NCBI GenBank assembly: GCA_021806295.1
Contig: JAJZXS010000016.1
Location: 1 to 59,330 of the forward strand
DNA length: 59,330 bases
Reading direction: 5' to 3'
Source of the DNA: Thermoplasmata archaeon
Lineage (GTDB): Archaea > Thermoplasmatota > Thermoplasmata > Thermoplasmatales > Thermoplasmataceae
The notes under the pieces: generated by a model
Told to the model about the DNA's origin: nothing
The model's database searches: none
The model's input: only the letters and a program-made list of their open reading frames with translations
Translations under genes and position numbers: made by a program
Shown here: positions 1-59,330 of the stretch, piece by piece
How the letters are laid out: each line of letters opens with the position of its first letter
Numbering within the stretch: the stretch's first letter is position 1

Positions 1-993
1 TACAGCTCCAGTGATACCGAAGTACTTCTCACGGAAATTGTCAGCGAAATCGGGAAGTACGGAATTATAGACGGAATCAAAAAGGCAATGCTGAAGATCA
101 GGGGTGCATATGCCCTGGCGATTCTAATAAACGATGTACTTTATGCTCTTCGGGATCCTTTCGGATTCAGGCCATTGATACTTGGGAAGACAGAGGGAGG
201 GTATATTATTGCCTCTGAAAGCGCAGCGATAGATACAGTATCAGGAGAAATTATAAGAGATATAGCCCCTGGAGAACTTGTAGAGGTAAGGGAATCCGGT
301 TACAGGAGTGTCTTTACCGTCGATCATAAAACATCGCACTGCATGTTTGAATACGTTTACTTTGCCAGGCCTGATAGCATAATAGACAAAAGAGAGGTAT
401 TCGATGTCAGATACAATATAGGGATAAAACTTGCAAAGGAGAATCCGGTTGATGCCGATGTTGTAGTCCCGGTTCCCGACTCCGGAAGATCTCAGGCTCT
501 GGGGTATTCTGTATATTCTAATATACCCTACAGTGAGGGCTTAATCAAAAACAGGTATTCTGATAGGACATTTATTTTGCCAGATCAGAAATCCAGGTAC
601 GATGCAATAAAAATAAAGCTCAATACTATTAAATCTGTCATAAAGGGAAAGAGGGTTGTTCTTGTTGATGACAGCATAGTCCGTGGAAATACCATGAGGC
701 ACATAATAAACATACTGAGAAAAGACGGTGCCACGGAAGTTCACGTGCGTGTTGGGTCTCCTCCCATAATAGCACCCTGTTATTTCGGTGTTGACATGAA
801 AACCAGCAGTGATTTTATAGCCGGCGGCCATACAATAGAGGAGATAAGAAAGGCAATAAATGCAGATTCATTGGGATATTTAACCATAGACGGTTTACGT
901 GAGAGCATCGGCATGAACAACCTCTGTGTCGGATGCCTGACAGGGAACTATCCTGATGAAATTCCAGAGGGTGCCAAGCCAAATTATACCTGA
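1..993 (+). CDS. purF: Amidophosphoribosyltransferase, 3' part (gene starts before the window)
   Basis: Catalyses the first committed step of purine synthesis: PRPP plus glutamine to phosphoribosylamine. The reading frame is open from base 1, so the 5' end with the N-terminal cysteine nucleophile lies outside the window. Visible are the end of the glutaminase domain (RDPFGFRPL, then SESAA) and the phosphoribosyltransferase domain with the VPVPDSGRSQALGY segment. The PRPP-binding loop VVLVDDSIVRGNT is at about 655-693. The C-terminus has the usual CVGCLTGNYP stretch. The stop overlaps the end of the convergent nop5 gene by about 10 bases. The family assignment is secure. Confidence 0.96.
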   Translation, partial: YSSSDTEVLLTEIVSEIGKYGIIDGIKKAMLKIRGAYALAILINDVLYALRDPFGFRPLILGKTEGGYIIASESAAIDTVSGEIIRDIAPGELVEVRESGYRSVFTVDHKTSHCMFEYVYFARPDSIIDKREVFDVRYNIGIKLAKENPVDADVVVPVPDSGRSQALGYSVYSNIPYSEGLIKNRYSDRTFILPDQKSRYDAIKIKLNTIKSVIKGKRVVLVDDSIVRGNTMRHIINILRKDGATEVHVRVGSPPIIAPCYFGVDMKTSSDFIAGGHTIEEIRKAINADSLGYLTIDGLRESIGMNNLCVGCLTGNYPDEIPEGAKPNYT

Positions 994-1775
994 TCCGACA
1001 TTCTGTTTTTTATCTCAGAAATCATGCTATCTATATTTCCTCCGGTTTTAAAATAATCCATTTTGAGGGTTATGGCCATTTTATTGGCTATTGTTCTTGC
1101 CACCTTTCCCCTTTTATTTGGTGGAAGTGCGGATAACCCGGGATAATTGAAGATAATTCCGTGCTTTGGTGGTGGAGTACCCTTTCTCATATGGTTAAAG
1201 AAAGCCTTTTCTGCCCCAAGTATCTGCAGTGTTCCGGATGGGTATTTCACAAGATTTTTAAGGCTTCCGGCCTTAAGAAGAAAATCAAGAGAGAGCCCGG
1301 GGCCTATAAGATGAACGGTACTGGGCATATAGTCTTCAATTTCATTTCGAAGATAGGTGTCCAGATAGGCCCTGAAAGCACATAATGATGAACCCATCTC
1401 AGCAGCCCGACCATCCACCTCATTTAATCCCGCATTCTTGAGCCTTGAAAAGTAAAGGCAAGGATCATTGCTGTATTTTATATCCAGGAGTGTGTAAATA
1501 GACACAAGTTTTTCAAGATAGATATTGATAATGCTATCTATTTCCTTTCTCACAGAATACATTTTAATTATATACTGATCATGTGAAAACTCAGAATTTA
1601 TTCTTTCCTTTTCGTATTTTAGCAGGAGGTCTCTTAAATCTGGGATTCTTTCTGAACATGTCTCTTCCGTTTCTGGGATTCTTCCGTTCCTCAGGCTCTC
1701 GAATATGTTCATGTAATCTTTTTCCAGGTTTCTGTACAGGTATATTTTTTTGTTTATTATCTTTCCGTACCACAT
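984..1775 (-). CDS. nop5: Nop5/Nop56/58-like C/D box RNP core protein
   Basis: Scaffold of the box C/D sRNP that guides 2'-O-methylation of RNA, normally bridging L7Ae and fibrillarin. The NOP domain is clear: IGPGLSLDFLLKAGSL, LGAEKAFFNHMRKGTPPPKHG and LPPNKRGKVARTIANKMA, preceded by a helical, probably coiled-coil segment. The length of about 263 residues suits the short archaeal forms. I start at the ATG at 1775 because GGAG lies 6 nt before it. An ATG at 1787 and a GTG at 1796 are upstream alternatives. With any of these starts the 5' end overlaps the 3' end of truB by 185-206 nt in another frame. No fibrillarin gene is adjacent. Confidence 0.9.
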   Translation of the reverse strand: MWYGKIINKKIYLYRNLEKDYMNIFESLRNGRIPETEETCSERIPDLRDLLLKYEKERINSEFSHDQYIIKMYSVRKEIDSIINIYLEKLVSIYTLLDIKYSNDPCLYFSRLKNAGLNEVDGRAAEMGSSLCAFRAYLDTYLRNEIEDYMPSTVHLIGPGLSLDFLLKAGSLKNLVKYPSGTLQILGAEKAFFNHMRKGTPPPKHGIIFNYPGLSALPPNKRGKVARTIANKMAITLKMDYFKTGGNIDSMISEIKNRMSDQV

Positions 1776-2646
1776 TATTTTCTCCATATTTATCACTCAG
1801 TATACCATCAAGGTCAATTGTCTTTAGATCATTAAGTTCATCCACCAGCATCGTCCCATAGGCAATAAGATCATTGCTATCAGTGTATATGGCAACCCTG
1901 CTCCCCTTGTGGAATTCTCCTACTATGGCCTTTATTCCGGCAGGATATATATCTGATCCATGCATAATATTTTTAACTGCTGTATTTTTAACTATAACCT
2001 TAGGTGATTCTGAAAAAACGAAATCCATGGGAATTACCATGCTATTGAATAATGATGGATTCCCTTCCCTCTTAATAACAGCCGCATCGCTGAGTTCCTG
2101 AAGTGTGTGCATCTGGGTTTCATTAAAATCACCTGTGGAGAGCCTTCTGAGGTCTGCCATCTGTGCGCCGGTCCCGATTACGTACCCCATATCGGTGCAG
2201 AGGGTTCGGATATATGTACCTGACTCACATTTAACTCTGAATAATATCAGTTTATCAGCAATTTCAAGTATATCCATACTGTATATGGTACGCTCCCTGA
2301 CCTGCCTGGAAACTGCGGATCTCACAGGAGGAAGCTGGTATATTTTCCCGGTAAATTCGTTAAAAACCCTTTCGATAGTCCCCCTATCTGCCTGAGAATA
2401 CAATCTCATTACCGATATATATTCCTTGGATTTTTCATGAACTATATCTATAAGTTTTGTAGCCTTTCCCAGAGCCATAACCAGTACGCCAGACACACCT
2501 GGATCAAGGGTGCCAATGTGTCCCACCCGTTTTTCTCCTGTGATGTCCCTGATCCATGAGTCTACCTGATGGCTTGTAGGCCCCTTGGGCTTATCAATTA
2601 CTATAAATCCGTTTATTTCGTCTTTATTTAATCCTGAAGTGTACAT
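1591..2646 (-). CDS. truB: tRNA/rRNA pseudouridine synthase, TruB/Cbf5 family, with basic tail
   Basis: Archaeal Cbf5: the pseudouridine synthase of H/ACA RNPs, also able to make pseudouridine 55 in tRNA. The catalytic motif HIGTLDPGVSGVL has its aspartate near residue 48. CESGTYIRTLCTDMG marks the second half of the catalytic domain. A PUA domain follows at about residues 212-290 (ESPKVIVKNTAVKNIMHG, then GSRVAIYTD). The last 60 or so residues are an unusual Lys/Arg/Pro-rich extension absent from the core family. They are encoded where the gene overlaps nop5. It belongs to the tail of the ribosomal/secY operon, with cmk 27 nt upstream. Confidence 0.95.
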   Translation of the reverse strand: MYTSGLNKDEINGFIVIDKPKGPTSHQVDSWIRDITGEKRVGHIGTLDPGVSGVLVMALGKATKLIDIVHEKSKEYISVMRLYSQADRGTIERVFNEFTGKIYQLPPVRSAVSRQVRERTIYSMDILEIADKLILFRVKCESGTYIRTLCTDMGYVIGTGAQMADLRRLSTGDFNETQMHTLQELSDAAVIKREGNPSLFNSMVIPMDFVFSESPKVIVKNTAVKNIMHGSDIYPAGIKAIVGEFHKGSRVAIYTDSNDLIAYGTMLVDELNDLKTIDLDGILSDKYGENNVVRKDNKQKNIPVQKPGKRLHEHIREPEERKNPRNGRDMFRKNPRFKRPPAKIRKGKNKF

Positions 2647-2673
2647 AATTTATACTCTATTGTAAATCTGATT

Positions 2674-3210
2674 TTAATCTTTGTTTTTGACCTGTGTATT
2701 GCTTATGTAGTTCATAAGCCATTCTACTATGGTTTCGGGTGTAAAATCATCTGTGTCTACAATATAATCATAATAGCTGAATACTCTGTAATCCAGTCCG
2801 TAAAATTCCATATAACGTAAAATTTCAGACCTTGATCTGGCCAGTATGTGTTTCTCATCGGTACCTGCGTCCCTTTCCATTAATCTCCTGCTTCTAACAC
2901 AAAAAGAGGTATCGAGATATATTTTAACTGCAATTGCTTCCCGGTATGCCAGAACTCCAGAAAGCCTGGATTCCATAACTATATTATCATGATTTTTCAT
3001 GAAATCTAGAATCATTTTGTCCTGATCGAGGTCAATTTCAGGGTGTTTTTCTGCATAGCCACTGAAATCAAGGAGGCTCATGCCGTATTCTTCCGCCTTT
3101 TTCCTAAAAAAATATCCTCCAGAAAAAAATTGGTAATTAAGTTTTTCGGCAAGCAATTTGCCAACTGTTGTTTTACCCGATCCGGATTCGCCACTGATAG
3201 TTACTATCAT
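2674..3210 (-). CDS. cmk: Cytidylate kinase, archaeal type
   Basis: Phosphorylates CMP or dCMP with ATP. The P-loop SGESGSGKTTVGKLLAEKL is at residues 6-24, followed by the FFSGGYFFR substrate segment and ESRLSGVLAY. A basic lid-like stretch (RSRRLMERDAGTDEKHILARSRSE) and the FYGLDY segment complete the family pattern. At 178 residues it has the usual length of archaeal Cmk. It overlaps the DUF106 gene upstream by 4 nt and precedes truB, a conserved archaeal order. No L14e gene intervenes. Confidence 0.93.
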   Translation of the reverse strand: MIVTISGESGSGKTTVGKLLAEKLNYQFFSGGYFFRKKAEEYGMSLLDFSGYAEKHPEIDLDQDKMILDFMKNHDNIVMESRLSGVLAYREAIAVKIYLDTSFCVRSRRLMERDAGTDEKHILARSRSEILRYMEFYGLDYRVFSYYDYIVDTDDFTPETIVEWLMNYISNTQVKNKD

Positions 3211-3890
3211 ATTGATTGCGCCGTATCCTCATCAATTTTCCTGAGCTTGTATGTAAAGTCAACATACTTCATAATCATGGTGACGAAGTACCCGACTGCA
3301 AGATTACCCAGTGTATACAGGGCCATCCAGAGTGGCATAATGTATATCTTCGATGTGACTATGTTGAGATTTAAATCCCATGGCATGGACACATACTGAT
3401 AATGTATAGTAAGCATGAAGACATAAAGCCAGATAAATATCAGGAAGAAGAATATTTCAGTAACCATTAACGGCTTCATTGTGTTCATTGAAAGTGCGGC
3501 CTGATCCATCTGTCTCTGCATCTGCATCTTCTGAAGTTTTTGTTGTCTTGTGCGGTCACCTGATCTGTATGCTTCCCTCATTGCCTTGGAATAGGCCTTG
3601 CTGATCATCTGCATTTTTCCCATCTTGAGCCAGTCCGTAAAGAAATATCTCGGAATTGATGAGATTAGACCAAGGATAATGCCTGTAAGCATAAGTGTTA
3701 ATATTGGGAGTTTATAGTTGAATCCGAGAAGTGGCATGAAAGCATAATTTAGATAATGCCCAAGAGGATTTCTGATGGAGGGATCACTTATGATGAAAAT
3801 TAGACCAAGCCCTGCAAACATAAAGATAAACTCTATCATCATAAACTTCGTCATCTGTGGATTCTGTGCTGGTCTATTACCCTGTTGCAT
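3207..3890 (-). CDS. DUF106 membrane protein (EMC3/Oxa1 superfamily)
   Basis: Integral membrane protein of the DUF106 family. The family is regarded as an archaeal relative of YidC/Oxa1/Get1/EMC3 insertases, so a role in membrane protein insertion next to SecY is plausible (inference). Hydrophobic segments lie at about residues 15-33, 45-72, 135-158 and 190-210. A basic, Gln/Met-rich cytoplasmic helical region (KAMREAYRSGDRTRQQKLQ, then MQMQR) separates the early and later segments, which is the family signature. It sits between adkA (1 nt gap) and cmk (4 nt overlap), the standard archaeal arrangement. Confidence 0.88.
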   Translation of the reverse strand: MQQGNRPAQNPQMTKFMMIEFIFMFAGLGLIFIISDPSIRNPLGHYLNYAFMPLLGFNYKLPILTLMLTGIILGLISSIPRYFFTDWLKMGKMQMISKAYSKAMREAYRSGDRTRQQKLQKMQMQRQMDQAALSMNTMKPLMVTEIFFFLIFIWLYVFMLTIHYQYVSMPWDLNLNIVTSKIYIMPLWMALYTLGNLAVGYFVTMIMKYVDFTYKLRKIDEDTAQSI

Positions 3891-3891
3891 T

Positions 3892-4434
3892 TTATAAACC
3901 TCCTAATATGCTTTCTGCAGCTATCTCTGGATGATTGTCAGGATTATATATATACTTTATTGTAGCCCCTGAATAGACTGAATATGCGGCAGCATAATAC
4001 CTGTTAACCTCCTGATGTTCCTTTATATCCTGTACGGTATCACTGTCACGGCTTCTGGATGAATCGTTCTCCCTTCTGCGCTTAATTTCCTCTGGAGTGG
4101 ATTCTATAAGAAAATAGGAAGAAACCATCAATTCCCTGAGCACCCATTCCGGTAGGCCCGGGAGATAACCTGCAGGAGATTTTATGGACATATGGGTATC
4201 TATTATTATATTGTCCATCTTTCCTATCTTATTTGATGCCTTTTTCTGCAGATTTTTCTGTGTATCTACATCAAGCCGCCGTATGTCGTCCCTGGATTTC
4301 ACCAGATCAAGGTCCACAGCCATGTCAAACATCAGGGAACCGAAATTAATTATCTCGTACTGTGTTTTTTTTGAAACCATTTCCAGGATTGTTGATTTTC
4401 CAACACCTGGAATGCCTGAAATTACTACTCTCAT
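3892..4434 (-). CDS. adkA: Adenylate kinase, archaeal type
   Basis: Converts AMP plus ATP to two ADP. The P-loop GIPGVGKSTI begins at residue 7, and NFGSLMFDMA resembles the archaeal AdkA AMP-site segment. DTHMSIKSPAGYLPGLPEWV and the RRRENDSSRSRD lid region are also typical. The length of 180 residues matches the archaeal trimeric class, which differs from bacterial Adk. The gene starts 2 nt after the secY stop codon and is clearly cotranscribed with it. Confidence 0.93.
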   Translation of the reverse strand: MRVVISGIPGVGKSTILEMVSKKTQYEIINFGSLMFDMAVDLDLVKSRDDIRRLDVDTQKNLQKKASNKIGKMDNIIIDTHMSIKSPAGYLPGLPEWVLRELMVSSYFLIESTPEEIKRRRENDSSRSRDSDTVQDIKEHQEVNRYYAAAYSVYSGATIKYIYNPDNHPEIAAESILGGL

Positions 4435-4436
4435 GT

Positions 4437-6197
4437 TTATCCACCACTGAAGAACTGCCTTATCAATGGATGCATTTCCATCAACTGTTCTCTGCCCATT
4501 GCTTCATAGAATTGTATTACAATTCCAACAGCAAGCAACAGACCGGTACCGCTGGTATCCCCAACTGTACCTATCAGATCGGCAGCTCCTGCCAGTATTC
4601 CCACAATTGCACCGCTGAATATAGTTATTGCGGGTATATACTTGCTCAGTACCTTGGCCATTATACGTGGATCACGCCGGAAACCTGGTATCTGCATTCC
4701 ACTGGAACGTATCTGCTTCGCTACAGCATCCGGGCCCATATTGGTTGTTTCAATCCAGAATTTTGCAAATAGTATACTGAATCCGACCAGGAAAGCCATG
4801 AATACTATGATATGGATTAACTCCTCCACCGGCGTGTGACCCAATAGCACGCTCTGTGAGACAGAGGGTTGCAATATTGGGAACAACCAGTCGGATAGAC
4901 CATTAGGCGTATAAAGATAAAACGCCAGTCCTCCAGTGGGTGTCGTAGAAGATATGCCCAGTGCCGATATCTGCGCTGAGGAAGCATATGATCCAAGCAA
5001 ATGACTATGACCCAATATAGGAATCTTATCCAGAACCGGACTGTGCCAGAATAGCAGAGTCCACATTGATATGTTAGCCAGAAGCGCTGTGGCAAGTATA
5101 ACCGGTATATTTGAAGCGTATAAAAGCTGCAATGGATATCTCCCCCTGGCACCCCTTACACGCTCATGTGCTATAGGCAGCTCAATCTTGCTGCTCTGGA
5201 AGAAGGCTACTACAAAGAATATAAGCAGAGTTCCTACAAGTGCTATCATTGGATTTGGCTGCGCAAAGAGTATCTGTTCCATTCCTGTGTTTGTCAGGTA
5301 AGACCCCGGTGCATTCATGAAAAGGTAAAGTGCCTTTGGTATTGCCCCAGCTGGAGGATTGGAAAGAGAAAGCGGTGAGGTTATTGTGGATGGTATCCAG
5401 TTAAATGTACCTGTAAAGAGCTGCTGTGATACCCCTGCAGCAATAAACAGGGAGATACCTGAGCCGATACCGTATTTGGATACCACCTCATCCATGAGGA
5501 ACACCAGATATGATCCGAAGAATAGCTGAAGTATGATAATACTCTGAGCCAGGAATTCACCGTAACCAGGAACAACGTGTGCTATGCTGGATACCAGACC
5601 GGCATCTGGCACGAGAAATCCGAATGCCTGGGGAATTGCCTCTACAAATATCATTATAATTACCAGGAGTTTCTGGAATCCCTGATACATGGCCTTATCA
5701 CTGGAATCACTGAGATCTAGATTGAATATTTTTGCTCCAGCAAATAACTGCATTACTATACTTGCTGTTACGATGGGGCCTATACCCAGATCCATAAGTG
5801 AACCGGATGCACCGGCGAAAATTGCCCTGAAAGATGCAAATACATCTACGGTCTTTGATGTGTTGAGACCGTATATATAAATATTTGTCAGGGCAAAATA
5901 TATCAGGACAACAACTGCGGTCCACATTAATTTGTATTTAAATGGAACATGTCCCTTAGCTTTTTTAACTGCAGGAAGTTTTGCCGTAAGGTTTTCAAGC
6001 CCGTATAGCTTGCTCTTTTTCGGTCCACTGTAGCTCAGTAGCAGGTATGCGATAATAAAAAGTGGCGATGATAGCAGTCCAAGTATGAATAATTTAAGCC
6101 CGGTATAATGAGAAAAATAATAAAATACAACAATAAACAGGGCGAATATAAATATTATGGGAATGGCAGCTCCCTTATTTCTACGGATTTCAGTCAT
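4437..6197 (-). CDS. secY: Preprotein translocase subunit SecY with extra N-terminal membrane segments
   Basis: Pore subunit of the Sec translocon. The conserved SecY body begins near residue 84 (HVPFKYKLMWTAVVVLIYF) and continues with LGIGPIVTASIVMQL, YGIGSGISLF, PIAHERVRGARGRYPLQ and IRSSGMQIPGFRRDP. Two additional hydrophobic stretches lie before it, at about residues 10-28 and 34-55. They are joined to the body by a basic linker, giving 586 residues against roughly 430-490 for many archaeal SecY. The start overlaps rpl15 by 8 nt. Confidence 0.96.
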   Translation of the reverse strand: MTEIRRNKGAAIPIIFIFALFIVVFYYFSHYTGLKLFILGLLSSPLFIIAYLLLSYSGPKKSKLYGLENLTAKLPAVKKAKGHVPFKYKLMWTAVVVLIYFALTNIYIYGLNTSKTVDVFASFRAIFAGASGSLMDLGIGPIVTASIVMQLFAGAKIFNLDLSDSSDKAMYQGFQKLLVIIMIFVEAIPQAFGFLVPDAGLVSSIAHVVPGYGEFLAQSIIILQLFFGSYLVFLMDEVVSKYGIGSGISLFIAAGVSQQLFTGTFNWIPSTITSPLSLSNPPAGAIPKALYLFMNAPGSYLTNTGMEQILFAQPNPMIALVGTLLIFFVVAFFQSSKIELPIAHERVRGARGRYPLQLLYASNIPVILATALLANISMWTLLFWHSPVLDKIPILGHSHLLGSYASSAQISALGISSTTPTGGLAFYLYTPNGLSDWLFPILQPSVSQSVLLGHTPVEELIHIIVFMAFLVGFSILFAKFWIETTNMGPDAVAKQIRSSGMQIPGFRRDPRIMAKVLSKYIPAITIFSGAIVGILAGAADLIGTVGDTSGTGLLLAVGIVIQFYEAMGREQLMEMHPLIRQFFSGG

Positions 6198-6597
6198 TTT
6201 CTATCTTAGTACCGTAATTGGAAAGCTTATTAATAGATTTTTCGGTAGCCTGCGGTATTTTGATTCTGCACTTCACCTCAAAGGTTCCGGTGCCCAGCAG
6301 CTTGGTATAACCTGCACCTTCCAGATCTATTAAGTCATCCACAACGTAGCCCATTGCCTTTAATTCCTCATAACGGTCATTAAGCTGATTAAGGGTTATA
6401 GGGTTTTCATAGGTTTTGGAATGGCTTGTAAACCCGTGAACTCCGTAATGCTTTTTATCATGAAGTATCAGCCATATTTTCCTATGACCCCCAAGACCGG
6501 CCATTCCATTACCTCCTTTTTTACCCTTGCCTCTGCCGGATTTCATTCCTCTGCCATAATGGCCTCCTCTTAATTTTTTAGTTTTTGTTCTCACCAT
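6190..6597 (-). CDS. rpl15: Ribosomal protein L15 (uL15)
   Basis: Large-subunit protein. The Gly/Lys-rich N-terminus ([20 protein letters not shown], then GGHRK) and the C-terminal [20 protein letters not shown] segment are diagnostic. At 135 residues it has archaeal length. The ATG at 6597 overlaps rpl30 by 20 nt, and the stop overlaps secY by 8 nt, so it is tightly packed in the spc-like part of the operon. Confidence 0.95.
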
Positions 6598-7072
6598 TTA
6601 AATTCACCCCCGGAATAATCATCCGCCTTATCAGTTTATTAATTTCACTGCCCCTGTAACCTGCAGAACCTTTCTGGTGGAATGGTTTCTGAATAGCCTC
6701 ATAACCACCCTTTGGAGGGTTCAACCTTATTACAGGATTAACATCAGGTAGATCTTTAAATTTTAGTGTGCCTTCAGCCAATTTATTTGCCAGTTCACTG
6801 ATAGAGGAGTAACCAGACTCCTTCAGATAATCATCGGTTAATTTTTTGTGACCTTGTAATAGAACTCTATCCTTGAGAACAAGCTCCAGGGTCTCTTCGT
6901 CTATTTCTCCCCATGTCACGTAATCCTTTACACGGTTAAGCATACCGTTTAAGCTTTCTGACTCAGGAAAAATAACCATATGGTTTATTCTGTTGAGATT
7001 CAGTAATTCTGCAGTTTTTTCAGCACTGGGCTTTATTCCCGTGCTCCCCCTAATCCTTATTATTGCTATCAT
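6578..7072 (-). CDS. rpl30: Ribosomal protein L30 (uL30)
   Basis: Large-subunit protein of the long archaeal/eukaryotic form (164 residues; bacterial L30 is about 60). The start [20 protein letters not shown] contains the L30 core. [35 protein letters not shown] follows, and the archaeal C-terminus contains [22 protein letters not shown]. It overlaps rps5 by 23 nt at the start and rpl15 by 20 nt at the end. Confidence 0.95.
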
Positions 7073-7721
7073 GTTCTATTCCTCCTACATATATGGGCGT
7101 TGTCAGATTGATTTTGGGGTTCATTTTCATTGATACCGTTTCTTTCAGGGCATCGAATGTTGCCAGTGCATAGTTTACAGTTGTCTTTGTATGGCCGGAT
7201 GCAAAACCCCATGCATCTTCTATGCCTGCCATTTTCAGGATAATTTTTACAACATCCCCCACTGCAAGCCCAACTCCCTGAGGAGCAGGTTTAAGCTTGA
7301 CGACAACTGAACCTGACTTTCCGGTAATTTCGAACGGTAGTGAATGTGGTCTCCCGCATCCACATTCCCATGAACCACATCCTCTCTTAATTTCTATAAT
7401 ATTGGTTTTGGCATTGTTTATTGCCTTTCTTATGGCCGGTGCAGCCTCTTTTGCCTTGCCACGGCCTATCCCTATATAGCCATTGCCATTACCAACAACT
7501 GCAGTAATAGAATAATTCATCCTCCTTCCGGAATCGGTCATTCTCTGGGCCCTTTCAATGTTAATAACCTCATCCTGAAGATCAGGAATAAGATAATCGA
7601 CTATCTGATACTCCTGCAGTGGTAGTTTTGTGTGCAGAGCGTCACCTATGCTCTGAATTTCGTTATTGGCCACAAGCCTTCCCAGTTCCGTTTTAGGAAT
7701 CCATTCTTCATCCATATTCAT
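7050..7721 (-). CDS. rps5: Ribosomal protein S5 (uS5)
   Basis: Small-subunit protein involved in decoding accuracy. The N-terminal double-stranded RNA-binding fold includes [22 protein letters not shown]. The archaeal [18 protein letters not shown] insertion follows, and the C-terminal domain has [12 protein letters not shown]-like sequence near residue 185. At 223 residues it matches archaeal S5. It overlaps rpl18 by 4 nt. Confidence 0.96.
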
Positions 7722-8191
7722 TCACCCTTTTTAACAAATTTTGAAATGTCCACCTTATTCTTCAGGTGTTCACCGTTTATCCTGGATTCAGCCGGGAATG
7801 CATCTTCGTCTGCGGGAATATCAATACCAGAGTCTATAATGCCCTTCAATGCTGCGGAAAGTCTGCCTCCATGAATGAATTTATACCTTCCGGTATCCAG
7901 TATGGCCTCTTCTATTCCCTTTTCTGCTGCTTTCTTTCCAGCAAGATATCCAGCCAGGTACATTGCCTGTATGTTATTCCCGTACACACCATATTCCTTT
8001 TGCAGGGTTTTATCTGTAACAGTTACCCTTACAACATCCCCTGCTGGATCATAGTCAACGAACTGAATCATTAACCCTTTGTTGCTGGGCCTTACTACAG
8101 CCCTTGTTATTTCCGATTTTAATAGTTTATAACGTTTACCGTAATCCGTAATACCGGACTTCCTTCTTTTAAGAACTGGTGTTGTTTTCAT
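7718..8191 (-). CDS. rpl18: Ribosomal protein L18 (uL18)
   Basis: 5S rRNA-binding large-subunit protein. RRKSGITDYGKRYKLLKSE, followed by RAVVRPSNKGLMIQFVDYDP, is the archaeal L18 pattern. YLAGYLAGKKAAEKG and LDTGRYKFIHGGRLSAALKG lie further on. At 157 residues it is somewhat shorter than many archaeal L18e/L5-like forms. A strong GGAGG ribosome-binding site precedes the ATG at 8191, inside the end of rpl19e. Confidence 0.95.
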   Translation of the reverse strand: MKTTPVLKRRKSGITDYGKRYKLLKSEITRAVVRPSNKGLMIQFVDYDPAGDVVRVTVTDKTLQKEYGVYGNNIQAMYLAGYLAGKKAAEKGIEEAILDTGRYKFIHGGRLSAALKGIIDSGIDIPADEDAFPAESRINGEHLKNKVDISKFVKKGE

Positions 8192-8645
8192 TTTTATCCT
8201 CCTTTATTAATGATTCTGTCTTTAGATGCGAAACAAGCTGCGCTCTTGAAGTGAAGGATCCGCTTTTTATGGTTCTGTAATATTTACGATAGGTAGTTCT
8301 ATCAATGGCATCTTTTTCTCTTAATGTCTTTAGTTCATTTCTCAATGCCCTTATGGTTGTTATCCATCTTCTCTTCCTGGGATACCTTGCATATTTTGTG
8401 CCCCTGACAGATCCGGGTCCTCTTCTCCTCCCTTTGCTTAGCTGGTTTATTCTCTTCTTTAATCTCTGATTTGAATGGTTTTTCTTATCCTTTTTCTGTA
8501 TAACGTTGAGCCCGATTAACTTTTTAATATCATCTCTTGACGTGGCATCCAGTACCTTATCAAGGTTATTTGTATCTATCCATACCCTTGATTTGCCTAC
8601 TTTCAGCTCATCCGCCGAGATTTCCCTTATACTGGACATTTTCAT
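8169..8645 (-). CDS. rpl19e: Ribosomal protein L19e (eL19)
   Basis: Archaeal/eukaryotic large-subunit protein with no bacterial homologue. [18 protein letters not shown] at the N-terminus, then the very basic [20 protein letters not shown] segment and [18 protein letters not shown], are typical. The ATG at 8645 has a GGTGG site just upstream. The ATG at 8639 (two codons later) is a weaker alternative. The start overlaps the rpl32e stop by 4 nt. Confidence 0.95.
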
Positions 8646-9046
8646 TTTACCACCTTATTAAACACATGTATACCAAGATTCTCGGCCTCTGATTCAATAT
8701 CAATTCTTTTCTTATAACCTACTGTTGAGGCTATTCTTGCTCCTTCCAGATCAGGGTTTATTAGAGACAGCTCTTTAACATTATGTACAAGAACCTCCCT
8801 GAAGCCGGATGGATGCAATCCACGCACAGCCTTCGGTGTTCTGTAACCCGGGCCCACAACCGGTGGCCTGTAGCCAAGATGTGTCCTGAGCTTTGAATGC
8901 TTTCCTCTTGGCCTTCTCCATGAATCGTCAAATTTCTTGTATCTGAACCATTCCTGTCTGTGGAATTCTACTCTTCTTCTATTTGCTTCATTTTTCTTTT
9001 TTAACAGTATTTTCTGTTCCTTGGTTAATAAGGGTTTATAGCTCAT
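8642..9046 (-). CDS. rpl32e: Ribosomal protein L32e (eL32)
   Basis: Archaeal/eukaryotic large-subunit protein. The core has [20 protein letters not shown], then [21 protein letters not shown] and [17 protein letters not shown], followed by the C-terminal [18 protein letters not shown]. At 134 residues it is a compact archaeal form. It overlaps rpl6 by 11 nt. Confidence 0.95.
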
Positions 9047-9581
9047 CTGGATTCACCCCCTTTAATAGATATATTCCATCCTGGAAGACCCTTGCATCGA
9101 AGTGCTTTATGTATGTTGCCCTTTCTATATTTGATGCAGTATCTCCCATATCTCTCTTATCTATGCCCTCGATAATAACACGGTCTCCTCTTACAGATAC
9201 CTTGCAATTCTTGATTTTTGCAATTCTTGGTGCCTTGCTACCCAGGAAGTTCTCCACATAAAGAAGGTCCCCACGAACTGAAACTCTCATGGGAAAATGG
9301 GTGAAATCTATTTTCATTTCATATTTGAACCCCTCAGTAACCCCATGAAATACAAGCTTAAGTTCGGAATACCATGTTCCTACTATGCCGTTAGTGAATT
9401 TATTTTCCTTGCTAACAGCTATCATTATGGAATTTTCCTTTTTGTAGACCTTTACATACTTGTCCCTGAAATTCCTGGATGTTGCACCAAGCTTGCCTTT
9501 GACATTGATTACTGTTCCATCAATGTTCACGTTTATTCCATCTGGAATTTTTAATTCCATTCTATCTTTCCAATTTATCAT
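9036..9581 (-). CDS. rpl6: Ribosomal protein L6 (uL6)
   Basis: Large-subunit protein near the factor-binding site. [21 protein letters not shown] is the first L6 repeat. The second ends in [20 protein letters not shown] and [21 protein letters not shown]. The ATG at 9581 is preferred because GAGGTGG lies 6 nt upstream. The internal ATG at 9560 (MELKIPDG) resembles other family starts but has no such site. Confidence 0.95.
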
Positions 9582-9594
9582 TTAATCCACCTCA

Positions 9595-9984
9595 TCAATA
9601 AATATAGGCCAGAAGCTTGCCACCAATGCCGAATTTCCTGGCTTCGAGGTGGCTCATCACACCTTTTGTTGTGGTGAGAATTATTATCCCGAAATCCTGT
9701 GCAGGGAGGTATCTTGATTCATATCTTCCTATGCTTGACCTTGTAACAGATAACCTTGGTTTTATTACACCACAGTTATTTATTGTATCGCTGAGTTTTA
9801 CACTGAATTTGCCGCCTCTTTCCTCCTCTATTACCTCAAAGCTCTTAATATAGTTATAATCCTGCATTACTTTCAGGACTCTTCCTATTATTCTTGAAGC
9901 GGGTGCAATTGTTATCTCATTTTCCCCGATACGGGAAGCCATTTTAATTGTGTTTATTACATCATTTAAAGGATCACTTTTCAT
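9595..9984 (-). CDS. rps8: Ribosomal protein S8 (uS8)
   Basis: 16S rRNA-binding small-subunit protein. SDPLNDVINTIKMASRIGENE opens the protein, and the C-terminus has YESRYLPAQDFGIIILTTTKGVMSH, then LEARKFGIGGKLLAYIY. I place the start at the ATG at 9984 rather than the in-frame GTG at 9993, because GAGGTGA is spaced 5 nt from the ATG. The gene follows the rps14 stop codon (9995-9997) by about 10 nt. Confidence 0.95.
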   Translation of the reverse strand: MKSDPLNDVINTIKMASRIGENEITIAPASRIIGRVLKVMQDYNYIKSFEVIEEERGGKFSVKLSDTINNCGVIKPRLSVTRSSIGRYESRYLPAQDFGIIILTTTKGVMSHLEARKFGIGGKLLAYIY

Positions 9985-9994
9985 TACTATCACC

Positions 9995-10153
9995 TCAACT
10001 GTATTTGCGGAAACCGATCTTCTCAGCCGTTTCCCTGAAACATTGCCTGCATAGCCTGATACCGTATCTCCTTACCAGACCTCTTTTCCTTCCGCATCTG
10101 ACACATCCCTGTGAATGCCCATAATTCTTTTTTGGCTGTAATTTTACCTGCAT
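9995..10153 (-). CDS. rps14: Ribosomal protein S14, zinc-ribbon type (uS14)
   Basis: A 52-residue small-subunit protein. Translating the minus strand from the ATG at 10153 gives a basic protein beginning [16 protein letters not shown]. It carries the four-cysteine zinc ribbon [10 protein letters not shown], then [15 protein letters not shown]. This is the standard archaeal S14 (C-x2-C...C-x2-C). It sits 5 nt after the rpl5 stop and about 10 nt before rps8, exactly where S14 is expected. Confidence 0.95.
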
Positions 10154-10158
10154 TGATA

Positions 10159-10686
10159 TTACCTCACTATCTGAGCATTAAAGTTTTCTTCGAGGAATTT
10201 TATGCTTTCCTCTCTGGATATACCTATACTGGTTGGTATTCCCTTGCTCCCTATTCTTCTCCTGGGCAGCCTGTATCCTCCGGCTCTCTTCAGGACTATG
10301 GCTATATCCATCCCGAATATTCCAATATCAGGGTCATATTTCATCCCCTTGAAATCGGTATAGTCCGTTATTCCAAAATAGGCATTTCCCTGTCTGTCAA
10401 AGGAATAGACTGGTATCTTGTAATCCTTTGCATAAAATGCCTCCTTCAGAAATTTATATGCATCAGCCTTTCTGAGTGTGACTTTTGCTCCTATGCTGAG
10501 CCCCTTTCTTATATTGAAATCCCTTATGGTCTTTTTCGCAGTTGTTATAACGGGTTTATGGCCGGTTAAAAGTTCAATAACCTTTGTGGCCTTGTTTAAT
10601 CTTTCACCTGCTGCACCTACACCTATATTTATAACAACCTTGTCTATTGAGATTTTTCTCATTGGATTCTCTGTCTTACTCATCAT
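10159..10686 (-). CDS. rpl5: Ribosomal protein L5 (uL5)
   Basis: Large-subunit protein that contacts 5S rRNA and the P-site tRNA. The start [20 protein letters not shown] is followed by [22 protein letters not shown] and [21 protein letters not shown]. It ends with [22 protein letters not shown]. At 175 residues it has archaeal length. The start overlaps the rps4e stop by 11 nt. Confidence 0.95.
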
Positions 10687-11392
10687 TTCTGGTCACCCCC
10701 AGCTCTGGAGTTTTGAATGTGTATTTTGGTGTCCCCACAACAAATATGTAATCCTTAATTGTGGAAAAGCCTTCGTTTAAATGCACCATATTTTTGACTG
10801 AAGACTGCTTTACCTCTATAGATTTTATTGATGCAAGTTCACCTACATGGGAACCGCCTGTGATAAACACCTTATCGCCGTCAGCAAGTTTCAGAACATC
10901 TACTATCTCAAGGTCTGGCACTTTCATCAGCAAAACATCTGATGTATGTATATCCTTCCTCTCTGTTGTAATTGTTTTCCCGTCATGCATTCCAAGCTGT
11001 ATTTTATTGTTACCTGCAACGGTTTTCCTCACAACCTTAAACAATTTCACACCCTTATTTTCCTGCGGGTTTCTTCTTGCAACCAGTTTGCCCTTTAAAT
11101 CGTACATTATAATGTAATCATCATCCATGCCTTCAATTGTAAGCACGTCCATGAAGCCTACAGGGAATCTTCTGTCCTTTACAATTTTTCCATCTACGCG
11201 TACCAGATTGTTGTTCAATATTCTTGTTATTTCTCGCTCCTTGTCCCCGAGTTTTAAATAATCCCTCAGTACAATAAGCATGGGAATTGAATCCTGCTTC
11301 TTATGTGTGGCCGGAGTCGGAGTAACTGACCAGAAATTTGTTTTTCTGGGTATTTTCAGTTTTCTCGAGGCCATCATTATCTTAGTTTTCAT
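10676..11392 (-). CDS. rps4e: Ribosomal protein S4e (eS4)
   Basis: Archaeal/eukaryotic small-subunit protein with S4-like and KOW domains. SIPMLIVLRDYLKLGDKERE, RVDGKIVKDRRFPVGFMDV and DGDKVFITGGSHVGELASI (KOW) are characteristic. Several in-frame starts exist (11401, 11392, 11377, 11374). I choose the ATG at 11392, about 9 nt after a GAGG. The family core starts near ASRKLKIPRKTNFW, so the short starts at 11377 or 11374 are possible. The gene overlaps the 3' end of rpl24. Confidence 0.94.
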   Translation of the reverse strand: MKTKIMMASRKLKIPRKTNFWSVTPTPATHKKQDSIPMLIVLRDYLKLGDKEREITRILNNNLVRVDGKIVKDRRFPVGFMDVLTIEGMDDDYIIMYDLKGKLVARRNPQENKGVKLFKVVRKTVAGNNKIQLGMHDGKTITTERKDIHTSDVLLMKVPDLEIVDVLKLADGDKVFITGGSHVGELASIKSIEVKQSSVKNMVHLNEGFSTIKDYIFVVGTPKYTFKTPELGVTRNDE

Positions 11393-11867
11393 TATTATCA
11401 TCCTCTTCTAAATTTTCATCTTCTTCCGTAGAAGTATCATTTTCCTCTTCCTGTTCTGGAAGGTCAATAGTCTCGCCCTCAGTTTGTTCCTCAACTGGCT
11501 CGGACTCCACCGGTGTTGCTTCCGACTCCGCCGGTTTTTCCGGTTCAGGTGCTGGTAGGTTTCTTCTCGCCGTTATATCCTTAATTTTGTTATATCTACC
11601 TTCAATAGACAGGTCAAGCTTTGTTATCACAAGATTGCTATGGTCGATATAATAGGCAACCTGCTTACCATCTGCTTTTGGTAAGGTAATTCCCTCTATT
11701 GAAATTTTATTGGTTTTATGGCTAACCGCAATTACCTTGCCACCTTCTCCCTTTCTGGATCCGGAAACAATTTTTACAATGTCTCCCTTTACTACCGGAA
11801 AGCGGCGTATGCCGTATTTCTTTCTTAGTTCCTGATTTAATGCCACATTTATTTTTGTATTTAACAT
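11382..11867 (-). CDS. rpl24: Ribosomal protein L24 (uL24) with long acidic tail
   Basis: Large-subunit assembly initiator protein. The N-terminal part is normal: NQELRKKYGIRRFPVVKGD, then the KOW motif DIVKIVSGSRKGEGGKVIAV and ISIEGITLPKADGKQVAYYI. From about residue 105 the protein continues with some 55 residues dominated by Glu, Asp, Pro, Ser and Thr. Many archaeal L24 end before this point. The gene starts 10 nt after rpl14 and its acidic tail overlaps the rps4e start. Confidence 0.94.
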   Translation of the reverse strand: MLNTKINVALNQELRKKYGIRRFPVVKGDIVKIVSGSRKGEGGKVIAVSHKTNKISIEGITLPKADGKQVAYYIDHSNLVITKLDLSIEGRYNKIKDITARRNLPAPEPEKPAESEATPVESEPVEEQTEGETIDLPEQEEENDTSTEEDENLEEDDNNEN

Positions 11868-11877
11868 GATACTTACC

Positions 11878-12276
11878 TCATACTATTGTAGACGCTATTG
11901 CGGCAATTCTTGGCCACCTCTCGGCCGCCTCCCTGGCAACTGGCCCTTTAATTTCTGAACCTCTTACCTCTCCCTCTGGAGTGACAAGAACAGCTGCATT
12001 ATCTTCGAATTCTATTATATTGCCATCTGCCCTTCTATACGGCCTTCTCTGCCTTACCACCACAGCGTATACAACCTTAGCACGCATTTCTGGAGTTCCC
12101 TTTTTGACACTGGCAATAAACAGGTCTCCGATTCCTGCTGCTGGTATTCTTCTGGCAACTGTGTGCAAATCTTTTACTCCTATCAAACTGATTACCTTTG
12201 CACCTGTATTGTCTGCACATGGAATAACAGCACCCAGGGGAAGACCTCTTGATTCATTTCCGGAAATTCCTTTCAT
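11878..12276 (-). CDS. rpl14: Ribosomal protein L14 (uL14)
   Basis: Large-subunit protein at the subunit interface. GAVIPCADNTGAKVISLIGV is the highly conserved opening. RIPAAGIGDLFIASVKKGTPE, VVRQRRPYRRADGNIIEFED and NAAVLVTPEGEVRGSEIKGP follow. At 132 residues it matches the archaeal family. It lies 1 nt after rps17 and 10 nt before rpl24. Confidence 0.96.
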   Translation of the reverse strand: MKGISGNESRGLPLGAVIPCADNTGAKVISLIGVKDLHTVARRIPAAGIGDLFIASVKKGTPEMRAKVVYAVVVRQRRPYRRADGNIIEFEDNAAVLVTPEGEVRGSEIKGPVAREAAERWPRIAAIASTIV

Positions 12277-12277
12277 C

Positions 12278-12598
12278 TTAGTTCACCTTCTCAATTACTA
12301 CAAAATCAATTGTTTTTGCCAGTTTTCTGCATTCAGCTGCCCTTACGCTGTCACCGACCTTTACATCGATGCAGTCCGGAAGGTGTGCATGGTATTTCGT
12401 GAATTTGGTTATGTATCTTTCATATTTCTTAATGTACACCTTTGCTTCCCTTCGAATCACCACGCTTCGCTTCATTTTTACTGAAACAACCTTACCAGTA
12501 AGTATCTGTCCCCTTACTGGCAGTTCACCATGAAAGGGGCAGTTGACATCATTACATTCCTTTTCAGGTGGCTTAACATCTATTCCTATATTTCTCAT
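12278..12598 (-). CDS. rps17: Ribosomal protein S17 (uS17)
   Basis: 16S rRNA-binding small-subunit protein. The archaeal N-terminal extension is CNDVNCPFHGELPVRGQILTG. The S17 core has GKVVSVKMKRSVVIRREAKV and KYERYITKFTKYHAHLPDC. At 106 residues it is typical. The start overlaps rnp1 by 4 nt. Confidence 0.95.
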   Translation of the reverse strand: MRNIGIDVKPPEKECNDVNCPFHGELPVRGQILTGKVVSVKMKRSVVIRREAKVYIKKYERYITKFTKYHAHLPDCIDVKVGDSVRAAECRKLAKTIDFVVIEKVN

Positions 12599-12894
12599 CT
12601 TGAATCATACCTCCTAAGTTTTTTGTATATTTTTCTTTTCTCCTTGGTTCTGTCTTCCGGTTTCAGCAGTATAGCATCGCCCTGGATATCATACCAGCCA
12701 TCGCCAAACTCCACACGGAATACAGCACCGGTTTTGGGTATGTTACATACCCTGTTTCCGGCATCTATTGCGATCATATTCCTTGACTCATCAATTATCT
12801 TACCATTAATGCCAACATTATTCATGTTAGGCGAATTCTTGACTTTAATACTCTTACCGATTAATTCCTTTAAATAGACTTCATTGGTATTCAT
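12595..12894 (-). CDS. rnp1: RNase P protein component 1 (Rpp29/Pop4)
   Basis: Protein subunit of archaeal RNase P, which matures tRNA 5' ends. The Sm-like core shows LIGKSIKVKNSPNMNNVGIN, then GKIIDESRNMIAIDAGNRVC and PKTGAVFRVEFGDGWYDIQG. A basic tail (RTKEKRKIYKKLRRYDSR) follows. At 99 residues and located between aIF1 and rps17, it matches the conserved archaeal order in both length and position. Confidence 0.92.
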   Translation of the reverse strand: MNTNEVYLKELIGKSIKVKNSPNMNNVGINGKIIDESRNMIAIDAGNRVCNIPKTGAVFRVEFGDGWYDIQGDAILLKPEDRTKEKRKIYKKLRRYDSR

Positions 12895-13190
12895 GCCATC
12901 TGCACCTTGAATCCCATGCTTTCCAGCTCTTTCTTCATAACATCCCTGTGATCGCCCTGCAATTCTATGCTTTTCCCATCTTTTACGGTTCCGCCTGAAG
13001 CCGCCTTTTTCTTCAATGCTTTGGCGATTTCGTTGATGTTTTCTGTTTTTGGGTCTATTCCATCAATAACTGTGACAAGCTTTCCATATCGTCTCTTGTC
13101 AACACTGATTTTTACAAGCTCACTGTCACGGTTAAATCCTTCCCAAGGCTGCAGTTCCTTTGGCATTCCTGTGAAATCTTTATCTTTCAT
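12891..13190 (-). CDS. Translation initiation factor aIF1 (SUI1 family)
   Basis: Start-codon selection factor homologous to eIF1/YciH. The SUI1 core is visible: RYGKLVTVIDGIDPKTENINEIA, then the signature SGGTVKDGKSIELQGDHRD and LESMGFKVQ. At 99 residues it has the expected length. It overlaps the rpl29 stop by 1 nt and rnp1 by 4 nt, the conserved archaeal arrangement. Confidence 0.94.
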   Translation of the reverse strand: MKDKDFTGMPKELQPWEGFNRDSELVKISVDKRRYGKLVTVIDGIDPKTENINEIAKALKKKAASGGTVKDGKSIELQGDHRDVMKKELESMGFKVQMA

Positions 13191-13384
13191 TATCTTTTTT
13201 CCTCCATTATGGTAAGTATCCTGGCTATCTGCTTCTTTATTGAGTGCATTGTGCCCGGGCTTGCTGGAGCTCCACCCATTGCAATTGCAGATCTCTCTTT
13301 AAGAAGAGACTCTTTCAATGATTTTAATTTTTCATTCAGTTCTTCCGGAGTCATCTCCCTCAATTCTCTGGCCTTCATTTCCAT
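13190..13384 (-). CDS. rpl29: Ribosomal protein L29 (uL29)
   Basis: Small helical large-subunit protein at the exit tunnel. MEMKARELREMTPEELNEKL and LKESLLKERSAIAMGGAPAS, then a C-terminal helix KKQIARILTIMEEKR, give the L29 pattern at 64 residues. It begins 1 nt after the rps3 stop codon, and its stop shares a base with aIF1. Confidence 0.94.
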   Translation of the reverse strand: MEMKARELREMTPEELNEKLKSLKESLLKERSAIAMGGAPASPGTMHSIKKQIARILTIMEEKR

Positions 13385-13385
13385 T

Positions 13386-14036
13386 TCATTCTACCTCGTT
13401 ACTATCTTCATTTTCTGGTTTCTCTGGTGCAGCAGGAATCTTGGCAACCGTATTAATTGATATTTCATCAGGAAGACGGTAATCCTGTCTTAGTAGCCTG
13501 ACATATATGCCTATGGCACCTGTTTTGAGCATGGCCACTGAATAGCCACTTATCACTCCAGATCTGGCCGGCTCTCCAGAGTATTTTATCTCACCAAACA
13601 TGAATTTCTGGGTTCTGGCACGCTCACCTGATATCTTTCCGCCTATTCTTATCAGAACCCCTCTTGCATGCTGGTCTATTATTCTCCTCAGCGTTGTGTT
13701 TCCTGCCTTTCTATAATTCCAGCCTTTTTCAAGGGACAGTGCTATTTTCTTTGAAATAATCTGGGGGTTAAGGTCCGGGTTCTCGACTTCCTTGACCTCT
13801 ATCTGCGGTGATTCAAGCCCGTATTTTGATTCAAGAGTTGCGGTCATGGCCTTTATTTTAGACCCGTGCCTTCCTATTACAAGGCCTGGCCTGTTTACAT
13901 ACAGTGTTATATTTGTTCCGAACGGTGTTCTCTTCATCTCCATGCCACCGAAACCTGCACTATCATTTTCAGACTGTAAATACTCGGTAACAAGCAGCTT
14001 TTTAATGTTATCACTAACAAATTTCTTCTCCTTCAT
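13386..14036 (-). CDS. rps3: Ribosomal protein S3 (uS3)
   Basis: Small-subunit protein at the mRNA entry channel. The KH domain includes [20 protein letters not shown]. The C-terminal half has [20 protein letters not shown] and [21 protein letters not shown] short acidic tail ([11 protein letters not shown]) ends the 216-residue protein. It lies 4 nt after rpl22. Confidence 0.96.
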
Positions 14037-14040
14037 CTAA

Positions 14041-14490
14041 TCACTCCTTTTCATTTTCTATTACAACTACATCCAGATTTATGAGGTCTTTAAAGAATGC
14101 CCCGGCCCTTCCATATGCTTTCGGGGTAAATTTTTTAATCATCCTTCCCTTAGATGCGGAGATATGGTATATCTTTAAGTCGTCTGTTAATCCCTTAAAT
14201 TCTGCGTTTGCTGAGACATCATCAAGCAGTTTTTTGAATGCCTTGACAGCCTTGACTGGATACCTTCCAGGGCCAATAGCCTTCCTGTGCGAAACTGAAT
14301 CAAGATATCTGAAATATGGAACTGCCATTTTCTTTTCCAGAACAAGATCCAGTGCATTTTTGGCTGCCTCCAGGTTCATGCCCCTGATGAAATGGGCAAC
14401 GTTAACCGCATCCTTCATAGATATATCTGTCTCTTTTACCTGCGCTCTAGCGTGCTTTTCTGGCATGTTATCTATACTGTATCCTTTCAT
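14041..14490 (-). CDS. rpl22: Ribosomal protein L22 (uL22)
   Basis: Large-subunit protein lining the exit tunnel. The start reads MKGYSIDNMPEKHARAQVKE. FIRGMNLEAAKNALDLVLEKK, AVPYFRYLDSVSHRKAIGPG and RYPVKAVKAFKKLLDDVSAN are typical of the archaeal form, as is the length of 149 residues. The gene follows rps19 by 4 nt. Confidence 0.95.
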   Translation of the reverse strand: MKGYSIDNMPEKHARAQVKETDISMKDAVNVAHFIRGMNLEAAKNALDLVLEKKMAVPYFRYLDSVSHRKAIGPGRYPVKAVKAFKKLLDDVSANAEFKGLTDDLKIYHISASKGRMIKKFTPKAYGRAGAFFKDLINLDVVVIENEKE

Positions 14491-14494
14491 AATA

Positions 14495-14950
14495 TCACTT
14501 CAGTGGCAGGAATTTTGATGACCTTGTAGCTCCGACTCCTGGACCGGAATGCTTTACTTCTTTTCTCGTCGGTGCAAACTCTCCCAGATAATGACCTATC
14601 ATTTCTGGCTTTATTTCAAATTTTAAATAGGATGTGCCGTTGTAAAGCTCTATTTTCTTGCCTATAAACTGGGGAAGTATGATAATGTCTCTTACATGAG
14701 TCTTAATTATTTCTTTCTCACCGAGAAGATCGTCAAACACTTTTTTTTGCTCGTGATTCATTTCCCTGTTATAAGATCTCCTTACACGTGCCGGGAAAAT
14801 TTCCAGAAGTTCCGGAAGCTCCATTTCTTCCAGTTCTTCTATGGACTTTCCACGGTAGGAAAACTCCCTTGCCCTTCCTGTTATAGCCTTCTGGGCTTTT
14901 CGGGCCCTTCTTTTAATAGATTTTACTGTTACCTGTCTTCTAACTACCAT
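14495..14950 (-). CDS. rps19: Ribosomal protein S19 (uS19)
   Basis: Small-subunit head protein. The archaeal N-terminal part includes [20 protein letters not shown], then [20 protein letters not shown]. The conserved core is [42 protein letters not shown] and [15 protein letters not shown]. At 151 residues it is normal for archaea. It overlaps rpl2 by 7 nt. Confidence 0.96.
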
Positions 14951-15642
14951 TTCTTATCCCTCCTTTTAGGTGATAATCTACCAACCTTGGCACCTGGTGG
15001 GGCACCTCTTGCTACTGTGCTTGGTCCTCCAACGTGCTGGTGGTTTCCTCCTCCATGTGGATGGTTGACTGCATTCATTGCTACACCCCTCACAGTGTAC
15101 GCCCTTTTAGCCTTACTCTGTAGATATTTGATGTGTCTCCCTGCCTTCAATATAGGTATATCCCTGGCTCCAGAACCTGCAACAACCCCTACAGTGGCAT
15201 GGCAGTTCGGGTTCAGCTCCCTGGTTTTACCCGAGGGAAGCTTAACCGATACATAATTCCCGTGACTTATTATAAGGCCGGATGATCCTGCTGTTCTGCA
15301 AAACTTTCCACCATCGCCGGGATGGTTTTCAATGTTGTATACATAAGTTCCATCATCGATCTTGGAAAGTGTTGTGGTTGTACCTAGGTTTGAATTGCCC
15401 ATTTCTCCAGAATACAGTTTCTGCCCTTTAAATGCACCATTAAAGGCTATCATATAATTTATTTCATTTTTTTCATTTTTTAATGACAGAATTGGAGCAT
15501 TTCTTCCCGGAGCCTGCACAATATCGTATACTGTGTAATTTCCATCAGAAAGATGCTTTATTTCTGATAGATGTCTATGGCTCGGGCTCATATATGTTAA
15601 TGAGCCATGTCCTCTTCTCTGTGCTACTATATGTTTTCCCAT
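14944..15642 (-). CDS. rpl2: Ribosomal protein L2 (uL2)
   Basis: Large-subunit protein needed for peptidyl-transferase centre assembly. [20 protein letters not shown] is the archaeal opening. [40 protein letters not shown] and [20 protein letters not shown] include the conserved histidine-glycine loop. At 232 residues it has archaeal length. It lies 10 nt after rpl23. Confidence 0.97.
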
Positions 15643-15652
15643 TCATTTCACC

Positions 15653-15901
15653 TTAGAATATTCCAATCCTTCCGCCTATTTCTTCAGCAGAGTAATCAGA
15701 GGAAAGCCTTGCAATTGCTTTTTTCCCCTTTTTTGTGATAAGGATGTTGAGTCCTTCCACCTTCACGTCAAACCTCTCTTCGATTTCTTTTTTTATATCT
15801 GCCTTTTTTGCCCTGCGATCAACAATGAATGTCAATTTATTCTCCTTCTCCATCATTAGTGTAGTCTTTTCAGTAACTACCGGAGATATTATGTAATCCA
15901 T
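15653..15901 (-). CDS. rpl23: Ribosomal protein L23 (uL23)
   Basis: Exit-tunnel protein and docking site for SRP. YIISPVVTEKTTLMMEKENK, then FIVDRRAKKADIKKEIEERF and VKVEGLNILITKKGKKAIA, give the compact 82-residue archaeal L23. The start is immediately next to the rpl4 stop codon (0 nt gap). Confidence 0.95.
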   Translation of the reverse strand: MDYIISPVVTEKTTLMMEKENKLTFIVDRRAKKADIKKEIEERFDVKVEGLNILITKKGKKAIARLSSDYSAEEIGGRIGIF

Positions 15902-16672
15902 TTAATCCACCTCCCTCAAATTCTCTATTGCCGATGCCGTGTATATAGTCAGCCTACCTGGGTTTCCGCCTGGAGCAAGCTTGGTTATGCTGAGACTATT
16001 CAGGGATGCAAGATCAACTCCGGGAAGGGATGAAAATGCCCTGAGATTTTCGCTGGAAGATCCAACTATCAAAAGGCTTTTAGGCTGTTTATATGTCCTG
16101 TTTCTCATTTTACCTCTTCCTGCCCTGATTTTCTTCCCGTTTTTAGATCTTAGAACGTCATCATATACGCCTAAATTTGCCAGTACCTGAACTGCGTCTT
16201 TGACCTTTTTTATGTTCTCTATATCATCTTCCACAACTATCGGAAAAGTCAGCTTATCTACATAATCCTCAGAAATCTTATGCCCACGTGCAATTATACG
16301 TTCCTTGTTGGCTGTCATTGCTATGGCACTTAATTTTGCCATTTTTCTTTCTTTTTTATTGATTTTCTTGTACAGTACCTTATCACTTCTCGGGGATAGA
16401 GCACTTCTACCGCCTACCATACTGGCAAGCAATACACCTCTGGATCCACTGGCAAGTCTTGGAATCCTGGAAATACCATGGTTTGGGCCAAGGTTATGCC
16501 CAACTCTTCTTGTTCCTGCAAGTGGACTTGACCCATAGGGCTGCCTCATTGAAAGGGATATAGCCCTGAAAGCCTTGTGAATAAGATCTTCTCTTGGATC
16601 AATATCGAATACAGGAGGTAAGTCTATTTCCTTGCTGACCTCCCCGTCTATAGAATAAATATTAGCCTTCAT
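15902..16672 (-). CDS. rpl4: Ribosomal protein L4 (uL4/L1e)
   Basis: Large-subunit protein with an extended tunnel loop. SLSMRQPYGSSPLAGTRRVG, then NHGISRIPRLASGSRGVLLA, belong to the archaeal/eukaryotic L4 loop. GRGKMRNRTYKQPKSLLIVG and LASLNSLSITKLAPGGNPGR lie further on. I use the ATG at 16672 instead of the GTG at 16681, since GGTGA lies 5 nt before it. The gap after the rpl3 stop is 1 nt. Confidence 0.95.
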   Translation of the reverse strand: MKANIYSIDGEVSKEIDLPPVFDIDPREDLIHKAFRAISLSMRQPYGSSPLAGTRRVGHNLGPNHGISRIPRLASGSRGVLLASMVGGRSALSPRSDKVLYKKINKKERKMAKLSAIAMTANKERIIARGHKISEDYVDKLTFPIVVEDDIENIKKVKDAVQVLANLGVYDDVLRSKNGKKIRAGRGKMRNRTYKQPKSLLIVGSSSENLRAFSSLPGVDLASLNSLSITKLAPGGNPGRLTIYTASAIENLREVD

Positions 16673-16673
16673 T

Positions 16674-17666
16674 TTAATCACCCTGCTTTGATTCTCTGGA
16701 GATGTATGTTATCTCAACCTTTTCTGCATTTGATACTTTCTGTCTTGCCGGGTCCCTTAGTTTTATTAACCTCTTAGCAGGACCGGATATGGACCCGTAA
16801 AGTAATATATAATCATTCCTTACCAGGCCGTAGTTGAGGAAACCGCCCTTAACGTTAATTTCATCAACATTGTCCTTTTTTCCGAATTTCATAACTCTTA
16901 TATTATGTAAGGTCCTCTGATGCAGACCAACCTGACCTGCCTGAGGTACAGTATTCCTTACCCAATCAGGATGCCACGGACCAAGAGTTCCTATCATTCT
17001 CCTGTGTTTCCTGTTACTTCTGGGCAGAAGTTTTACACCGAATCTTTTTACTACACCCTGAAAACCCTTCCCTTTTGTAACTGAAATTACATCAACAAAA
17101 GAGCCTTCAGCATTGAAATCGGAGAAGTGCAATTCCTTGCCAAGCTTCTCTTCTGCTAGTTTAATTCTGTCAGCGATTGTAGATCCTGCTATTCTAACCT
17201 CGAATATCTCCGGGGTTTTATTAGGTATTCCTGTAACAAGTTTTGGATTAGTATTAACCAGCAGACGTACATCTGCCACATCCTTGATCTCTACATTTTT
17301 TGAATCCTTATTCTTGATTTCGGGTATCCTCTTAAAAACTTCTTTTTCAATATTTTCCGCCCTCTTTTCAGTGAATACTCTAAGGCCATTGTCACCATCT
17401 TCATAGTAACGAATAGCTATAACATTCAATGGAGGGACTTCTACTACTGTTACAGGCACCATGATGGTTTTTCCAGCTGTTACACTGGTTTTCCTATAAT
17501 CTGTTACCTGAACGTGTGTCATTCCTACCTTATATCCAGCGAATGCCTGAATTTTCGACTTGCCTTCTATCTCTGGCCATGATCGAATTCCAGCCCCAAT
17601 CTTTTTAGCACGTACTCTGGGATAGTACGCCATTGATCCCCTACGGGAATGATGCGGTGTTGCCAT
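16674..17666 (-). CDS. rpl3: Ribosomal protein L3 (uL3), first gene of the ribosomal operon
   Basis: Large-subunit assembly protein. HHSRRGSMAYYPRVRAKKIG and FAGYKVGMTHVQVTDYRKTS are archaeal L3. FVDVISVTKGKGFQGVVKRFG, RKHRRMIGTLGPWHPDWVRN and TVPQAGQVGLHQRT are the conserved core around the peptidyl-transferase finger. At 330 residues it is full length. A GGTGA site lies 7 nt before the ATG at 17666. It heads the roughly 16.7-kb operon. Confidence 0.96.
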   Translation of the reverse strand: MATPHHSRRGSMAYYPRVRAKKIGAGIRSWPEIEGKSKIQAFAGYKVGMTHVQVTDYRKTSVTAGKTIMVPVTVVEVPPLNVIAIRYYEDGDNGLRVFTEKRAENIEKEVFKRIPEIKNKDSKNVEIKDVADVRLLVNTNPKLVTGIPNKTPEIFEVRIAGSTIADRIKLAEEKLGKELHFSDFNAEGSFVDVISVTKGKGFQGVVKRFGVKLLPRSNRKHRRMIGTLGPWHPDWVRNTVPQAGQVGLHQRTLHNIRVMKFGKKDNVDEINVKGGFLNYGLVRNDYILLYGSISGPAKRLIKLRDPARQKVSNAEKVEITYISRESKQGD

Positions 17667-18019
17667 TTTATATCACCAACCGTTACACTTACTATATTGC
17701 CAATAAATTGCAATATTCCGGGTTGCTATTTGCATTGCCCAATGTGTATGGTTAAATTGCGAAAGGTTATTGGATTAATATTTATTAAGTTTGTTATTAT
17801 AATTTCTTATTTTCCTAACAATTTCTACGGATAATTAATCTGTTCATTGTTTAAACGAAAATGTACTATAATAGATTTATCTTTTATAATGCTGGTGACA
17901 ATCACTTAATAAATATTGTTAATGTGGCACCAACTAATCTATTACAGACATTTCGAACTGAACATAATGAATATCGTAATTTATTGCCAATTATTAATTT
18001 TCAAAAATATTATATTATT
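17667..18019 (-). promoter_or_regulatory. Leader and probable promoter of the ribosomal operon
   Basis: This is a gap of 353 nt without a convincing gene. Next to rpl3 is its GGTGA ribosome-binding site. An AT-rich block at 17774-17788 reads on the minus strand as CTTAATAAATATTAA and is the best TATA-like element, which would give a leader of about 85 nt. Between it and rpl3 the motif TTGC recurs six times, including ATTGCCAAT at 17696-17704 and ATTGCCCAAT at 17734-17743. A further ATTGCCAAT is at 17983-17991. The transcription start is not proven. Confidence 0.45.
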
Positions 18020-18634
18020 CTATGAGCAATTATAAGGTTCTCCATGAGACGGCAGTATGGTTACAGGGCATAAATCTTTAATTTTGTGTAGGGACTCTCT
18101 AGCATCTTCCATATTCTGCGTGAACATGGGGTCAATCTTAAATTTTTTTCTCTTAATAGTAAATGCATCACCAACGAATATTGCGTTTTTCTCTTTATAA
18201 TATATGGATACATTATCCTGAGAGTACCCTGGCGTATCTATAACTTCCAGGAAATCAATTTCCATTTTATTATAAGAATATACGTGCTGAATTCCCTCAA
18301 ATCTTAACCCCTTTCCTTCTATTTCCAGAATTCCCTTTAATTTAGGGCCATTTTTCATGGTTCCCATGCCGCGTTTAGGCACATATATTTTAGGATTGTA
18401 AGTATCGTAAATATCACGCAATGCACCTACATGAATGTAATCTACAGCGGTTATCAACACATAGTCGGGAGAACTACCAGTTGCACTATAATAATCCATT
18501 ATTTTATTGAAGTCTGCCTGTATCCCGGCATCTATCTGAATGGTAGTACCATTACGTTTTAGTACATATGTATGAACAACCGTGCCAGGTATCATATCGA
18601 TGGTCTCAGGAAAATTAAAAACAATTTTAGACAA
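18020..18634 (-). CDS. Metallo-beta-lactamase-fold protein lacking the usual metal motif
   Basis: The fold is suggested by TIQIDAGI near the N-terminus, then LITAVDYIHVGAL where active enzymes have T-H-x-H-x-D-H-x-G, then DTPGYSQDNVSIYY, AIFVGDAF and a terminal LPSHGEP. The first two histidines and the aspartate of HxHxDH are not present, so hydrolase activity is doubtful. The start is a TTG at 18634. GGAGGT lies 7 nt before it, and the only nearby ATG is in another frame and gives a 14-codon dead end. The gene is the last of the oxidase operon, 32 nt after ctaB. Function unknown; a non-catalytic or altered-metal role is inferred. Confidence 0.75.
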   Translation of the reverse strand: MSKIVFNFPETIDMIPGTVVHTYVLKRNGTTIQIDAGIQADFNKIMDYYSATGSSPDYVLITAVDYIHVGALRDIYDTYNPKIYVPKRGMGTMKNGPKLKGILEIEGKGLRFEGIQHVYSYNKMEIDFLEVIDTPGYSQDNVSIYYKEKNAIFVGDAFTIKRKKFKIDPMFTQNMEDARESLHKIKDLCPVTILPSHGEPYNCS

Positions 18635-18666
18635 TACATTTACCTCCTATCACAAATATATTAAAA

Positions 18667-19533
18667 TTATATAAAAGGGTATATTATTATGACGAGCAAA
18701 AGAATCAATAGATACATATTTGAAAATCCGAATGCACTTCTGAAATATTTTTTGTTATATTGCTTAAAGGCTGGTCTGGCGACGTAGTAGAGTAAGATAG
18801 CATCCATGATTACTGCTATAGGCAGATATGCAAGTCCAAGTTTAATTGCGGGTACTAGGAATGGTATAAGAGAGTAAAAGACAAGTATTACCGTATTGAC
18901 GATAATCCAGAATTCAGTTTTTTTAACACCAACCATTGCAGGTAACATTGGAACCTTACTAGATTTATAATCATCAACATTATTTATGGAAAGATTCCAG
19001 AAGTGAGTGGGTGTCCACATGAATACAAGGAAAGCTAGAAATAGCGATGTAAGTGAGACCGAATTTGTTAGGGCTGCCCATCCTGCAAGGGCAGGAAAGC
19101 CACCTGCTATTCCACCTATGACAATATTAAGGCTAGTCCTCCTTTTAAGAAATACAGTGTACAAAAATACATAACTAAGGAACCCTCCAAAGATAAATAA
19201 TGCTGTCAGTAAATTTATGAATAATGAGCTAACTGCGAATGATACAATAATCATAATGAGAGCGATAGAGAATATATAATTTCTTGTGTTTTCATTTAGT
19301 GTGCCTGATCTGGACCTGGTCCTCTTCATTTTTGTATCTATATCCATATCATAGATGTTATTGAACATGCTTGCTGACATAGAGCCAAGAGTTCCAGTAA
19401 GTATAAGCAAGAATAACAACATTGGATGAGAGAAACTGCCCGGTGCTAGAATAAAAGCTGTGACGGCAACTAAATCTATTAAAATCGTAATTTCCAGTTT
19501 AGTTATTTTCATGAAGTTTGCTAATTTACTCAT
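18667..19533 (-). CDS. ctaB: Protoheme IX farnesyltransferase (heme O synthase)
   Basis: Adds a farnesyl-type tail to heme B to make heme O, the precursor of heme A. It is a UbiA-superfamily membrane protein with about nine hydrophobic segments. The first prenyl-diphosphate motif is NNIYDMDIDTKMKRTRSRSG (NDxxD-like, with the TRxR typical of CtaB). The conserved LRRTSLNIVIGG-like region appears as LKRRTSLNIVIGGIAGGFPA. FMWTPTHFWNLSINNVDDYK holds the second motif. At 288 residues it has family length. GGTGA precedes the start. Its position after coxB shows that it serves this oxidase. Confidence 0.95.
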   Translation of the reverse strand: MSKLANFMKITKLEITILIDLVAVTAFILAPGSFSHPMLLFLLILTGTLGSMSASMFNNIYDMDIDTKMKRTRSRSGTLNENTRNYIFSIALIMIIVSFAVSSLFINLLTALFIFGGFLSYVFLYTVFLKRRTSLNIVIGGIAGGFPALAGWAALTNSVSLTSLFLAFLVFMWTPTHFWNLSINNVDDYKSSKVPMLPAMVGVKKTEFWIIVNTVILVFYSLIPFLVPAIKLGLAYLPIAVIMDAILLYYVARPAFKQYNKKYFRSAFGFSNMYLLILLLVIIIYPFI

Positions 19534-19581
19534 ATTTAGTCACCCTGCTTAAAGTAATAATTTAAGATAAAATAAAAATAT

Positions 19582-20409
19582 TTATGCACCAGCTGATGGT
19601 GGTGCTGTTGTGCCATTATAGTAGTTGTTAGGTCCGTAGTTTTCAGAATACCCGTCAAGGTGGAATTTCTCTACCATCTCACCGTGTACTGTTGTGTTTA
19701 ACCAGCTTTCATACTGTGTTTTAGGTAACACAAATGCCGGACCCCTCATATGGGCATGTCCGAGTCCGCAGAGCTCTACGCACTCAAAGTGGAATTCCCC
19801 TGTCTCTGTAATATTGGTCCATATGTAATTATAATGCCCCGGAAAAGCGTCAACTTTAGAGACATTAATTAGATAGAACGAATGCATTACATCAACACTG
19901 GTTACATTGAACTGAATCGGAGTATCTGCTGGCAGTACAACAAAGTGCCTTGATGATGCGCCATTGGGATATATGAATATCCACTGCCACTGGTAGCCTA
20001 TTACCTTAATATCCATATAGTGGTGGGCATCTGTGGGAGCTGATGGTGCGGCCCCTGCAACCCTTATTCCGTATGCAGGTGGTAGATCGTAGACCAACAG
20101 TGACAGTAATATAAGCACCACGAAGAGAACGAATAACTTGAAAATGGTTTTATTTCCACGTTCAAGGTTTTCAATTCTTCCCGGCCTCATATCTACATCC
20201 TTATTGTACTTTGAATTTTCAAAGTCATCCGCTTTTTTTGGCTTGTAACTTTTTAGGAATACATACACATACCATAGAGCAAAACCTGCCCCTATTAAAA
20301 TACCAGGGACGATGTATGCTAAGAATATGGATGTAATCTCCGCTCCCGTAATGGAGCCTCTTGGTATCAGATGATACACACTTGGTAATATATTATATAG
20401 TTCTAACAC
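19582..20409 (-). CDS. coxB: Heme-copper oxidase subunit II (CuA domain)
   Basis: Electron-entry subunit of a terminal oxidase. Hydrophobic segments at about residues 27-50 and 90-110 anchor it. The exposed cupredoxin domain has GYQWQWIFIYPNG, DVMHSFYLINVSK with the CuA histidine, and CVELCGLGHAHM, which supplies both cysteines, the second histidine and the methionine. A complete binuclear CuA site is therefore predicted. I prefer the GTG at 20409, 5 nt after GGTGA, over the GTG at 20418 that overlaps that site. The gene directly follows the sulfocyanin-like gene. Confidence 0.94.
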   Translation of the reverse strand: MLELYNILPSVYHLIPRGSITGAEITSIFLAYIVPGILIGAGFALWYVYVFLKSYKPKKADDFENSKYNKDVDMRPGRIENLERGNKTIFKLFVLFVVLILLSLLVYDLPPAYGIRVAGAAPSAPTDAHHYMDIKVIGYQWQWIFIYPNGASSRHFVVLPADTPIQFNVTSVDVMHSFYLINVSKVDAFPGHYNYIWTNITETGEFHFECVELCGLGHAHMRGPAFVLPKTQYESWLNTTVHGEMVEKFHLDGYSENYGPNNYYNGTTAPPSAGA

Positions 20410-20419
20410 TTTTCTCACC

Positions 20420-21043
20420 TTATTTTATTGTATAGTACGGTACATGAACCGAAGAGCTAACTATTACAAATACGTACATCCCTGCCTCTGCATGGGTGGT
20501 TAATCCGCACACTGCCCAGTAATGGCCTGGTTGTGTGTCATTCCACCATATGGATCTGTAATGTGCAACGTTTCCATACCATATTGGATCTATTGTACCC
20601 GTACTATTTATGACCTTTTGGACATGCACACTGGTATGTGCCCATATGGGCCCACGTGCCCACTGTGATTTATATGGAAGTTCGAATTTAAGTGTATGTG
20701 GCTTAACCTCATAATTTGTCATATTGGCATGTATATCTGCATTAGCAGGCAGATATATGGTCATAGCACCATAGGACGTACCGTTGAAATTAAATGGATA
20801 TGCGTTGGGATGACCATTTCCCTCTCCCCATGCAGCAAGTGAAAGGTTCACTATTTGAACCTTTGACCCGTTGACGGTGGTATTATAGTACGGGATTGCC
20901 TTGTAGCTGACCTTGCCCTGGTCCGACATAACTGTATTCGTTGGCTGGTAAGAAGCTACAGTTATCCCAATGGCCGCTATTAGTACTATAGCTATGGCCA
21001 GAACCGCAAACGCTGCCTTTGTTACTGGTTTCAACTGAACCAC
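20420..21043 (-). CDS. Sulfocyanin-like blue copper protein
   Basis: Probable membrane-anchored electron carrier. Residues 9-30 form a single hydrophobic anchor, leaving a cupredoxin domain outside the cell. NGTSYGAMTIYLPANADIHA and TNYEVKPHTLKFELPYK match the sulfocyanin/rusticyanin pattern and give the first copper histidine. The C-terminal VCGLTTHAEAGMYVFVIV supplies Cys, His and Met, completing a type 1 site. Several N-x-S/T sites fit a glycosylated surface protein. In Ferroplasma and Sulfolobus such proteins carry electrons to oxidases, and Fe(II) oxidation is a plausible role here (inference). It starts at a GTG overlapping the upstream gene by 13 nt. Confidence 0.88.
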   Translation of the reverse strand: MVQLKPVTKAAFAVLAIAIVLIAAIGITVASYQPTNTVMSDQGKVSYKAIPYYNTTVNGSKVQIVNLSLAAWGEGNGHPNAYPFNFNGTSYGAMTIYLPANADIHANMTNYEVKPHTLKFELPYKSQWARGPIWAHTSVHVQKVINSTGTIDPIWYGNVAHYRSIWWNDTQPGHYWAVCGLTTHAEAGMYVFVIVSSSVHVPYYTIK

Positions 21044-21258
21044 CTTCCCATAAATACCTGGAGAAATAGCCAGAGGCTAAACCATATGGCTATTATGATT
21101 ACAGCCACAGCATACGGGTTTTTCCATATGCCCACTTCTCCATATTCAAGGTCGTCGTCCCCCAGTTCCATATCCACATCTTCATAACTATACGAAGATG
21201 CCACTCCAGTTTTATTCTTGCTTATTGTTTCTGCATTTTCTTTATTTATATTATCCAT
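21031..21258 (-). CDS. Small single-span membrane protein of the oxidase operon
   Basis: A 75-residue protein with an acidic N-terminal half (DVDMELGDDDLEYGEVG) and one hydrophobic segment at about residues 47-70 (NPYAVAVIIIAIWFSLWLFL). Its place between the I+III fusion gene (9 nt away) and the sulfocyanin-like gene (13 nt overlap) suggests an accessory oxidase subunit, analogous to the small subunits of other terminal oxidases. No family was recognised, so the role is inferred from context only. Confidence 0.72.
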   Translation of the reverse strand: MDNINKENAETISKNKTGVASSYSYEDVDMELGDDDLEYGEVGIWKNPYAVAVIIIAIWFSLWLFLQVFMGRWFS

Positions 21259-21267
21259 TTTTTCACC

Positions 21268-23775
21268 TCATGCTATGAATGCAACAGTGGTAAACACTGT
21301 TGTAAGGAATACAAACGCTACAAACCACATTATAACGTCCGCACTTGTTGCAGTTCTGCCCCAAAGGAACTTTTTGGAATACTTGACCCTTACTGCATAA
21401 CCGATCATTACTGCTATCACACCTATTCCAAATAGCAAGTCCATTAAAGATATAAGCCAGTACATAGAGGCTATAGGATTGTTCGCTGTTGCACCCCCAA
21501 GACTTAAAGCAGAGTACGAGTTGATATTAACTAGTGAAAGCAGAGATGTTATAATGAATATTATTCCAAATACAGCTCCTACAGCCATATAACTTGCACT
21601 CTTTCCTGGGGATTTCTTTATAGCGCCATATAATGATCCCCATGCAAGTAGGGCGGCTATTCCTATGGCAGCTATGGAAATGTATATGTAAATAGATGCC
21701 AGTGATGGGAAGAACCATGTTACTGGGTCATTTCCTTCTACGTATGGAGATACTGACTGAAGTTTTAACCATTCAACCATTCCATAGAATGTAGCCATCC
21801 AGATCATATCTCCAGCCAAGAATATCAGCATACCAAGCCTTGTGTTGTTGAATCCTTTTGTTACTGGATCTTTCTTGTACGTTGGAGGAACATTTGGCGA
21901 TTTGAGTTTGTAATCATCATACATCCATCCAATAGTTCCAACCAGGAACAGTGCAGCTGCCACTGCCACTATTGCATATCCTAGATAAGCATAGAATATT
22001 CCGAATGCATAGGGTTTGTACCCCATCATTGCCACTACTGCACCTATGAATCCTATTACCACTCCAAGTGCGATGTATAATGGCCTTGTAGATAATTCGA
22101 CTTTAGGTGGTTTTATAGGTTTATTCTTATCCAGTAACAGGTCTCTGTTATCCTCTCCGCCAACATATGGCTCATAATCAAAATTATAGTACTTCGGTGG
22201 GTTTGTTGTGAACCACACAAATCCTGCAGTGGCTTTGTATGGGTTCTGATCTGTTAATGGCGCATGTTTTTTCATGGAATATGCAAAGTTTGCGAACATT
22301 ATCAGGAACGATAAACCGAAGATAAATGCTCCAACTGTGGATATTTCATTGAATATAGTATAACCGAAACCGGACTGATATGTATATACCCTTCTTGGTA
22401 AATCGTAGAGGAAGAACATTGGAAAATAGAGCGTATTAACCCCTATGTACGCAATTGCCCAGTGTATCCTTCCCAGTGTTTCATTATACATTTTTCCTGT
22501 GAACTTTGGGAAATAATAATACAGATTTCCCATTAGCCCCATTACGGCCACACCAACCATGAAATAATGGAAATGTGCAACGACATAATAGTCTCCATGA
22601 ACAATAGTATCTATAGCAAGTGAAGATTGTGTAACGCCTGTTATACCACCGATCATGAAGGATGTAGATGCTGCAAGTGCAAATAGTATGGGTGTCTGGA
22701 ATTTGTGTTTTGCTCCTAGGAGTGTTGCTATCAATCCAACTATCAACATTCCGGTAGGTATAGATATAGTTTCTGTGAATACACTAGTTGCCATTAACCA
22801 TGCAAAGACTATACCGGTCATAAATGTGTGATGAAGAAAAACCATAACACTATCAACTGATATAGCACCCATTGCTGCTATCATCCATTTTTTCAGATAA
22901 GGGGCCCTGTGACCTAAATTCGATAGGTAATCAAACATTGCCCCGGTACCAGGTAGTAGAAGTAAATACACCTCCGGATGCCCAAAGTACCAGAATAGGT
23001 TTTCCCACATAAGAGCACCTCCGTATGTTGAAATAAATCCACTTAATCCCAGAAGGTTTGAGACAACAAGAACGAAGAATAGTGCACTTATTTCAGGGAA
23101 TACAAACCATGATATCATTGCAACCCACAGTATGGCCCACACAAATAATGGTAGATTCATTAACCTAAAACCACGTGCCCTGGCCTTGAAGACAGTAGCT
23201 ATAACCTCCGTCGAGGCAATGATTGTACCAAGCCCTCTCACCACCACTGCGGCAGCAGCCGTATCAGCCCCTATATACGGTGTAAACTTAAATGATGATA
23301 ATGGCTGATAAACTGTCCATCCTGTATCGAGATTTCCGCCAGGAAGGAAGAATCCCATCCAGAGAAGTATACCACTGAATAAGTATAACCAGTAACCCAG
23401 GGCATTAATCCTTGGGTATATCATATCTCTAGAACCAATAGCAAGCGGTACCAAATAAATACCAAATCCAAAACCTAGTGGACCAAGGAACCATATTAGC
23501 ATTGTAAGGCCATGTATGGTTACAAGCTGATTATACTGAAGTGCGTCCAGAAATCTTCCGGAGAATAGACCATAATGAACAAGGTCATATCTTGGTATTG
23601 CCAGCTGTACTCTCATCAAGAGCGCTAGAACACCGCCACCTATAAAGAAAACCAGAGATGTCAGTATATACAGCAGCCCTATTTGTTTGTGATTTGTAGT
23701 GAAAATCCAGCCTCTGACTGAATTGTATATCCTGTTATTCTTTTCATATAATTCATCGTTACTACCGACTTCCAT
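21268..23775 (-). CDS. Heme-copper oxidase subunit I fused to subunit III
   Basis: Catalytic subunit of a proton-pumping oxygen reductase, 835 residues. Residues 20-500 are subunit I: heme ligand H88 in TIHGLTMLIWF, GHPEVY with H266 and E268 (Cu-B ligand and D-channel glutamate of A1-type enzymes), the H315-H316 pair in FLHHTFMTG, and H401/H403 in VVAHFHYFMVG. After a linker, residues 630-835 hold the helices of subunit III, beginning FNNTRLGMLIFLAGDMIWM. Such I+III fusions occur in SoxM-like and some bacterial oxidases. It heads the operon with a TATA box at 23795-23802. Confidence 0.95.
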   Translation of the reverse strand: MEVGSNDELYEKNNRIYNSVRGWIFTTNHKQIGLLYILTSLVFFIGGGVLALLMRVQLAIPRYDLVHYGLFSGRFLDALQYNQLVTIHGLTMLIWFLGPLGFGFGIYLVPLAIGSRDMIYPRINALGYWLYLFSGILLWMGFFLPGGNLDTGWTVYQPLSSFKFTPYIGADTAAAAVVVRGLGTIIASTEVIATVFKARARGFRLMNLPLFVWAILWVAMISWFVFPEISALFFVLVVSNLLGLSGFISTYGGALMWENLFWYFGHPEVYLLLLPGTGAMFDYLSNLGHRAPYLKKWMIAAMGAISVDSVMVFLHHTFMTGIVFAWLMATSVFTETISIPTGMLIVGLIATLLGAKHKFQTPILFALAASTSFMIGGITGVTQSSLAIDTIVHGDYYVVAHFHYFMVGVAVMGLMGNLYYYFPKFTGKMYNETLGRIHWAIAYIGVNTLYFPMFFLYDLPRRVYTYQSGFGYTIFNEISTVGAFIFGLSFLIMFANFAYSMKKHAPLTDQNPYKATAGFVWFTTNPPKYYNFDYEPYVGGEDNRDLLLDKNKPIKPPKVELSTRPLYIALGVVIGFIGAVVAMMGYKPYAFGIFYAYLGYAIVAVAAALFLVGTIGWMYDDYKLKSPNVPPTYKKDPVTKGFNNTRLGMLIFLAGDMIWMATFYGMVEWLKLQSVSPYVEGNDPVTWFFPSLASIYIYISIAAIGIAALLAWGSLYGAIKKSPGKSASYMAVGAVFGIIFIITSLLSLVNINSYSALSLGGATANNPIASMYWLISLMDLLFGIGVIAVMIGYAVRVKYSKKFLWGRTATSADVIMWFVAFVFLTTVFTTVAFIA

Positions 23776-24146
23776 GTTAAATAATTTCTATGTAAAATAT
23801 AAGAGTAATTATAGAATATTTTCGTAACTTATTCCCATATAAATTTAAAAACTTAGCATATTATGCTATTTTCATTCATGGATGTGTTGTATATCAACAT
23901 ATAATTAGATAAAACGCAATATATGTATATTTAACGTGAACTTAAGATAAGATGTTAATGCCTGTAAATATACTAAAACGAGAAGAACATAAAATCTTTA
24001 CAAATTTATAATTTGATACAAAAATTCGAGATGATATAATAGAACCATAGAATCTTAGACACAGAGTCTGCCAAATTGATGCCATTGAGGGATAGTGTGG
24101 TCTACAATACAAATCTCTAAATAACATTTTTAACTTATTGCAACAA
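23776..24146. promoter_or_regulatory. Intergenic region between divergent oxidase operon and DUF929-like gene
   Basis: A gap of 371 nt with no convincing gene. It holds the oxidase TATA box and two perfect dyads. TAGCATA-T-TATGCTA is at 23854-23868, and TGTTG-TATAT-CAACA is at 23885-23899. Both lie upstream of the TATA box, where an activator or repressor could bind. The right-hand part (about 23940-24130) is AT-rich with no further structure that I can see. Confidence 0.5.
23795..23802 (-). promoter_or_regulatory. TATA box of the oxidase operon
   Basis: On the minus strand TTATATTT starts about 27 nt before the coxA ATG at 23775. This predicts transcription from, or next to, the start codon, that is, a leaderless mRNA. 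No ribosome-binding site precedes the ATG, which agrees. Confidence 0.65.
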
Positions 24147-24908
24147 ATGAGCCAAAAAGAGCATTATAATAAAAAGTTACTGGCATTTTTTATAGCTTTC
24201 TTTATAGTTATAACTTTTCTTGCAGTTTACGGTGCTGAACATTATAACGGACATGATGAAACAGTAGAGCTTGAACAATACTGCAAAATATCAGATAATG
24301 ACCTGGTTAAGGACAATACCAGTACATGCTTGTACTATATAACATGGGATGGAAGTCCTACTGGTAATGCTGGATCCTGGGCGTTATATGAATTTTTAAA
24401 TGACCATGGATATAATATGGATAAAAATGGTTATGTTAAAACATCTCAATCTATGGATAATTTTGAGTATAACAGTACCCCAGGAGTAATATTCAATAAT
24501 TCTACATATACTGTAGATTATAGTGGGCACACAACTATAATTAAACCAATATACATTTATGGTGAGAACCTCACAAATAACACTACAATAGCCGCTGGCC
24601 TACAAAAATTGAAAGGAGATGTGCCTAGTGGAGTATATAACGAGGTTAAAATATATACAACAGAGGCCATAGTTGATGGGCTAAGCATACCAAGCGACAA
24701 TATCAGCCAGTACCATCACATTAATTCTGTTACATTAATAAATGGACCGGCAGGAGCATATATATTTAATGGATACCTTATAAACCCAACAAATTTTGAA
24801 CATGAGACACCACATCAAGTTATAACAGATTTAAGGGACAACCCATCATATAAGCCAGTAGGAGATGCGGTCAAAGGTCTAGAAACATATATCAAGGATT
24901 CTGATTAA
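24147..24908 (+). CDS. DUF929-like membrane-anchored exported protein without the usual cysteines
   Basis: One N-terminal hydrophobic segment (about residues 11-30) is followed by an extracytoplasmic domain rich in N-x-S/T sites. YYITWDGSPTGNAGSWALYEF aligns by eye with the DUF929 segment, where relatives often carry a C-x-x-C-type motif next to Ser/Arg-Trp. Here that position reads PTGNAG, so thioredoxin-like redox chemistry at this site is unlikely. The only cysteines are two near the N-terminal part of the domain (EQYCKI and STCLYY). I start at the ATG at 24147; a TTG three codons earlier is in frame. It is transcribed away from the oxidase operon. Role unknown. Confidence 0.68.
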   Translation: MSQKEHYNKKLLAFFIAFFIVITFLAVYGAEHYNGHDETVELEQYCKISDNDLVKDNTSTCLYYITWDGSPTGNAGSWALYEFLNDHGYNMDKNGYVKTSQSMDNFEYNSTPGVIFNNSTYTVDYSGHTTIIKPIYIYGENLTNNTTIAAGLQKLKGDVPSGVYNEVKIYTTEAIVDGLSIPSDNISQYHHINSVTLINGPAGAYIFNGYLINPTNFEHETPHQVITDLRDNPSYKPVGDAVKGLETYIKDSD

Positions 24909-24971
24909 TTATTTACCAAAATTTTAATTATAAGATTATTTATAAAGAGGACTTGCCTATAATTTAAAGGT

Positions 24972-25058
24972 ATGAGAGAAATAAGGGAAAATTCCAGATA
25001 TAACAAGTATCCTCGTAAAAGAGAAAAATGGATAAAGATGATCTATTGCACAAAATGA
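24972..25058 (+). CDS. Possible 28-residue basic peptide
   Basis: An ATG at 24972 opens 28 codons for a very basic peptide (MREIRENSRYNKYPRKREKW, then IKMIYCTK). TTTATAAA at 24939-24946 is a good TATA box, 33 nt before the ATG, and AAGG lies just before the start. No homologue was recognised. It could be a real small protein, the remnant of a larger gene such as a transposase, or chance. The rest of the 213-nt gap shows nothing else. Confidence 0.25.
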   Translation: MREIRENSRYNKYPRKREKWIKMIYCTK

Positions 25059-25121
25059 TGCACGTTTATAAAAATTATTTGATTTGGATTAACCTGGTCG
25101 CTCAAATTATCTATGCTGGCA

Positions 25122-25343
25122 TTATGATTCCTTATTTTTATCTCTGAACTTTAGAATTATCATTATAGCAATAAATGCTAGTGCTATAGCTAACATAAAT
25201 AAGTCTACAGCATATCCATCCGCATAAAATCCAGAAACAATAGAGCTGGTAGAATATGGTTTAAATGCCAGCAAAAGTCCGAATATACCCATCATAGGCA
25301 CGGAAAAGAATCTATTTTTTATTTCTTTACCCTGAGTTTTCAT
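25122..25343 (-). CDS. Small two-span membrane protein
   Basis: A 73-residue protein with hydrophobic segments at about residues 13-30 and 44-65, a basic start (MKTQGKEIKNRFF) and a charged tail (KFRDKNKES). No family recognised. It is one of three mini membrane proteins clustered between the oxidase operon and the NapH-like operon, so a link to respiration is possible but unproven. Confidence 0.6.
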   Translation of the reverse strand: MKTQGKEIKNRFFSVPMMGIFGLLLAFKPYSTSSIVSGFYADGYAVDLFMLAIALAFIAIMIILKFRDKNKES

Positions 25344-25412
25344 AATTATGTATAATTTTGTATATTACTTAAAAGTTATTATAAAATATATTTATATTTT
25401 AAATATACGGGT

Positions 25413-25631
25413 TTAAATTTTATTTGAACCATTATTCTCTGGGCCATGCAGTGATATCTGGGTGGAGGCTAATGCTGTAAGTCCGAGGCCAATTATAAAG
25501 GCTGCTACCCCAATCACACCGGTGTATGATGCGTATGGCAATAATCCATAAATTGATAATATCGCTAATCCGAATCCACCGATCAATAACGAAAGTCCGG
25601 CCGTTAAAAGTTTCATTCCTTTAGGTAACAT
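25413..25631 (-). CDS. Small two-span membrane protein
   Basis: A 72-residue protein beginning at the ATG at 25631 (MLPKGMKLLTAGLSLLIGGF). A GTG three codons upstream is an alternative. Two Gly-rich hydrophobic segments cover about residues 8-28 and 37-57, followed by a short polar tail. No family recognised. Its downstream neighbour on the same strand is the other two-span protein at 25122, 69 nt away. Confidence 0.6.
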   Translation of the reverse strand: MLPKGMKLLTAGLSLLIGGFGLAILSIYGLLPYASYTGVIGVAAFIIGLGLTALASTQISLHGPENNGSNKI

Positions 25632-25736
25632 ATTTATCACTGAGTGATTATAATTTAATTCTATTTAATATTTTTTATAGAAATCATTTGCCTACATACG
25701 TTTATATTAAAGTTTGAATATATTCATTAATAAGTA

Positions 25737-25744
25737 TTTTATAC
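25737..25744 (+). promoter_or_regulatory. TATA box for the 51-residue membrane protein
   Basis: TTTTATAC starts 27 nt before the ATG at 25764, the spacing expected for a leaderless archaeal transcript. It supports the reality of the very short gene that follows. Confidence 0.5.
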
Positions 25745-25763
25745 ATACAGATAATATGTACAT

Positions 25764-25919
25764 ATGACGTTTGACATAACATCTGCATTAATAACACTGC
25801 ATGCAGCGGCTTATAATCCCAATTCAGAGACCCTGTTCTTGCTTGTTATAATGGGTATGTGTGCTGCAATAGCTATAGGAGCAACAATATTTGTAAAGGA
25901 ATTTATACTTAGAAGGTAA
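25764..25919 (+). CDS. 51-residue single-span membrane protein
   Basis: The ATG at 25764 opens 51 codons. The N-terminal half is polar to amphipathic (MTFDITSALITLHAAAYNPN). It is followed by one hydrophobic helix (LFLLVIMGMCAAIAIGATIF) and a basic end (VKEFILRR), so the C-terminus is likely cytoplasmic. A TATA box lies at -27. No family recognised. It resembles the small subunits that accompany respiratory complexes, which is inference from size and place. Confidence 0.55.
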   Translation: MTFDITSALITLHAAAYNPNSETLFLLVIMGMCAAIAIGATIFVKEFILRR

Positions 25920-26009
25920 ACAAGGAGTAAAGATATTTTCTATAAGTTATAAATATTACAGGTAAATATTTTTATTACAAAACTAGTTTTTAAATAATTA
26001 TTGAACATC

Positions 26010-27548
26010 TTATTTTTCTGCTGGAACAACCATCTTAGAATTATGGTTTTTTACCAATATTGGTGTTTCTGGAATAGAATATCTATACATTGTATCTATT
26101 GTGCTAAGCCACATAAACGGAAGTGAGACTGCCCATAGAATTGCAGAGAAATAAAGCTGCTGTTTAATTCCGAAGAATGGAAATATGTCTGTAAGCGATA
26201 TAATTGATATGTAGAAAAATACAAGTGCGGTCATGCTGAACATCATTGAATTAAATTCTATATATGCAGCCTTTAGCTTTTCCAGGCTGAAATACACAAG
26301 ATATGTTAGAATACCTGCCCCAATACCCATTATATTCATCATTATATAAATATTATAGTTAGAATATGCGTAGTAAGCCAGTGAAGGTACGAACCATATA
26401 AACATCATAACAGATGCTATAGTCATTAAAGCTGCCTTTACTTTTACAGTTTTTATGAATGGTTTCATTCCCAATTTTGTTATGGCATACATGAGGAAAA
26501 TACCAGAAATAAACATCAGTATATTTACCCCATAAAAGAATAGCATAGAGGTTTTTTGCAAATGGAAAAATATTCCAATCACTTCTAGCACTGGAATCAG
26601 CATAACAAAGAATATAGCCAGCAACGGAAAATAGTTACTGTTTCTCAAATTTTTGATGGAGGATACAAATTTTATTTTTGCCCTACGATTAATAAAAACA
26701 CTGAGCATAAAGTTACTCAACAGCAGCAATAGAATACTTTCCGAGAGTAATGTAGTGCTAATAACAGTGGCCACCACTGCAGCTACAGTTGGCAGTATGG
26801 CTGTAAGACCCTCGCACTGGCAACTTAAGGCTGAAACACCACCGCTTATAGCTGGAGTAACAAGATTTGTTGCCTGTCTTCTTGCGCGTGATTTTTTCCC
26901 CAGAATTCCGGTATTTAAATTCACAATGCTAAAAATAAGAAAGTAGTTCTCAGTTAAAAGTGCTGCAAGTATTATATAGAGTATGATGGACTGTAATCCC
27001 ATTGTAAAATATATATAATTAACACGCATTATAATACCATAGTAAAACAGGTATGGAACCTTTGATGAAGAAAAATCTGCGTATATTGAGTCGACAACTA
27101 TTTTCGTAGGTTCCACCGGAACAGATATTACAAAAAATCTGGAAATAATTAACATAATAAATAGAATTAATATGAATGCGGCCCCACGGTAAAACATTGG
27201 CTTACTTTTTTTGAAATATAGATTATCAATTATATCAGTGTAAAAAGCCAGTGTAAGAAGGATCATTATTTCCATTAATGGATACACTATATAGGTAAAG
27301 AGGAGAACTATAAATGTAAATAATCCAATAAACAGGAAATACAAATAAATCCTATTTATTACTGAATTTTTCCTGAAAAAAACCAGAAGTGGGAATATTA
27401 TATAGGGTATTAACAGGGCTATAAATTGGTATACAGAAGGATAGAGTCTGGTTGAAAATACCACGAATATTCCTGATATGGCGGAATAGATAAACAGATA
27501 TAAGGTAAATACTGAAATTATTATACTTTCTACTGCTTCTCGCTTCAT
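26010..27548 (-). CDS. Large polytopic membrane protein of unknown function
   Basis: A 512-residue protein with about 13 hydrophobic segments and very few charged loops. The one distinctive stretch is GGVSALSCQCEGLTAILPTV near residues 235-255. It has two cysteines separated by one residue, at the edge of a Gly/Ala/Ser-rich segment preceded by a basic loop (GKKSRARRQ). This could be a substrate or metal site, but no family was recognised. It is divergent from the NapH-like gene, with only 93 nt between the starts, so the two may share regulation. Confidence 0.7.
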   Translation of the reverse strand: MKREAVESIIISVFTLYLFIYSAISGIFVVFSTRLYPSVYQFIALLIPYIIFPLLVFFRKNSVINRIYLYFLFIGLFTFIVLLFTYIVYPLMEIMILLTLAFYTDIIDNLYFKKSKPMFYRGAAFILILFIMLIISRFFVISVPVEPTKIVVDSIYADFSSSKVPYLFYYGIIMRVNYIYFTMGLQSIILYIILAALLTENYFLIFSIVNLNTGILGKKSRARRQATNLVTPAISGGVSALSCQCEGLTAILPTVAAVVATVISTTLLSESILLLLLSNFMLSVFINRRAKIKFVSSIKNLRNSNYFPLLAIFFVMLIPVLEVIGIFFHLQKTSMLFFYGVNILMFISGIFLMYAITKLGMKPFIKTVKVKAALMTIASVMMFIWFVPSLAYYAYSNYNIYIMMNIMGIGAGILTYLVYFSLEKLKAAYIEFNSMMFSMTALVFFYISIISLTDIFPFFGIKQQLYFSAILWAVSLPFMWLSTIDTMYRYSIPETPILVKNHNSKMVVPAEK

Positions 27549-27641
27549 TATATTTTTTGATTATTTCTAAGTAAGGATAAGTTTAATTATAGAACAATAT
27601 CTACAATTAACTAATAATAAAATTGTTTAATCGAGAATTAC

Positions 27642-29855
27642 ATGCTTGATATTGTATTTTTAATAGGTATCATAACAATTATAGTTATGGTAACGTATAT
27701 CATTTTTGTATTTTCATACCTAATCAGGCATAAATATGACATATCATTTTTAAAGGTAGCCGCCATTGGGATATTTACTGCAATGATGGCTAGCATGCTT
27801 GACGCATTCCTGCTTTACATAACAACAGTACATGATTTTATCGATACAGCACTGGCTTTTTCTTTTGGGATGATTTTAATGTCCCAGCCAATAGTGGCTA
27901 CCTTTGTAGGAGTATTGCATGGTGGCCTGGACAGAAAAGGTTTAACCCGGGCAAATTCCACTGCGTTCACAGGGCTAATAATATGGAATGAAGTTTCCAT
28001 GGGATTGTTTCTGTTCTATTTATTCAACCCGACTATAATACATTTTGATTACTATCATGCCTTCTATTCACTTGATTTTGTTTCCGATCTAAGTAATGGA
28101 ATTAATACAATATATTTCCTTGTCCCTATGAGCGTAGAAATGTTCTTCCTTTATCTGGTTTATAAACCTAAGGGAATGCATAAATACGCATCAATTTCTA
28201 TATTTACTATGGATCTATTTGCGCCTACCCTGCTGGGAAACAATAAATTTGTATTTATAGGTGGCGTCGGGGAAACTGCAGTAATGATAATATTTATGAT
28301 TATATTCTTCGAGTATATAGCAAAACACCGGTTAATGCTGCCGGAGGACGATGCTTACCATATTAAAATGATTTTTATCGATTACCTGTTAATGGGGGCC
28401 GGAACGTTTATCGGGACTCTGCTTTTAGATCCATTTGGCCTTGCCTGGATATTTTTTGCAATGGCAATCGTATTTGGGATGATCTACTATTTTCAGAGTA
28501 TGTTCTCAATACAGAAACCAAAAGTTGAGGAAAAAACAAGTAATAATGTGGTAGTGAAACGGAAGAAAATAGTAAACAAACCTGCAAGACTCATATTTTT
28601 TGTTCTTGTCGCTTCCTTTGTTTCTGAACTTTTCATGGCCGGTTCAATGGATTTTGCCACGTATAATTATCTGCCATTTTTCCGCGTGATTGATACCTTG
28701 CCAGTTTATCATGGAGCCAGTGTGGCAGGTTTCTACTCCCGTGATGTTTTAAAAGAGTTTGTATCGGCTTTTGTTCCAGCAAGCACCGGGCCGTATAATC
28801 TGATTGTTTTTTACGGTATGGTTGGAGGTGTATACAAATTTACACCGGTTTCAACATTTATAGAAATTCTTTATGTAATAGGCTACATAACAGACTCTCC
28901 AACATTTCTTTTGATTATGGGAATAGAGATGATAACTCTAGTTGTGGCACAGATACGTATATTGAAGGACAGGGGAAAAAAGATCAATTTGATGTTCGCA
29001 ATTGCAGCCTACCTCCTTTATACAACTATAGGCCCTAATTTTCTGAATCCTTTATATTATAACCGGCTTCCATTCTGGGCAAATACTGGTGCACAGGCAG
29101 CACTTTATCCATATCTCGTTCTCCCACTCTTAGGATCTTATGCATTATATGCGCTTCTTGCCCTGCTTTTCGGGAGGAGGTCGTACTGCTCAACACTATG
29201 CCCATCCGCTGTGATGTACGGCGGAACTCTTGGGCAGTCTATGATAAAATACAATTACGAGTCCAAAGTAAGCAGGAAACAGAGAACAAGTTATTTCACG
29301 GATTCTGTCCTGTTTATAGCTACGGGTTCATGGATTTGGGCAATACTTGCCTCTTTATTTTCGTATATGTATACAACTACAGGAAGCCTGAGGTTTAGTA
29401 TATATGGAATTGATCCTTCAGTTTTCTATTCATATTTTATATGGAATATTTTATGGTATGTTTTCTTTTTCTCCATACCGTTTGTAGGCATGAGCCCGTG
29501 CAGAAAATATGGATGGTGCTCAACCGGAACGCTTGTAGGATTTTTCAGTGTCCTTGGATTTTTCAAACTCAAGGTAAAGGATAAAAATGTATGCAGAACA
29601 TGTAAGACAAAGGACTGTGCAACATCATGTGAGGTTGGTTTATCCACAATGCCTGGCTCTTTTATCAAGAGTGGGCAGTTCAAAAGTGTAAAATGTGTAG
29701 GCTCTGGAGACTGCATAAGAGCGTGCCCCTATGGAAATATTTATTTTTATGATGTGAGGAATTACCTACGTGAAAAATTTGGACATAAGAATAAAGAATT
29801 AAATAATGATGACGGATTTGTAATGGTGAAAAAAAACACAGAACTTAAAAAGTAA
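27642..29855 (+). CDS. NapH-like polytopic membrane iron-sulfur protein
   Basis: A 737-residue membrane protein. The first 290 residues and the middle part are hydrophobic helices of no recognised family. The C-terminal third resembles NapH/CcoG/NosR-type proteins: RRSYCSTLCPSAVMYGG, then SPCRKYGWCSTGTLVG. A ferredoxin-like region follows, with CRTCKTKDCATSCEVG and VKCVGSGDCIRACPYG, which could hold two [4Fe-4S] clusters. It probably moves electrons between the membrane pool and a soluble or exported partner. It forms an operon with the heme A synthase-like gene 12 nt downstream, tying it to the respiratory island. The donor and acceptor are unknown. Confidence 0.75.
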   Translation: MLDIVFLIGIITIIVMVTYIIFVFSYLIRHKYDISFLKVAAIGIFTAMMASMLDAFLLYITTVHDFIDTALAFSFGMILMSQPIVATFVGVLHGGLDRKGLTRANSTAFTGLIIWNEVSMGLFLFYLFNPTIIHFDYYHAFYSLDFVSDLSNGINTIYFLVPMSVEMFFLYLVYKPKGMHKYASISIFTMDLFAPTLLGNNKFVFIGGVGETAVMIIFMIIFFEYIAKHRLMLPEDDAYHIKMIFIDYLLMGAGTFIGTLLLDPFGLAWIFFAMAIVFGMIYYFQSMFSIQKPKVEEKTSNNVVVKRKKIVNKPARLIFFVLVASFVSELFMAGSMDFATYNYLPFFRVIDTLPVYHGASVAGFYSRDVLKEFVSAFVPASTGPYNLIVFYGMVGGVYKFTPVSTFIEILYVIGYITDSPTFLLIMGIEMITLVVAQIRILKDRGKKINLMFAIAAYLLYTTIGPNFLNPLYYNRLPFWANTGAQAALYPYLVLPLLGSYALYALLALLFGRRSYCSTLCPSAVMYGGTLGQSMIKYNYESKVSRKQRTSYFTDSVLFIATGSWIWAILASLFSYMYTTTGSLRFSIYGIDPSVFYSYFIWNILWYVFFFSIPFVGMSPCRKYGWCSTGTLVGFFSVLGFFKLKVKDKNVCRTCKTKDCATSCEVGLSTMPGSFIKSGQFKSVKCVGSGDCIRACPYGNIYFYDVRNYLREKFGHKNKELNNDDGFVMVKKNTELKK

Positions 29856-29867
29856 ATGGTGAGGTGA

Positions 29868-30644
29868 ATGAATGTTATTTTGTATTATTATTTTGTATTC
29901 CAGGTAATTCTTGCTTTTGGAATAGTTGTGGTTGGCGGGACTGTTGAGGGATATGGATACGGGTTATCCCTGGGGACAAAATGGCCATATACTAAGGATA
30001 TGCCATTGAAAGCAAAAGCTGGTGACCCGGAGGTCTGGCATAGGATACTTGCCACATTACTTGGCGTAAATGCAGTAATTATGGTTGTTTTAATACATGG
30101 TTCCCTGGAAATAACAGGTTTAATTCTTGTAGTTATAACTGCACTTCTGGGCATGGCCACACTTTATACTCTGGCCGGAAAAGCACCATCAGTAGTTCAG
30201 GGTTTACATGATATTCTGGCCTACTCTACTGCTCTTACATATCTTTTAATTGTTTATCCTGTGGCTGGAAATGTTCTCTCTTTGATTTATAAGAATATAC
30301 CCCTGTACTTTTTCTTTGCAGTCATATATATGGGAGGTATGACAACAGGAGAAAGAGGGTACCAGAAGGCCATTGGATACTTCAAAATACCAAAAACAAA
30401 GGCACAGTGGATATGGACCATACATGGACTGGCAGTATTGCTATTCCTGTTCTCACTTATATTATTCTTCTTCAATTACAATGTAGCCCTCATAATAATC
30501 GGTTTCCAGATCATTGTGGGAATAATAGTATTCATTTCCGTCAATAAATCAGCATCAAGACCGGGATTCATAGTGCCAATGCATCAGTTTTTTACCATAC
30601 TAATTGTACTTTCCATAGTATTCCAGTTAAGTGTTTTCAGATAG
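29868..30644 (+). CDS. ctaA: Heme A synthase-like membrane protein (CtaA/Cox15 family)
   Basis: Predicted to oxidise heme O to heme A. It has about eight hydrophobic segments in 258 residues. Four conserved-looking histidines in the expected helices are EVWHRILATL, QGLHDILAYS, TIHGLAVLLF and VPMHQFFTIL, matching the paired heme-binding sites of CtaA. GYGYGLSLGTKWPYTKDMPL lies in the first outer loop. A GGTGA site precedes the ATG. Together with ctaB it supplies the heme for the oxidase at 21-24 kb. The sequence is divergent, so the assignment is family-level. Confidence 0.8.
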   Translation: MNVILYYYFVFQVILAFGIVVVGGTVEGYGYGLSLGTKWPYTKDMPLKAKAGDPEVWHRILATLLGVNAVIMVVLIHGSLEITGLILVVITALLGMATLYTLAGKAPSVVQGLHDILAYSTALTYLLIVYPVAGNVLSLIYKNIPLYFFFAVIYMGGMTTGERGYQKAIGYFKIPKTKAQWIWTIHGLAVLLFLFSLILFFFNYNVALIIIGFQIIVGIIVFISVNKSASRPGFIVPMHQFFTILIVLSIVFQLSVFR

Positions 30645-30722
30645 GTTAAATAAATTTATTTTTTATGTTATAAATGGGTTTTATATAATATTGCTCAGCT
30701 AAAAATTATTTATAAAAATAGC

Positions 30723-31349
30723 TTATTTTATTGTTTTCTGGATAACCTGCCTCAACTGCCGCCTCAAAAGAAGGTCAAGAGTTGTGGGCGGTATATCCAG
30801 TGTTGAAGAAAGTTCCTTAAGGCCTATTTTTTTGGGCACGTCGAAATATCCGCGTTCAAATGCCTCTTTCAGTATATATTCAGATTTAACATTAATATGC
30901 CTTCCATTATATATTCTTATATTACTATCCTTGATATCATACGTTTCTTTTAATGATTCATCTATGTGCCTTATTTTATTATAGTTATTGACATTCATTT
31001 CCCAGAATATATTTCCAGAATAATCTATCCTTTCAAGTTTTATTTTATTTGATGGGCTCATGAGTTTACGCCTCATTAGTTCAACCAGAGGGCAGCTCTT
31101 CGTTAAAATGTTTACTGTTACACAGTTATTCTCCCTTCCAACTATCTCAATTTCATAAGAATGCGGGTAATTTTCCAGGTATTCCACAGATTTATCCAGG
31201 AGGTCTTCAGATTCCGCATATATAGCCAATGTTTCATAAACATAATTATCACGCAGTTCCTGGTTTACTATCTTAATTCGCACATTATAATCGCTTATCA
31301 GCTGTGATGCGAAACATTTTTCATATTTAAATGAGTACAGTATCTGCAT
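30723..31349 (-). CDS. HTH_10 (Bat-like) transcription regulator
   Basis: A DNA-binding protein of the archaeal bacterioopsin-activator type. The C-terminal 50 residues have the HTH_10 pattern: ILKEAFERGYFDVPKKIGLKE, then LSSTLDIPPTTLDLLLRRQL. The N-terminal 150 residues form an unidentified sensory or dimerisation domain, with CFASQLIS and KSCPLVELMRRKL segments. It is convergent with the heme A synthase-like gene at the end of the respiratory island. This makes it a candidate regulator of that island (inference). A TATA-like TTATAAAT lies about 22 nt before the ATG. Confidence 0.8.
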   Translation of the reverse strand: MQILYSFKYEKCFASQLISDYNVRIKIVNQELRDNYVYETLAIYAESEDLLDKSVEYLENYPHSYEIEIVGRENNCVTVNILTKSCPLVELMRRKLMSPSNKIKLERIDYSGNIFWEMNVNNYNKIRHIDESLKETYDIKDSNIRIYNGRHINVKSEYILKEAFERGYFDVPKKIGLKELSSTLDIPPTTLDLLLRRQLRQVIQKTIK

Positions 31350-31541
31350 GCAATATCAAACATTTATAACGTTTTAATTATTAAATGTTGTTATCTATAA
31401 GAGCAATTGTGAAATATATAATTCGATTCTATTCATAGAATGACATAATATGATATTATATTATACTAATTCTGACAATTTTAAATGATTTTTTAAAATA
31501 GTATACAAAATGATTTAATAAATAACGGTATGTAGGTATAT

Positions 31542-32714
31542 ATGATGCGGGTATTTGACAGAAGCCAGTTCAGAATCCTTTCCCTGGTTTCTTTGACAAT
31601 AGGATTAAGAACACTTGGCCTTTTTATGGTTTTGCCCATATTTACGCTTTATGGAGAAAAATTTACTGATTCTTATTTGCTTATCGGAATAGCACTGGGG
31701 GCTTATGGAATAACAATGGCTATTTTTCAGACACCGTTGGGGAGGCTATCAGATCGTTATGGAAGGAAGTTAATTATATCCATAGGCATTTTAACATTTG
31801 TAATAGGCAATCTGATATGTGCTGATCCAATTAATATTTATGGACTTATACTTGGCAGGCTAGTTGAGGGGGCGGGTGCAGTAAGTTCAGCTGGAATAGC
31901 ACTGGTACACGAAAGTGTTCCTGTAGAAAGGAGGAATATTTCTGATGCTATTATAGGTGTAGCCATAGGTTTTTCATTTATGGTCGGTGTTATTATAGGA
32001 CCTTTACTGACAACAATTATTAATTATTCATTTATATTCATTATAGCCGCAGTTATAGGAATAGCCTCATTTATTCCTCTGTTAATGGTGAGGGAGGCCA
32101 AAAAGGAAAGGATGTTTAAGATAAAGAGCAGGATTGATTCTAAACTTGCAGTAATATCTATCATTAGCTTTTTTATCTATTTTTATATGATTGTTTTCTA
32201 CTTTTATCTTCCATTGTACTCACTTAGATATTTTCCCGTTAACAGGTTCTATGAATTCCTGATACCTGTGGTTATTATAGCTGGAATTATAGGACTCGCC
32301 ATTGCAAGACCGGCAGACAAAAATAAAACTGTATTATTTTCGCTTGTATCATTGGTCGTTTTATTGATAAGCATTCCATTATTCTTCCTTAATAATAGAG
32401 TCAACGATGTGACATACTTCGGTTTGAGTGTTGCGGCATTCTACTCCGGATATATAATAAGTGAAACGGTGTTCCCTACACTTATAACAAGACTGGCCCC
32501 CAGGAACAGTTATGGAGGAAATCTTGGATTTTATACATCTATGCAGCATGCAGGTGTATTTTTTGGGGCCCTGTTTACAGGGCTATTAATAGTTAAGATA
32601 AATCTGGATACATCCATTATGGTTCTTCTTATTGTATCTTTTATATTCAGCATAGTCCTTCTGTATTTCATTACACATTTCCGGGAAATCTATCTAGCGA
32701 GGAAAAACGAATAA
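31542..32714 (+). CDS. Major facilitator superfamily transporter
   Basis: A 12-span secondary transporter of 390 residues. The family motif between segments 2 and 3 is present as GRLSDRYGRKLIIS. A second conserved element, GRLVEGAGAVSSAGIALVHE, matches the drug-export branch in segment 4. Loops are short and basic on the cytoplasmic side. The substrate cannot be told from sequence. Two adjacent ATG codons (31542 and 31545) are both possible starts. It stands alone, with AT-rich flanks. Confidence 0.88.
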   Translation: MMRVFDRSQFRILSLVSLTIGLRTLGLFMVLPIFTLYGEKFTDSYLLIGIALGAYGITMAIFQTPLGRLSDRYGRKLIISIGILTFVIGNLICADPINIYGLILGRLVEGAGAVSSAGIALVHESVPVERRNISDAIIGVAIGFSFMVGVIIGPLLTTIINYSFIFIIAAVIGIASFIPLLMVREAKKERMFKIKSRIDSKLAVISIISFFIYFYMIVFYFYLPLYSLRYFPVNRFYEFLIPVVIIAGIIGLAIARPADKNKTVLFSLVSLVVLLISIPLFFLNNRVNDVTYFGLSVAAFYSGYIISETVFPTLITRLAPRNSYGGNLGFYTSMQHAGVFFGALFTGLLIVKINLDTSIMVLLIVSFIFSIVLLYFITHFREIYLARKNE

Positions 32715-32791
32715 ATTCTATATATAACAGTATTTGTAGAATATATTAAACAATTTATAATTTAAAACATTATTGGATATTAGCGACACCT

Positions 32792-33289
32792 ATGAAAAAA
32801 TGGATACTTATACTTGGCATAATAATGGTACTTATTGGTGCATCCTTATATGCTTACAGTAGTTTTGAAAAACCGAAAATAAGTGAAAGTAGTTTTACTG
32901 TAAAAGGCAATGAATATATATCAAAGAATATAACAGTCAGTTCTAACAATTTTATAATATCCATAACAAATCCGGCGAGCCATTCTGGACTGGTAATGTC
33001 TAAAAATGTAAGTGAGATAACGAATATTTCTATGCTTTCAAGCATGTCAATGCCAACATATACCAGCTTCGGGAATATAAAGGAATATAGAAACATGGCG
33101 AGGGGGAATTATTCTTTTATAGAATTTTCCACAGCAAAACCGGCAACATCAATAACATACGGGCCAACCGGATATCTTGTTTACATAGGATATGTTGGTG
33201 ATTTTGCAACAACGCTTCTGGTTATAGGCGGGATTGTTCTTATTGCCGGTGTGGTGCTTAATAAAAACTTTAAGCTCAGCAAGTTTTGA
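32792..33289 (+). CDS. Membrane protein with exported central domain
   Basis: A 165-residue protein with hydrophobic segments at about residues 4-22 and 138-158. The 115 residues between them are rich in Ser, Thr and Asn with several N-x-S/T sites, so that domain probably faces outside. No family recognised. The segment SMPTYTSFGNIKEYRNMARG has no known signature. Its neighbours, an MFS transporter and a tRNA gene, give no hint. Confidence 0.55.
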   Translation: MKKWILILGIIMVLIGASLYAYSSFEKPKISESSFTVKGNEYISKNITVSSNNFIISITNPASHSGLVMSKNVSEITNISMLSSMSMPTYTSFGNIKEYRNMARGNYSFIEFSTAKPATSITYGPTGYLVYIGYVGDFATTLLVIGGIVLIAGVVLNKNFKLSKF

Positions 33290-33349
33290 GCAAGTGTTTT
33301 AACTATAAAAAGTTAAAATAGTATTTTAGCATAACCTATTTAACTAACT

Positions 33350-33423
33350 GGGTCCGTAGCTCAGCTAGGTAGAGCGATGGACTCTTAATCCATCGGTCAA
33401 GGGTTCAAATCCCTTCGGACCCG
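33350..33423 (+). tRNA. tRNA-Lys (anticodon CTT)
   Basis: A complete 74-nt cloverleaf with no intron. The acceptor GGGTCCG pairs with CGGACCC, and the discriminator is G. The D-stem is GCTC/GAGC, and the anticodon stem ATGGA/TCCAT encloses the loop CTCTTAA, giving anticodon CTT (codon AAG). The T-stem AAGGG/CCCTT encloses the standard loop TTCAAAT. CCA is not encoded. Confidence 0.96.
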
Positions 33424-33498
33424 TTCTTTTTTATTAATGTGCATATTGTTATATCTTTTTCGACAAAAGATTATATATGGATATTTATATAAGGAACC

Positions 33499-33894
33499 AT
33501 GAAGACCAAAGTAAAGGAATTCAGTGGAAAAAATATAGATCTGGATAAATTATCCGGGGTTATTGAGAAATATTTTGCAGACGAAAAGTTCAAAACACAG
33601 TTAGGGAAACACCCAAATGGAACTTTAATACAGGCAACAAAGGAAGGACTATTGAGAAGCATAGCAGGAATGGACAGGGCATATTCAATTACAGTTTCAG
33701 GTACTCCAGACGATGTGAAGATTAGCATTGGAATGGGGAAATGGCTTCAGGATCTCGGGGTCGCGGCTTTAGAAAGCTTTCTTCTTACACCTGAACTGGC
33801 ATTTTTTGAGGTGCCCGAATCCCTATGGAGTTTTGAGATAGAGGATAAATTCTGGAAATATATTGAAAACCAGATTGATCTTGGCATACAATAA
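33499..33894 (+). CDS. Conserved-looking hypothetical protein
   Basis: A soluble 131-residue protein. The first 80 residues alternate strand-like and helical stretches (IDLDKLSGVIEKYFADEKFK, QATKEGLLRSIAGMDRAYSI, VSGTPDDVKISIGMGKWLQD). The last part has a hydrophobic segment and an aromatic-rich end. The pattern resembles small bacterial and archaeal domains whose function I cannot name. An AT-rich TATA-like stretch lies before the ATG. It is followed by rmuC on the same strand, 49 nt away. Confidence 0.55.
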   Translation: MKTKVKEFSGKNIDLDKLSGVIEKYFADEKFKTQLGKHPNGTLIQATKEGLLRSIAGMDRAYSITVSGTPDDVKISIGMGKWLQDLGVAALESFLLTPELAFFEVPESLWSFEIEDKFWKYIENQIDLGIQ

Positions 33895-33943
33895 CCTAAA
33901 TTTGTATGACAAATTTATTTTATAAGTTTAATATATACTATTT

Positions 33944-35095
33944 ATGTATTTTTCAGGAGCCATAGACGTAATAATAGGGTTTATTGCGGGAATTGCTGTT
34001 GGTATGCTTTTATACTTCATAATTTCAAGAAAGTTATACACAAATATGGAGGGCAGGCTGAGATCAAGCATGCATGAATTTATGGAGTCAGAAAATAGAA
34101 ATCTTCTGAATACAAGCACTGTTGCCTTCAGGAACGCACTGGAAACTGAGAGGTCGGATAGAGAAAACACAGGGCTCAGATTGAATAGCCTCATAGACCC
34201 ACTGCGGGATTCATTACAGAAATACCAGAGTTATATAGAAAGTGTTGAAAATGAGAGGAAATCCGAAACTGGCGCTTTAAAGGACAATTTAGATAACCTG
34301 TCAAAGAAAATTACAGACCTTGAACATGACACAATAAAACTTTCCAGTGCACTGAAAAATCCCTCTATAAGGGGAAAATGGGGAGAAATAACCCTAAGAA
34401 GAACAGTTGAGATAGCCGGAATGATGCCTTACTGCGATTTTATAGAACAGGCAGTATCAGAAGATAAATCCAAACCGGATATGATAATAAAATTGCCTAA
34501 TATGAGGAATATAGTGGTAGATTCAAAAGTTCCTCTGAGCGGATTCTTTGAAAGTCAGGACGATGCCACTAACCCAGGCGAGATAGAGAGATATTTAAAC
34601 GCATTCAATACCCACATTAGGGAGCTAGCCTCAAAGAGGTACTGGGAAAAATTTGATGGCTCAGTAGATTTTGTTGTCATGTTCCTGCCCATGGAATCCC
34701 TTTTAAGTACTGTAATGTCCAGTAGGCCAGAGATGATAGAGGAAGCAATTTCAAAAAGGGTTATTGTGGCCACACCGGTAACCCTTATTTCTTTATTACT
34801 AACAGTCCATATGGGATGGAAGGATGTGAATACCGTAGAGAATTTCAATGAACTCACTGTAAAAATAAAGGACTTTTATAACAATATGGAAACATTTGTC
34901 AGTGATTTCAATGATACATCAAAGAATCTTTCACGTTCCATAGATTCATTCAACCGTATGACAGCAGATATACAGAAAAAACTGGGTCCGATTATAGAAA
35001 ATATCATAAAAACAGATATGGTCACTAATAAAAATAATATTGGCCTAAATGCTGTAGACCGTAAGCCTGGGGAAATTAATGATCATCTGAAATGA
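33944..35095 (+). CDS. rmuC: RmuC family protein
   Basis: Related to RmuC, which limits inversions at short inverted repeats in bacteria and carries an endonuclease-like fold. A single N-terminal hydrophobic segment (residues 5-25) is followed by a long coiled coil to about residue 135. The conserved core is NPSIRGKWGEITLRRTVEIA, then SKPDMIIKLPNMRNIVVDSK, DFVVMFLPMESLLS and VIVATPVTLISLLLTVHMGW. At 383 residues it is typical. The biochemical role in archaea is not established. Confidence 0.9.
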   Translation: MYFSGAIDVIIGFIAGIAVGMLLYFIISRKLYTNMEGRLRSSMHEFMESENRNLLNTSTVAFRNALETERSDRENTGLRLNSLIDPLRDSLQKYQSYIESVENERKSETGALKDNLDNLSKKITDLEHDTIKLSSALKNPSIRGKWGEITLRRTVEIAGMMPYCDFIEQAVSEDKSKPDMIIKLPNMRNIVVDSKVPLSGFFESQDDATNPGEIERYLNAFNTHIRELASKRYWEKFDGSVDFVVMFLPMESLLSTVMSSRPEMIEEAISKRVIVATPVTLISLLLTVHMGWKDVNTVENFNELTVKIKDFYNNMETFVSDFNDTSKNLSRSIDSFNRMTADIQKKLGPIIENIIKTDMVTNKNNIGLNAVDRKPGEINDHLK

Positions 35096-35367
35096 GTGAA
35101 TAGCCTGTGATCGGAATCCCCATCGAATAAACCTATTCTTATGGCAGAATCTATCCATCCATACGAGTAATTTAATGATGCAAATGCATTTATAAGATCA
35201 TTTTTACTGTAGAAATATCTGGCATCGTTATAGTAGTTCATCACCATATCCAGATGGTCTTTTGCTATGCCGTAGAGGTACGAATCTTCAGGAACACTGA
35301 TATGTATTTTGTCCAGTGCCGATTTTTCTATTTCAAAATATCTTTCCACTTTTTCCTTTAATTCCAT
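35083..35367 (-). CDS. DUF357 family protein
   Basis: A small helical archaeal protein of 94 residues. KVERYFEIEKSALDKIHISV, then AKDHLDMVMNYYNDARYFYS, and INAFASLNYSYGWIDSAIRI are the DUF357 hallmarks, in particular the DAxYF and LNYSYGWID segments. Function is unknown; a helical hairpin or bundle is expected. It overlaps the convergent rmuC 3' end by 13 nt. Confidence 0.82.
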   Translation of the reverse strand: MELKEKVERYFEIEKSALDKIHISVPEDSYLYGIAKDHLDMVMNYYNDARYFYSKNDLINAFASLNYSYGWIDSAIRIGLFDGDSDHRLFTHFR

Positions 35368-35455
35368 AGTAACCAGTATTATAATTGGATATATTAATGA
35401 TAGAAGAATTACATCTATTATTATTAGTACAGAGATATATTTTGTGATTGATTTT

Positions 35456-36673
35456 TTATATGCTCAGTATTGATCCGTAACCTATTAGGCGCCATCTGTT
35501 AGATATACGCCGGCCTATTGCCATACGATCATTTATATTTGCAGCCACCGGGTATTTTAATGCGACGCTGACCCTGTTGTCTTTTATGGATGTTACTGAT
35601 CCGATAGTATTGGCAGTTCCAATGGTGAGCATTATAATTTCATTTGGCTTTAGTGGCTCAACTGTCACCTCTTCATCAAAACCCACAACCCTGTTCAGTA
35701 GATGTATATCCATTTCAAGGTTGAATATGGTTTTGGGTACATGCCCCTTTAATCCAACTATCCGGCCAGTAAAGGAATCACCCTTGGTCAGGAATGGATC
35801 AAGTTCGGTACCAACCGCAGCCAGACCTCCGGGAACTATTGATTTGTATGAAGATGAACCTGCCATAAGAGAGGTTATCTTGGTTGTGACATTTTCCCAT
35901 ACAGTTTTATTGCCTTTTGTGGATTGGACACCTGGGGAAATTTCTATCTCATCGCCAACTGTTAATTTCCCACGTATAAGTGCCCCACCAAGTACACCGC
36001 CCTTTAGGTCTGCCGGTTTTGTACCCGGTTTATTTATGTCAAAAGACCGGGCGATATACATCATAGGTGTGTCATCTTCCCTGAATTCTGGTGTTTTTAT
36101 GATTTTCTCTATGGCCTCCAGAACTATATCGATATTTGTATTATGATATGCACTTACGGGTATTACAGGTGCATTCTCGGCTATGCTGCCCTTTAAAAAA
36201 GTCTTGATTTCATTATAACTTTCCAGTGCCCTTTCACGGGTAACGAGGTCTATCTTATTCTGCACGACTATTATTTCCTTTATACCCATTATTTCCAGGG
36301 CTGTTAAATGCTCCCGCGTTTGTGGTTGCGGGCATGCTTCATTGGCTGCTATCACAAGAATTGCCCCATTCATAATGGCAGATCCTGCAAGCATTGTGGC
36401 CATAAGAGTTTCATGGCCTGGTGCATCAACAATTGAAATTACCCGGGAAAGTTTGCAATTTTCAGATGATTTTTTATTCGAGTAAAATTCCTTTCCAGTA
36501 TCATCTGTGCAACGATATATAGGCGTATCTGCATACCCCAGCTTGATAGAAATACCACGCTTGACTTCCTCTGAATGAACATCCGTTTTTTTTCCGGTAA
36601 GGGCAAAAGTTAGGGTGCTCTTCCCGTGGTCAACGTGACCAACCATACCTATGTTGACAGAAGGCTGTTCCAT
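35456..36673 (-). CDS. Translation initiation factor aIF2 subunit gamma
   Basis: GTPase that delivers initiator Met-tRNA. The G motifs are GMVGHVDHGKSTLTFALTG (P-loop, residues 9-27), VDAPGHETLMATMLAG and VVQNKIDLV. Domains II and III follow, with GDEIEISPG and the C-terminal RIGNRWRLIGYG-like end. The zinc-knuckle loop between switch I and G3 has only two cysteines (YRCTDD and ENCKLS). Many homologues have four there. The ATG shares a base with the rps6e stop, a common archaeal pairing. Length is 405 residues. Confidence 0.96.
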   Translation of the reverse strand: MEQPSVNIGMVGHVDHGKSTLTFALTGKKTDVHSEEVKRGISIKLGYADTPIYRCTDDTGKEFYSNKKSSENCKLSRVISIVDAPGHETLMATMLAGSAIMNGAILVIAANEACPQPQTREHLTALEIMGIKEIIVVQNKIDLVTRERALESYNEIKTFLKGSIAENAPVIPVSAYHNTNIDIVLEAIEKIIKTPEFREDDTPMMYIARSFDINKPGTKPADLKGGVLGGALIRGKLTVGDEIEISPGVQSTKGNKTVWENVTTKITSLMAGSSSYKSIVPGGLAAVGTELDPFLTKGDSFTGRIVGLKGHVPKTIFNLEMDIHLLNRVVGFDEEVTVEPLKPNEIIMLTIGTANTIGSVTSIKDNRVSVALKYPVAANINDRMAIGRRISNRWRLIGYGSILSI

Positions 36674-37062
36674 TACTGTTCTCCTTTCTGTTCCTCTTCT
36701 TCGCCGGCATCAAGAGGCTTTGTTCCATACTGTGTAACAACCAGATTCAGCTGCGATATATCTGAACCTATAATGTTCCCCCTGAACGTTACCCTTTTTC
36801 TAATGCCATTTTTCCCTTTTCTGCCTGAATTGTAGGATACCAGTATTCTTTTCTTTCCGGCTATAGACAGATCTTTTTTCATGGGAAATCCATCATTCGC
36901 ACTTCCGCCTGTAACCTTCAATTTATATCCGGGCATTTCGAAGAATATGCCATCTATTTCTTCACCGATTTTTCTGCCGGCCAGGGAACCCAGAACATCC
37001 TCTGAAATTTCCTTTTTGTATGTTTTGCCGGTTTTCCTGTCTGCAATTACTGCTACAACCAT
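36673..37062 (-). CDS. rps6e: Ribosomal protein S6e (eS6)
   Basis: Archaeal/eukaryotic small-subunit protein, 129 residues. VVAVIADRKTGKTYKKEISE, then GRKIGEEIDGIFFEMPGYKL and KVTGGSANDGFPMKKDLSIA, give the conserved core, including the Gly-rich TGGSxxxGFPM motif. A KGKNGIRKRVTFRGNIIGSD segment and an acidic tail follow. It is cotranscribed with aIF2-gamma. Confidence 0.95.
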   Translation of the reverse strand: MVVAVIADRKTGKTYKKEISEDVLGSLAGRKIGEEIDGIFFEMPGYKLKVTGGSANDGFPMKKDLSIAGKKRILVSYNSGRKGKNGIRKRVTFRGNIIGSDISQLNLVVTQYGTKPLDAGEEEEQKGEQ

Positions 37063-37217
37063 AATCTACACCTTAAGTTTTATTTATTCCTCTTTTTGAA
37101 GTTTTTGCTGAAACTTGTTATTCCCCAACTTATAACTGTTTGCTCTTACATAGAGTGCCTTACCATTTCAGGTGTGGGCGATACTGGATTATATATTGAT
37201 ATATAAGTTTATTTTTA

Positions 37218-37301
37218 TTAATAAATGTTGCAGCCCATGTTTTTGCCACAGGAAGATGACCTTATTGCATCATTTGCTGGCCTACAGTTCCAGTTACGCA
37301 T
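37218..37301 (-). CDS. Possible 27-residue cysteine-containing peptide
   Basis: An ATG at 37301 on the minus strand opens 27 codons (MRNWNCRPANDAIRSSSCGK, then NMGCNIY) with three cysteines. It lies 13 nt downstream of the XTP pyrophosphatase stop codon, so it could share that transcript. No ribosome-binding site or homologue was recognised, and chance is a fair explanation. The rest of the 252-nt gap (37063-37314) contains the AT-rich region upstream of rps6e and no other gene-like signal. Confidence 0.18.
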   Translation of the reverse strand: MRNWNCRPANDAIRSSSCGKNMGCNIY

Positions 37302-37314
37302 CCTAAGTTGAGGT

Positions 37315-37866
37315 TTACTTTATATGGTTAGATATAAGGAAACCCATTAAATTGTCCAGTGCCTTTCCCCTATGCGATATCACATTTTTTTCATAAGGGG
37401 AGAGCTCCGCAAGGGATATGCTGTACCCATCAGGAATAAATATGGGGTCGTAACCAAATTTGTTTCCCAGACTTTCCTCATCTGATATTTTTCCTTTTAG
37501 TATTCCAGTAAACTGGTGTACCTTATTTTCTATCATCAAGGAAATTACCGTTTTAAAATATGCATTAGATCCGGAAGCCAGTTTGATTATGCCAGAATTG
37601 CCAATTGTATCCTGTACATACGAGGCATATGGCCCAGGGAATCCGTTCAGCCTTTCTATATATAGTCCAGTATCATCAATGAAGAAGGGCTGTTCTATAT
37701 GTTCTGCAAGTTTCATACAGCTATCCCTGCTAATAGTCTCATTATCTGCAGCCTGTATTTCTTCATATTTTTTCATTTGCCATGATAGGTAAAGCCCGTT
37801 TTTCTGGAAGGCTGCAGAAACTTCCCTGTATTTATGTTCATTACTTGTTATAAATTTTAACACCAT
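37315..37866 (-). CDS. rdgB: XTP/dITP pyrophosphatase (RdgB/HAM1 family)
   Basis: Removes non-canonical purine nucleotides (ITP, dITP, XTP). [20 protein letters not shown] has the conserved TxNxxK substrate motif. [20 protein letters not shown] provides the DDxGL and FPGPY elements. [20 protein letters not shown] and [11 protein letters not shown] complete the family pattern. At 183 residues it has the usual length. It lies 37 nt downstream of the Kae1-Bud32 gene on the same strand, so cotranscription is likely. Confidence 0.94.
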
Positions 37867-37903
37867 TCTATATCACACCCATATTAGAATTAATTTATGT
37901 TAT

Positions 37904-39502
37904 CTATACGTATCTCCTTCTCTGCCTTATTTCATCCAAGACACTGGCTATTTCTATGTAATTATTTGATACTTCACTGTATGATTCAATGAGTGTTTTT
38001 TCCAGTGGTTGGCTGAATTGAGAAAACAGACTTTTAAAAGATTCTGTTAAAAGAAAGATATCATCAGCCATTTCCTCTATACTGCAGCTGACCGACCCCA
38101 TACTTGGATCAATGAGATATATCTGGTTTTCCCGCACCATAATATTATTTGGATTTAGGTCTCCGTGTGAAAGCAATTTGTTGTGCATATGTGCCAGCAG
38201 AATGCCGAGGCTCCTTATTTTATCCAGCGGCAAATTATTCTCATTTATTAATTTATTAAGTGTTATCCCCTCAATTTTTTCCATTGTTAGTGAATAGTCA
38301 TATTTATCAAAATCATAGATTACAGGTACATTTATTCCGTTCTCCTTCAATTTGAATAGGAGATTGAATTCGTTCCTGATTCTTTCATTTCTTATTCTTC
38401 TACCCAGTTCTGCATTCCTGTAATTTTTTTCCATGCGTGTTTTTTTGATTGCTTTTCTGCCATAAAATTCCGTATCAATTATGGAAGCTTCGGCCCCCCT
38501 GCGATCATTTATCCGTGTTTCCTCTGATTTAATCCAGGGAACTGAAACCTCATCTATCCGGAATTTCTGATTAACCCTGGTATCCATTATATCCTGCCTC
38601 TGGCCGGATAGATACATAAGCATGCCGGCCTGGGCAATCATGGCACCGTTATCCATGCAGTATTTTTTATCGGTTAAATACGCCCTGTAACCTGAAGATG
38701 CCGACATTTGATGTACCATATCCCTTAATCTGTCATTTCTGGCAACGCCGCCGGCCAGGAGTATTTCTTCTTTATTCGTATAGTAGAGTGCCCTTTCCAG
38801 CACCTCTACCAGCATAGCAAATGTGGTTTCCTGGACACTATAGCATATATTTTCAGATGATTCCTTTCCAATGAGATTCCGTGCAGCCGTATATATTCCT
38901 GAAAATGATGTATCCATCCCCTTTACTGAATAGGGAAGTTCAAGAAGTTTGTCTCCCCTGGATGCAAGTTTTTCTATAACAGGTCCCCCGGGAAACGGTA
39001 TTCCCAGATCCCTGGCAAACTTATCAAGCATGTTGCCTAAACCTATATCCATGGTTTCTCCCAGTACCCTGTACGAACCGTTTTCATGTGCTATAACCTG
39101 AGTGTTTCCTCCGGAGATATACAGCATAACCGGGTCTTTCGCACCGGAAAGTTTTCTTCCTATCTCAACATGCCCAAGTGGATGGTTTACACCTATTACC
39201 GGAATATTGTATTTTATTGAAAAAGCCCGTGCTGCGGTAGCAACCACACGTAGGCAGGGGCCCAGGCCGGGACCCATAGAAAAGGCTACCAGGCTGATCT
39301 CATCAGGTGTTGCATTGCACTGTTCAAATGCCTCCTTGATAACCGGAACAATTTTATCGGCATGATGGATGGCCGCTTCTCTAGGATGTATTCCCCCTGA
39401 GGCTGGTATGTATGTTGAAGAAACATTGGAAAGTATAGATTTTTCATCTACAATGCCTGCGCTCACAGTATGGGCAGTGCCTTCCAGTCCCAGAACTTTC
39501 AT
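37904..39502 (-). CDS. Kae1-Bud32 fusion (tRNA t6A synthesis, KEOPS core)
   Basis: Makes N6-threonylcarbamoyladenosine in tRNA. Residues 1-325 are Kae1/Tsa[11 protein letters not shown] with the metal histidines, [11 protein letters not shown], and a conserved [15 protein letters not shown]. Residues 335-532 are the Bud32 kinase: [12 protein letters not shown], then catalytic [10 protein letters not shown] and [10 protein letters not shown], where many relatives have DFG. The fusion is known from several archaea, including Thermoplasma relatives. TATAAAAT lies 27 nt before the ATG, and a GGAG is also present. Length is 532 residues. Confidence 0.95.
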
Positions 39503-39608
39503 AAAACTCCATTGCAGTATATTATTTTATAGTTGAGTTCTCCAAAAATTGTAAGTTATATCGGTAATTTAAAATTGCCAATATAGATTTAAAAATAATA
39601 TTTGTATT

Positions 39609-39881
39609 TTAATCCTTGTATTTGATTGCAGATGATGCTCTGAACACAAATTTGTCCTTGGCAGGAACCTTTATTTCTTCCCTGGTCTTTGGGTTTCTTG
39701 CAACTCTTTCTTTCTGTTCTTTTCTCTCGAAAATGCCGAAATCAGCAAGGTTTACCTTCTTTCCTTCATTTACTGAGTCAACAGTCTCCTTCAGAAATGC
39801 TGTTATTATTTCAGCTGTCTTCTTCTGGGTTGTGTTGGTCGTGCTGGCAACTTTCTTTGATAATTCACTTATGCCTACCAT
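39609..39881 (-). CDS. HU-family DNA-binding protein (HTa-like)
   Basis: Bacterial-type nucleoid protein of 90 residues. VGISELSKKVASTTNTTQKK, then VNEGKKVNLADFGIFERKEQ and RVARNPKTREEIKVPAKDKF, hold the HU dimerisation helices and the beta-arm with the RNPxT motif. In Thermoplasmatales this protein (HTa) replaces archaeal histones and is regarded as acquired from bacteria. GGTGA precedes the ATG, and TTTTTATATAAC on the minus strand (about 39907-39918) is a strong promoter-like element, fitting an abundant protein. Confidence 0.95.
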   Translation of the reverse strand: MVGISELSKKVASTTNTTQKKTAEIITAFLKETVDSVNEGKKVNLADFGIFERKEQKERVARNPKTREEIKVPAKDKFVFRASSAIKYKD

Positions 39882-40080
39882 TATTTCACCAATAGTTAAT
39901 GTAATTCGTTATATAAAAACTTTTCTCTAAAAAATCTAGCAGAGTACTGTTTTTACAGGTTGGTGCCAATTTTTAGGAATCAGAATCGTGATTTTAATAT
40001 ATATCATAGTTTATATATCTGAATATTAGCAGAGATAATGTGAATATAATTCAAAAATGCATCACCTGTCTACCTAAAAA

Positions 40081-40088
40081 TTATATAT
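40081..40088 (+). promoter_or_regulatory. TATA box of speE
   Basis: TTATATAT starts 27 nt before the speE ATG at 40108. With no ribosome-binding site before the ATG, a leaderless transcript is predicted. Confidence 0.55.
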
Positions 40089-40107
40089 GGAATAAATATA
40101 AACTCCC

Positions 40108-40929
40108 ATGAGACTAATAGAAAACTGGTTTTCAGAGAGATATTCAGACAACCTGCAGCTTTCCTTCAGAATTAAGGATCAGCTCCTTTCAATAAAAACT
40201 GATTATCAGAGGATAGACCTTTTTGACACCTATGATTTCGGTAAATTACTATCTATAGATGGCACTGTTCAGCTAACCGAAAAGGACGAATATATTTATC
40301 ATGAAATGATAACAATGGTGCCATACTACTTTAATTCAAAACCCTCCAGGGTTCTAATTATAGGTGGAGGGGATGGCGGTGCTGCAAGGCGCCTTGTTGA
40401 CCTTGGGATTAAAAACATAATTAACGTTGAAATAGATGGAAACGTTGTTGAAGTTGCCAAAAAGTATTTCCCGGCAATATCATCTTCATTCAAGGAAAGT
40501 GCAGTGAAGTTGATTATCGGCGATGGAATAAAATACATAAAAGAAAGCAGTGATAAGTTTGACAGAATTATAATTGATTCCACAGATCCTGTAGGGCCTG
40601 CAGAGGGATTATTTTCTCAGGAGTTCTATAATGACATAAAGTCACATTTAACCACAGATGGAATAGTGGTAACACAGTCAGGGTCCCCATATTACCAGCC
40701 CACGGCTCTTGCTATGGCACATAAAGGAATGACAGAAGTTTTCAGGGATGTAAAAACATACTGTGCATTTATACCTACATACCCCAGTGGCCTCTGGTCC
40801 TTTACCATGGCATCCCCTGACCGGATAGTAGGAAGGGATGAGTCTACAGTAACGGGGAAATATTTCAACAGTGATGTTTTGACCGGGTCATTTTATCTAC
40901 CAGAATTTGTAAAAAATATCTTAAAATAA
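40108..40929 (+). CDS. speE: Polyamine aminopropyltransferase (spermidine synthase family)
   Basis: Transfers aminopropyl groups from decarboxylated S-adenosylmethionine to a polyamine. [20 protein letters not shown], then [20 protein letters not shown], form the substrate entrance. [19 protein letters not shown] is the nucleotide-binding motif. [21 protein letters not shown] holds the catalytic aspartate region, and [12 protein letters not shown] closes the fold. At 273 residues it is typical. Whether it makes spermidine or a longer polyamine cannot be told. Confidence 0.94.
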
Positions 40930-41295
40930 TTATTTTTTGATGCCCCACTTATGCTTGGCCTCAGTAAGCAGGTCATCGTAGTGGGAACCGAATCTTTTAG
41001 ATATTCGTTCAAGGTCGGGCATGTTTGAAATAAAGGTTTTTTTACTTGAACTTTGCAGGAGTTTTTTGAATTTTGACATATCGCTTATCAGGGAATATGA
41101 CATATATGCGAAATAAGAAAATAAAATCACAGATACAATCAAAACCCAGTACTGCCACGCACCTATAAATTTAAGGGAAAATAAATGAATCAGCGCTCCA
41201 TTGCCAAATAAAAGATCGTTTATTGATACAATAAAGAAGAATAGTGAAACAATTGTTATTACAATGCTGATTATGTAAATTTTATCTTTAAACAT
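40930..41295 (-). CDS. Two-span membrane protein (possibly DUF3198-like)
   Basis: A 121-residue protein with hydrophobic segments at about residues 5-30 and 45-70, followed by a basic helical cytoplasmic tail (MPDLERISKRFGSHYDDLLT, then EAKHKWGIKK). It resembles small membrane proteins restricted to Thermoplasmatales, perhaps DUF3198, but I am not certain of that name. It is convergent with speE and follows the DUF5611-like gene on its own strand. Confidence 0.6.
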   Translation of the reverse strand: MFKDKIYIISIVITIVSLFFFIVSINDLLFGNGALIHLFSLKFIGAWQYWVLIVSVILFSYFAYMSYSLISDMSKFKKLLQSSSKKTFISNMPDLERISKRFGSHYDDLLTEAKHKWGIKK

Positions 41296-41317
41296 TTATA
41301 TCTTATAATAAAATAAA

Positions 41318-41605
41318 CTATTTAGATATTAGCTTCTTTCTTTCCTTTGATGTATAACCGGTCAATTTTTCCAGTAAATTATTGAAGAATTTAATAGTTT
41401 CACCAGGATTCTTATACTCCATATCTGTTTCAGTTTCTGCATACAACTTTTTGCCATCGGTCCATAGTTCTATTTTTTTTAGACCTGGATAGGATGACAG
41501 AATGTGACCATCCTTCTCTTCAAAATCCATATTGTAGGATTTAAGAATTTCAGATATGGTTGAAATGCTAATCTTTACGGTTTTCTTAACAGGATACTCT
41601 CTCAT
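41318..41605 (-). CDS. Small archaeal protein, COG4004/DUF5611-like
   Basis: A soluble 95-residue protein. EYPVKKTVKISISTISEILKS, then LKKIELWTDGKKLYAETETD and KNPGETIKFFNNLLEKLTGYT, suggest an alpha/beta fold like that of the small archaeal COG4004 proteins. The function is not known. It lies 8 nt after the endonuclease IV-like gene with a GGTGA before its ATG, so the two are cotranscribed. Confidence 0.6.
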   Translation of the reverse strand: MREYPVKKTVKISISTISEILKSYNMDFEEKDGHILSSYPGLKKIELWTDGKKLYAETETDMEYKNPGETIKFFNNLLEKLTGYTSKERKKLISK

Positions 41606-41613
41606 TTTTTCAC

Positions 41614-42627
41614 CTATATTTTCTTTGCAAGTTTTTTCTGGTATTTTTTTGATAGTGCCCTCCAGTACATAAGCTCCATGTACTGTGCATCATGTTCCAG
41701 AAGAGGAGACATGGATATTATATCCATATCCCTATCTGTGGACGAGATAACATCAGCAAGGGTTTCAAATTTTAGATCCCCGTGCTTTATCGCAGTTATT
41801 TTTAATTCATTCCCGTTGTCATATTCGACCCCGCCGAATTCTGTATAGAGATCGTATTTAGAATATTTTGCAAATGAATTTATTACATCCTCAAAGTTCT
41901 TTGCATCTATCAGTGAACCGTTGTTTATGGAATGTATATGTGGAAAATTCAGTATAGGTTCAATATCAGGAATTCTGTCAGCCAGGTAGAATAGTTCTTT
42001 CTGTGTGCCGAATAGATCCTTTTTGCCAGCAGCCTCTATGCCTATGTATGGGTATCCCTTTTCATGTGAAAACTCCTTTGCTATATCTGAATATATATCA
42101 AGCGCCCTTTTCAGGCTCTCGGATTTTTTCTTTGTATAAAATCCTGTATGTGTGATTATTCTCTTTGCACCCATGGCCCTACCAATTAGGAGTGACCACC
42201 TCAAATGGTTGATAGATTTTTCAGCCATTTCTCCCCCGTTAAGCATATCCATATAATACGGGGCATGCATGGAGATGTCCACGTCTAATTCCCTGGCTAT
42301 TTCACTACCGTTCCTCAGATCTTCATAGTTACGGGCCATATTCCAGAAAATTTCCTGTATAATATCGTCTTCCTCTATTTCATTCTCAGTTCCTATACTT
42401 TTATAATTCCCGTTTTCATCTGGCCTTAAAACATCAACTATAATAGAATCCTCTACATCTTTTGGATACATACCAACATATTCAATCGCAGGGTCTTCAC
42501 TTACATTGACCCTCAACAGCTGGACTTCCAGAGAATTCAATCCGAGGTTCCCGATATCTTCGATAGAATCTATATAGGTTCTCCCCTTGCTGGTAAGTGG
42601 TATTCCTGCAACACCAAACTTAATCAT
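41614..42627 (-). CDS. Endonuclease IV / AP endonuclease 2-like TIM-barrel protein
   Basis: A 337-residue protein of the xylose-isomerase-like TIM-barrel superfamily. FGVAGIPLTSKGRTYIDSIE, then LGLNSLEVQLLRVNV, begin the barrel. LDVDISMHAPYYMDMLNG and AKRIITHTGFYTKKKSESLK match the endonuclease IV metal-site strands. IGIEAAGKKDLFGTQKELFY and PILNFPHIHSINNG supply further acidic and histidine ligands. It probably acts on abasic DNA. The insertion at about residues 60-85 (acidic, EIEEDDIIQE) is not typical of bacterial Nfo. Confidence 0.82.
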   Translation of the reverse strand: MIKFGVAGIPLTSKGRTYIDSIEDIGNLGLNSLEVQLLRVNVSEDPAIEYVGMYPKDVEDSIIVDVLRPDENGNYKSIGTENEIEEDDIIQEIFWNMARNYEDLRNGSEIARELDVDISMHAPYYMDMLNGGEMAEKSINHLRWSLLIGRAMGAKRIITHTGFYTKKKSESLKRALDIYSDIAKEFSHEKGYPYIGIEAAGKKDLFGTQKELFYLADRIPDIEPILNFPHIHSINNGSLIDAKNFEDVINSFAKYSKYDLYTEFGGVEYDNGNELKITAIKHGDLKFETLADVISSTDRDMDIISMSPLLEHDAQYMELMYWRALSKKYQKKLAKKI

Positions 42628-42916
42628 TCTTTAAATGATATATCTGCCTTATTTTAACCTTTTGCAAGTTACTCCATCTTTCTTCACATATTTACTATGC
42701 ATTTTACCTGGAATACATGAAAAAAATTTGAACCAAAATATAAAGTACACAGTCGACCAGATCTTCTATTATGTATAGATGTTATTTTTTATGCTAAAAT
42801 TATATTACCATATCATATTGGGCAACGAATAGATTATATACATTTTAAACATAACAATTTAATGGTAACTAAAAATTATCATAATGACTTAATTAACGCA
42901 TATAACGGTGGTAATA

Positions 42917-44212
42917 ATGAATGTCGATCCAAACATAACAAAATATGTTATCAAAGCAAAGATAGTAACTGATGGTGTTGTTGAAAAGCCCGATGTTGTT
43001 GGTGCAATATTCGGGCAGACTGAAGGATTATTAGGTGAGGAATTAGACTTAAGGGATTTACAGAAAAGTGGCAAGATAGGCAGGATAGAGGTTGAAATAG
43101 ATACCAAGAAAGGTAGAACAGAAGGGTTCGTATTAATTCCTTCCGGGCTTGATCAGGTAGAAAGTTCAATTCTAGCAGCAGCTCTTGAAACCATTGACAG
43201 GATAGGCCCATGCAAGGCAAAGGTAGACATAGAGGACGTTGAAGATGTACGTATAAACAAGAGGGACAAAGTTATTCAGAGGGCAGAAGAACTGTATAAA
43301 AAAATGGGCACAAACGGAAAGAGCCTCAGTGAAAGCATAATCCAGTCTGTCAGGGAGGAAGTAGAGAAGAAAGAAATTTTATCATACGGAGAGGAACACC
43401 TTCCAGCAGGTCCTGCAGTAGGTACGTCCGATTCAATTATAGTTGTTGAGGGCAGGAATGATGTGCTCAATCTTCTAAGGTACGGCATTAAAAATACCAT
43501 AGCCGTTCAGGGCACCAGCGTTCCTAAAACTGTAAAGGAGCTCTCAAAGGCGAGAACTGTAACCTTATTTGTTGACGGTGACCATGGAGGCGAACTTATT
43601 ATAAAGGAAATGCTACAGGTTGCTGATGTGGATTTCATAGCAAGGGCCCCACCTGGAACAGAAGTTGAGGAGCTTACATACAAGCAAATTGTTAAAGCTT
43701 TAAAATACAAGGCTCCTGTAAATCAGTATCTTGAATCGCATGGGATGATAGAGGAGCTCAAAGAATTTACCGAGAAGAACAACAAGGCTGTTGCAGACAT
43801 GAATGTAAATATTGAAAAAAAGCCTGAAACAAAGGAAGAACCTCATAAACCAGAAAAGGAAGAAAAGCATGTAGAACAGAGTGAGCCTGCTGCAACAACT
43901 GTAGAAGAAGAGATCAGGGATGTTGAAGACCCACGCTTTGTAAGGAATAAATTAAATGAACTGTATGAAAGCAAGGCAGTTGAAATATATGACAGTACAT
44001 CAAATCCGGTTGCAAGGTATCCAATTTCAGATGCTGTTGATCTCATGCAGGGGGTTAAAAATGCAAGTGTAATAATAAGTGGCGGTGTTATATCCCAGAG
44101 ATTTGTTGATATAGCTTTCAACATGGGTATTAAATCCATTTACGGCATGAAAATGGGACATGTAACAAAGAAGCCGGACGGAATCAGGGTGGTTACATGG
44201 GATCATATGTGA
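42917..44212 (+). CDS. dnaG: Archaeal DnaG-like primase / exosome-associated protein
   Basis: TOPRIM-domain protein. In archaea it associates with the RNA exosome and has also been given primase activity. The N-terminal part (YVIKAKIVTDGVVEKPDVVG, AIFGQTEGLLGEELDLRDLQ) is typical. The TOPRIM motifs are IVVEGRNDVLNLLRYGIKN and TVTLFVDGDHGGELIIKEM. A charged linker (about residues 295-340) leads to a C-terminal domain with GVKNASVIISGGVISQRFVD. I use the ATG at 42917, since GGTGG precedes it; a GTG three codons upstream is the alternative. It overlaps the following ATPase gene by 16 nt. Confidence 0.94.
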   Translation: MNVDPNITKYVIKAKIVTDGVVEKPDVVGAIFGQTEGLLGEELDLRDLQKSGKIGRIEVEIDTKKGRTEGFVLIPSGLDQVESSILAAALETIDRIGPCKAKVDIEDVEDVRINKRDKVIQRAEELYKKMGTNGKSLSESIIQSVREEVEKKEILSYGEEHLPAGPAVGTSDSIIVVEGRNDVLNLLRYGIKNTIAVQGTSVPKTVKELSKARTVTLFVDGDHGGELIIKEMLQVADVDFIARAPPGTEVEELTYKQIVKALKYKAPVNQYLESHGMIEELKEFTEKNNKAVADMNVNIEKKPETKEEPHKPEKEEKHVEQSEPAATTVEEEIRDVEDPRFVRNKLNELYESKAVEIYDSTSNPVARYPISDAVDLMQGVKNASVIISGGVISQRFVDIAFNMGIKSIYGMKMGHVTKKPDGIRVVTWDHM

Positions 44213-45678
44213 ATTACAGCGATTACCCTGATACATCATATTTAAAAATACCAACAAGCCCGCTGGAAAGGGTAATAGGTCAGGAGGAAGCTGTACGCCT
44301 TGCACTTATAGCCGCAAAACAGAGGAGGAATCTTCTTCTTGTTGGCCCTCCGGGGGTCGGGAAATCCATGATAGCCCAGGCCATGTCTTTTTACATTAGC
44401 AGGCCGGAGGAAGAAATCAGGGTTGTACATAACCCATCATATCCAGAAAGGCCATTTGTAGAGGTAAGAACTATCAGTGAGATCGAGAAGGAAAAACATG
44501 AAATGAACTCCATAGAGGGAGAAATCATAGATCCCAAAGATGCGCCTGACAATGTTGCACAGAGACTGGGGTATAAGTGCCCCCACTGTGGTTTTTATTC
44601 CCCGCCCACAGAGAGTGTATGCCCCAACTGTAATAACAGCAAGGCGGCAAACAATACACAGGGGCCATTCAACGATGTTTTTAACGTTATAGGAGTAGCC
44701 TTTGGTGTGAATAACAACAATGACAGGGTAACCCAGACCAGAAAAGTCGGTGACAGGGAAGAGATAGTAGTATACGAGAAATATGGCGATAAGATAAGGG
44801 TATTAGATGAAAAAACACTGGAAAGACGACGTAAACTTGAGAAGAAAAGTCCAAGCAAGGTAATAGTGCCCATCGACAGGAATCCATTTGTGCTGGCCAC
44901 CGGTGCAAGCGAGACTGAGCTTCTTGGGGATGTAAGACATGATCCATATGGCGGGCACCCACAGCTGGGGACCATGCCATATGAACGTGTAGTTGCAGGT
45001 TCAGTACATATGGCACATGAAGGGGTCCTATTTATCGATGAAATTACACACTTAGGAAAGCTTCAGCGTTTCATACTCACTGCAATGCAGGAAAGGAAGT
45101 TCCCCATCGTGGGGAGAAATCCACAGAGTGCGGGAGCAAGTGTAAAGGTGGATGATGTCCCTACTAATTTCATACTTGTCGCAGCATGTAATATACAGGA
45201 TTTACAGTATATACTGAGCCCGCTCCGTTCAAGGATTGTTGGAAATGGCTACGAAATTTTAATGGAAAATTCTATGCCGGACACAAAGGAGAACAGAATG
45301 AGATACCTCCAGTTTATCGCCCAGGAAATCAATATGGATGGGAAAATACCTAATATGGCCATAGATGCAACGGATATCATTATAAACGAAGGAAGAAGAA
45401 GGGCACTTGAGGATCACAAAAGCAACGCTCTTACCCTTAAGCTCAGGGAACTTGGTGGACTAGTAAGGGCCTCTGGCGATATGGCAGTGGAAAATCATCA
45501 TAAGTTAATAGAAAAATCCGATGTCAAGGAGGCACTTTCTCTGTATGTCCCTGTAGAGGAAAAGATCAAAAAATACTATGGCAGTATGACCAACGCAATA
45601 GGTGAAGAGGCAACAGGATCCCAGAAAGGAGAGTACTATAATTATTACAATTATAGCGAGGATAGGTCTTATCAGTGA
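44197..45678 (+). CDS. LonB-like AAA+ ATPase with zinc ribbon and no peptidase domain
   Basis: The ATPase core follows archaeal LonB closely. It has IGQEEAVRLALIAAKQRRNL, Walker A LLVGPPGVGKSMIAQA (near residues 47-62), VVHNPSYPERPFVEVRTI, the LonB-like block ATGASETELLGDVRHDPYGG, Walker B GVLFIDEITHL, sensor NFILVAACN and LSPLRSRIVGNG. The insertion between Walker A and B, which in LonB carries membrane spans, instead holds a zinc ribbon (CPHCGFYSPPTESVCPNC). The protein stops at residue 493 with a Tyr-rich tail, just where the Ser-Lys peptidase domain should begin. It is probably a soluble unfoldase or remodeller, cotranscribed with dnaG. Confidence 0.85.
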   Translation: MGSYVNYSDYPDTSYLKIPTSPLERVIGQEEAVRLALIAAKQRRNLLLVGPPGVGKSMIAQAMSFYISRPEEEIRVVHNPSYPERPFVEVRTISEIEKEKHEMNSIEGEIIDPKDAPDNVAQRLGYKCPHCGFYSPPTESVCPNCNNSKAANNTQGPFNDVFNVIGVAFGVNNNNDRVTQTRKVGDREEIVVYEKYGDKIRVLDEKTLERRRKLEKKSPSKVIVPIDRNPFVLATGASETELLGDVRHDPYGGHPQLGTMPYERVVAGSVHMAHEGVLFIDEITHLGKLQRFILTAMQERKFPIVGRNPQSAGASVKVDDVPTNFILVAACNIQDLQYILSPLRSRIVGNGYEILMENSMPDTKENRMRYLQFIAQEINMDGKIPNMAIDATDIIINEGRRRALEDHKSNALTLKLRELGGLVRASGDMAVENHHKLIEKSDVKEALSLYVPVEEKIKKYYGSMTNAIGEEATGSQKGEYYNYYNYSEDRSYQ

Positions 45679-45830
45679 TCTTAATTTAAAAATTTTTATT
45701 TAAGTATAGAATTTATAGATGCCAAGGTAACGGTTTTTTTGGTTTATATGGACTATAAAATTATACAAGATCATATGAATAAAATGACGGCAGGGCAAAA
45801 GAATTAATACGTTTTAATTATGGTGGGTAA

Positions 45831-46457
45831 ATGGCTATTCTGCTTCTATTTATAACCGTCTTCGTGGCACTGTTTGCAATAATTAACCCTATAGGGGCAG
45901 TGCCCATACTTATCACACTCACTGATGGCTACAGTCTGAAGGAGAGAAAGGAGGTTATCAGGAGAAGCGTTTACATGGCTTCCGGAATGCTCTTCGGCTT
46001 TATGTTCCTTGGTGTATATATATTTGATATTCTTGGAATCAGCATATATGATTTCGAAATAGCAGGCGGTATTCTACTTTTCAAGGTCGGTTTTGATATG
46101 CTGCAGGGAAAAACCTCCCAGACAAAAATCACGAATGCAGAGCAGCAGGACTCAGCTGACAGGGAGGCAATAGCAATAGCCCCAATAGGAACACCACTCC
46201 TTGCAGGCCCTGGATCCATAACAACGGCAATAATCTATTTTAATGGGACCGGAATAGATATACTGTCAAGAATGGTTGTAATTGCCGCAGTAATTCTTGT
46301 ACTTATACTGGCATTCATTATACTAAAGTATTCTCTGAGAATTTTCCAGAGGATAGGTAAAACTGGGTCAATTGTAATATCCAGGATAATGGGATTGCTT
46401 TTGACAGCCATAGCTGTTGACCTAATTACAACGGGAATTATTCATATTTTTCTCTGA
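45831..46457 (+). CDS. MarC family membrane protein
   Basis: A six-span membrane protein of 208 residues. FAIINPIGAVPILITLTDGY is the conserved first repeat, and IAIAPIGTPLLAGPGSITTA the second. FEIAGGILLFKVGFDMLQG lies between them, which is the MarC/UPF0056 pattern. The family function is unsettled; it was once linked to antibiotic resistance. GGTGGG precedes the ATG. The stop overlaps the convergent aroD end by 20 nt. Confidence 0.9.
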   Translation: MAILLLFITVFVALFAIINPIGAVPILITLTDGYSLKERKEVIRRSVYMASGMLFGFMFLGVYIFDILGISIYDFEIAGGILLFKVGFDMLQGKTSQTKITNAEQQDSADREAIAIAPIGTPLLAGPGSITTAIIYFNGTGIDILSRMVVIAAVILVLILAFIILKYSLRIFQRIGKTGSIVISRIMGLLLTAIAVDLITTGIIHIFL

Positions 46458-47103
46458 AACGGTTCAATAGTGAAATAAATTCAGATGCTTCTATCTGACC
46501 TGGGGCTGTTGCATGCTTATATGAAGCATATGCATAATCAGAAACAGCAATAGCAGAAAAAAGCCTGAAAAGGCTATTATTGTTTCCCATGGGTATATAT
46601 GCAAGTTTGATTGTATGTTCTTTCTTATAATGATACAGATAATCTATATCCTCAAGAAATTTTCCTGTATCATTGTAAAGCAGGGCTATTTTATATATAT
46701 CAGGGGAAAGTGCTGACATATTATTTAATATAAGGTGCACATTGTCATCATTTAAACCGTGGAATGAAACCATGAGATTTGTATCATTAAAAAGGTCCCT
46801 CCTGAAATTGAAAGATCCAATATCAACGTCTACCGTAGGAGGAGAATAATTCATGGCATAATTATAAATTGTTGTTATCTGGTCAGGCTGTCTTGATCTG
46901 AATGTAAATATGTAATCAACAAGATTTTTGTTTAAATATTCCAGTATTTTCCCCAAATTTGCAGTATCTCTGCACCCAAAGAGATCATATCTGATTTCGT
47001 AACTATTTGAAAAGTCCATGGAGCCATTTTCAAATTCCGCTCTCATGTGGCTGAAATCATGGAAAAAAACGGATGTGTATACTTTACATGAGGTCCCGGC
47101 CAT
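46438..47103 (-). CDS. aroD: Divergent type I 3-dehydroquinate dehydratase
   Basis: Shikimate pathway step: 3-dehydroquinate to 3-dehydroshikimate through a Schiff base. Evidence for type I is EIRYDLFG near residue 37 (the usual ExRxD strand), FTFRSRQPDQ, VSFHGLNDD and IYKIALLYND with the probable Schiff-base lysine. A C-terminal HATAPGQIEASEFISLL matches the family's SAPGQ loop. The sequence is otherwise weakly conserved. The open frame extends to 47184, but I start at the ATG at 47103 (MAGTSCKVYTSVFF). A TTTATAG box lies about 27 nt before it, and the extra 27 codons look unlike the family. Confidence 0.72.
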   Translation of the reverse strand: MAGTSCKVYTSVFFHDFSHMRAEFENGSMDFSNSYEIRYDLFGCRDTANLGKILEYLNKNLVDYIFTFRSRQPDQITTIYNYAMNYSPPTVDVDIGSFNFRRDLFNDTNLMVSFHGLNDDNVHLILNNMSALSPDIYKIALLYNDTGKFLEDIDYLYHYKKEHTIKLAYIPMGNNNSLFRLFSAIAVSDYAYASYKHATAPGQIEASEFISLLNRFREKYE

Positions 47104-47186
47104 GCTAAAGTATTTCAGTATACTATAAAAATTATCCACTGCATATGATATAATAAACCTTTTTACATAGAATATTATATCCACGC

Positions 47187-47453
47187 ATGGATATGATAGA
47201 GATTAAGAAAGGAGGTAAGTATACTGTTGTTTCATCAAGCGGGGATGACAATCCCCTAGTAACAGAGGGGGAATATTTCGGCTACGCTATTCTTGGCGAG
47301 GAGGGATCCCTGGTATTCAGAATTACATCTGATGGAAAAACAAAATTGAGGCTCATACCGGTTGGTTCTGTATCATATATAGAATTCGATGAGGAGAATG
47401 TAATATCCAAAAATAAGGATGAAGACAGGGGTAAGACCACATATTTTAACTGA
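47187..47453 (+). CDS. Small hypothetical protein, probably beta-rich
   Basis: An 88-residue soluble protein (MDMIEIKKGGKYTVVSSSGD, then FGYAILGEEGSLVFRITSDG and KLRLIPVGSVSYIEFDEENV). The alternation of hydrophobic and polar residues with glycine turns suggests a small beta-barrel, perhaps SH3- or Sm-like, but no family is recognised. It is divergent from aroD, with about 83 nt between the start codons. An alternative ATG is two codons downstream. Confidence 0.6.
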   Translation: MDMIEIKKGGKYTVVSSSGDDNPLVTEGEYFGYAILGEEGSLVFRITSDGKTKLRLIPVGSVSYIEFDEENVISKNKDEDRGKTTYFN

Positions 47454-47519
47454 GTTTTAGAATAATTTAACTTATATTTGTTTCACAGATAATATTTTTA
47501 TAGTTATTTAATATAGATT

Positions 47520-48731
47520 ATGATGCCTTTTGATAAATCTGTTAGATCTGTTATTATAGTAGGTGGGGGAAGTACTGGATGCAGCATAGCGTATAATCTT
47601 GCAATAAGAGGCGTAAAGGTAACATTACTGGATCGTGGCAATATTGCATCTGGAAATACCGGGAAATCCAGTGCACTGGTCAGAACCCATTACAGTAACA
47701 GGCTCATAGCATCAATGGCACTATATTCCATAAATCAATTCAACAATTTTAACATGGTTGGATACTCAGGATTTACAAGAACTGGCATGGTATTCCCATT
47801 TAACGGCAACAACGCCGAAACTGCAAGAAAAAACCGTGATATGCTGCTTGAACTCGGAATTCATGAAAATGAGATATCAGTATCACAGGTCAGGGAATTT
47901 TTCCCAGATATTGATTCCAGTGATTTTGATTACATACTTTATGAGCCTGAAAGTGGATATGCTGACCCTGTTGCAACTGCCTCTGCATATGCAAACGCAG
48001 CAAGGGCTCTTGGTGCAGAAATATATACAGGCACGGAAGTCACAAAGGTTGAGAGCGGACGAAAAAGTGCATCGGTTTATCTTGCATCTGGTAAAAAATA
48101 CAGTGCAGATGCAGTTATACTGGCTACCAACACCTGGACAAATAATCTTCTTCGATCTTCAGGCCTTGATGACAGTATGCTTCCTCCATTATATGCATCT
48201 GTACATGACATTATATACGTGAGGAGACCTGAGAATTGCCAGGGAATAAAACCAACATTGTGGGACCCGCAGAAGTCCGCCTATTATAAAATGGAGGGTG
48301 AAACGCTCACAGCAATCGGAAGTTTGGACCCGCACATAGATAAGCAGGTATTTGATGTCACTAAAAATATTGAGGATCATGTCACCGATAGTTATATAGA
48401 GGAGTATCTTGCCAAAATAACAGAAAGGATTCCTTCAATGGGCGATGCGTCTATTGTTGCGGCCATATCAGGTCTGTATGATATGTCACCGGATGGCCAG
48501 GCCATTATCGATTCCATGGCCTCCAATGGGATGGAAAATGTATATATCTGTGCCGGATTAAGCGGGCACGGATTCAAACTTTCTCCTGCTTATGGGGTTA
48601 TTGTTGCTGATATGGTAACCGGTATTGCCCCGGAGAGTTCATTATTTGACTGGTCGCAATTCTCGCTAGCAAGATTCAAAAATGGTACAGGCATAAAATC
48701 TATGTATTCAGGAATAGGAACTATATACTGA
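47520..48731 (+). CDS. FAD-dependent amino-acid oxidase-like protein (DAO family)
   Basis: A 403-residue flavoprotein of the glycine/sarcosine/D-amino-acid oxidase family. SVIIVGGGSTGCSIAYNLAIRG is the Rossmann GxGxxG motif near the N-terminus, followed by TLLDRG. GNTGKSSALVRTHYSNRLIA covers the flavin contact. VILATNTWTNNLL and the C-terminal CAGLSGHGFKLSPAYGVIVAD are typical of the family. The substrate is unknown; candidates are sarcosine, glycine or proline derivatives. It stands alone upstream of tRNA-Thr. Confidence 0.87.
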   Translation: MMPFDKSVRSVIIVGGGSTGCSIAYNLAIRGVKVTLLDRGNIASGNTGKSSALVRTHYSNRLIASMALYSINQFNNFNMVGYSGFTRTGMVFPFNGNNAETARKNRDMLLELGIHENEISVSQVREFFPDIDSSDFDYILYEPESGYADPVATASAYANAARALGAEIYTGTEVTKVESGRKSASVYLASGKKYSADAVILATNTWTNNLLRSSGLDDSMLPPLYASVHDIIYVRRPENCQGIKPTLWDPQKSAYYKMEGETLTAIGSLDPHIDKQVFDVTKNIEDHVTDSYIEEYLAKITERIPSMGDASIVAAISGLYDMSPDGQAIIDSMASNGMENVYICAGLSGHGFKLSPAYGVIVADMVTGIAPESSLFDWSQFSLARFKNGTGIKSMYSGIGTIY

Positions 48732-48752
48732 ATCTACTGAATAAAATTCATA

Positions 48753-48826
48753 AGCCATCGGAGGGATTCGATCCCCCGACCTGCTGATTACAAGTCAGCC
48801 GCTCTACCATGCTGAGCTACGATGGC
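48753..48826 (-). tRNA. tRNA-Thr (anticodon TGT)
   Basis: On the minus strand this is a 74-nt cloverleaf with no intron. The acceptor GCCATCG pairs with CGATGGC, with a T discriminator. The D-stem is GCTC/GAGC. The anticodon stem GCTGA/TCAGC encloses the loop CTTGTAA, giving anticodon TGT (codon ACA). The T-stem GGGGG/CCCTC has one G-T wobble. The T-loop reads ATCGAAT, so position 54 is A where T is usual. CCA is not encoded. Confidence 0.95.
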
Positions 48827-48890
48827 GCAGTTAGTGTATTTAAAATTCTTATATAAAATTTCTATTTATCTTAAACAAAAAATAAAAAAA

Positions 48891-49553
48891 TTATTCCTGG
48901 TGGTTGTAGGCTTCCATCACATACTCTGCGAACTGGTCGTCTGGATATGCTCCGGGGAATGTAACATCATCATTTATAACTATATGTGGTACTGCTGAAA
49001 CCCCTGCGTCTGATGCTTCCTTATCGAATTCAAGTGATTCTATCATTTCACTCTTTATGTTCTTGTTCATCAGGGCAAATTTATGTGCTGTAATTACGGC
49101 CTTCGGGCAGTACTGGCATGTTGGTGTTACATAAACTTTTATGGTCACAGGCTTTTCTATTTTTGAGATAAGTTCAACAGCCTTCTTGGATACGTCAGCC
49201 TCTCCACTTGATACATTCTCAAGGTCTTCTATAAGTGACCCGAATTCATATCCTGATGGAATACCATAGTAAATAATTCTTCCATCCTCATCACCATGCC
49301 TTGCGACTATTGTTGCAGGATATTTCTCAACCTGGTATTTTTCAACCATTTCCTTATCTTTCTCATACACGTATTTTACAACATTTATCTTATCTGAGAG
49401 CGCACCAACCTCATCAACAAGGTTAAGAGTGTCCTTGCAGTACTTGCAGCTGTTATCTTCAGATGTAAAAACTACCAGGTCTACCGTGTTTGTTAATTTT
49501 TTCTCGAAATCCTCTCTCAGGAATTTTGCATCCTCTTCTCTTATCAAACTCAT
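48891..49553 (-). CDS. Protein disulfide oxidoreductase with two thioredoxin folds
   Basis: A 220-residue PDO of the kind found in thermophilic archaea; it makes or reduces disulfides in the cytoplasm. The N-terminal fold has NSCKYCKDTLNLVDEVG, and the C-terminal fold has PTCQYCPKAVITAHKFA. Both C-x-x-C sites are intact. The cis-proline segments are KYPATIVARH and AVPHIVIND. It is monocistronic, transcribed toward tRNA-Thr. It probably serves as the general thioredoxin-like redox partner. Confidence 0.9.
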   Translation of the reverse strand: MSLIREEDAKFLREDFEKKLTNTVDLVVFTSEDNSCKYCKDTLNLVDEVGALSDKINVVKYVYEKDKEMVEKYQVEKYPATIVARHGDEDGRIIYYGIPSGYEFGSLIEDLENVSSGEADVSKKAVELISKIEKPVTIKVYVTPTCQYCPKAVITAHKFALMNKNIKSEMIESLEFDKEASDAGVSAVPHIVINDDVTFPGAYPDDQFAEYVMEAYNHQE

Positions 49554-49660
49554 AATTATCGTATTGATATTTTAATATGATATATAAATATTACTGCACA
49601 AATATGTATACTTATTTAAAGACAAAGTATATTAATATAATATATCGCATTACAAAATAG

Positions 49661-50377
49661 ATGACTGAAAAACTGTATTATACCGATATGTACGGGAAAG
49701 AGTTTGATGCTTCTGTTATTTCTGCTGAAAATGGAAGTATTGTGTTAGATAGAACATTATTTTATCCTACAAGTGGTGGGCAACCAAATGATACGGGAAT
49801 TCTGAAAACGATAAATGGCGATATACGCATAGTTGATGTTAGGCAGGAAGATGGCACAATTATGCATATTGCCGACGGCCCTGTGACTTTAGCCAGTGGT
49901 GATAAGGTACATGGCATAATAGACTGGGAAAAGCGTTATATACATATGAGGTACCATACAGCGGTACACATAATTGATGGGGTGGTAAACAACGACTACA
50001 AGAATGGCTTACTTACAGGGGGGCAGATATATGATGACCATGCCAGGGTTGATTTCAGCTTTGATATTATAGATAAAGAGCTTATTTCAGAGATAATATC
50101 AAAAGCCCAGGATATTGTTGATTCGGGGTTGAAGGTATACCAGCGTGAGATAGAGCGATCCGAGGCCCTCAAGATTCCTGGGCTTTCAAGGACAGAGCCA
50201 GGGAGACAGTTAATAGAAAAACTGCCGGTTGTAAGAATAATAGAAATTGAAAATTTTGATTTCCAGGCCGACGGAGGTACCCATGTTGCAAATACAAAAG
50301 AAGTTGGGCAGATAGAAATGTTAAAAATAGAAAATAAGGGAAAAGGACACAAAAGGCTGAGTTTCAGGCTAAATTGA
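49661..50377 (+). CDS. Alanyl-tRNA editing protein AlaX
   Basis: A free-standing trans-editing enzyme of 238 residues that clears Ser- or Gly-tRNA(Ala). The N-terminal beta domain includes LFYPTSGGQPNDTG, the conserved SGGQxxDxG element. The HxxxH zinc motif is RYHTAVHIIDGVV. The second zinc pair, usually C-x-x-x-H in CGGTH, reads ADGGTHVANTKEVG here, so an aspartate takes the cysteine position. The length is that of AlaX-M. No ribosome-binding site is visible; the start is probably leaderless. The 3' end overlaps the convergent aminotransferase by 14 nt. Confidence 0.9.
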   Translation: MTEKLYYTDMYGKEFDASVISAENGSIVLDRTLFYPTSGGQPNDTGILKTINGDIRIVDVRQEDGTIMHIADGPVTLASGDKVHGIIDWEKRYIHMRYHTAVHIIDGVVNNDYKNGLLTGGQIYDDHARVDFSFDIIDKELISEIISKAQDIVDSGLKVYQREIERSEALKIPGLSRTEPGRQLIEKLPVVRIIEIENFDFQADGGTHVANTKEVGQIEMLKIENKGKGHKRLSFRLN

Positions 50378-51479
50378 TATCGTCCATGAGGAATGCCGGG
50401 AGCCGTGTTGCCTCAGGTATTTCATCCATATTTATTGTTTTATTAACACCGGATAATTTGAAATATGTATTCAAAAATTTGGCTATATAAAAGTTATTTA
50501 TAACTCCCATTGTACCTACTCTAAGAGTAGTGCCGGATATTGAACCCATTCCTCTTGACACAGAAATGCCAGCATTTAGAAGTTTTTTTATCATTTCACT
50601 ATCGTTATTATAAAAGCAAACAACGGTACTGGAATATATATCCTTATTGCCAAATATTCTCACACCGTTTTCTGCGAGTTTATCCCTTATAAACTGTGAG
50701 GACGATTTTATTCTGTTTACACGGTTGATGAATCCTTCCCGATCAAGTATTTTCAATGCTAAGTTCATAGATTTAAATGCGCCTGTAGCCGGTGTGTATG
50801 CTGTCTCATTCTTGTCGAGAAACTTCATGGAAGTTTTAAGATCAAGATAGAATGGAGCGTTAACTGATGGTACATTTTCCATATCCTCACATGCCTCCCT
50901 GGACAGGAATATTATTCCGATTCCCGGGATAGCTGCAATATTTTTCTGGCTGCCGGTTACCATAGCATAGACCCCTTCCATTCCCATGGAATAACCGCCG
51001 AAACCAGAAACATCGTCAATCAAAAGCTTTGCCCCCTTACCCCTCACTATTTTTATGATTTCAGACATATCACGTATTGCGGTTCCATTCGATGTTTCAT
51101 TGTGCACTAAAAATAATTTGTCGTAATCCCTGTCCCTGATTTCATTTAACAGCAATTGCATATCAAGCATATCATATTTTATAAACTGGGTATTTTTTGT
51201 TTTTCTTGAGATAGATTCTATAAGCCTTTCACCGAAATCACCATAGCTGATGGAGAGAACCCGGTCATCCTCTTTTATTAGAGAAAATACCATGGTTTCC
51301 ACGGCCAGAGTGCCTGATCCTGTAACCATTACAGTTTTATACGCACCTGAAAATTTATTTAGAAGAGACTGGTTCTCCTCCATAATTTGCCTGAACTCAT
51401 GAGAGCGGTGATTTACAACATAGGAGCCTGCATTCGCAACCGAGAATGGGACCTCAACAGGACCCGGAATTAACAGCAT
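50364..51479 (-). CDS. Class V aminotransferase, probably for phosphoserine or serine
   Basis: A PLP enzyme of the serine-pyruvate/alanine-glyoxylate aminotransferase branch, about 371 residues. LLIPGPVEVPFSV opens the family pattern, then NHRSHEFRQIMEENQ and VMVTGSGTLAVETM. LLIDDVSGFGGYSMGMEGV holds the PLP-binding aspartate, and VTGSQKNIAAIPGIGII has the PLP lysine. The GRVGHMG-like end appears as LRVGTMG. I start at the ATG at 51479 rather than the GTG at 51488. The gene begins 2 nt after the serA stop, so the pair probably carries 3-phosphoglycerate to phosphoserine or serine. Confidence 0.87.
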   Translation of the reverse strand: MLLIPGPVEVPFSVANAGSYVVNHRSHEFRQIMEENQSLLNKFSGAYKTVMVTGSGTLAVETMVFSLIKEDDRVLSISYGDFGERLIESISRKTKNTQFIKYDMLDMQLLLNEIRDRDYDKLFLVHNETSNGTAIRDMSEIIKIVRGKGAKLLIDDVSGFGGYSMGMEGVYAMVTGSQKNIAAIPGIGIIFLSREACEDMENVPSVNAPFYLDLKTSMKFLDKNETAYTPATGAFKSMNLALKILDREGFINRVNRIKSSSQFIRDKLAENGVRIFGNKDIYSSTVVCFYNNDSEMIKKLLNAGISVSRGMGSISGTTLRVGTMGVINNFYIAKFLNTYFKLSGVNKTINMDEIPEATRLPAFLMDDINLA

Positions 51480-51481
51480 TA

Positions 51482-52384
51482 TTACCACTCATTGATTATA
51501 TTATCAGCAGTCATTATGGCAATTCTCTTCTGGGCCTCCTTCGTCTGGGCTCCAAGATGCGGGGTTATCATCACGTTATCCATGCTGAGCATTTCCAGTT
51601 CATAGTCTTCCTTTGCAGGCTCATTCCAGAATACATCGCTTACAAAAGCCGATATTTTACCATTTTTTAAATATTTAAGCATATCCTTTCCATTTATTGC
51701 TCTTGCCCTTGAGGTGTTGACTATTATTACCCCTTCTTTTAATTTCGCCAGTTCAGGATCATTGAGTATATATGGGGAATCCTTCCTCATAGTTACGTTT
51801 ATTGATATAACGTCTGAATTCTGGAGAAGTTCCTCCAGAGAAACTTTTTTAACATATTCTGGATATTCAACAGGCATAGGGTCGTATGCTATAAAATTCA
51901 TCTTAAAAACCTTAGCTGCATCTACAATCGCTTTGCCAATTCTCCCGAATCCTAGAATTCCAAGAGTTTTTCCCTCAAGTTCAATTCCCTTTAATTTTGT
52001 AAAATTATTCTTTTTTGTATTTTCTATGCCCTTAAACAGGGACCTGGCACCTATCACCATCATTGCAAGTGTGATCTCAACAACACTCTCTGTAGAGGAT
52101 CCGGGAGCATAAACAACCTTTATGTGTTTTTCTTCAGCATAATCTGTGTCTATATTATCCACGCCGATTCCGGCCCTTGCAATTATCTTTAATTTTTTGG
52201 CCCTGGATATGACATCCCGGGTAATTTTGGTTCTGCTTCTAACAACAACAACATCATAATTTCCTATGACATTAAGAAGATCCTGTGCAGATATTTCAGG
52301 ATTGTAGTCTATTTCAAATTTATCACTCAATTTTTCCCTTAGCACACTATCAACGGGGTCACATATCAGTACTTTTCCGTACAT
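51482..52384 (-). CDS. serA: D-3-phosphoglycerate dehydrogenase, short form
   Basis: First step of serine synthesis: NAD-dependent oxidation of 3-phosphoglycerate. VVVRSRTKITRDVISRAKKL, then RAGIGVDNIDTDYAEEKHIK, are the substrate-domain motifs. GKTLGILGFGRIGKAIVDAA is the dinucleotide fold. VIIVNTSRARAINGKDMLKY and PHLGAQTKEAQKRIA give the catalytic Arg/Glu/His set. At 300 residues it lacks the C-terminal ACT regulatory domain of longer enzymes. A TATA box with a perfect dyad lies upstream, and the gene is divergent from an ACT-type regulator. Confidence 0.9.
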   Translation of the reverse strand: MYGKVLICDPVDSVLREKLSDKFEIDYNPEISAQDLLNVIGNYDVVVVRSRTKITRDVISRAKKLKIIARAGIGVDNIDTDYAEEKHIKVVYAPGSSTESVVEITLAMMVIGARSLFKGIENTKKNNFTKLKGIELEGKTLGILGFGRIGKAIVDAAKVFKMNFIAYDPMPVEYPEYVKKVSLEELLQNSDVISINVTMRKDSPYILNDPELAKLKEGVIIVNTSRARAINGKDMLKYLKNGKISAFVSDVFWNEPAKEDYELEMLSMDNVMITPHLGAQTKEAQKRIAIMTADNIINEW

Positions 52385-52397
52385 ATAAAGTGATGGT

Positions 52398-52415
52398 ATT
52401 ATTACTTATAATAAT
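52398..52415 (-). promoter_or_regulatory. serA TATA box within a perfect dyad (operator candidate)
   Basis: ATTATTA-CTTA-TAATAAT is an inverted repeat with 7-bp arms. On the minus strand it contains TTATAAGT, about 27 nt before the serA ATG at 52384, which fits a leaderless promoter. A protein bound to the dyad would block TBP. The high A+T content makes chance dyads more likely. Confidence 0.45.
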
Positions 52416-52608
52416 TTCTTACGGTAATTGAAATCAAATACAATGACAAATAATTAATTGAAAAAGCAATTTATTAATTAACTTCGAAATATATTGTTAA
52501 TGTTGTAACAGCAGACTTTCATGGGATTCATGCACATATAGGGATATTCGAATTTTTTCCAAAAGCAGTATCATATAAAGTATTTATAGGATACAGGATT
52601 TAAGATGT

Positions 52609-53196
52609 ATGCAGCTGGTCTTCGATGAATACTTTAAATCATATCCGGTAAAGAAAAAGATAATCGAAAAGCTGTATGCAAACGGGATATCCATAGTAAA
52701 TGATAAATTTTTTGTAAACAATATAGAAGTCCCGCTGAGCAGCATTGCAAATGCTATAAAGGTGAACCGCAGGACGCTGTATGAAACTATTAAATTCGTA
52801 AATGAAAATCCAGTAGTTAAGGAGATTATGCAGAATATTTCTGTGATCCCTGACATAAAAAGGGTCTCCTTGTTAATGAGAAATGAAATTGTAACTGTAT
52901 ATATAGATAAAGGAATGTATTCAAAGGTTATAGTTGAGGTCATGGATATTTTAAGGAATCATACATCCAATATCAAAGAGGTATATTCACAGAATTCTGA
53001 CTATGAATCGAATTTCATCAGGATTATTTTTTACAATGAGCTGGATGGATCGACATTTCAGGGTCTTGATAGGATAGCCGGGGTGAACAGAATTATTATC
53101 AATTCCCCGGAAAAGTTAAATGTTATATGCGATAAATGTGAAATAAAAATATGCCCGCATAAAATATCCTCAAGCCTGAGGGAGCATAATATTTGA
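52609..53196 (+). CDS. Predicted amino-acid metabolism regulator (COG2150-like, HTH plus ACT)
   Basis: A 195-residue protein. Its first half matches archaeal COG2150: FKSYPVKKKIIEKLYANGIS, then VNNIEVPLSSIANAIKVNRR and TLYETIKFVNENPVVKEIMQ, a DNA-binding helix-turn-helix. The second half (VTVYIDKGMYSKVIVEVMDI onward) resembles an ACT domain for amino-acid sensing. The C-terminus has three cysteines (ICDKCEIKICPHK) that could bind metal. It is divergent from serA across 224 nt, so it may regulate serine synthesis (inference). Confidence 0.72.
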   Translation: MQLVFDEYFKSYPVKKKIIEKLYANGISIVNDKFFVNNIEVPLSSIANAIKVNRRTLYETIKFVNENPVVKEIMQNISVIPDIKRVSLLMRNEIVTVYIDKGMYSKVIVEVMDILRNHTSNIKEVYSQNSDYESNFIRIIFYNELDGSTFQGLDRIAGVNRIIINSPEKLNVICDKCEIKICPHKISSSLREHNI

Positions 53197-53259
53197 ATTA
53201 GATTATATAAAATTAGATATAATAGAAAAATATATATGTAACCATATTTTTAGTATATC

Positions 53260-54180
53260 GTGGATCCAAGGCAGGAACTAATAAAAAATATATACGATTT
53301 TCTTAAGAAGAATGATTTTACAGTTTCAGAGCCAGGGCTTTACGGACTTGTCACCTTTGATTTAATATGCAGAAGGGGTAGTGAAAGATACATACTCAAG
53401 ATTCTTTACAATGTGAATACGTTCAGCAAGATAGGTGTAGTTCCTCTTATTAAGATGAGTGCAATGACTGATTCCACTGCACTGATCATCGGGGAAAAGG
53501 CCGGAAATGGAAAACTTGAAAGAGGAGTCCTTTATTTCAGGCACGGTGTACCTATACTTTCACTGGAAAGTTTCGAGGATTATATAAATGGAGAGGCTCC
53601 TTTTATATATTCTGCTCCTGGAGGATTTTACGTTGGAATAAATGGGCAGAAAATGAGGAATCTCAGGGAGGAAAAAGATTACTCAATAGGTTACATCGCA
53701 CAGAAACTGGGTGTCTCAAGAAGGTCGGTATCCCTATATGAATCAGGGAGCTCTGCAACAATAGATATATACCTTAAACTTGAGTCAATACTCAAGGGAG
53801 ACATCAGCCGTGAGGTTGATATATCCATAACAGCTGAACCGGATATGCCAGTAAGTCCGGCGAGTGAGTTTATCAGTGAAGTTCTGAGCATTATGAACAG
53901 CATAGGCTATGTTTCCGAGTATATAAGCAGGAATCCATTTGACGGCCTTTCCTTCAGCTCTGACTCAAGATTGATAGTTGGAACATTCAATGATACAGGA
54001 GAAAATTTAAACAGAATAAAATCCATAAAAAAGATAAGTGATGTGCTGGAGGAGATACCTATCATAATCAACAAAGAGAGAACATCCAGAAAAGATGTAT
54101 ATGGATGCCGGATAATTAATTTTAATGATTTGAGAAAGGTTTATGATATTGACCGCTTTAATGAACTGTTAGAAAAATGA
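53260..54180 (+). CDS. Archaeal HTH-type transcription regulator (COG1395-like)
   Basis: A 306-residue protein. The N-terminal 115 residues are a conserved archaeal domain of unknown activity (VTFDLICRRGSERYILKILY). A cro/XRE helix-turn-helix follows at about residues 130-185: MRNLREEKDYSIGYIAQKLG, then VSRRSVSLYESGSSATIDIY. The C-terminal 100 residues are alpha/beta. A GTG start at 53260 is assumed; no upstream ATG is in frame. The stop overlaps the next gene's ATG by 4 nt, which points to translational coupling. Confidence 0.82.
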   Translation: MDPRQELIKNIYDFLKKNDFTVSEPGLYGLVTFDLICRRGSERYILKILYNVNTFSKIGVVPLIKMSAMTDSTALIIGEKAGNGKLERGVLYFRHGVPILSLESFEDYINGEAPFIYSAPGGFYVGINGQKMRNLREEKDYSIGYIAQKLGVSRRSVSLYESGSSATIDIYLKLESILKGDISREVDISITAEPDMPVSPASEFISEVLSIMNSIGYVSEYISRNPFDGLSFSSDSRLIVGTFNDTGENLNRIKSIKKISDVLEEIPIIINKERTSRKDVYGCRIINFNDLRKVYDIDRFNELLEK

Positions 54181-54812
54181 ATATGATGTACCAGGTTAAT
54201 GACAGGTTATATATATTTGGGGGGGTCAAGGGGCTTGTGCGTGATGGAGACGAACTGAGAAAGGAACTTCTTGAAAAAAGGCCAGATATAATATTTATAA
54301 CCATTTCTCCAGAACAGGTAGAAGGCATGAAAGATTTTATAGAGGATCCCTTCGAGGTAGACCTTTCCGATTATGAAATACTTTATGGCATTAACCTGGC
54401 CAATTACGGAGAAGTTATGACTCCATCACCTGTATACATAGAAGCAACAAAATACTGCAAGGAGAATAACGTTGAAATGATAGGCCTTGACATGGAAGAG
54501 GGAGAATATCAGATTCTTTACAGTAAATACATTAAAACCACAGATTTGCTCAGGCATTCAATGAGAAAGAAAAAAGTCAGCCGGTTTAAGTTTGATCAGC
54601 AAACACCTGAGGAATTCGTGGAGGCATGGAACAGGGCTGTTGATTTAAAATCCTTCAAAAAGGTTAATGCAGCCAGAGAGGAATATATAATAAATAGAAT
54701 TGATAACCTTTTGAAAGAGTACGATGGCAGAAAAATTGTATGTGTTGTGGATTATGATTATTACAAAAGTATACTGAGGCATTTTGATGGGCACATGAAA
54801 CATTCTGAATGA
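54177..54812 (+). CDS. Hypothetical protein, weakly TraB/PrgY-like
   Basis: A 211-residue soluble protein. IFGGVKGLVRDGDELRKELL and RPDIIFITISPEQVEGM recall the opening of TraB/PrgY-family proteins, and INAAREEYIINRI-like sequence near residue 165 recalls their RxEY segment. The match is by eye and weak. Its start overlaps the upstream regulator by 4 nt (ATGA). The two are therefore coexpressed and may act together, which is the best clue available. Confidence 0.5.
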   Translation: MNMMYQVNDRLYIFGGVKGLVRDGDELRKELLEKRPDIIFITISPEQVEGMKDFIEDPFEVDLSDYEILYGINLANYGEVMTPSPVYIEATKYCKENNVEMIGLDMEEGEYQILYSKYIKTTDLLRHSMRKKKVSRFKFDQQTPEEFVEAWNRAVDLKSFKKVNAAREEYIINRIDNLLKEYDGRKIVCVVDYDYYKSILRHFDGHMKHSE

Positions 54813-54830
54813 CTTCGCAATTTATGCATT

Positions 54831-55415
54831 TCAAATTTTTCCTTTGAACACAATGTATACCTCCCTGCTGTGCTGGCGGGATGCATTTGGTTTTGTGATT
54901 TTATAAAAATTAAAGTATTTTTTCCATGTATTAACGAATGTATTTGTAGAATCTCCCTGAAACTGTTTCAACACTGCGTTTCCACCACTTCCCAGTAAAG
55001 ATAGGGAACGTTCCATAACGTTTTCACAGAGCAGGTAAGAACCGTAATGGTCACGATCGTAATTTCCACTTGTTTTTATCATTGCATCGGATATAATGAC
55101 ATCAAGAGAATTCATGCCGGCTGATATCATGGAATCCCTGATTTTTGATGTAAGGCCAGGGTCGTTTATATTCCCCTGTATGAATAACACATTGTCTATG
55201 GGTTCCATTTTATTTATATCAACTGATATAACTGGTTTTTCAGTAAATTGCTGGACAACCTGCGTCCATCCACCCGGGGACGAACCGAACTCAAGTACAT
55301 AGCTATCAGGTTTTATAATATTAAATTTTGACTGTATTTCAAGAAGTTTATAGGATGCCCTGCTTCTGTAATTCTCCTTTTTTGCCCTTGTATAATATTT
55401 ATCCTTTCTGTCCAT
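54831..55415 (-). CDS. rlmE: 23S rRNA 2'-O-methyltransferase, RlmE/FtsJ family
   Basis: SAM-dependent ribose methyltransferase of 194 residues. DKYYTRAKKENYRSRASYKL, then LEIQSKFNIIKPDSYVLEFG, include the first catalytic lysine of the K-D-K-E tetrad. GSSPGGWTQVVQQF is the SAM motif. DVIISDAMIKTSGNYDRDHY has the catalytic Asp, but the usual D-x-A/P-N-x-S-G reads DAMIKTSG. VLKQFQGDST supplies the second lysine, and REVYIVFKG the glutamate. It lies 8 nt downstream of gcvH. Confidence 0.9.
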   Translation of the reverse strand: MDRKDKYYTRAKKENYRSRASYKLLEIQSKFNIIKPDSYVLEFGSSPGGWTQVVQQFTEKPVISVDINKMEPIDNVLFIQGNINDPGLTSKIRDSMISAGMNSLDVIISDAMIKTSGNYDRDHYGSYLLCENVMERSLSLLGSGGNAVLKQFQGDSTNTFVNTWKKYFNFYKITKPNASRQHSREVYIVFKGKI

Positions 55416-55423
55416 GGATAATT

Positions 55424-55798
55424 TTATTCTCCTGTGTAGCCTTTATACTCTTCCGGGCCCATAGATTCATACTTTTCATCGGACATTTTGATTTTAACGA
55501 GCCAGTATTTATAGGGATCAGAGTTTACCAGTTCAGGCTTTTCACTCAATTCCTGATTTGTTTCAATTACCTCCCCGCTTACCGGGAAATAAACGTCTTC
55601 GGCAGATTTTACAGATTCTATTGTGAGAAGTGTGTCGCCTGCCTTTCCCCTGGTTCCTTTTCCGGGCATATCTATGTAAACTATATCTGTAAGCTGATGC
55701 TGTGCAAAATCAGTTATTCCTACTGTTGCTATGCCGTTTTCTATTTTAAACCACTCATGTGACTTGGTATATCTTAAATCTGCAGGTATTATGGACAT
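55424..55798 (-). CDS. gcvH: Glycine cleavage system H protein
   Basis: Lipoyl carrier of the glycine cleavage system, 124 residues. LRYTKSHEWFKIENGIATVG opens the hybrid-barrel fold. LLTIESVKSAEDVYFPVSGE contains the lipoylated lysine in ESVKSA. VIETNQELSEKPELVNSDPY, then KYWLVKIKMSD, complete the family pattern. The other gcv genes are not in the window. It may also serve as a general lipoyl carrier. Confidence 0.95.
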   Translation of the reverse strand: MSIIPADLRYTKSHEWFKIENGIATVGITDFAQHQLTDIVYIDMPGKGTRGKAGDTLLTIESVKSAEDVYFPVSGEVIETNQELSEKPELVNSDPYKYWLVKIKMSDEKYESMGPEEYKGYTGE

Positions 55799-55848
55799 AG
55801 TACTGTATAAATATTACATATAAAAATACATAGGCATGGCAATACTGT

Positions 55849-57855
55849 TTAGAATGCCTGTCCTATATCCTTATTTTTTATTTCATTCAACACCACTGAA
55901 ACAAACTCATCAAGACCGTATTCTCTTGTTTTATCATTGCGGTTTCTTACTGAAACGCTGTTGCTGCTTGATTCTTTTTCCCCTACAACTATTATGTATG
56001 CCGGCCTCATTGGTCGTATCAGTTTAATTTTTTTGGATATTGTACCGTCTGATATATCAACTTTTGATCTGATGCCGTTTTCTATCAGTTTCTGGTTAAT
56101 GCTTCTGGCGTAGTTATTGTAGTTTTCAGATACTGGAATTACATATGCCTGGATAGGCGTAAGCCACAGGGGAAGTTTTCCGTTGAAGTGTTCCAGAAGA
56201 ATAGCGATAAAACGCTCATAACTTCCATATATGGCACGGTGAATGATTACGGGCCTTACCTTTTTATCACTGCTGTCAATATAGTAAAGGTCAAAATTGC
56301 CTGGCATGAAGAAATCAATCTGTATTGTTGAAAGCTGCCACTGCCTCCCCAGAGCATCCTTTATATGCACATCTATTTTCGGCCCATAAAATGCAGCCTC
56401 GCCTGGATATTCAGTATATTTGAGACCGAGGCTGTCCAGAGCATTTCTCAGGTTCTCGGTTGCATTGTCCCACATTGTGAAATCGGCCTCAAGGTCTGTA
56501 GACCCGCAATTAGGACATTTAAATTCCTGTGATGCTGCCCTGAGCATGAATTTCTCTCCACAGGATGAGCACTTATATGACATAAGGTAATTTTCTGGGT
56601 GTTCCTTATCCATAACGCTGAGATCATACGTAATTTCATCTGTGCCCATTATGGTTTTAAATATGGATGGAATTATTTTCAGAAGTGATACGGTTTCATC
56701 AAATATCTGATCCTCTCTGACAAACCCATGGCCATCATCAATGGTAAATCCCCTTGGCCTTGTTAATCCTCCCATCTCACCGGATTTTTCATACCTGTAA
56801 ACAGTGCCAGCCTCTGAGTATTTTATGGGCATATCACGGTAGCTGTAAATGTTCCTTTGAAAGATTGCTATGTGGCCGGGGCAGTTCATAGGCTTCAATC
56901 CATAGCTGTCGCCGTTTGGCAGTGTAAATAGAAACATATCATCCTTATACTTATAATAGTGGCCCGATTGCTTCCATATAATATCCTTAAATGCATGGGC
57001 TGTCCATACCTCTTCCCAGCCACTTTTTGCGTTGAGTTCTTTCATATAGTTTATGAGTTCATTTCTGATTACTGCACCGTTTGGAGCGTAAAAAGGCATT
57101 CCTGGAGCCCGTTCATTGTCAAAGGTAAAGAGATCCATTTCCTGGCCGATTTTTCTATGGTCTCTTTTCATAGCTTCTTCCCGCCTCTGCAGGAATTCTC
57201 TCAGCATCTTCCTGTCGGGAAATGCAGTTCCATAAATCCGGATCATTCTCTCCTTATTTACATCTCCCCCATAATTGGTACTTGATATAGATAAAAGCTT
57301 GAAAACTTTCACAAATCCGGTGGATGGTACATGCGGCCCTCTGCAGAATTCTTTGTAGTTTCCCTGGATATACATGCTGGATTCACTGCCATCCTTTACA
57401 TTTTCATTGATCTTGTCCTGCTTATATTTATTTCCGGAGAATTCTTCCAGAAGCTTCAGTTTTGGTAGAATTTTTTTCTCTATTTTCAGATTCTTATGAG
57501 AAATTTCCTCCATTTTCTTTTCTATTACTGGAAAATCTTCTATGGATATTGGCTGCATATTAAAATCATAATAAAATGTATCCTCTCCCTCATTGCTCGT
57601 ATTGGGCAGTGCATCAGGGTAAAGTTCCACTATGGCGTTTGCCAGAAGGTGTGCAGCGCTGTGAAGCAGTATTTTTTCACCTTCCCTGGAACCAATGCTG
57701 ATAAGCTCTATGTTTCCTTCTTCAGGGGATGTTTCTGATAGGTCATATAATCTACCATTTAACTGTGCGGCTACAATATTATTTTTCTGGCTTGCGGGAA
57801 CCACATCCTGAAATGCCTTTCCTTTTTTAATTTTAAAAAGTTGATTAGAATCCAT
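55849..57855 (-). CDS. thrS: Threonyl-tRNA synthetase, bacterial type, with inserted zinc ribbon
   Basis: Charges tRNA(Thr). A short TGS-like domain (residues 1-60) is followed by a bacterial-type editing domain: HSAAHLLANAI, then FCRGPHVPSTG. The class II core has MNCPGHIAIFQ (zinc cysteine), motif 2 GLTRPRGFTIDDGHGF, and motif 3 near the HRAIYGSYERFIAIL end. An anticodon domain closes the protein. Between motif 2 and AAFYGPKIDVHIKD an extra segment (about 56490-56580) holds a C-x2-C...C-x2-C ribbon. I start at the ATG at 57855; a TTG three codons earlier is less likely. Confidence 0.94.
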   Translation of the reverse strand: MDSNQLFKIKKGKAFQDVVPASQKNNIVAAQLNGRLYDLSETSPEEGNIELISIGSREGEKILLHSAAHLLANAIVELYPDALPNTSNEGEDTFYYDFNMQPISIEDFPVIEKKMEEISHKNLKIEKKILPKLKLLEEFSGNKYKQDKINENVKDGSESSMYIQGNYKEFCRGPHVPSTGFVKVFKLLSISSTNYGGDVNKERMIRIYGTAFPDRKMLREFLQRREEAMKRDHRKIGQEMDLFTFDNERAPGMPFYAPNGAVIRNELINYMKELNAKSGWEEVWTAHAFKDIIWKQSGHYYKYKDDMFLFTLPNGDSYGLKPMNCPGHIAIFQRNIYSYRDMPIKYSEAGTVYRYEKSGEMGGLTRPRGFTIDDGHGFVREDQIFDETVSLLKIIPSIFKTIMGTDEITYDLSVMDKEHPENYLMSYKCSSCGEKFMLRAASQEFKCPNCGSTDLEADFTMWDNATENLRNALDSLGLKYTEYPGEAAFYGPKIDVHIKDALGRQWQLSTIQIDFFMPGNFDLYYIDSSDKKVRPVIIHRAIYGSYERFIAILLEHFNGKLPLWLTPIQAYVIPVSENYNNYARSINQKLIENGIRSKVDISDGTISKKIKLIRPMRPAYIIVVGEKESSSNSVSVRNRNDKTREYGLDEFVSVVLNEIKNKDIGQAF

Positions 57856-57968
57856 TATAACCAATATTTCTAAGGTATATTAATTTATTTTGACTGTTGA
57901 ATCAAATCCTGATTTGCCAGTACTTAAAGGCTAACCAATGTATTTATAATTTCATGCAATCTTCTAAC

Positions 57969-58304
57969 ATGTATAACGTAATTATATGTGGAAATGATTA
58001 TTCAATGGCAAAAACAATATTCAAACAGATTAAAAATTTAAAAAATTCCATGCCGGAAGCAAATATAGAGGTTGTTTTCAACAGGTCTGCAGTGAAAACC
58101 CTGCTGAAGGGAAACGAGTATATTCCCACTGTAAAAGAACTTATACAGTCAGGGATCAAAATAAATGCCTGCAGAAATACACTTAAAGAAATGAAACTCA
58201 GTGAGGAGGAGGTTGATACCGGCGCCGGAATAGGTATGGTAAATGCAGCAGTGGAGGAAATAGTTAGAAAACAGGCAGATGGATATTTTTACCTGCAACT
58301 GTAA
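57969..58304 (+). CDS. DsrE family protein
   Basis: A small sulfur-relay or redox-type protein of the DsrE/DsrF-like fold, about 111 residues. MYNVIICGNDYSMAKTIFKQ, then AEIEVVFNRSAVKTL-like strands, GIKINACRNTLKEMKLSEEE and GAGIGMVNAAVEEIVRKQADG, match. A single cysteine (NACRNT) sits at the usual reactive position. The frame is open back to 57897, but I start at the ATG at 57969. TATTTATAAT lies 19-28 nt before it, which fits a leaderless start, and the shorter protein matches the family's opening. Confidence 0.8.
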   Translation: MYNVIICGNDYSMAKTIFKQIKNLKNSMPEANIEVVFNRSAVKTLLKGNEYIPTVKELIQSGIKINACRNTLKEMKLSEEEVDTGAGIGMVNAAVEEIVRKQADGYFYLQL

Positions 58305-58353
58305 GTATTACTTATAATTTTCACTATAAAATAATGATTATGTTATAAACTTA

Positions 58354-58427
58354 AAAATGCAGGTGCCGTGCATCCCGTAAAATACTCAATGCACATACAA
58401 AATCATTATATTCATTCGATGCATTTT
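58354..58427. repeat. Nested inverted repeats upstream of the recombinase gene
   Basis: Two inverted repeats are nested. The outer one is AAAATGCA (58354-58361) with TGCATTTT (58420-58427). The inner one is GTGCAT (58368-58373) with ATGCAC (58389-58394). All four arms share TGCA. They lie just before the ATG of the tyrosine recombinase and straddle a TTATAT box near 58405-58411. They could be operator or recombinase-binding sites. Confidence 0.5.
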
Positions 58428-58434
58428 ATCATAT

Positions 58435-59330
58435 ATGGATTATGCCCTGTATCTCCAGAGGGAGATTAAGAAACTGGATAGCATAGATATAAGCCAGGAA
58501 TCAAAAGAGAAGATTAAGGAATTCATAGATGATTTAACCTTTTCAGGCCTGTCGGATGGGAGAAAATACGCATATATCATAAGGTTAAGGAAAATAGCCG
58601 TAATGCTGGGGGATAGGTTTCTGGATCCTGGCAAGAAGGAAATTAAAATGGCCATATCCAGCATACTGAATTCCAGGGTTAAATGGGGTGGGCCAGATGA
58701 TCATAGGCCCTCGGAGAATGCCATACAGTCATATTACGTTACACTGAAGAAGTTCTATAAATGGCTTTTAGGCAATAATAAGAGGTATCCTGAATGTGTT
58801 GAATGGATTAAGTTCAATTCCCATCCTTCCCATGAGATTAAGCCGGAATCCCTGGTTACCAGGGAAGAGGAAGTGAAGCTGATAAACGGGTGCAGGAATT
58901 CAAGGGACAGGGCATTGATTTCATTATTATACGATTCGGGGTGCAGGATCTCTGAACTGCTTACCATGAAGATCAGGGACCTGAAGTTCGATGACTACGG
59001 CTGCATTATCGCTGTTACCGGAAAAACAGGATTCAGGGAAGTAAGGATTATTGGGGATTCCATATATTATTTAAAAGAGTACCTGAATGACCATCCACTG
59101 AAGGATCCTGATTCCTGGCTATTTCTAATGAAGGAAAATGAAAGGATGGGCTACGATGAGGTCAGGTCCATGATCCTGAAGGCAAAGAGAAGGTCCGGGA
59201 TAACCAGGAGGATATACCCGCATCTGTTCAGGCATACCAGGGCAACAATTTTAGCATCCAAGGTAGCAGAGGCACCCCTGGAATCCCAGATGGGATGGGT
59301 TCATGGTTCCAGGCAGACAAGGACCTATAT
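58435..59330 (+). CDS. Tyrosine recombinase/integrase, 3' end outside the window
   Basis: Site-specific recombinase. Translation from the ATG at 58435 stays open to the window edge (298 codons). Residues 25-130 form a SAM-like core-binding domain (LRKIAVMLGDRFLDPGKKEI, SYYVTLKKFYKWLLG). The catalytic domain has SLLYDSGCRISELLTMKIRD with the first arginine, VTGKTGFREVRI with the lysine, HLFRHTRATILASK with His-x-x-Arg, and MGWVHGSRQTRTY, whose final tyrosine is the probable nucleophile at the very end of the window. The G+C content looks higher than in neighbouring genes. It could be a Xer-like protein or a mobile-element integrase. Confidence 0.88.
   Translation, partial: MDYALYLQREIKKLDSIDISQESKEKIKEFIDDLTFSGLSDGRKYAYIIRLRKIAVMLGDRFLDPGKKEIKMAISSILNSRVKWGGPDDHRPSENAIQSYYVTLKKFYKWLLGNNKRYPECVEWIKFNSHPSHEIKPESLVTREEEVKLINGCRNSRDRALISLLYDSGCRISELLTMKIRDLKFDDYGCIIAVTGKTGFREVRIIGDSIYYLKEYLNDHPLKDPDSWLFLMKENERMGYDEVRSMILKAKRRSGITRRIYPHLFRHTRATILASKVAEAPLESQMGWVHGSRQTRTY

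Follow-up and report, generated by a model that had tools for sequence, protein, structure and literature searches.

The closest described counterpart of the locus analysed here is the sulfocyanin-aa3 oxidase cluster of Acidiplasma YE-1, F. acidiphilum and Picrophilus, which shares with it coxAC, soxE, coxB, cyoE, 'Fd', COX15 and hypothetical genes (PMC12524180 Fig. 4; GI-1 in PMC5473848); in the parts of these papers that present the cluster, the Fd and hypothetical genes carry no role, and the methionine signature, M512 family and class-wide pattern described below do not appear. The route from Fe(II) through sulfocyanin to the oxidase, which the first-pass annotation had proposed, is on record for F. 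acidiphilum and its aa3 oxidase, as relayed by a review (Castelle 2015 as cited in PMC8280799). In Acidiplasma, sulfur gave higher expression of the cluster than Fe(II) did (PMC12524180), and the cluster is therefore not iron-specific there. The Fox cluster of Sulfolobales is comparable in belonging to archaeal Fe(II) oxidation, and Ferroplasma has no fox homologue according to the review (PMC8280799). A precedent of another kind is CcoG (FixG/RdxA), a membrane-bound cupric reductase of Fe-S type whose gene stands with those of the cbb3 oxidase; the only archaeal Cu(II) reductase in the 2020 review is A. fulgidus CopZ (PMC7558416).

Our locus occupies 18.0-31.3 kb of the window (the whole stretch of 59,330 nucleotides analysed) in a Ferroplasma genome of 1.47 Mb. 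Every gene named by the first-pass annotation is open at its place among the reading frames of the window, and the respiratory gene island is confirmed as a real feature; because its sulfocyanin/cytochrome-oxidase core had already been published, the island itself is not new. Curated Pfam and NCBIfam models pass their cut-offs for the oxidase, copper protein and heme O synthase, in keeping with the earlier claims: CtaB/CyoE (18667-19533, minus strand; TIGR01473 248 bits, cut-off 210) makes heme O, CoxB (subunit II; 19582-20418, minus; PF00116 55 bits) and CoxAC (21268-23775, minus; PF00115 358 bits) constitute the oxidase, and the sulfocyanin SoxE (20420-21043, minus; TIGR03094 257 bits, cut-off 168.4) is a blue copper protein whose type-1 Cu ligands (C179, H184, M189 and H116/H161) are conserved in the homologue alignment. 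Subunit II carries the CuA pattern CxxxCGxxHxxM as CVELCGLGHAHM in addition to its COX2 domain, and also scores 124.6 bits with TIGR02866, under that model's cut-off of 147.7. Subunit I retains the Glu of GHPEVY (D-channel), an A-type trait, and has Leu in place of a K-channel Lys after PTG, the motif reading PTGML, PTSML or PTGMM across Ferroplasma and relatives. CoxAC is a fusion of subunit I with a III-like tail, and this tail gets no match from a Pfam COX3 model.

All four proposed mini membrane proteins are genuine, being kept in relatives: a 75-aa one-helix protein between soxE and coxAC (21031-21258, minus; kept in loci L034 and L036), proteins of 73 aa (25122-25343, minus) and 75 aa (25413-25640, minus), both kept as far as L042, and even the 51-aa one (25764-25919, plus), which recurs at 9 further loci (E 1e-30 to 7e-8). 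The stretch additionally holds a peripheral gene for a metallo-beta-lactamase-fold protein (18020-18634, minus; PF00753 54.5 bits), a ctaB neighbour also in L041, and a gene for a secreted/anchored DUF929 protein (24138-24908, plus; PF06053 109 bits), in which GSPTG/GSPFG stands at the place where, presumably, a CxxC motif would be expected.

The 258-aa protein encoded at 29868-30644 (plus strand) had been called heme A synthase-like; it is a candidate for this enzyme by motif resemblance (GGTVEGYGYGLSLGTxWP and ExxHR, with further conserved His at 114, 186 and 239) and by exact co-occurrence with A-type oxidases (11/11 A-type genomes of family f1, 0/16 other f1 genomes), and not by Pfam, PF02628 COX15-CtaA matching neither this protein nor anything in the whole genome at E <= 10. 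Its counterpart is labelled COX15 in the published cluster (PMC12524180, cluster figure), and the protein likely turns heme O into heme A.

M512 (26010-27548, minus strand), a multi-helix membrane protein of 512 aa and a candidate Cu-site assembly factor, has an invariant CQCE (C243-E246), and E200-N201, W385, M404, E431 and W480 are also conserved. Pfam gives the M512 of the window no family, and the relatives scanned lack a Caa3_CtaG match as well, that model recognising only the DUF1404 and G044 proteins. An hhalign comparison spanning 136 columns gives the C-terminal half of M512 a weak resemblance to DUF1404 (score 36, P 3e-4, probability 38%); among the controls, which were reversed and unrelated-family profiles, other membrane families score at most 22. 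Beyond this weak likeness to DUF1404, M512 has an oxidase-gene context in common with Caa3_CtaG and DUF1404, but differs in matching no Pfam family and in having an N-terminal half with CQCE. Elsewhere, a protein of genome G044 matches both DUF1404 (PF07185) and Caa3_CtaG (PF09678) and bridges the two families; the G044 frame at 8705-10117 of L094, taken at first for the bridge, was rejected since it looks wrong over much of its length, and the first DUF1404 match there probably belongs to a 443-aa ORF at 8025-9356. The F3 partner in family f12 was likewise discarded as an M512 homologue, with no detectable homology.

NapH737 (27642-29855, plus strand; 737 aa) combines a Met/Glu-rich membrane domain with a NapH-type Fe-S part and is a candidate Cu(II) reductase/Cu(I)-binding protein. 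The description "NapH-like" survives as similarity and not as membership: residues 495-697 cover most of the TIGR02163 NapH/MauN profile (E 2.8e-10), but the score of 40.2 bits is far under the cut-off of 213, and the NapH/MauN quinol dehydrogenase Fe-S proteins have about 255 aa, without the extra helices of NapH737. No NapG was found beside it. The Fe-S part contains C516xxxC520P, C620x5C626 and a ferredoxin part with 4+3 Cys, and 11 Cys, suited to Fe-S clusters, are invariant or near-invariant in the alignment; two CX3CP and two complete 4Fe-4S motifs are not present, the ferredoxin Cys numbering 7 with none tallied at 688. Besides chance-level matches, a PDB sequence search returned ferredoxin-type matches to the Fe-S tail only, and none for M512. 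CcoG resembles NapH737 as a NapH-like membrane protein with two Fe-S clusters, encoded with copper-oxidase genes (PMC7558416), but it has a C-terminal Ig-like domain that NapH737 lacks, and descriptions of it mention no large Met-rich N-terminal domain, whereas NapH737 has a single CX3CP, the second being CX5C, and always lacks one ferredoxin ligand.

What is new here are the features of the N-terminal membrane domain of this 737-aa family. In an alignment of 49 homologues drawn from several families, 16 columns within residues 1-370 reach at least 90% identity, 9 of them Met and 3 Glu, and Met is enriched over residues 1-300 with a hypergeometric P = 6e-10. Thirteen conserved Met, plus Glu, sit mid-helix in nearly every helix of the membrane part, the Met at a mean of 2.2 residues from the helix centres compared with 6.2 for hydrophobic control columns, and 0 of 50,000 random samples came as low. 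The pattern is kept separately in f1 (mostly 29/29) and f11/f12 (16-20/20), and standalone N-domain genes largely retain it; conserved His is absent from the domain, whose conserved polar residues are Met and Glu. Three MxxxM pairs occur (48/52, 163/167 and 426/430; pair excess alone P = 0.03), MxxxM being the copper motif of CcoA (PMC8406296, PMC6362234). AlphaFold models built from shallow alignments were of low confidence (mean pLDDT 34 for NapH737, 43 for M512) and were discarded; the Met residues may face one another.

That these genes belong together, as their placement had suggested, is borne out by neighbourhoods in relatives: the gene set recurs in other Ferroplasma, Acidiplasma and further genera, far above chance, and M512, NapH and COX1 are linked in six genera, Ferroplasma and five others. 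The M512 gene is present in 27/27 f1 genomes, sits no more than 10 kb from COX1 in 10 genera and overlaps ctaB by 4-25 bases at eight loci in six genera. NapH occurs in 54/75 COX1-positive and 7/125 COX1-less genomes (Fisher P about 1e-23, kinship ignored); families f24/f25 have COX1 and no NapH, and genome G166 has COX1 and M512 without NapH. Both A-type (GHPEVY) and B-type (GHPIVY) oxidase loci carry the module, which also accompanies oxidases without a CtaA gene. Thermoplasma, which has no COX1 or other heme-copper oxidase, encodes a cupredoxin-like protein, M512 and NapH in a row. NapH clusters in f11 with COX1 and a cupredoxin-type gene, together with a CC-motif protein and DUF1404, and in the f12 stretches read no copper or oxidase genes adjoin NapH.

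Given the methionine plane, the CQCE of M512, its weak DUF1404 likeness and its oxidase operons, the company of both A- and B-type oxidases and the cupredoxin neighbour in Thermoplasma, we favour copper handling (Cu(II) reduction and Cu(I) delivery) over uphill electron flow. The island would then comprise the known sulfocyanin/aa3-oxidase cluster plus its assembly genes: electrons from the cytoplasm would enter the NapH-type Fe-S part, which would use them to reduce Cu(II), the Met/Glu plane midway through the membrane domain would hold or pass Cu(I), and M512, which has a CxC motif and a C-terminal half like CtaG/DUF1404, would assist in putting copper into oxidase or cupredoxin. We give an even chance to M512 and NapH737 forming a module that handles copper for sites outside the cytoplasm (CuA, CuB and/or cupredoxin), a reading based on conservation and gene order, from which we infer the metal, the order of steps and their direction. 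More tentatively, NapH737 may found a Thermoplasmata-wide family of membrane cupric reductases with a Met-lined Cu(I) site which, with M512-type Cys-pair partners, would be a dedicated copper-loading system for oxidases/cupredoxins where Sco and CtaG are both missing. CtaG is absent from Ferroplasma, whose Sco matches are all sub-threshold, in frames of 153-182 aa; Sco as the substitute in oxidase genomes without the module was rejected, over-threshold Sco being rare in those too. The proposal bears on how archaea, some lineages of them near pH 1 and without Sco or CtaG, supply copper to oxidases and blue copper proteins outside the cell. If true, a testable function could be assigned to two conserved genes that are 'hypothetical' in biomining archaea, and the F. 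acidiphilum 'ferredoxin' FAD_0146 (COG0348), probably the NapH737 orthologue, would be moved out of electron transport and into copper assembly.

Several points weigh against the copper reading: relatives of NapH often carry electrons in linkage with quinol, COX1 occurs without NapH in f24/f25 and G166, f12 NapH stands apart from copper and oxidase genes in the stretches read, and the M512-DUF1404 similarity is weak. It is conceivable, if unlikely, that NapH737, together with M512, is a unit of the chain that moves electrons between the level of cupredoxin/oxidase and either quinone or the ferredoxin/NAD of the cytoplasm, uphill flow included: the NapH/MauN relationship and the 11 Fe-S-type Cys would fit, linked f1 NapH is always near respiratory or cupredoxin genes, and in Thermoplasma Rieske- and cytochrome-b-like genes lie within a few kb of M512-NapH. 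Such a unit leaves the Met/Glu plane unexplained, no quinone or haem site is recognised in NapH737, the coupling of M512 with the heme O synthase gene is an assembly context, and the published uphill proposal names a Rieske/cytochrome b-type complex instead (PMC8280799). The first-pass suggestion that the NapH-like protein drives uphill flow is not supported, given the B-type company of the module, its retention beside a cupredoxin-like gene in Thermoplasma, and a Met/Glu plane not needed for NAD/ferredoxin transfer. That the two proteins act on haem O/A instead, transporting it, reducing it or inserting it on behalf of the oxidase, is improbable: M512 overlaps ctaB and the heme A synthase candidate starts 12 bp downstream of NapH737, but the module persists beside a cupredoxin-like gene in Thermoplasma and beside oxidases without CtaA, and the membrane domain of NapH737 conserves Met/Glu and not His. 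Least probable is uptake or reduction of iron or another soft metal by NapH737 beside an incidental oxidase, to which f12 copies away from oxidase genes and the capacity of Met, Glu and Asn to line transition-metal sites (Nramp) lend something, against strong NapH/COX1 co-occurrence and, in f1 and f11, neighbouring cupredoxin genes.

Among minor features, a SoxE match at 7050-7721 is spurious, the sequence reading as ribosomal protein S5. The MFS gene adjoining the stretch (31542-32714, plus; PF07690), a conserved neighbour, was rejected as a CcoA-like copper importer: its conserved Met are only at 1, 2, 59 and 147, and without a conserved MxxxM pair it is therefore not CcoA-like by the MxxxM/HxxxM test. 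The 93-bp divergent intergenic region between the M512 and NapH737 genes (27549-27641) contains a conserved inverted repeat, ATTATAGA-N6-TCTACAAT at 27586-27607, a putative operator or overlapping promoters; a regulon was dismissed, as the exact match is here only genome-wide and loose matches are fewer than in the reversed control. The Bat-like regulator of the first-pass annotation (30723-31349, minus) is an HTH_10 protein of bacterioopsin-activator type (PF04967 43 bits, above cut-off), kept beside NapH/CtaA.

The island at about 18.0-31.3 kb lies in a Ferroplasma genome of 1.47 Mb, assembled as 49 contigs, and is bordered by S10/spc ribosomal protein genes (to 17.7 kb) on one side and a tRNA-Lys gene at 33.35 kb on the other. 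Pfam and NCBIfam profiles bore out the first-pass identities of CtaB (heme O synthase), CoxB (subunit II), sulfocyanin (SoxE), CoxAC (fused subunit I/III) and the HTH_10 regulator, and the four mini-proteins noted there are genuine, every one being conserved in relatives. We conclude that the island is a respiratory cluster with assembly genes. The same cluster, including 'Fd' and COX15, has been drawn for Acidiplasma YE-1 and F. acidiphilum and, rearranged, for Picrophilus (PMC12524180, Fig. 4), and sulfur was reported to give stronger expression than Fe(II) (PMC12524180); in F. acidiphilum the sulfocyanin cluster sits on genomic island 1, and FAD_0146 (COG0348) is one of the listed ferredoxins (PMC5473848). 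We infer that FAD_0146 is the orthologue of NapH737, the 737-aa protein encoded at 27642-29855 (plus strand), which is 99% identical to a protein of metagenome bin WH1.bin9 and 83% identical to that of F. acidarmanus Fer1. Its earlier designation as a NapH-like Fe-S protein holds as a resemblance, with a score well under the NapH cut-off.

Among 200 genomes of the class Thermoplasmata, strong matches to NapH737 occurred in 61 and COX1 in 75, both together in 54 (Fisher P about 1e-23, uncorrected for phylogeny); NapH occurred without COX1 in seven (G041, G056 and five genomes from genus g3) and COX1 without NapH in 21, chiefly of families f24 and f25. The 512-aa membrane protein M512 (26010-27548, minus strand) was found in 27/27 genomes of the window's family, f1, and in none elsewhere in the sample. 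Gene placement had originally suggested one system, and the neighbourhood is indeed conserved in relatives: within 10 kb, M512 accompanies COX1 in 10 genera and NapH in 7, and NapH accompanies COX1 in 6; at eight loci from six genera, inside an oxidase gene cluster, the M512 and ctaB genes share 4 to 25 bases. At locus L049 (4205-5956, G178) CtaB lies inside a longer than usual, 583-aa open frame, possibly a fusion or start-codon artefact.

M512 and NapH accompany A-type and B-type oxidases alike, the A-type subunit I (GHPEVY) occurring in Ferroplasma, genera g2, g11 and g12 and family f11, and the other f1 genera having short B-type subunits (all aligned examples read GHPIVY). In g3, which we take to be probably Thermoplasma, COX1 is absent, and a secreted 236-238-aa protein, M512 and NapH are encoded consecutively, with Rieske- and cytochrome-b-like genes a few kb away. 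The secreted protein has no Pfam match, resembles SoxE (hhalign probability 72%) and carries a CxxxCG motif as in CuA, with the second His missing. Because the pair is kept in g3 without COX1 and beside a copper-type protein, the shared neighbour is a copper-type protein and not one oxidase. In several f11 genomes a stretch of about 10 kb likewise contains NapH, COX1 and a gene of the cupredoxin type (G020, G040, G056 and G064 have PF06525 matches), in clusters that also encode DUF1404 and a 270-aa membrane protein with an ASCC motif. In G082 (L053), probably T. acidophilum, frame breaks or stops disrupt both NapH and M512, which are whole in other g3 loci and were possibly lost together.

The membrane domain of NapH737 is marked by methionine. 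In an alignment of 49 homologues, 16 columns of residues 1-370 are at least 90% conserved, and 9/16 are Met and 3/16 Glu (Met enrichment over residues 1-300, P = 6e-10); neighbouring gene families analysed alike had no similar bias. The 13 conserved membrane-part Met lie on average 2.2 residues from hydrophobic-segment centres, compared to 6.2 for other hydrophobic columns (0/50,000 samples as low), about one per helix. There are three MxxxM pairs (48/52, 163/167 and 426/430), a count only mildly unusual alone (P = 0.03); MxxxM is the copper motif of CcoA (PMC8406296, PMC6362234). The signature is present separately in f1 and in f11/f12, and is largely kept where other f1 genera encode the N-domain as a gene of its own (eight cases: L043, L054-L060; 281-320 aa), next to a shorter NapH protein. 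The Fe-S part carries C516xxxC520P, C620x5C626, C651xxC654x4C659x3C663 and C685x5C691x3C695P. In the second ferredoxin motif the second Cys is missing (tallied homologues have Ser, Val, Ala or Ile at residue 688), and therefore one cluster may have an open site, as if held by only three Cys ligands.

M512 matched nothing in Pfam or NCBIfam. Its invariant residues across 28 sequences are C243-Q-C-E246, N201, W385, M404, E431, P477 and W480. The C-terminal half aligned with DUF1404 over 136 columns (hhalign score 36, against 16.5 for the reversed alignment and no more than 22 for other membrane families), and the CQC region gave a weak alignment (score 23) to the f11 partner's CC region, in the order of those two separate f11 genes, which suggests, weakly for each part, a fusion of CC-partner-like and DUF1404-like sequences. 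The membrane partners adjoining NapH differ (L076 7195-8499, f12; L066 8570-9400, f11), the f12 one forming a family separate from M512; each has a Cys pair (GACCST and ASCC, respectively), comparable to CQCE in M512. A G044 protein matching both DUF1404 and Caa3_CtaG links these families; its locus (L094 7332-9356) holds a cupredoxin-type gene and, after it, the CtaG/DUF1404-like fusion, and no COX1 was found in that genome. CtaG of B. subtilis has a presumed role in the assembly of CuA, CuB or both (PMC13344008). Profile searches of Ferroplasma found no CtaG and only sub-threshold matches to Sco.

Judging from residue conservation and gene placement, we favour copper handling as the simplest role of NapH737 and M512, with confidence evenly balanced. 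The Fe-S part would reduce Cu(II), for which CcoG is a precedent (PMC7558416), a soft metal would be bound within the membrane domain, and M512 would take part in delivery. Service in electron transfer instead, such as the uphill flow through the NapH-like protein tentatively proposed in the first-pass annotation, appears unlikely; according to Castelle 2015 as cited in PMC8280799, a purified 850-kDa sulfocyanin/aa3 complex oxidises Fe(II), and a Rieske/cytochrome b-type complex was proposed for the reverse branch.

The 258-aa protein annotated as heme A synthase-like has no Pfam match and nothing significant in Pfam/NCBIfam. By eye it is CtaA-like (GGxVExxGxGLSLG..WP, ExxHR and four conserved His), and within f1 its gene is present in all 11 genomes that have an A-type oxidase and in no others; we treat it as a candidate heme A synthase on the strength of motifs and occurrence.

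The usual K-channel sequence of subunit I is PTGIK; in CoxAC (21268-23775) the Lys position is Leu (PTGML) in Ferroplasma and relatives, and Met in one relative. The DUF929 protein (24138-24908) has a conserved GSPxG motif in the presumed position of a thioredoxin-type CxxC and is possibly redox-inactive. The M512 and NapH737 genes are divergent and have a conserved inverted repeat, ATTATAGA-N6-TCTACAAT (27586-27607), halfway between them, the sole exact copy in the genome.

Follow-up and report, generated by a model that had tools for sequence, protein, structure and literature searches.

The window, by which we mean the whole 59,330-nt stretch of archaeal DNA analysed here, encodes a 493-residue AAA+ ATPase that belongs to the Lon lineage and is a soluble relative of LonB. 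It lacks the Ser-Lys peptidase and the membrane anchor, carries a zinc ribbon at the anchor site and ends in a conserved tail with a penultimate aromatic residue, and its gene is tied to dnaG. With a probability of roughly 0.4, we consider it to be a hexameric LonB-derived unfoldase whose ribbon would hold a partner or substrate and whose tail would dock in trans on a separate complex, the 20S proteasome being the most likely one.

A Lon-type motor core without peptidase or membrane anchor

The closest curated family of the ATPase is archaeal LonB (NCBIfam TIGR00764), which it matches with 330.5 bits, below the equivalog cut-off of 516.6 bits. The nearest solved structures are those of Lon from T. 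onnurineus (PDB 3k1j and 4zpx). The predicted structure has a mean pLDDT of 83, and fold comparison using VIA-align gave a Z of 37 to the ATPase part of these Thermococcus structures, followed by MtaLonC with a Z of 18.8. The profile, the PDB relatives and the fold match agree in assigning a LonB AAA+ core. The first-pass annotation had described such a core with a LonB-specific block and both Walker motifs, and all of these were located (Table 1). Sensor-1 is N332, and the motor residues are invariant in an alignment of 66 orthologues. By what is known of the family, Y251 in the DPYGGHP segment would be the pore-loop aromatic of a ring with an axial pore.

Table 1 Positions of the ATPase gene, its elements and dnaG in the window.
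Feature	Coordinates	Strand	Residues and remarks
dnaG (archaeal DnaG, exosome subunit), upstream partner	42908..44212	+	NF003108, 518 bits
Protease-less LonB-type AAA+ ATPase with zinc ribbon	44197..45678	+	493 aa; profile and structure matches
Walker A, GPPGVGKS	44344..44367	+	50-57
Insert in place of the LonB membrane insertion	44446..44880	+	84-228; alignment with the genome's own LonB
Zinc ribbon, CPHC...CPNC	44578..44631	+	C128, C131, C142, C145; invariant in 66 orthologues; zf-ChsH2, DZR and Zn_ribbon_3 matches
LonB-type block, ATGASETELLGDVRHDP	44896..44946	+	234-250; sequence and alignment with the genome's own LonB
DPYGGHPQLG, probable pore loop with conserved aromatic (DPFQSGG in LonB)	44941..44970	+	Y251 nearly invariant; putative role
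Walker B, LFIDE	45028..45042	+	278-282
LRSRI, arginine-finger region	45223..45237	+	343-347
Sensor-2 region, LRELGG	45442..45459	+	416-421
C-terminal tail in place of the peptidase; last residues S-Y-Q-COOH (45667-45675)	45604..45675	+	penultimate Tyr/Phe in 74/76 orthologues

A search of the genome with the Lon_C profile (PF05362) did not find the Ser-Lys peptidase domain in the ATPase. The single match in the genome lies within a second, complete LonB of 659 residues (locus L002 on contig C31), and therefore no peptidase domain adjoins the ATPase gene. The GDSA motif is present in all 21 LonB sequences checked, whereas the peptidase is missing from the ATPase family. All orthologues share one end point without the peptidase, which excludes a local frameshift. 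A frameshifted or remote peptidase domain was likewise ruled out by the lone Lon_C match elsewhere and by these uniform ends, so that the missing protease does not stem from a sequencing error. No membrane segment was found in the ATPase, whose 19-residue hydropathy maximum is 1.27; the maxima are at most 1.66 in 66 orthologues versus at least 2.29 in 21 LonB of the same phylum, and the transmembrane insertion of LonB is thus absent by hydropathy. Since the ends are uniform and the hydropathy is low in the orthologues, the loss of protease and anchor is a trait of the family and not of one assembly. The peptidase and the membrane insertion are lacking and the score falls below the curated cut-off; therefore, the family is not a LonB protease and is a variant Lon-type AAA+ lineage. 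Even without a proteasomal step, a phylum-wide AAA+ family below that cut-off is at risk of being labelled "Lon protease".

The orthologues are well separated from LonB. With the window protein as the query, full-length orthologues scored at least 618 bits and LonB at most 222 bits, with nothing full-length in between; with a profile as the query, the values were at least 650 bits versus at most 288 bits in searches at the level of order, class and phylum. Pieces of orthologues with lower scores stem from fragmented frames and the ends of contigs. The family keeps one architecture across the phylum Thermoplasmatota. The family occurs in f1, f3, f6 (f numbers denote taxonomic families) and most other families of the class Thermoplasmata, with carriers including Ferroplasma, Acidiplasma, Thermoplasma, Cuniculiplasma, Aciduliprofundum/DHVE2, Methanomassiliicoccales and many MAGs, and also in some further Thermoplasmatota families (f39, f40, f42, f50, f53 and f54). 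A phylum-wide search did not find it in f2, f5, f12 or most other families of the phylum. Scanning 84,980 genomes yielded 475 relatives, and phylum labels cover the best 80 of these: 69 are labelled Thermoplasmatota, nine are labelled Methanobacteriota (with "Euryarchaeota archaeon" titles) and two carry no phylum. Several of the Methanobacteriota and unlabelled relatives among these 80 share coordinates with genomes placed in the order or class of the window.

In an unrooted tree of the shared AAA+ columns, a branch supported at 100/100 splits 27 members of the ATPase family from 22 LonB, Thermococcus LonB included, and this split suggests that the ATPase is an old paralogue of LonB. Together with the full-length LonB on C31, the tree excludes that the ATPase arose by a recent truncation of the LonB of this genome. 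In the same tree, Thermococcus LonB (Ton_LonB) falls within the Thermoplasmatota LonB, where it branches with that of family f47, and this placement suggests gene transfer.

No paper describing the family was found in the open-access literature, which misses most subscription papers, and the available portion of a genomic-context study of archaeal DnaG makes no mention of the ATPase. In a proteome of Cuniculiplasma divulgatum, a second "protease Lon homolog" (CSP5_1716) is listed besides LonB (CSP5_1287) (PMC7285479). On a 1,938,699-bp chromosome (G048), the ATPase is located near 1.657 Mb and LonB near 1.246 Mb; judging from position and gene order, CSP5_1716 is probably the Cuniculiplasma member of the ATPase family.

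Genomic linkage to dnaG and co-occurring machineries

The family is linked to an exosome subunit: dnaG lies directly upstream of the ATPase gene on the same strand in 75 of 76 non-redundant loci, and no other neighbour comes near this frequency. DnaG is a subunit of the exosome, and its C-terminal domain is required for binding the Csl4 exosome (PMC4227792). In the window, the two ORFs overlap by 16 nt, and the conserved dnaG start is probably the ATG at 42917. The two genes are spaced −25 to +12 nt apart in the order Thermoplasmatales versus +12 to +131 nt in the rest of the class Thermoplasmata and the phylum. As overlap or near-overlap is confined to the order, the translational coupling to DnaG proposed in the first-pass annotation holds there and not elsewhere.

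The sole family member seen away from dnaG (L109, genome G375) has a widened second ribbon knuckle, CPRPGC. Downstream, no neighbour among the clusters listed is common to more than 22 of the 76 loci. The ATPase gene is followed in the window by a gene for a MarC-family membrane protein (45831-46457) and in Cuniculiplasma (L073:5107-7672) by vWA-like, PP2C-type phosphatase-like and Ser/Thr-kinase-like genes.

Genomes without the ATPase retain dnaG and the exosome, and tblastn detected no remnant of the ATPase near their dnaG. With 11 usable dnaG from such genomes, no DnaG column separated genomes with the ATPase from those without it, and no co-varying DnaG residues were found. In family f5 (L157, L158 and L159), which has no ATPase, dnaG and the proteasome beta gene are divergently oriented about 150-200 nt apart, and the gene after proteasome beta, annotated by eye, resembles aCPSF1. 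This arrangement is a second genomic link, from dnaG to the proteasome.

The genes of the 20S proteasome and of RNase PH-type exosome subunits are both present in all 80 genomes tested, and their co-occurrence with the ATPase therefore does not discriminate; a dependence of the ATPase on the exosome was uninformative for the same reason. The OB domain of PAN (PF16450) was absent from all 12 sampled genomes of f1, in which the ATPase and 20S are present. PAN occurs in most other Thermoplasmatota genomes with or without the ATPase, so that the latter is not a simple PAN substitute, and a strict replacement is ruled out by the presence of both outside f1. In f1, the ATPase could carry a larger share.

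The zinc-ribbon insert and the C-terminal tail

The segment between Walker A and LLGDV comprises about 130 residues in the ATPase family, at the place where LonB has two hydrophobic helices. The ribbon, CPHCGFYSPPTESVCPNC (residues 128-145), is located there, and all four cysteines are conserved in each of the 66 aligned orthologues, in agreement with the earlier proposal that a zinc ribbon takes the place of the membrane anchor. Its matches in family members (zf-ChsH2, DZR and Zn_ribbon_3) are generic zinc-ribbon models, with no nucleic-acid-specific model among them. The insert modelled alone had a pLDDT of 78 and gave no confident structural match in Foldseek (E ≤ 0.001). These data do not establish the first-pass suggestion that the protein acts on nucleic-acid machinery, as the ribbon models are generic and the dnaG adjacency is the only link.

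The chain stops about 30 residues past the lid. Its last 12 residues are predicted to be disordered (pLDDT < 50), yet they are conserved. The penultimate residue is Tyr in 68 and Phe in six of the 76 non-redundant members, while positions −3 to −7 hold 0 to 4 aromatics; a penultimate aromatic occurs in 38 of 585 other long ORFs of the same loci (6.5%). The fixation of this aromatic to the C-terminus despite varied tail lengths points to recognition of the carboxylate. The conserved tail extends beyond three residues (Y-x-Y-W-N...D-D). At the third-last position, 55 of 76 members have Gly or Ser, and a minority have Met, Ile, Val, Ala or Tyr. The tail with its penultimate aromatic is a new finding that was absent from the first-pass annotation.

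HbYX tails dock AAA ATPases onto the 20S proteasome via the penultimate aromatic and the carboxylate. The ATPase shares with them the penultimate Tyr/Phe at a free C-terminus (SYQ in the window) and the presence of 20S in the same genome; the hydrophobic third-last residue is replaced by Ser. Cdc48/VAT of the window genome (L183) has a canonical HbYX end, GLYQ, and the PAN C-termini in related genomes of the phylum are MYA, MFA and IYG. The penultimate Tyr and the carboxylate were reported to be key, other third-last residues being tolerated in multivalent rings (PMC8907193), and Mpa has a variant HbYX motif (PMC11475706). The conserved tail thus suggests that the ATPase docks on a partner complex, for example the 20S proteasome.

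Functional interpretation and comparison with known systems

From the features described above, we infer hexamer formation, threading, a partner for the ribbon and docking on 20S. The ATPase would form a ring and act as an ATP-driven soluble unfoldase, derived from LonB by loss of both the Ser-Lys protease chamber and the membrane anchor. The ribbon insert may grip either a substrate or a binding partner, for which DnaG and the exosome are plausible candidates. The tail, with its penultimate Tyr/Phe and free carboxylate, would exit the ring where the protease was formerly attached and dock in trans on a partner complex, the best candidate being the alpha ring of the 20S proteasome, into which the ATPase would feed proteins tied to RNA processing or decay. 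The face of LonB that bears the protease ring is the one that proteasomal ATPases present to 20S, and the predicted exit of the tail on this side favours trans docking on 20S. By analogy, such docking is also consistent with the conserved penultimate aromatic, the presence of 20S in 80 of 80 genomes, the HbYX ends of VAT and PAN and the retention of the ATPase in the sampled f1 genomes that lack the PAN OB domain. Against it, the third-last residue, Gly or Ser in 55 of 76 tail sequences, is unlike the hydrophobic residue of the listed PAN and VAT tails, PAN distribution gives no clean replacement pattern, and the longer conserved tail may serve to dock a different partner. The fuller proposal, that a Lon-lineage ATPase swapped its attached protease for 20S in trans while the ribbon ties it to DnaG or the exosome and so couples RNA and protein decay, is put forward as a doubtful extension.

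Because the residue before the penultimate Tyr is often Gly or Ser, a protease-free remodeller of DnaG, the exosome or other RNA-protein complexes is nearly as likely. The ribbon and/or the tail would bind DnaG or Csl4/Rrp4, and the ring would separate or load subunits. This agrees with dnaG being the sole conserved neighbour, with the coupled overlaps in Thermoplasmatales, with exosome genes in every genome tested and with the role of the DnaG C-terminal domain in Csl4-exosome binding (PMC4227792). However, the ribbon matches generic models only, no DnaG column follows the presence of the ATPase, ATPase-less genomes retain dnaG and the exosome, and remodelling alone leaves the C-terminal aromatic unexplained. 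The dnaG adjacency may instead reflect historical co-transcription only, the ATPase being a general soluble chaperone or disaggregase with no fixed partner. Gene pairs can persist for expression reasons and no neighbour apart from dnaG is conserved, but the linkage at 75 of 76 loci across the sampled phylum is strong, and an invariant ribbon and a C-terminal motif conserved down to about 50% identity argue for specific partners, which makes this explanation unlikely. We regard as quite improbable a soluble regulator of full-length membrane LonB, in which the protease-less paralogue tunes LonB through mixed or stacked rings. LonB is indeed present in nearly all ATPase-carrying genomes, and the two AAA+ cores share 45% identity along their conserved stretch; against this, many relatives carry LonB but no ATPase, the loci read do not place the two genes side by side and the tree shows a deep split between the two cores.

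Thermoplasma is a classic source of the 20S proteasome, and in its family, f1, no PAN was detected in 12 sampled genomes. The ATPase is a directly testable candidate for a further proteasomal motor. Its proteasome-like C-terminus and its link to an exosome subunit make it a candidate bridge between RNA decay and protein decay; if this is true, it would be an additional proteasomal ATPase that physically couples the two in Thermoplasmatota.

Among known systems, archaeal LonB (TIGR00764; T. onnurineus Lon, 3k1j/4zpx; T. acidophilum LonB) shares with the ATPase the AAA+ core at 45% identity, the LLGDVRHDP block, the lid and the insertion site between Walker A and Walker B. The ATPase differs from it in having no Ser-Lys peptidase, no transmembrane insertion, a zinc-ribbon insert, a conserved C-terminal tail, a gene fixed to dnaG and a score below the LonB cut-off. 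PAN, Mpa and Cdc48 are likewise AAA+ unfoldases without a protease of their own, with a penultimate C-terminal aromatic and 20S in the same genomes, whereas the ATPase has a Lon-lineage core, no OB/coiled-coil N-domain, mostly Gly or Ser as the third-last residue and a putative mode of docking. MtaLonC, the second-best fold match among Lon-like proteins, keeps its protease and, in the available portion of its report, is described as lacking ATP-powered unfolding (PMC3391209); the window ATPase would be the reverse.
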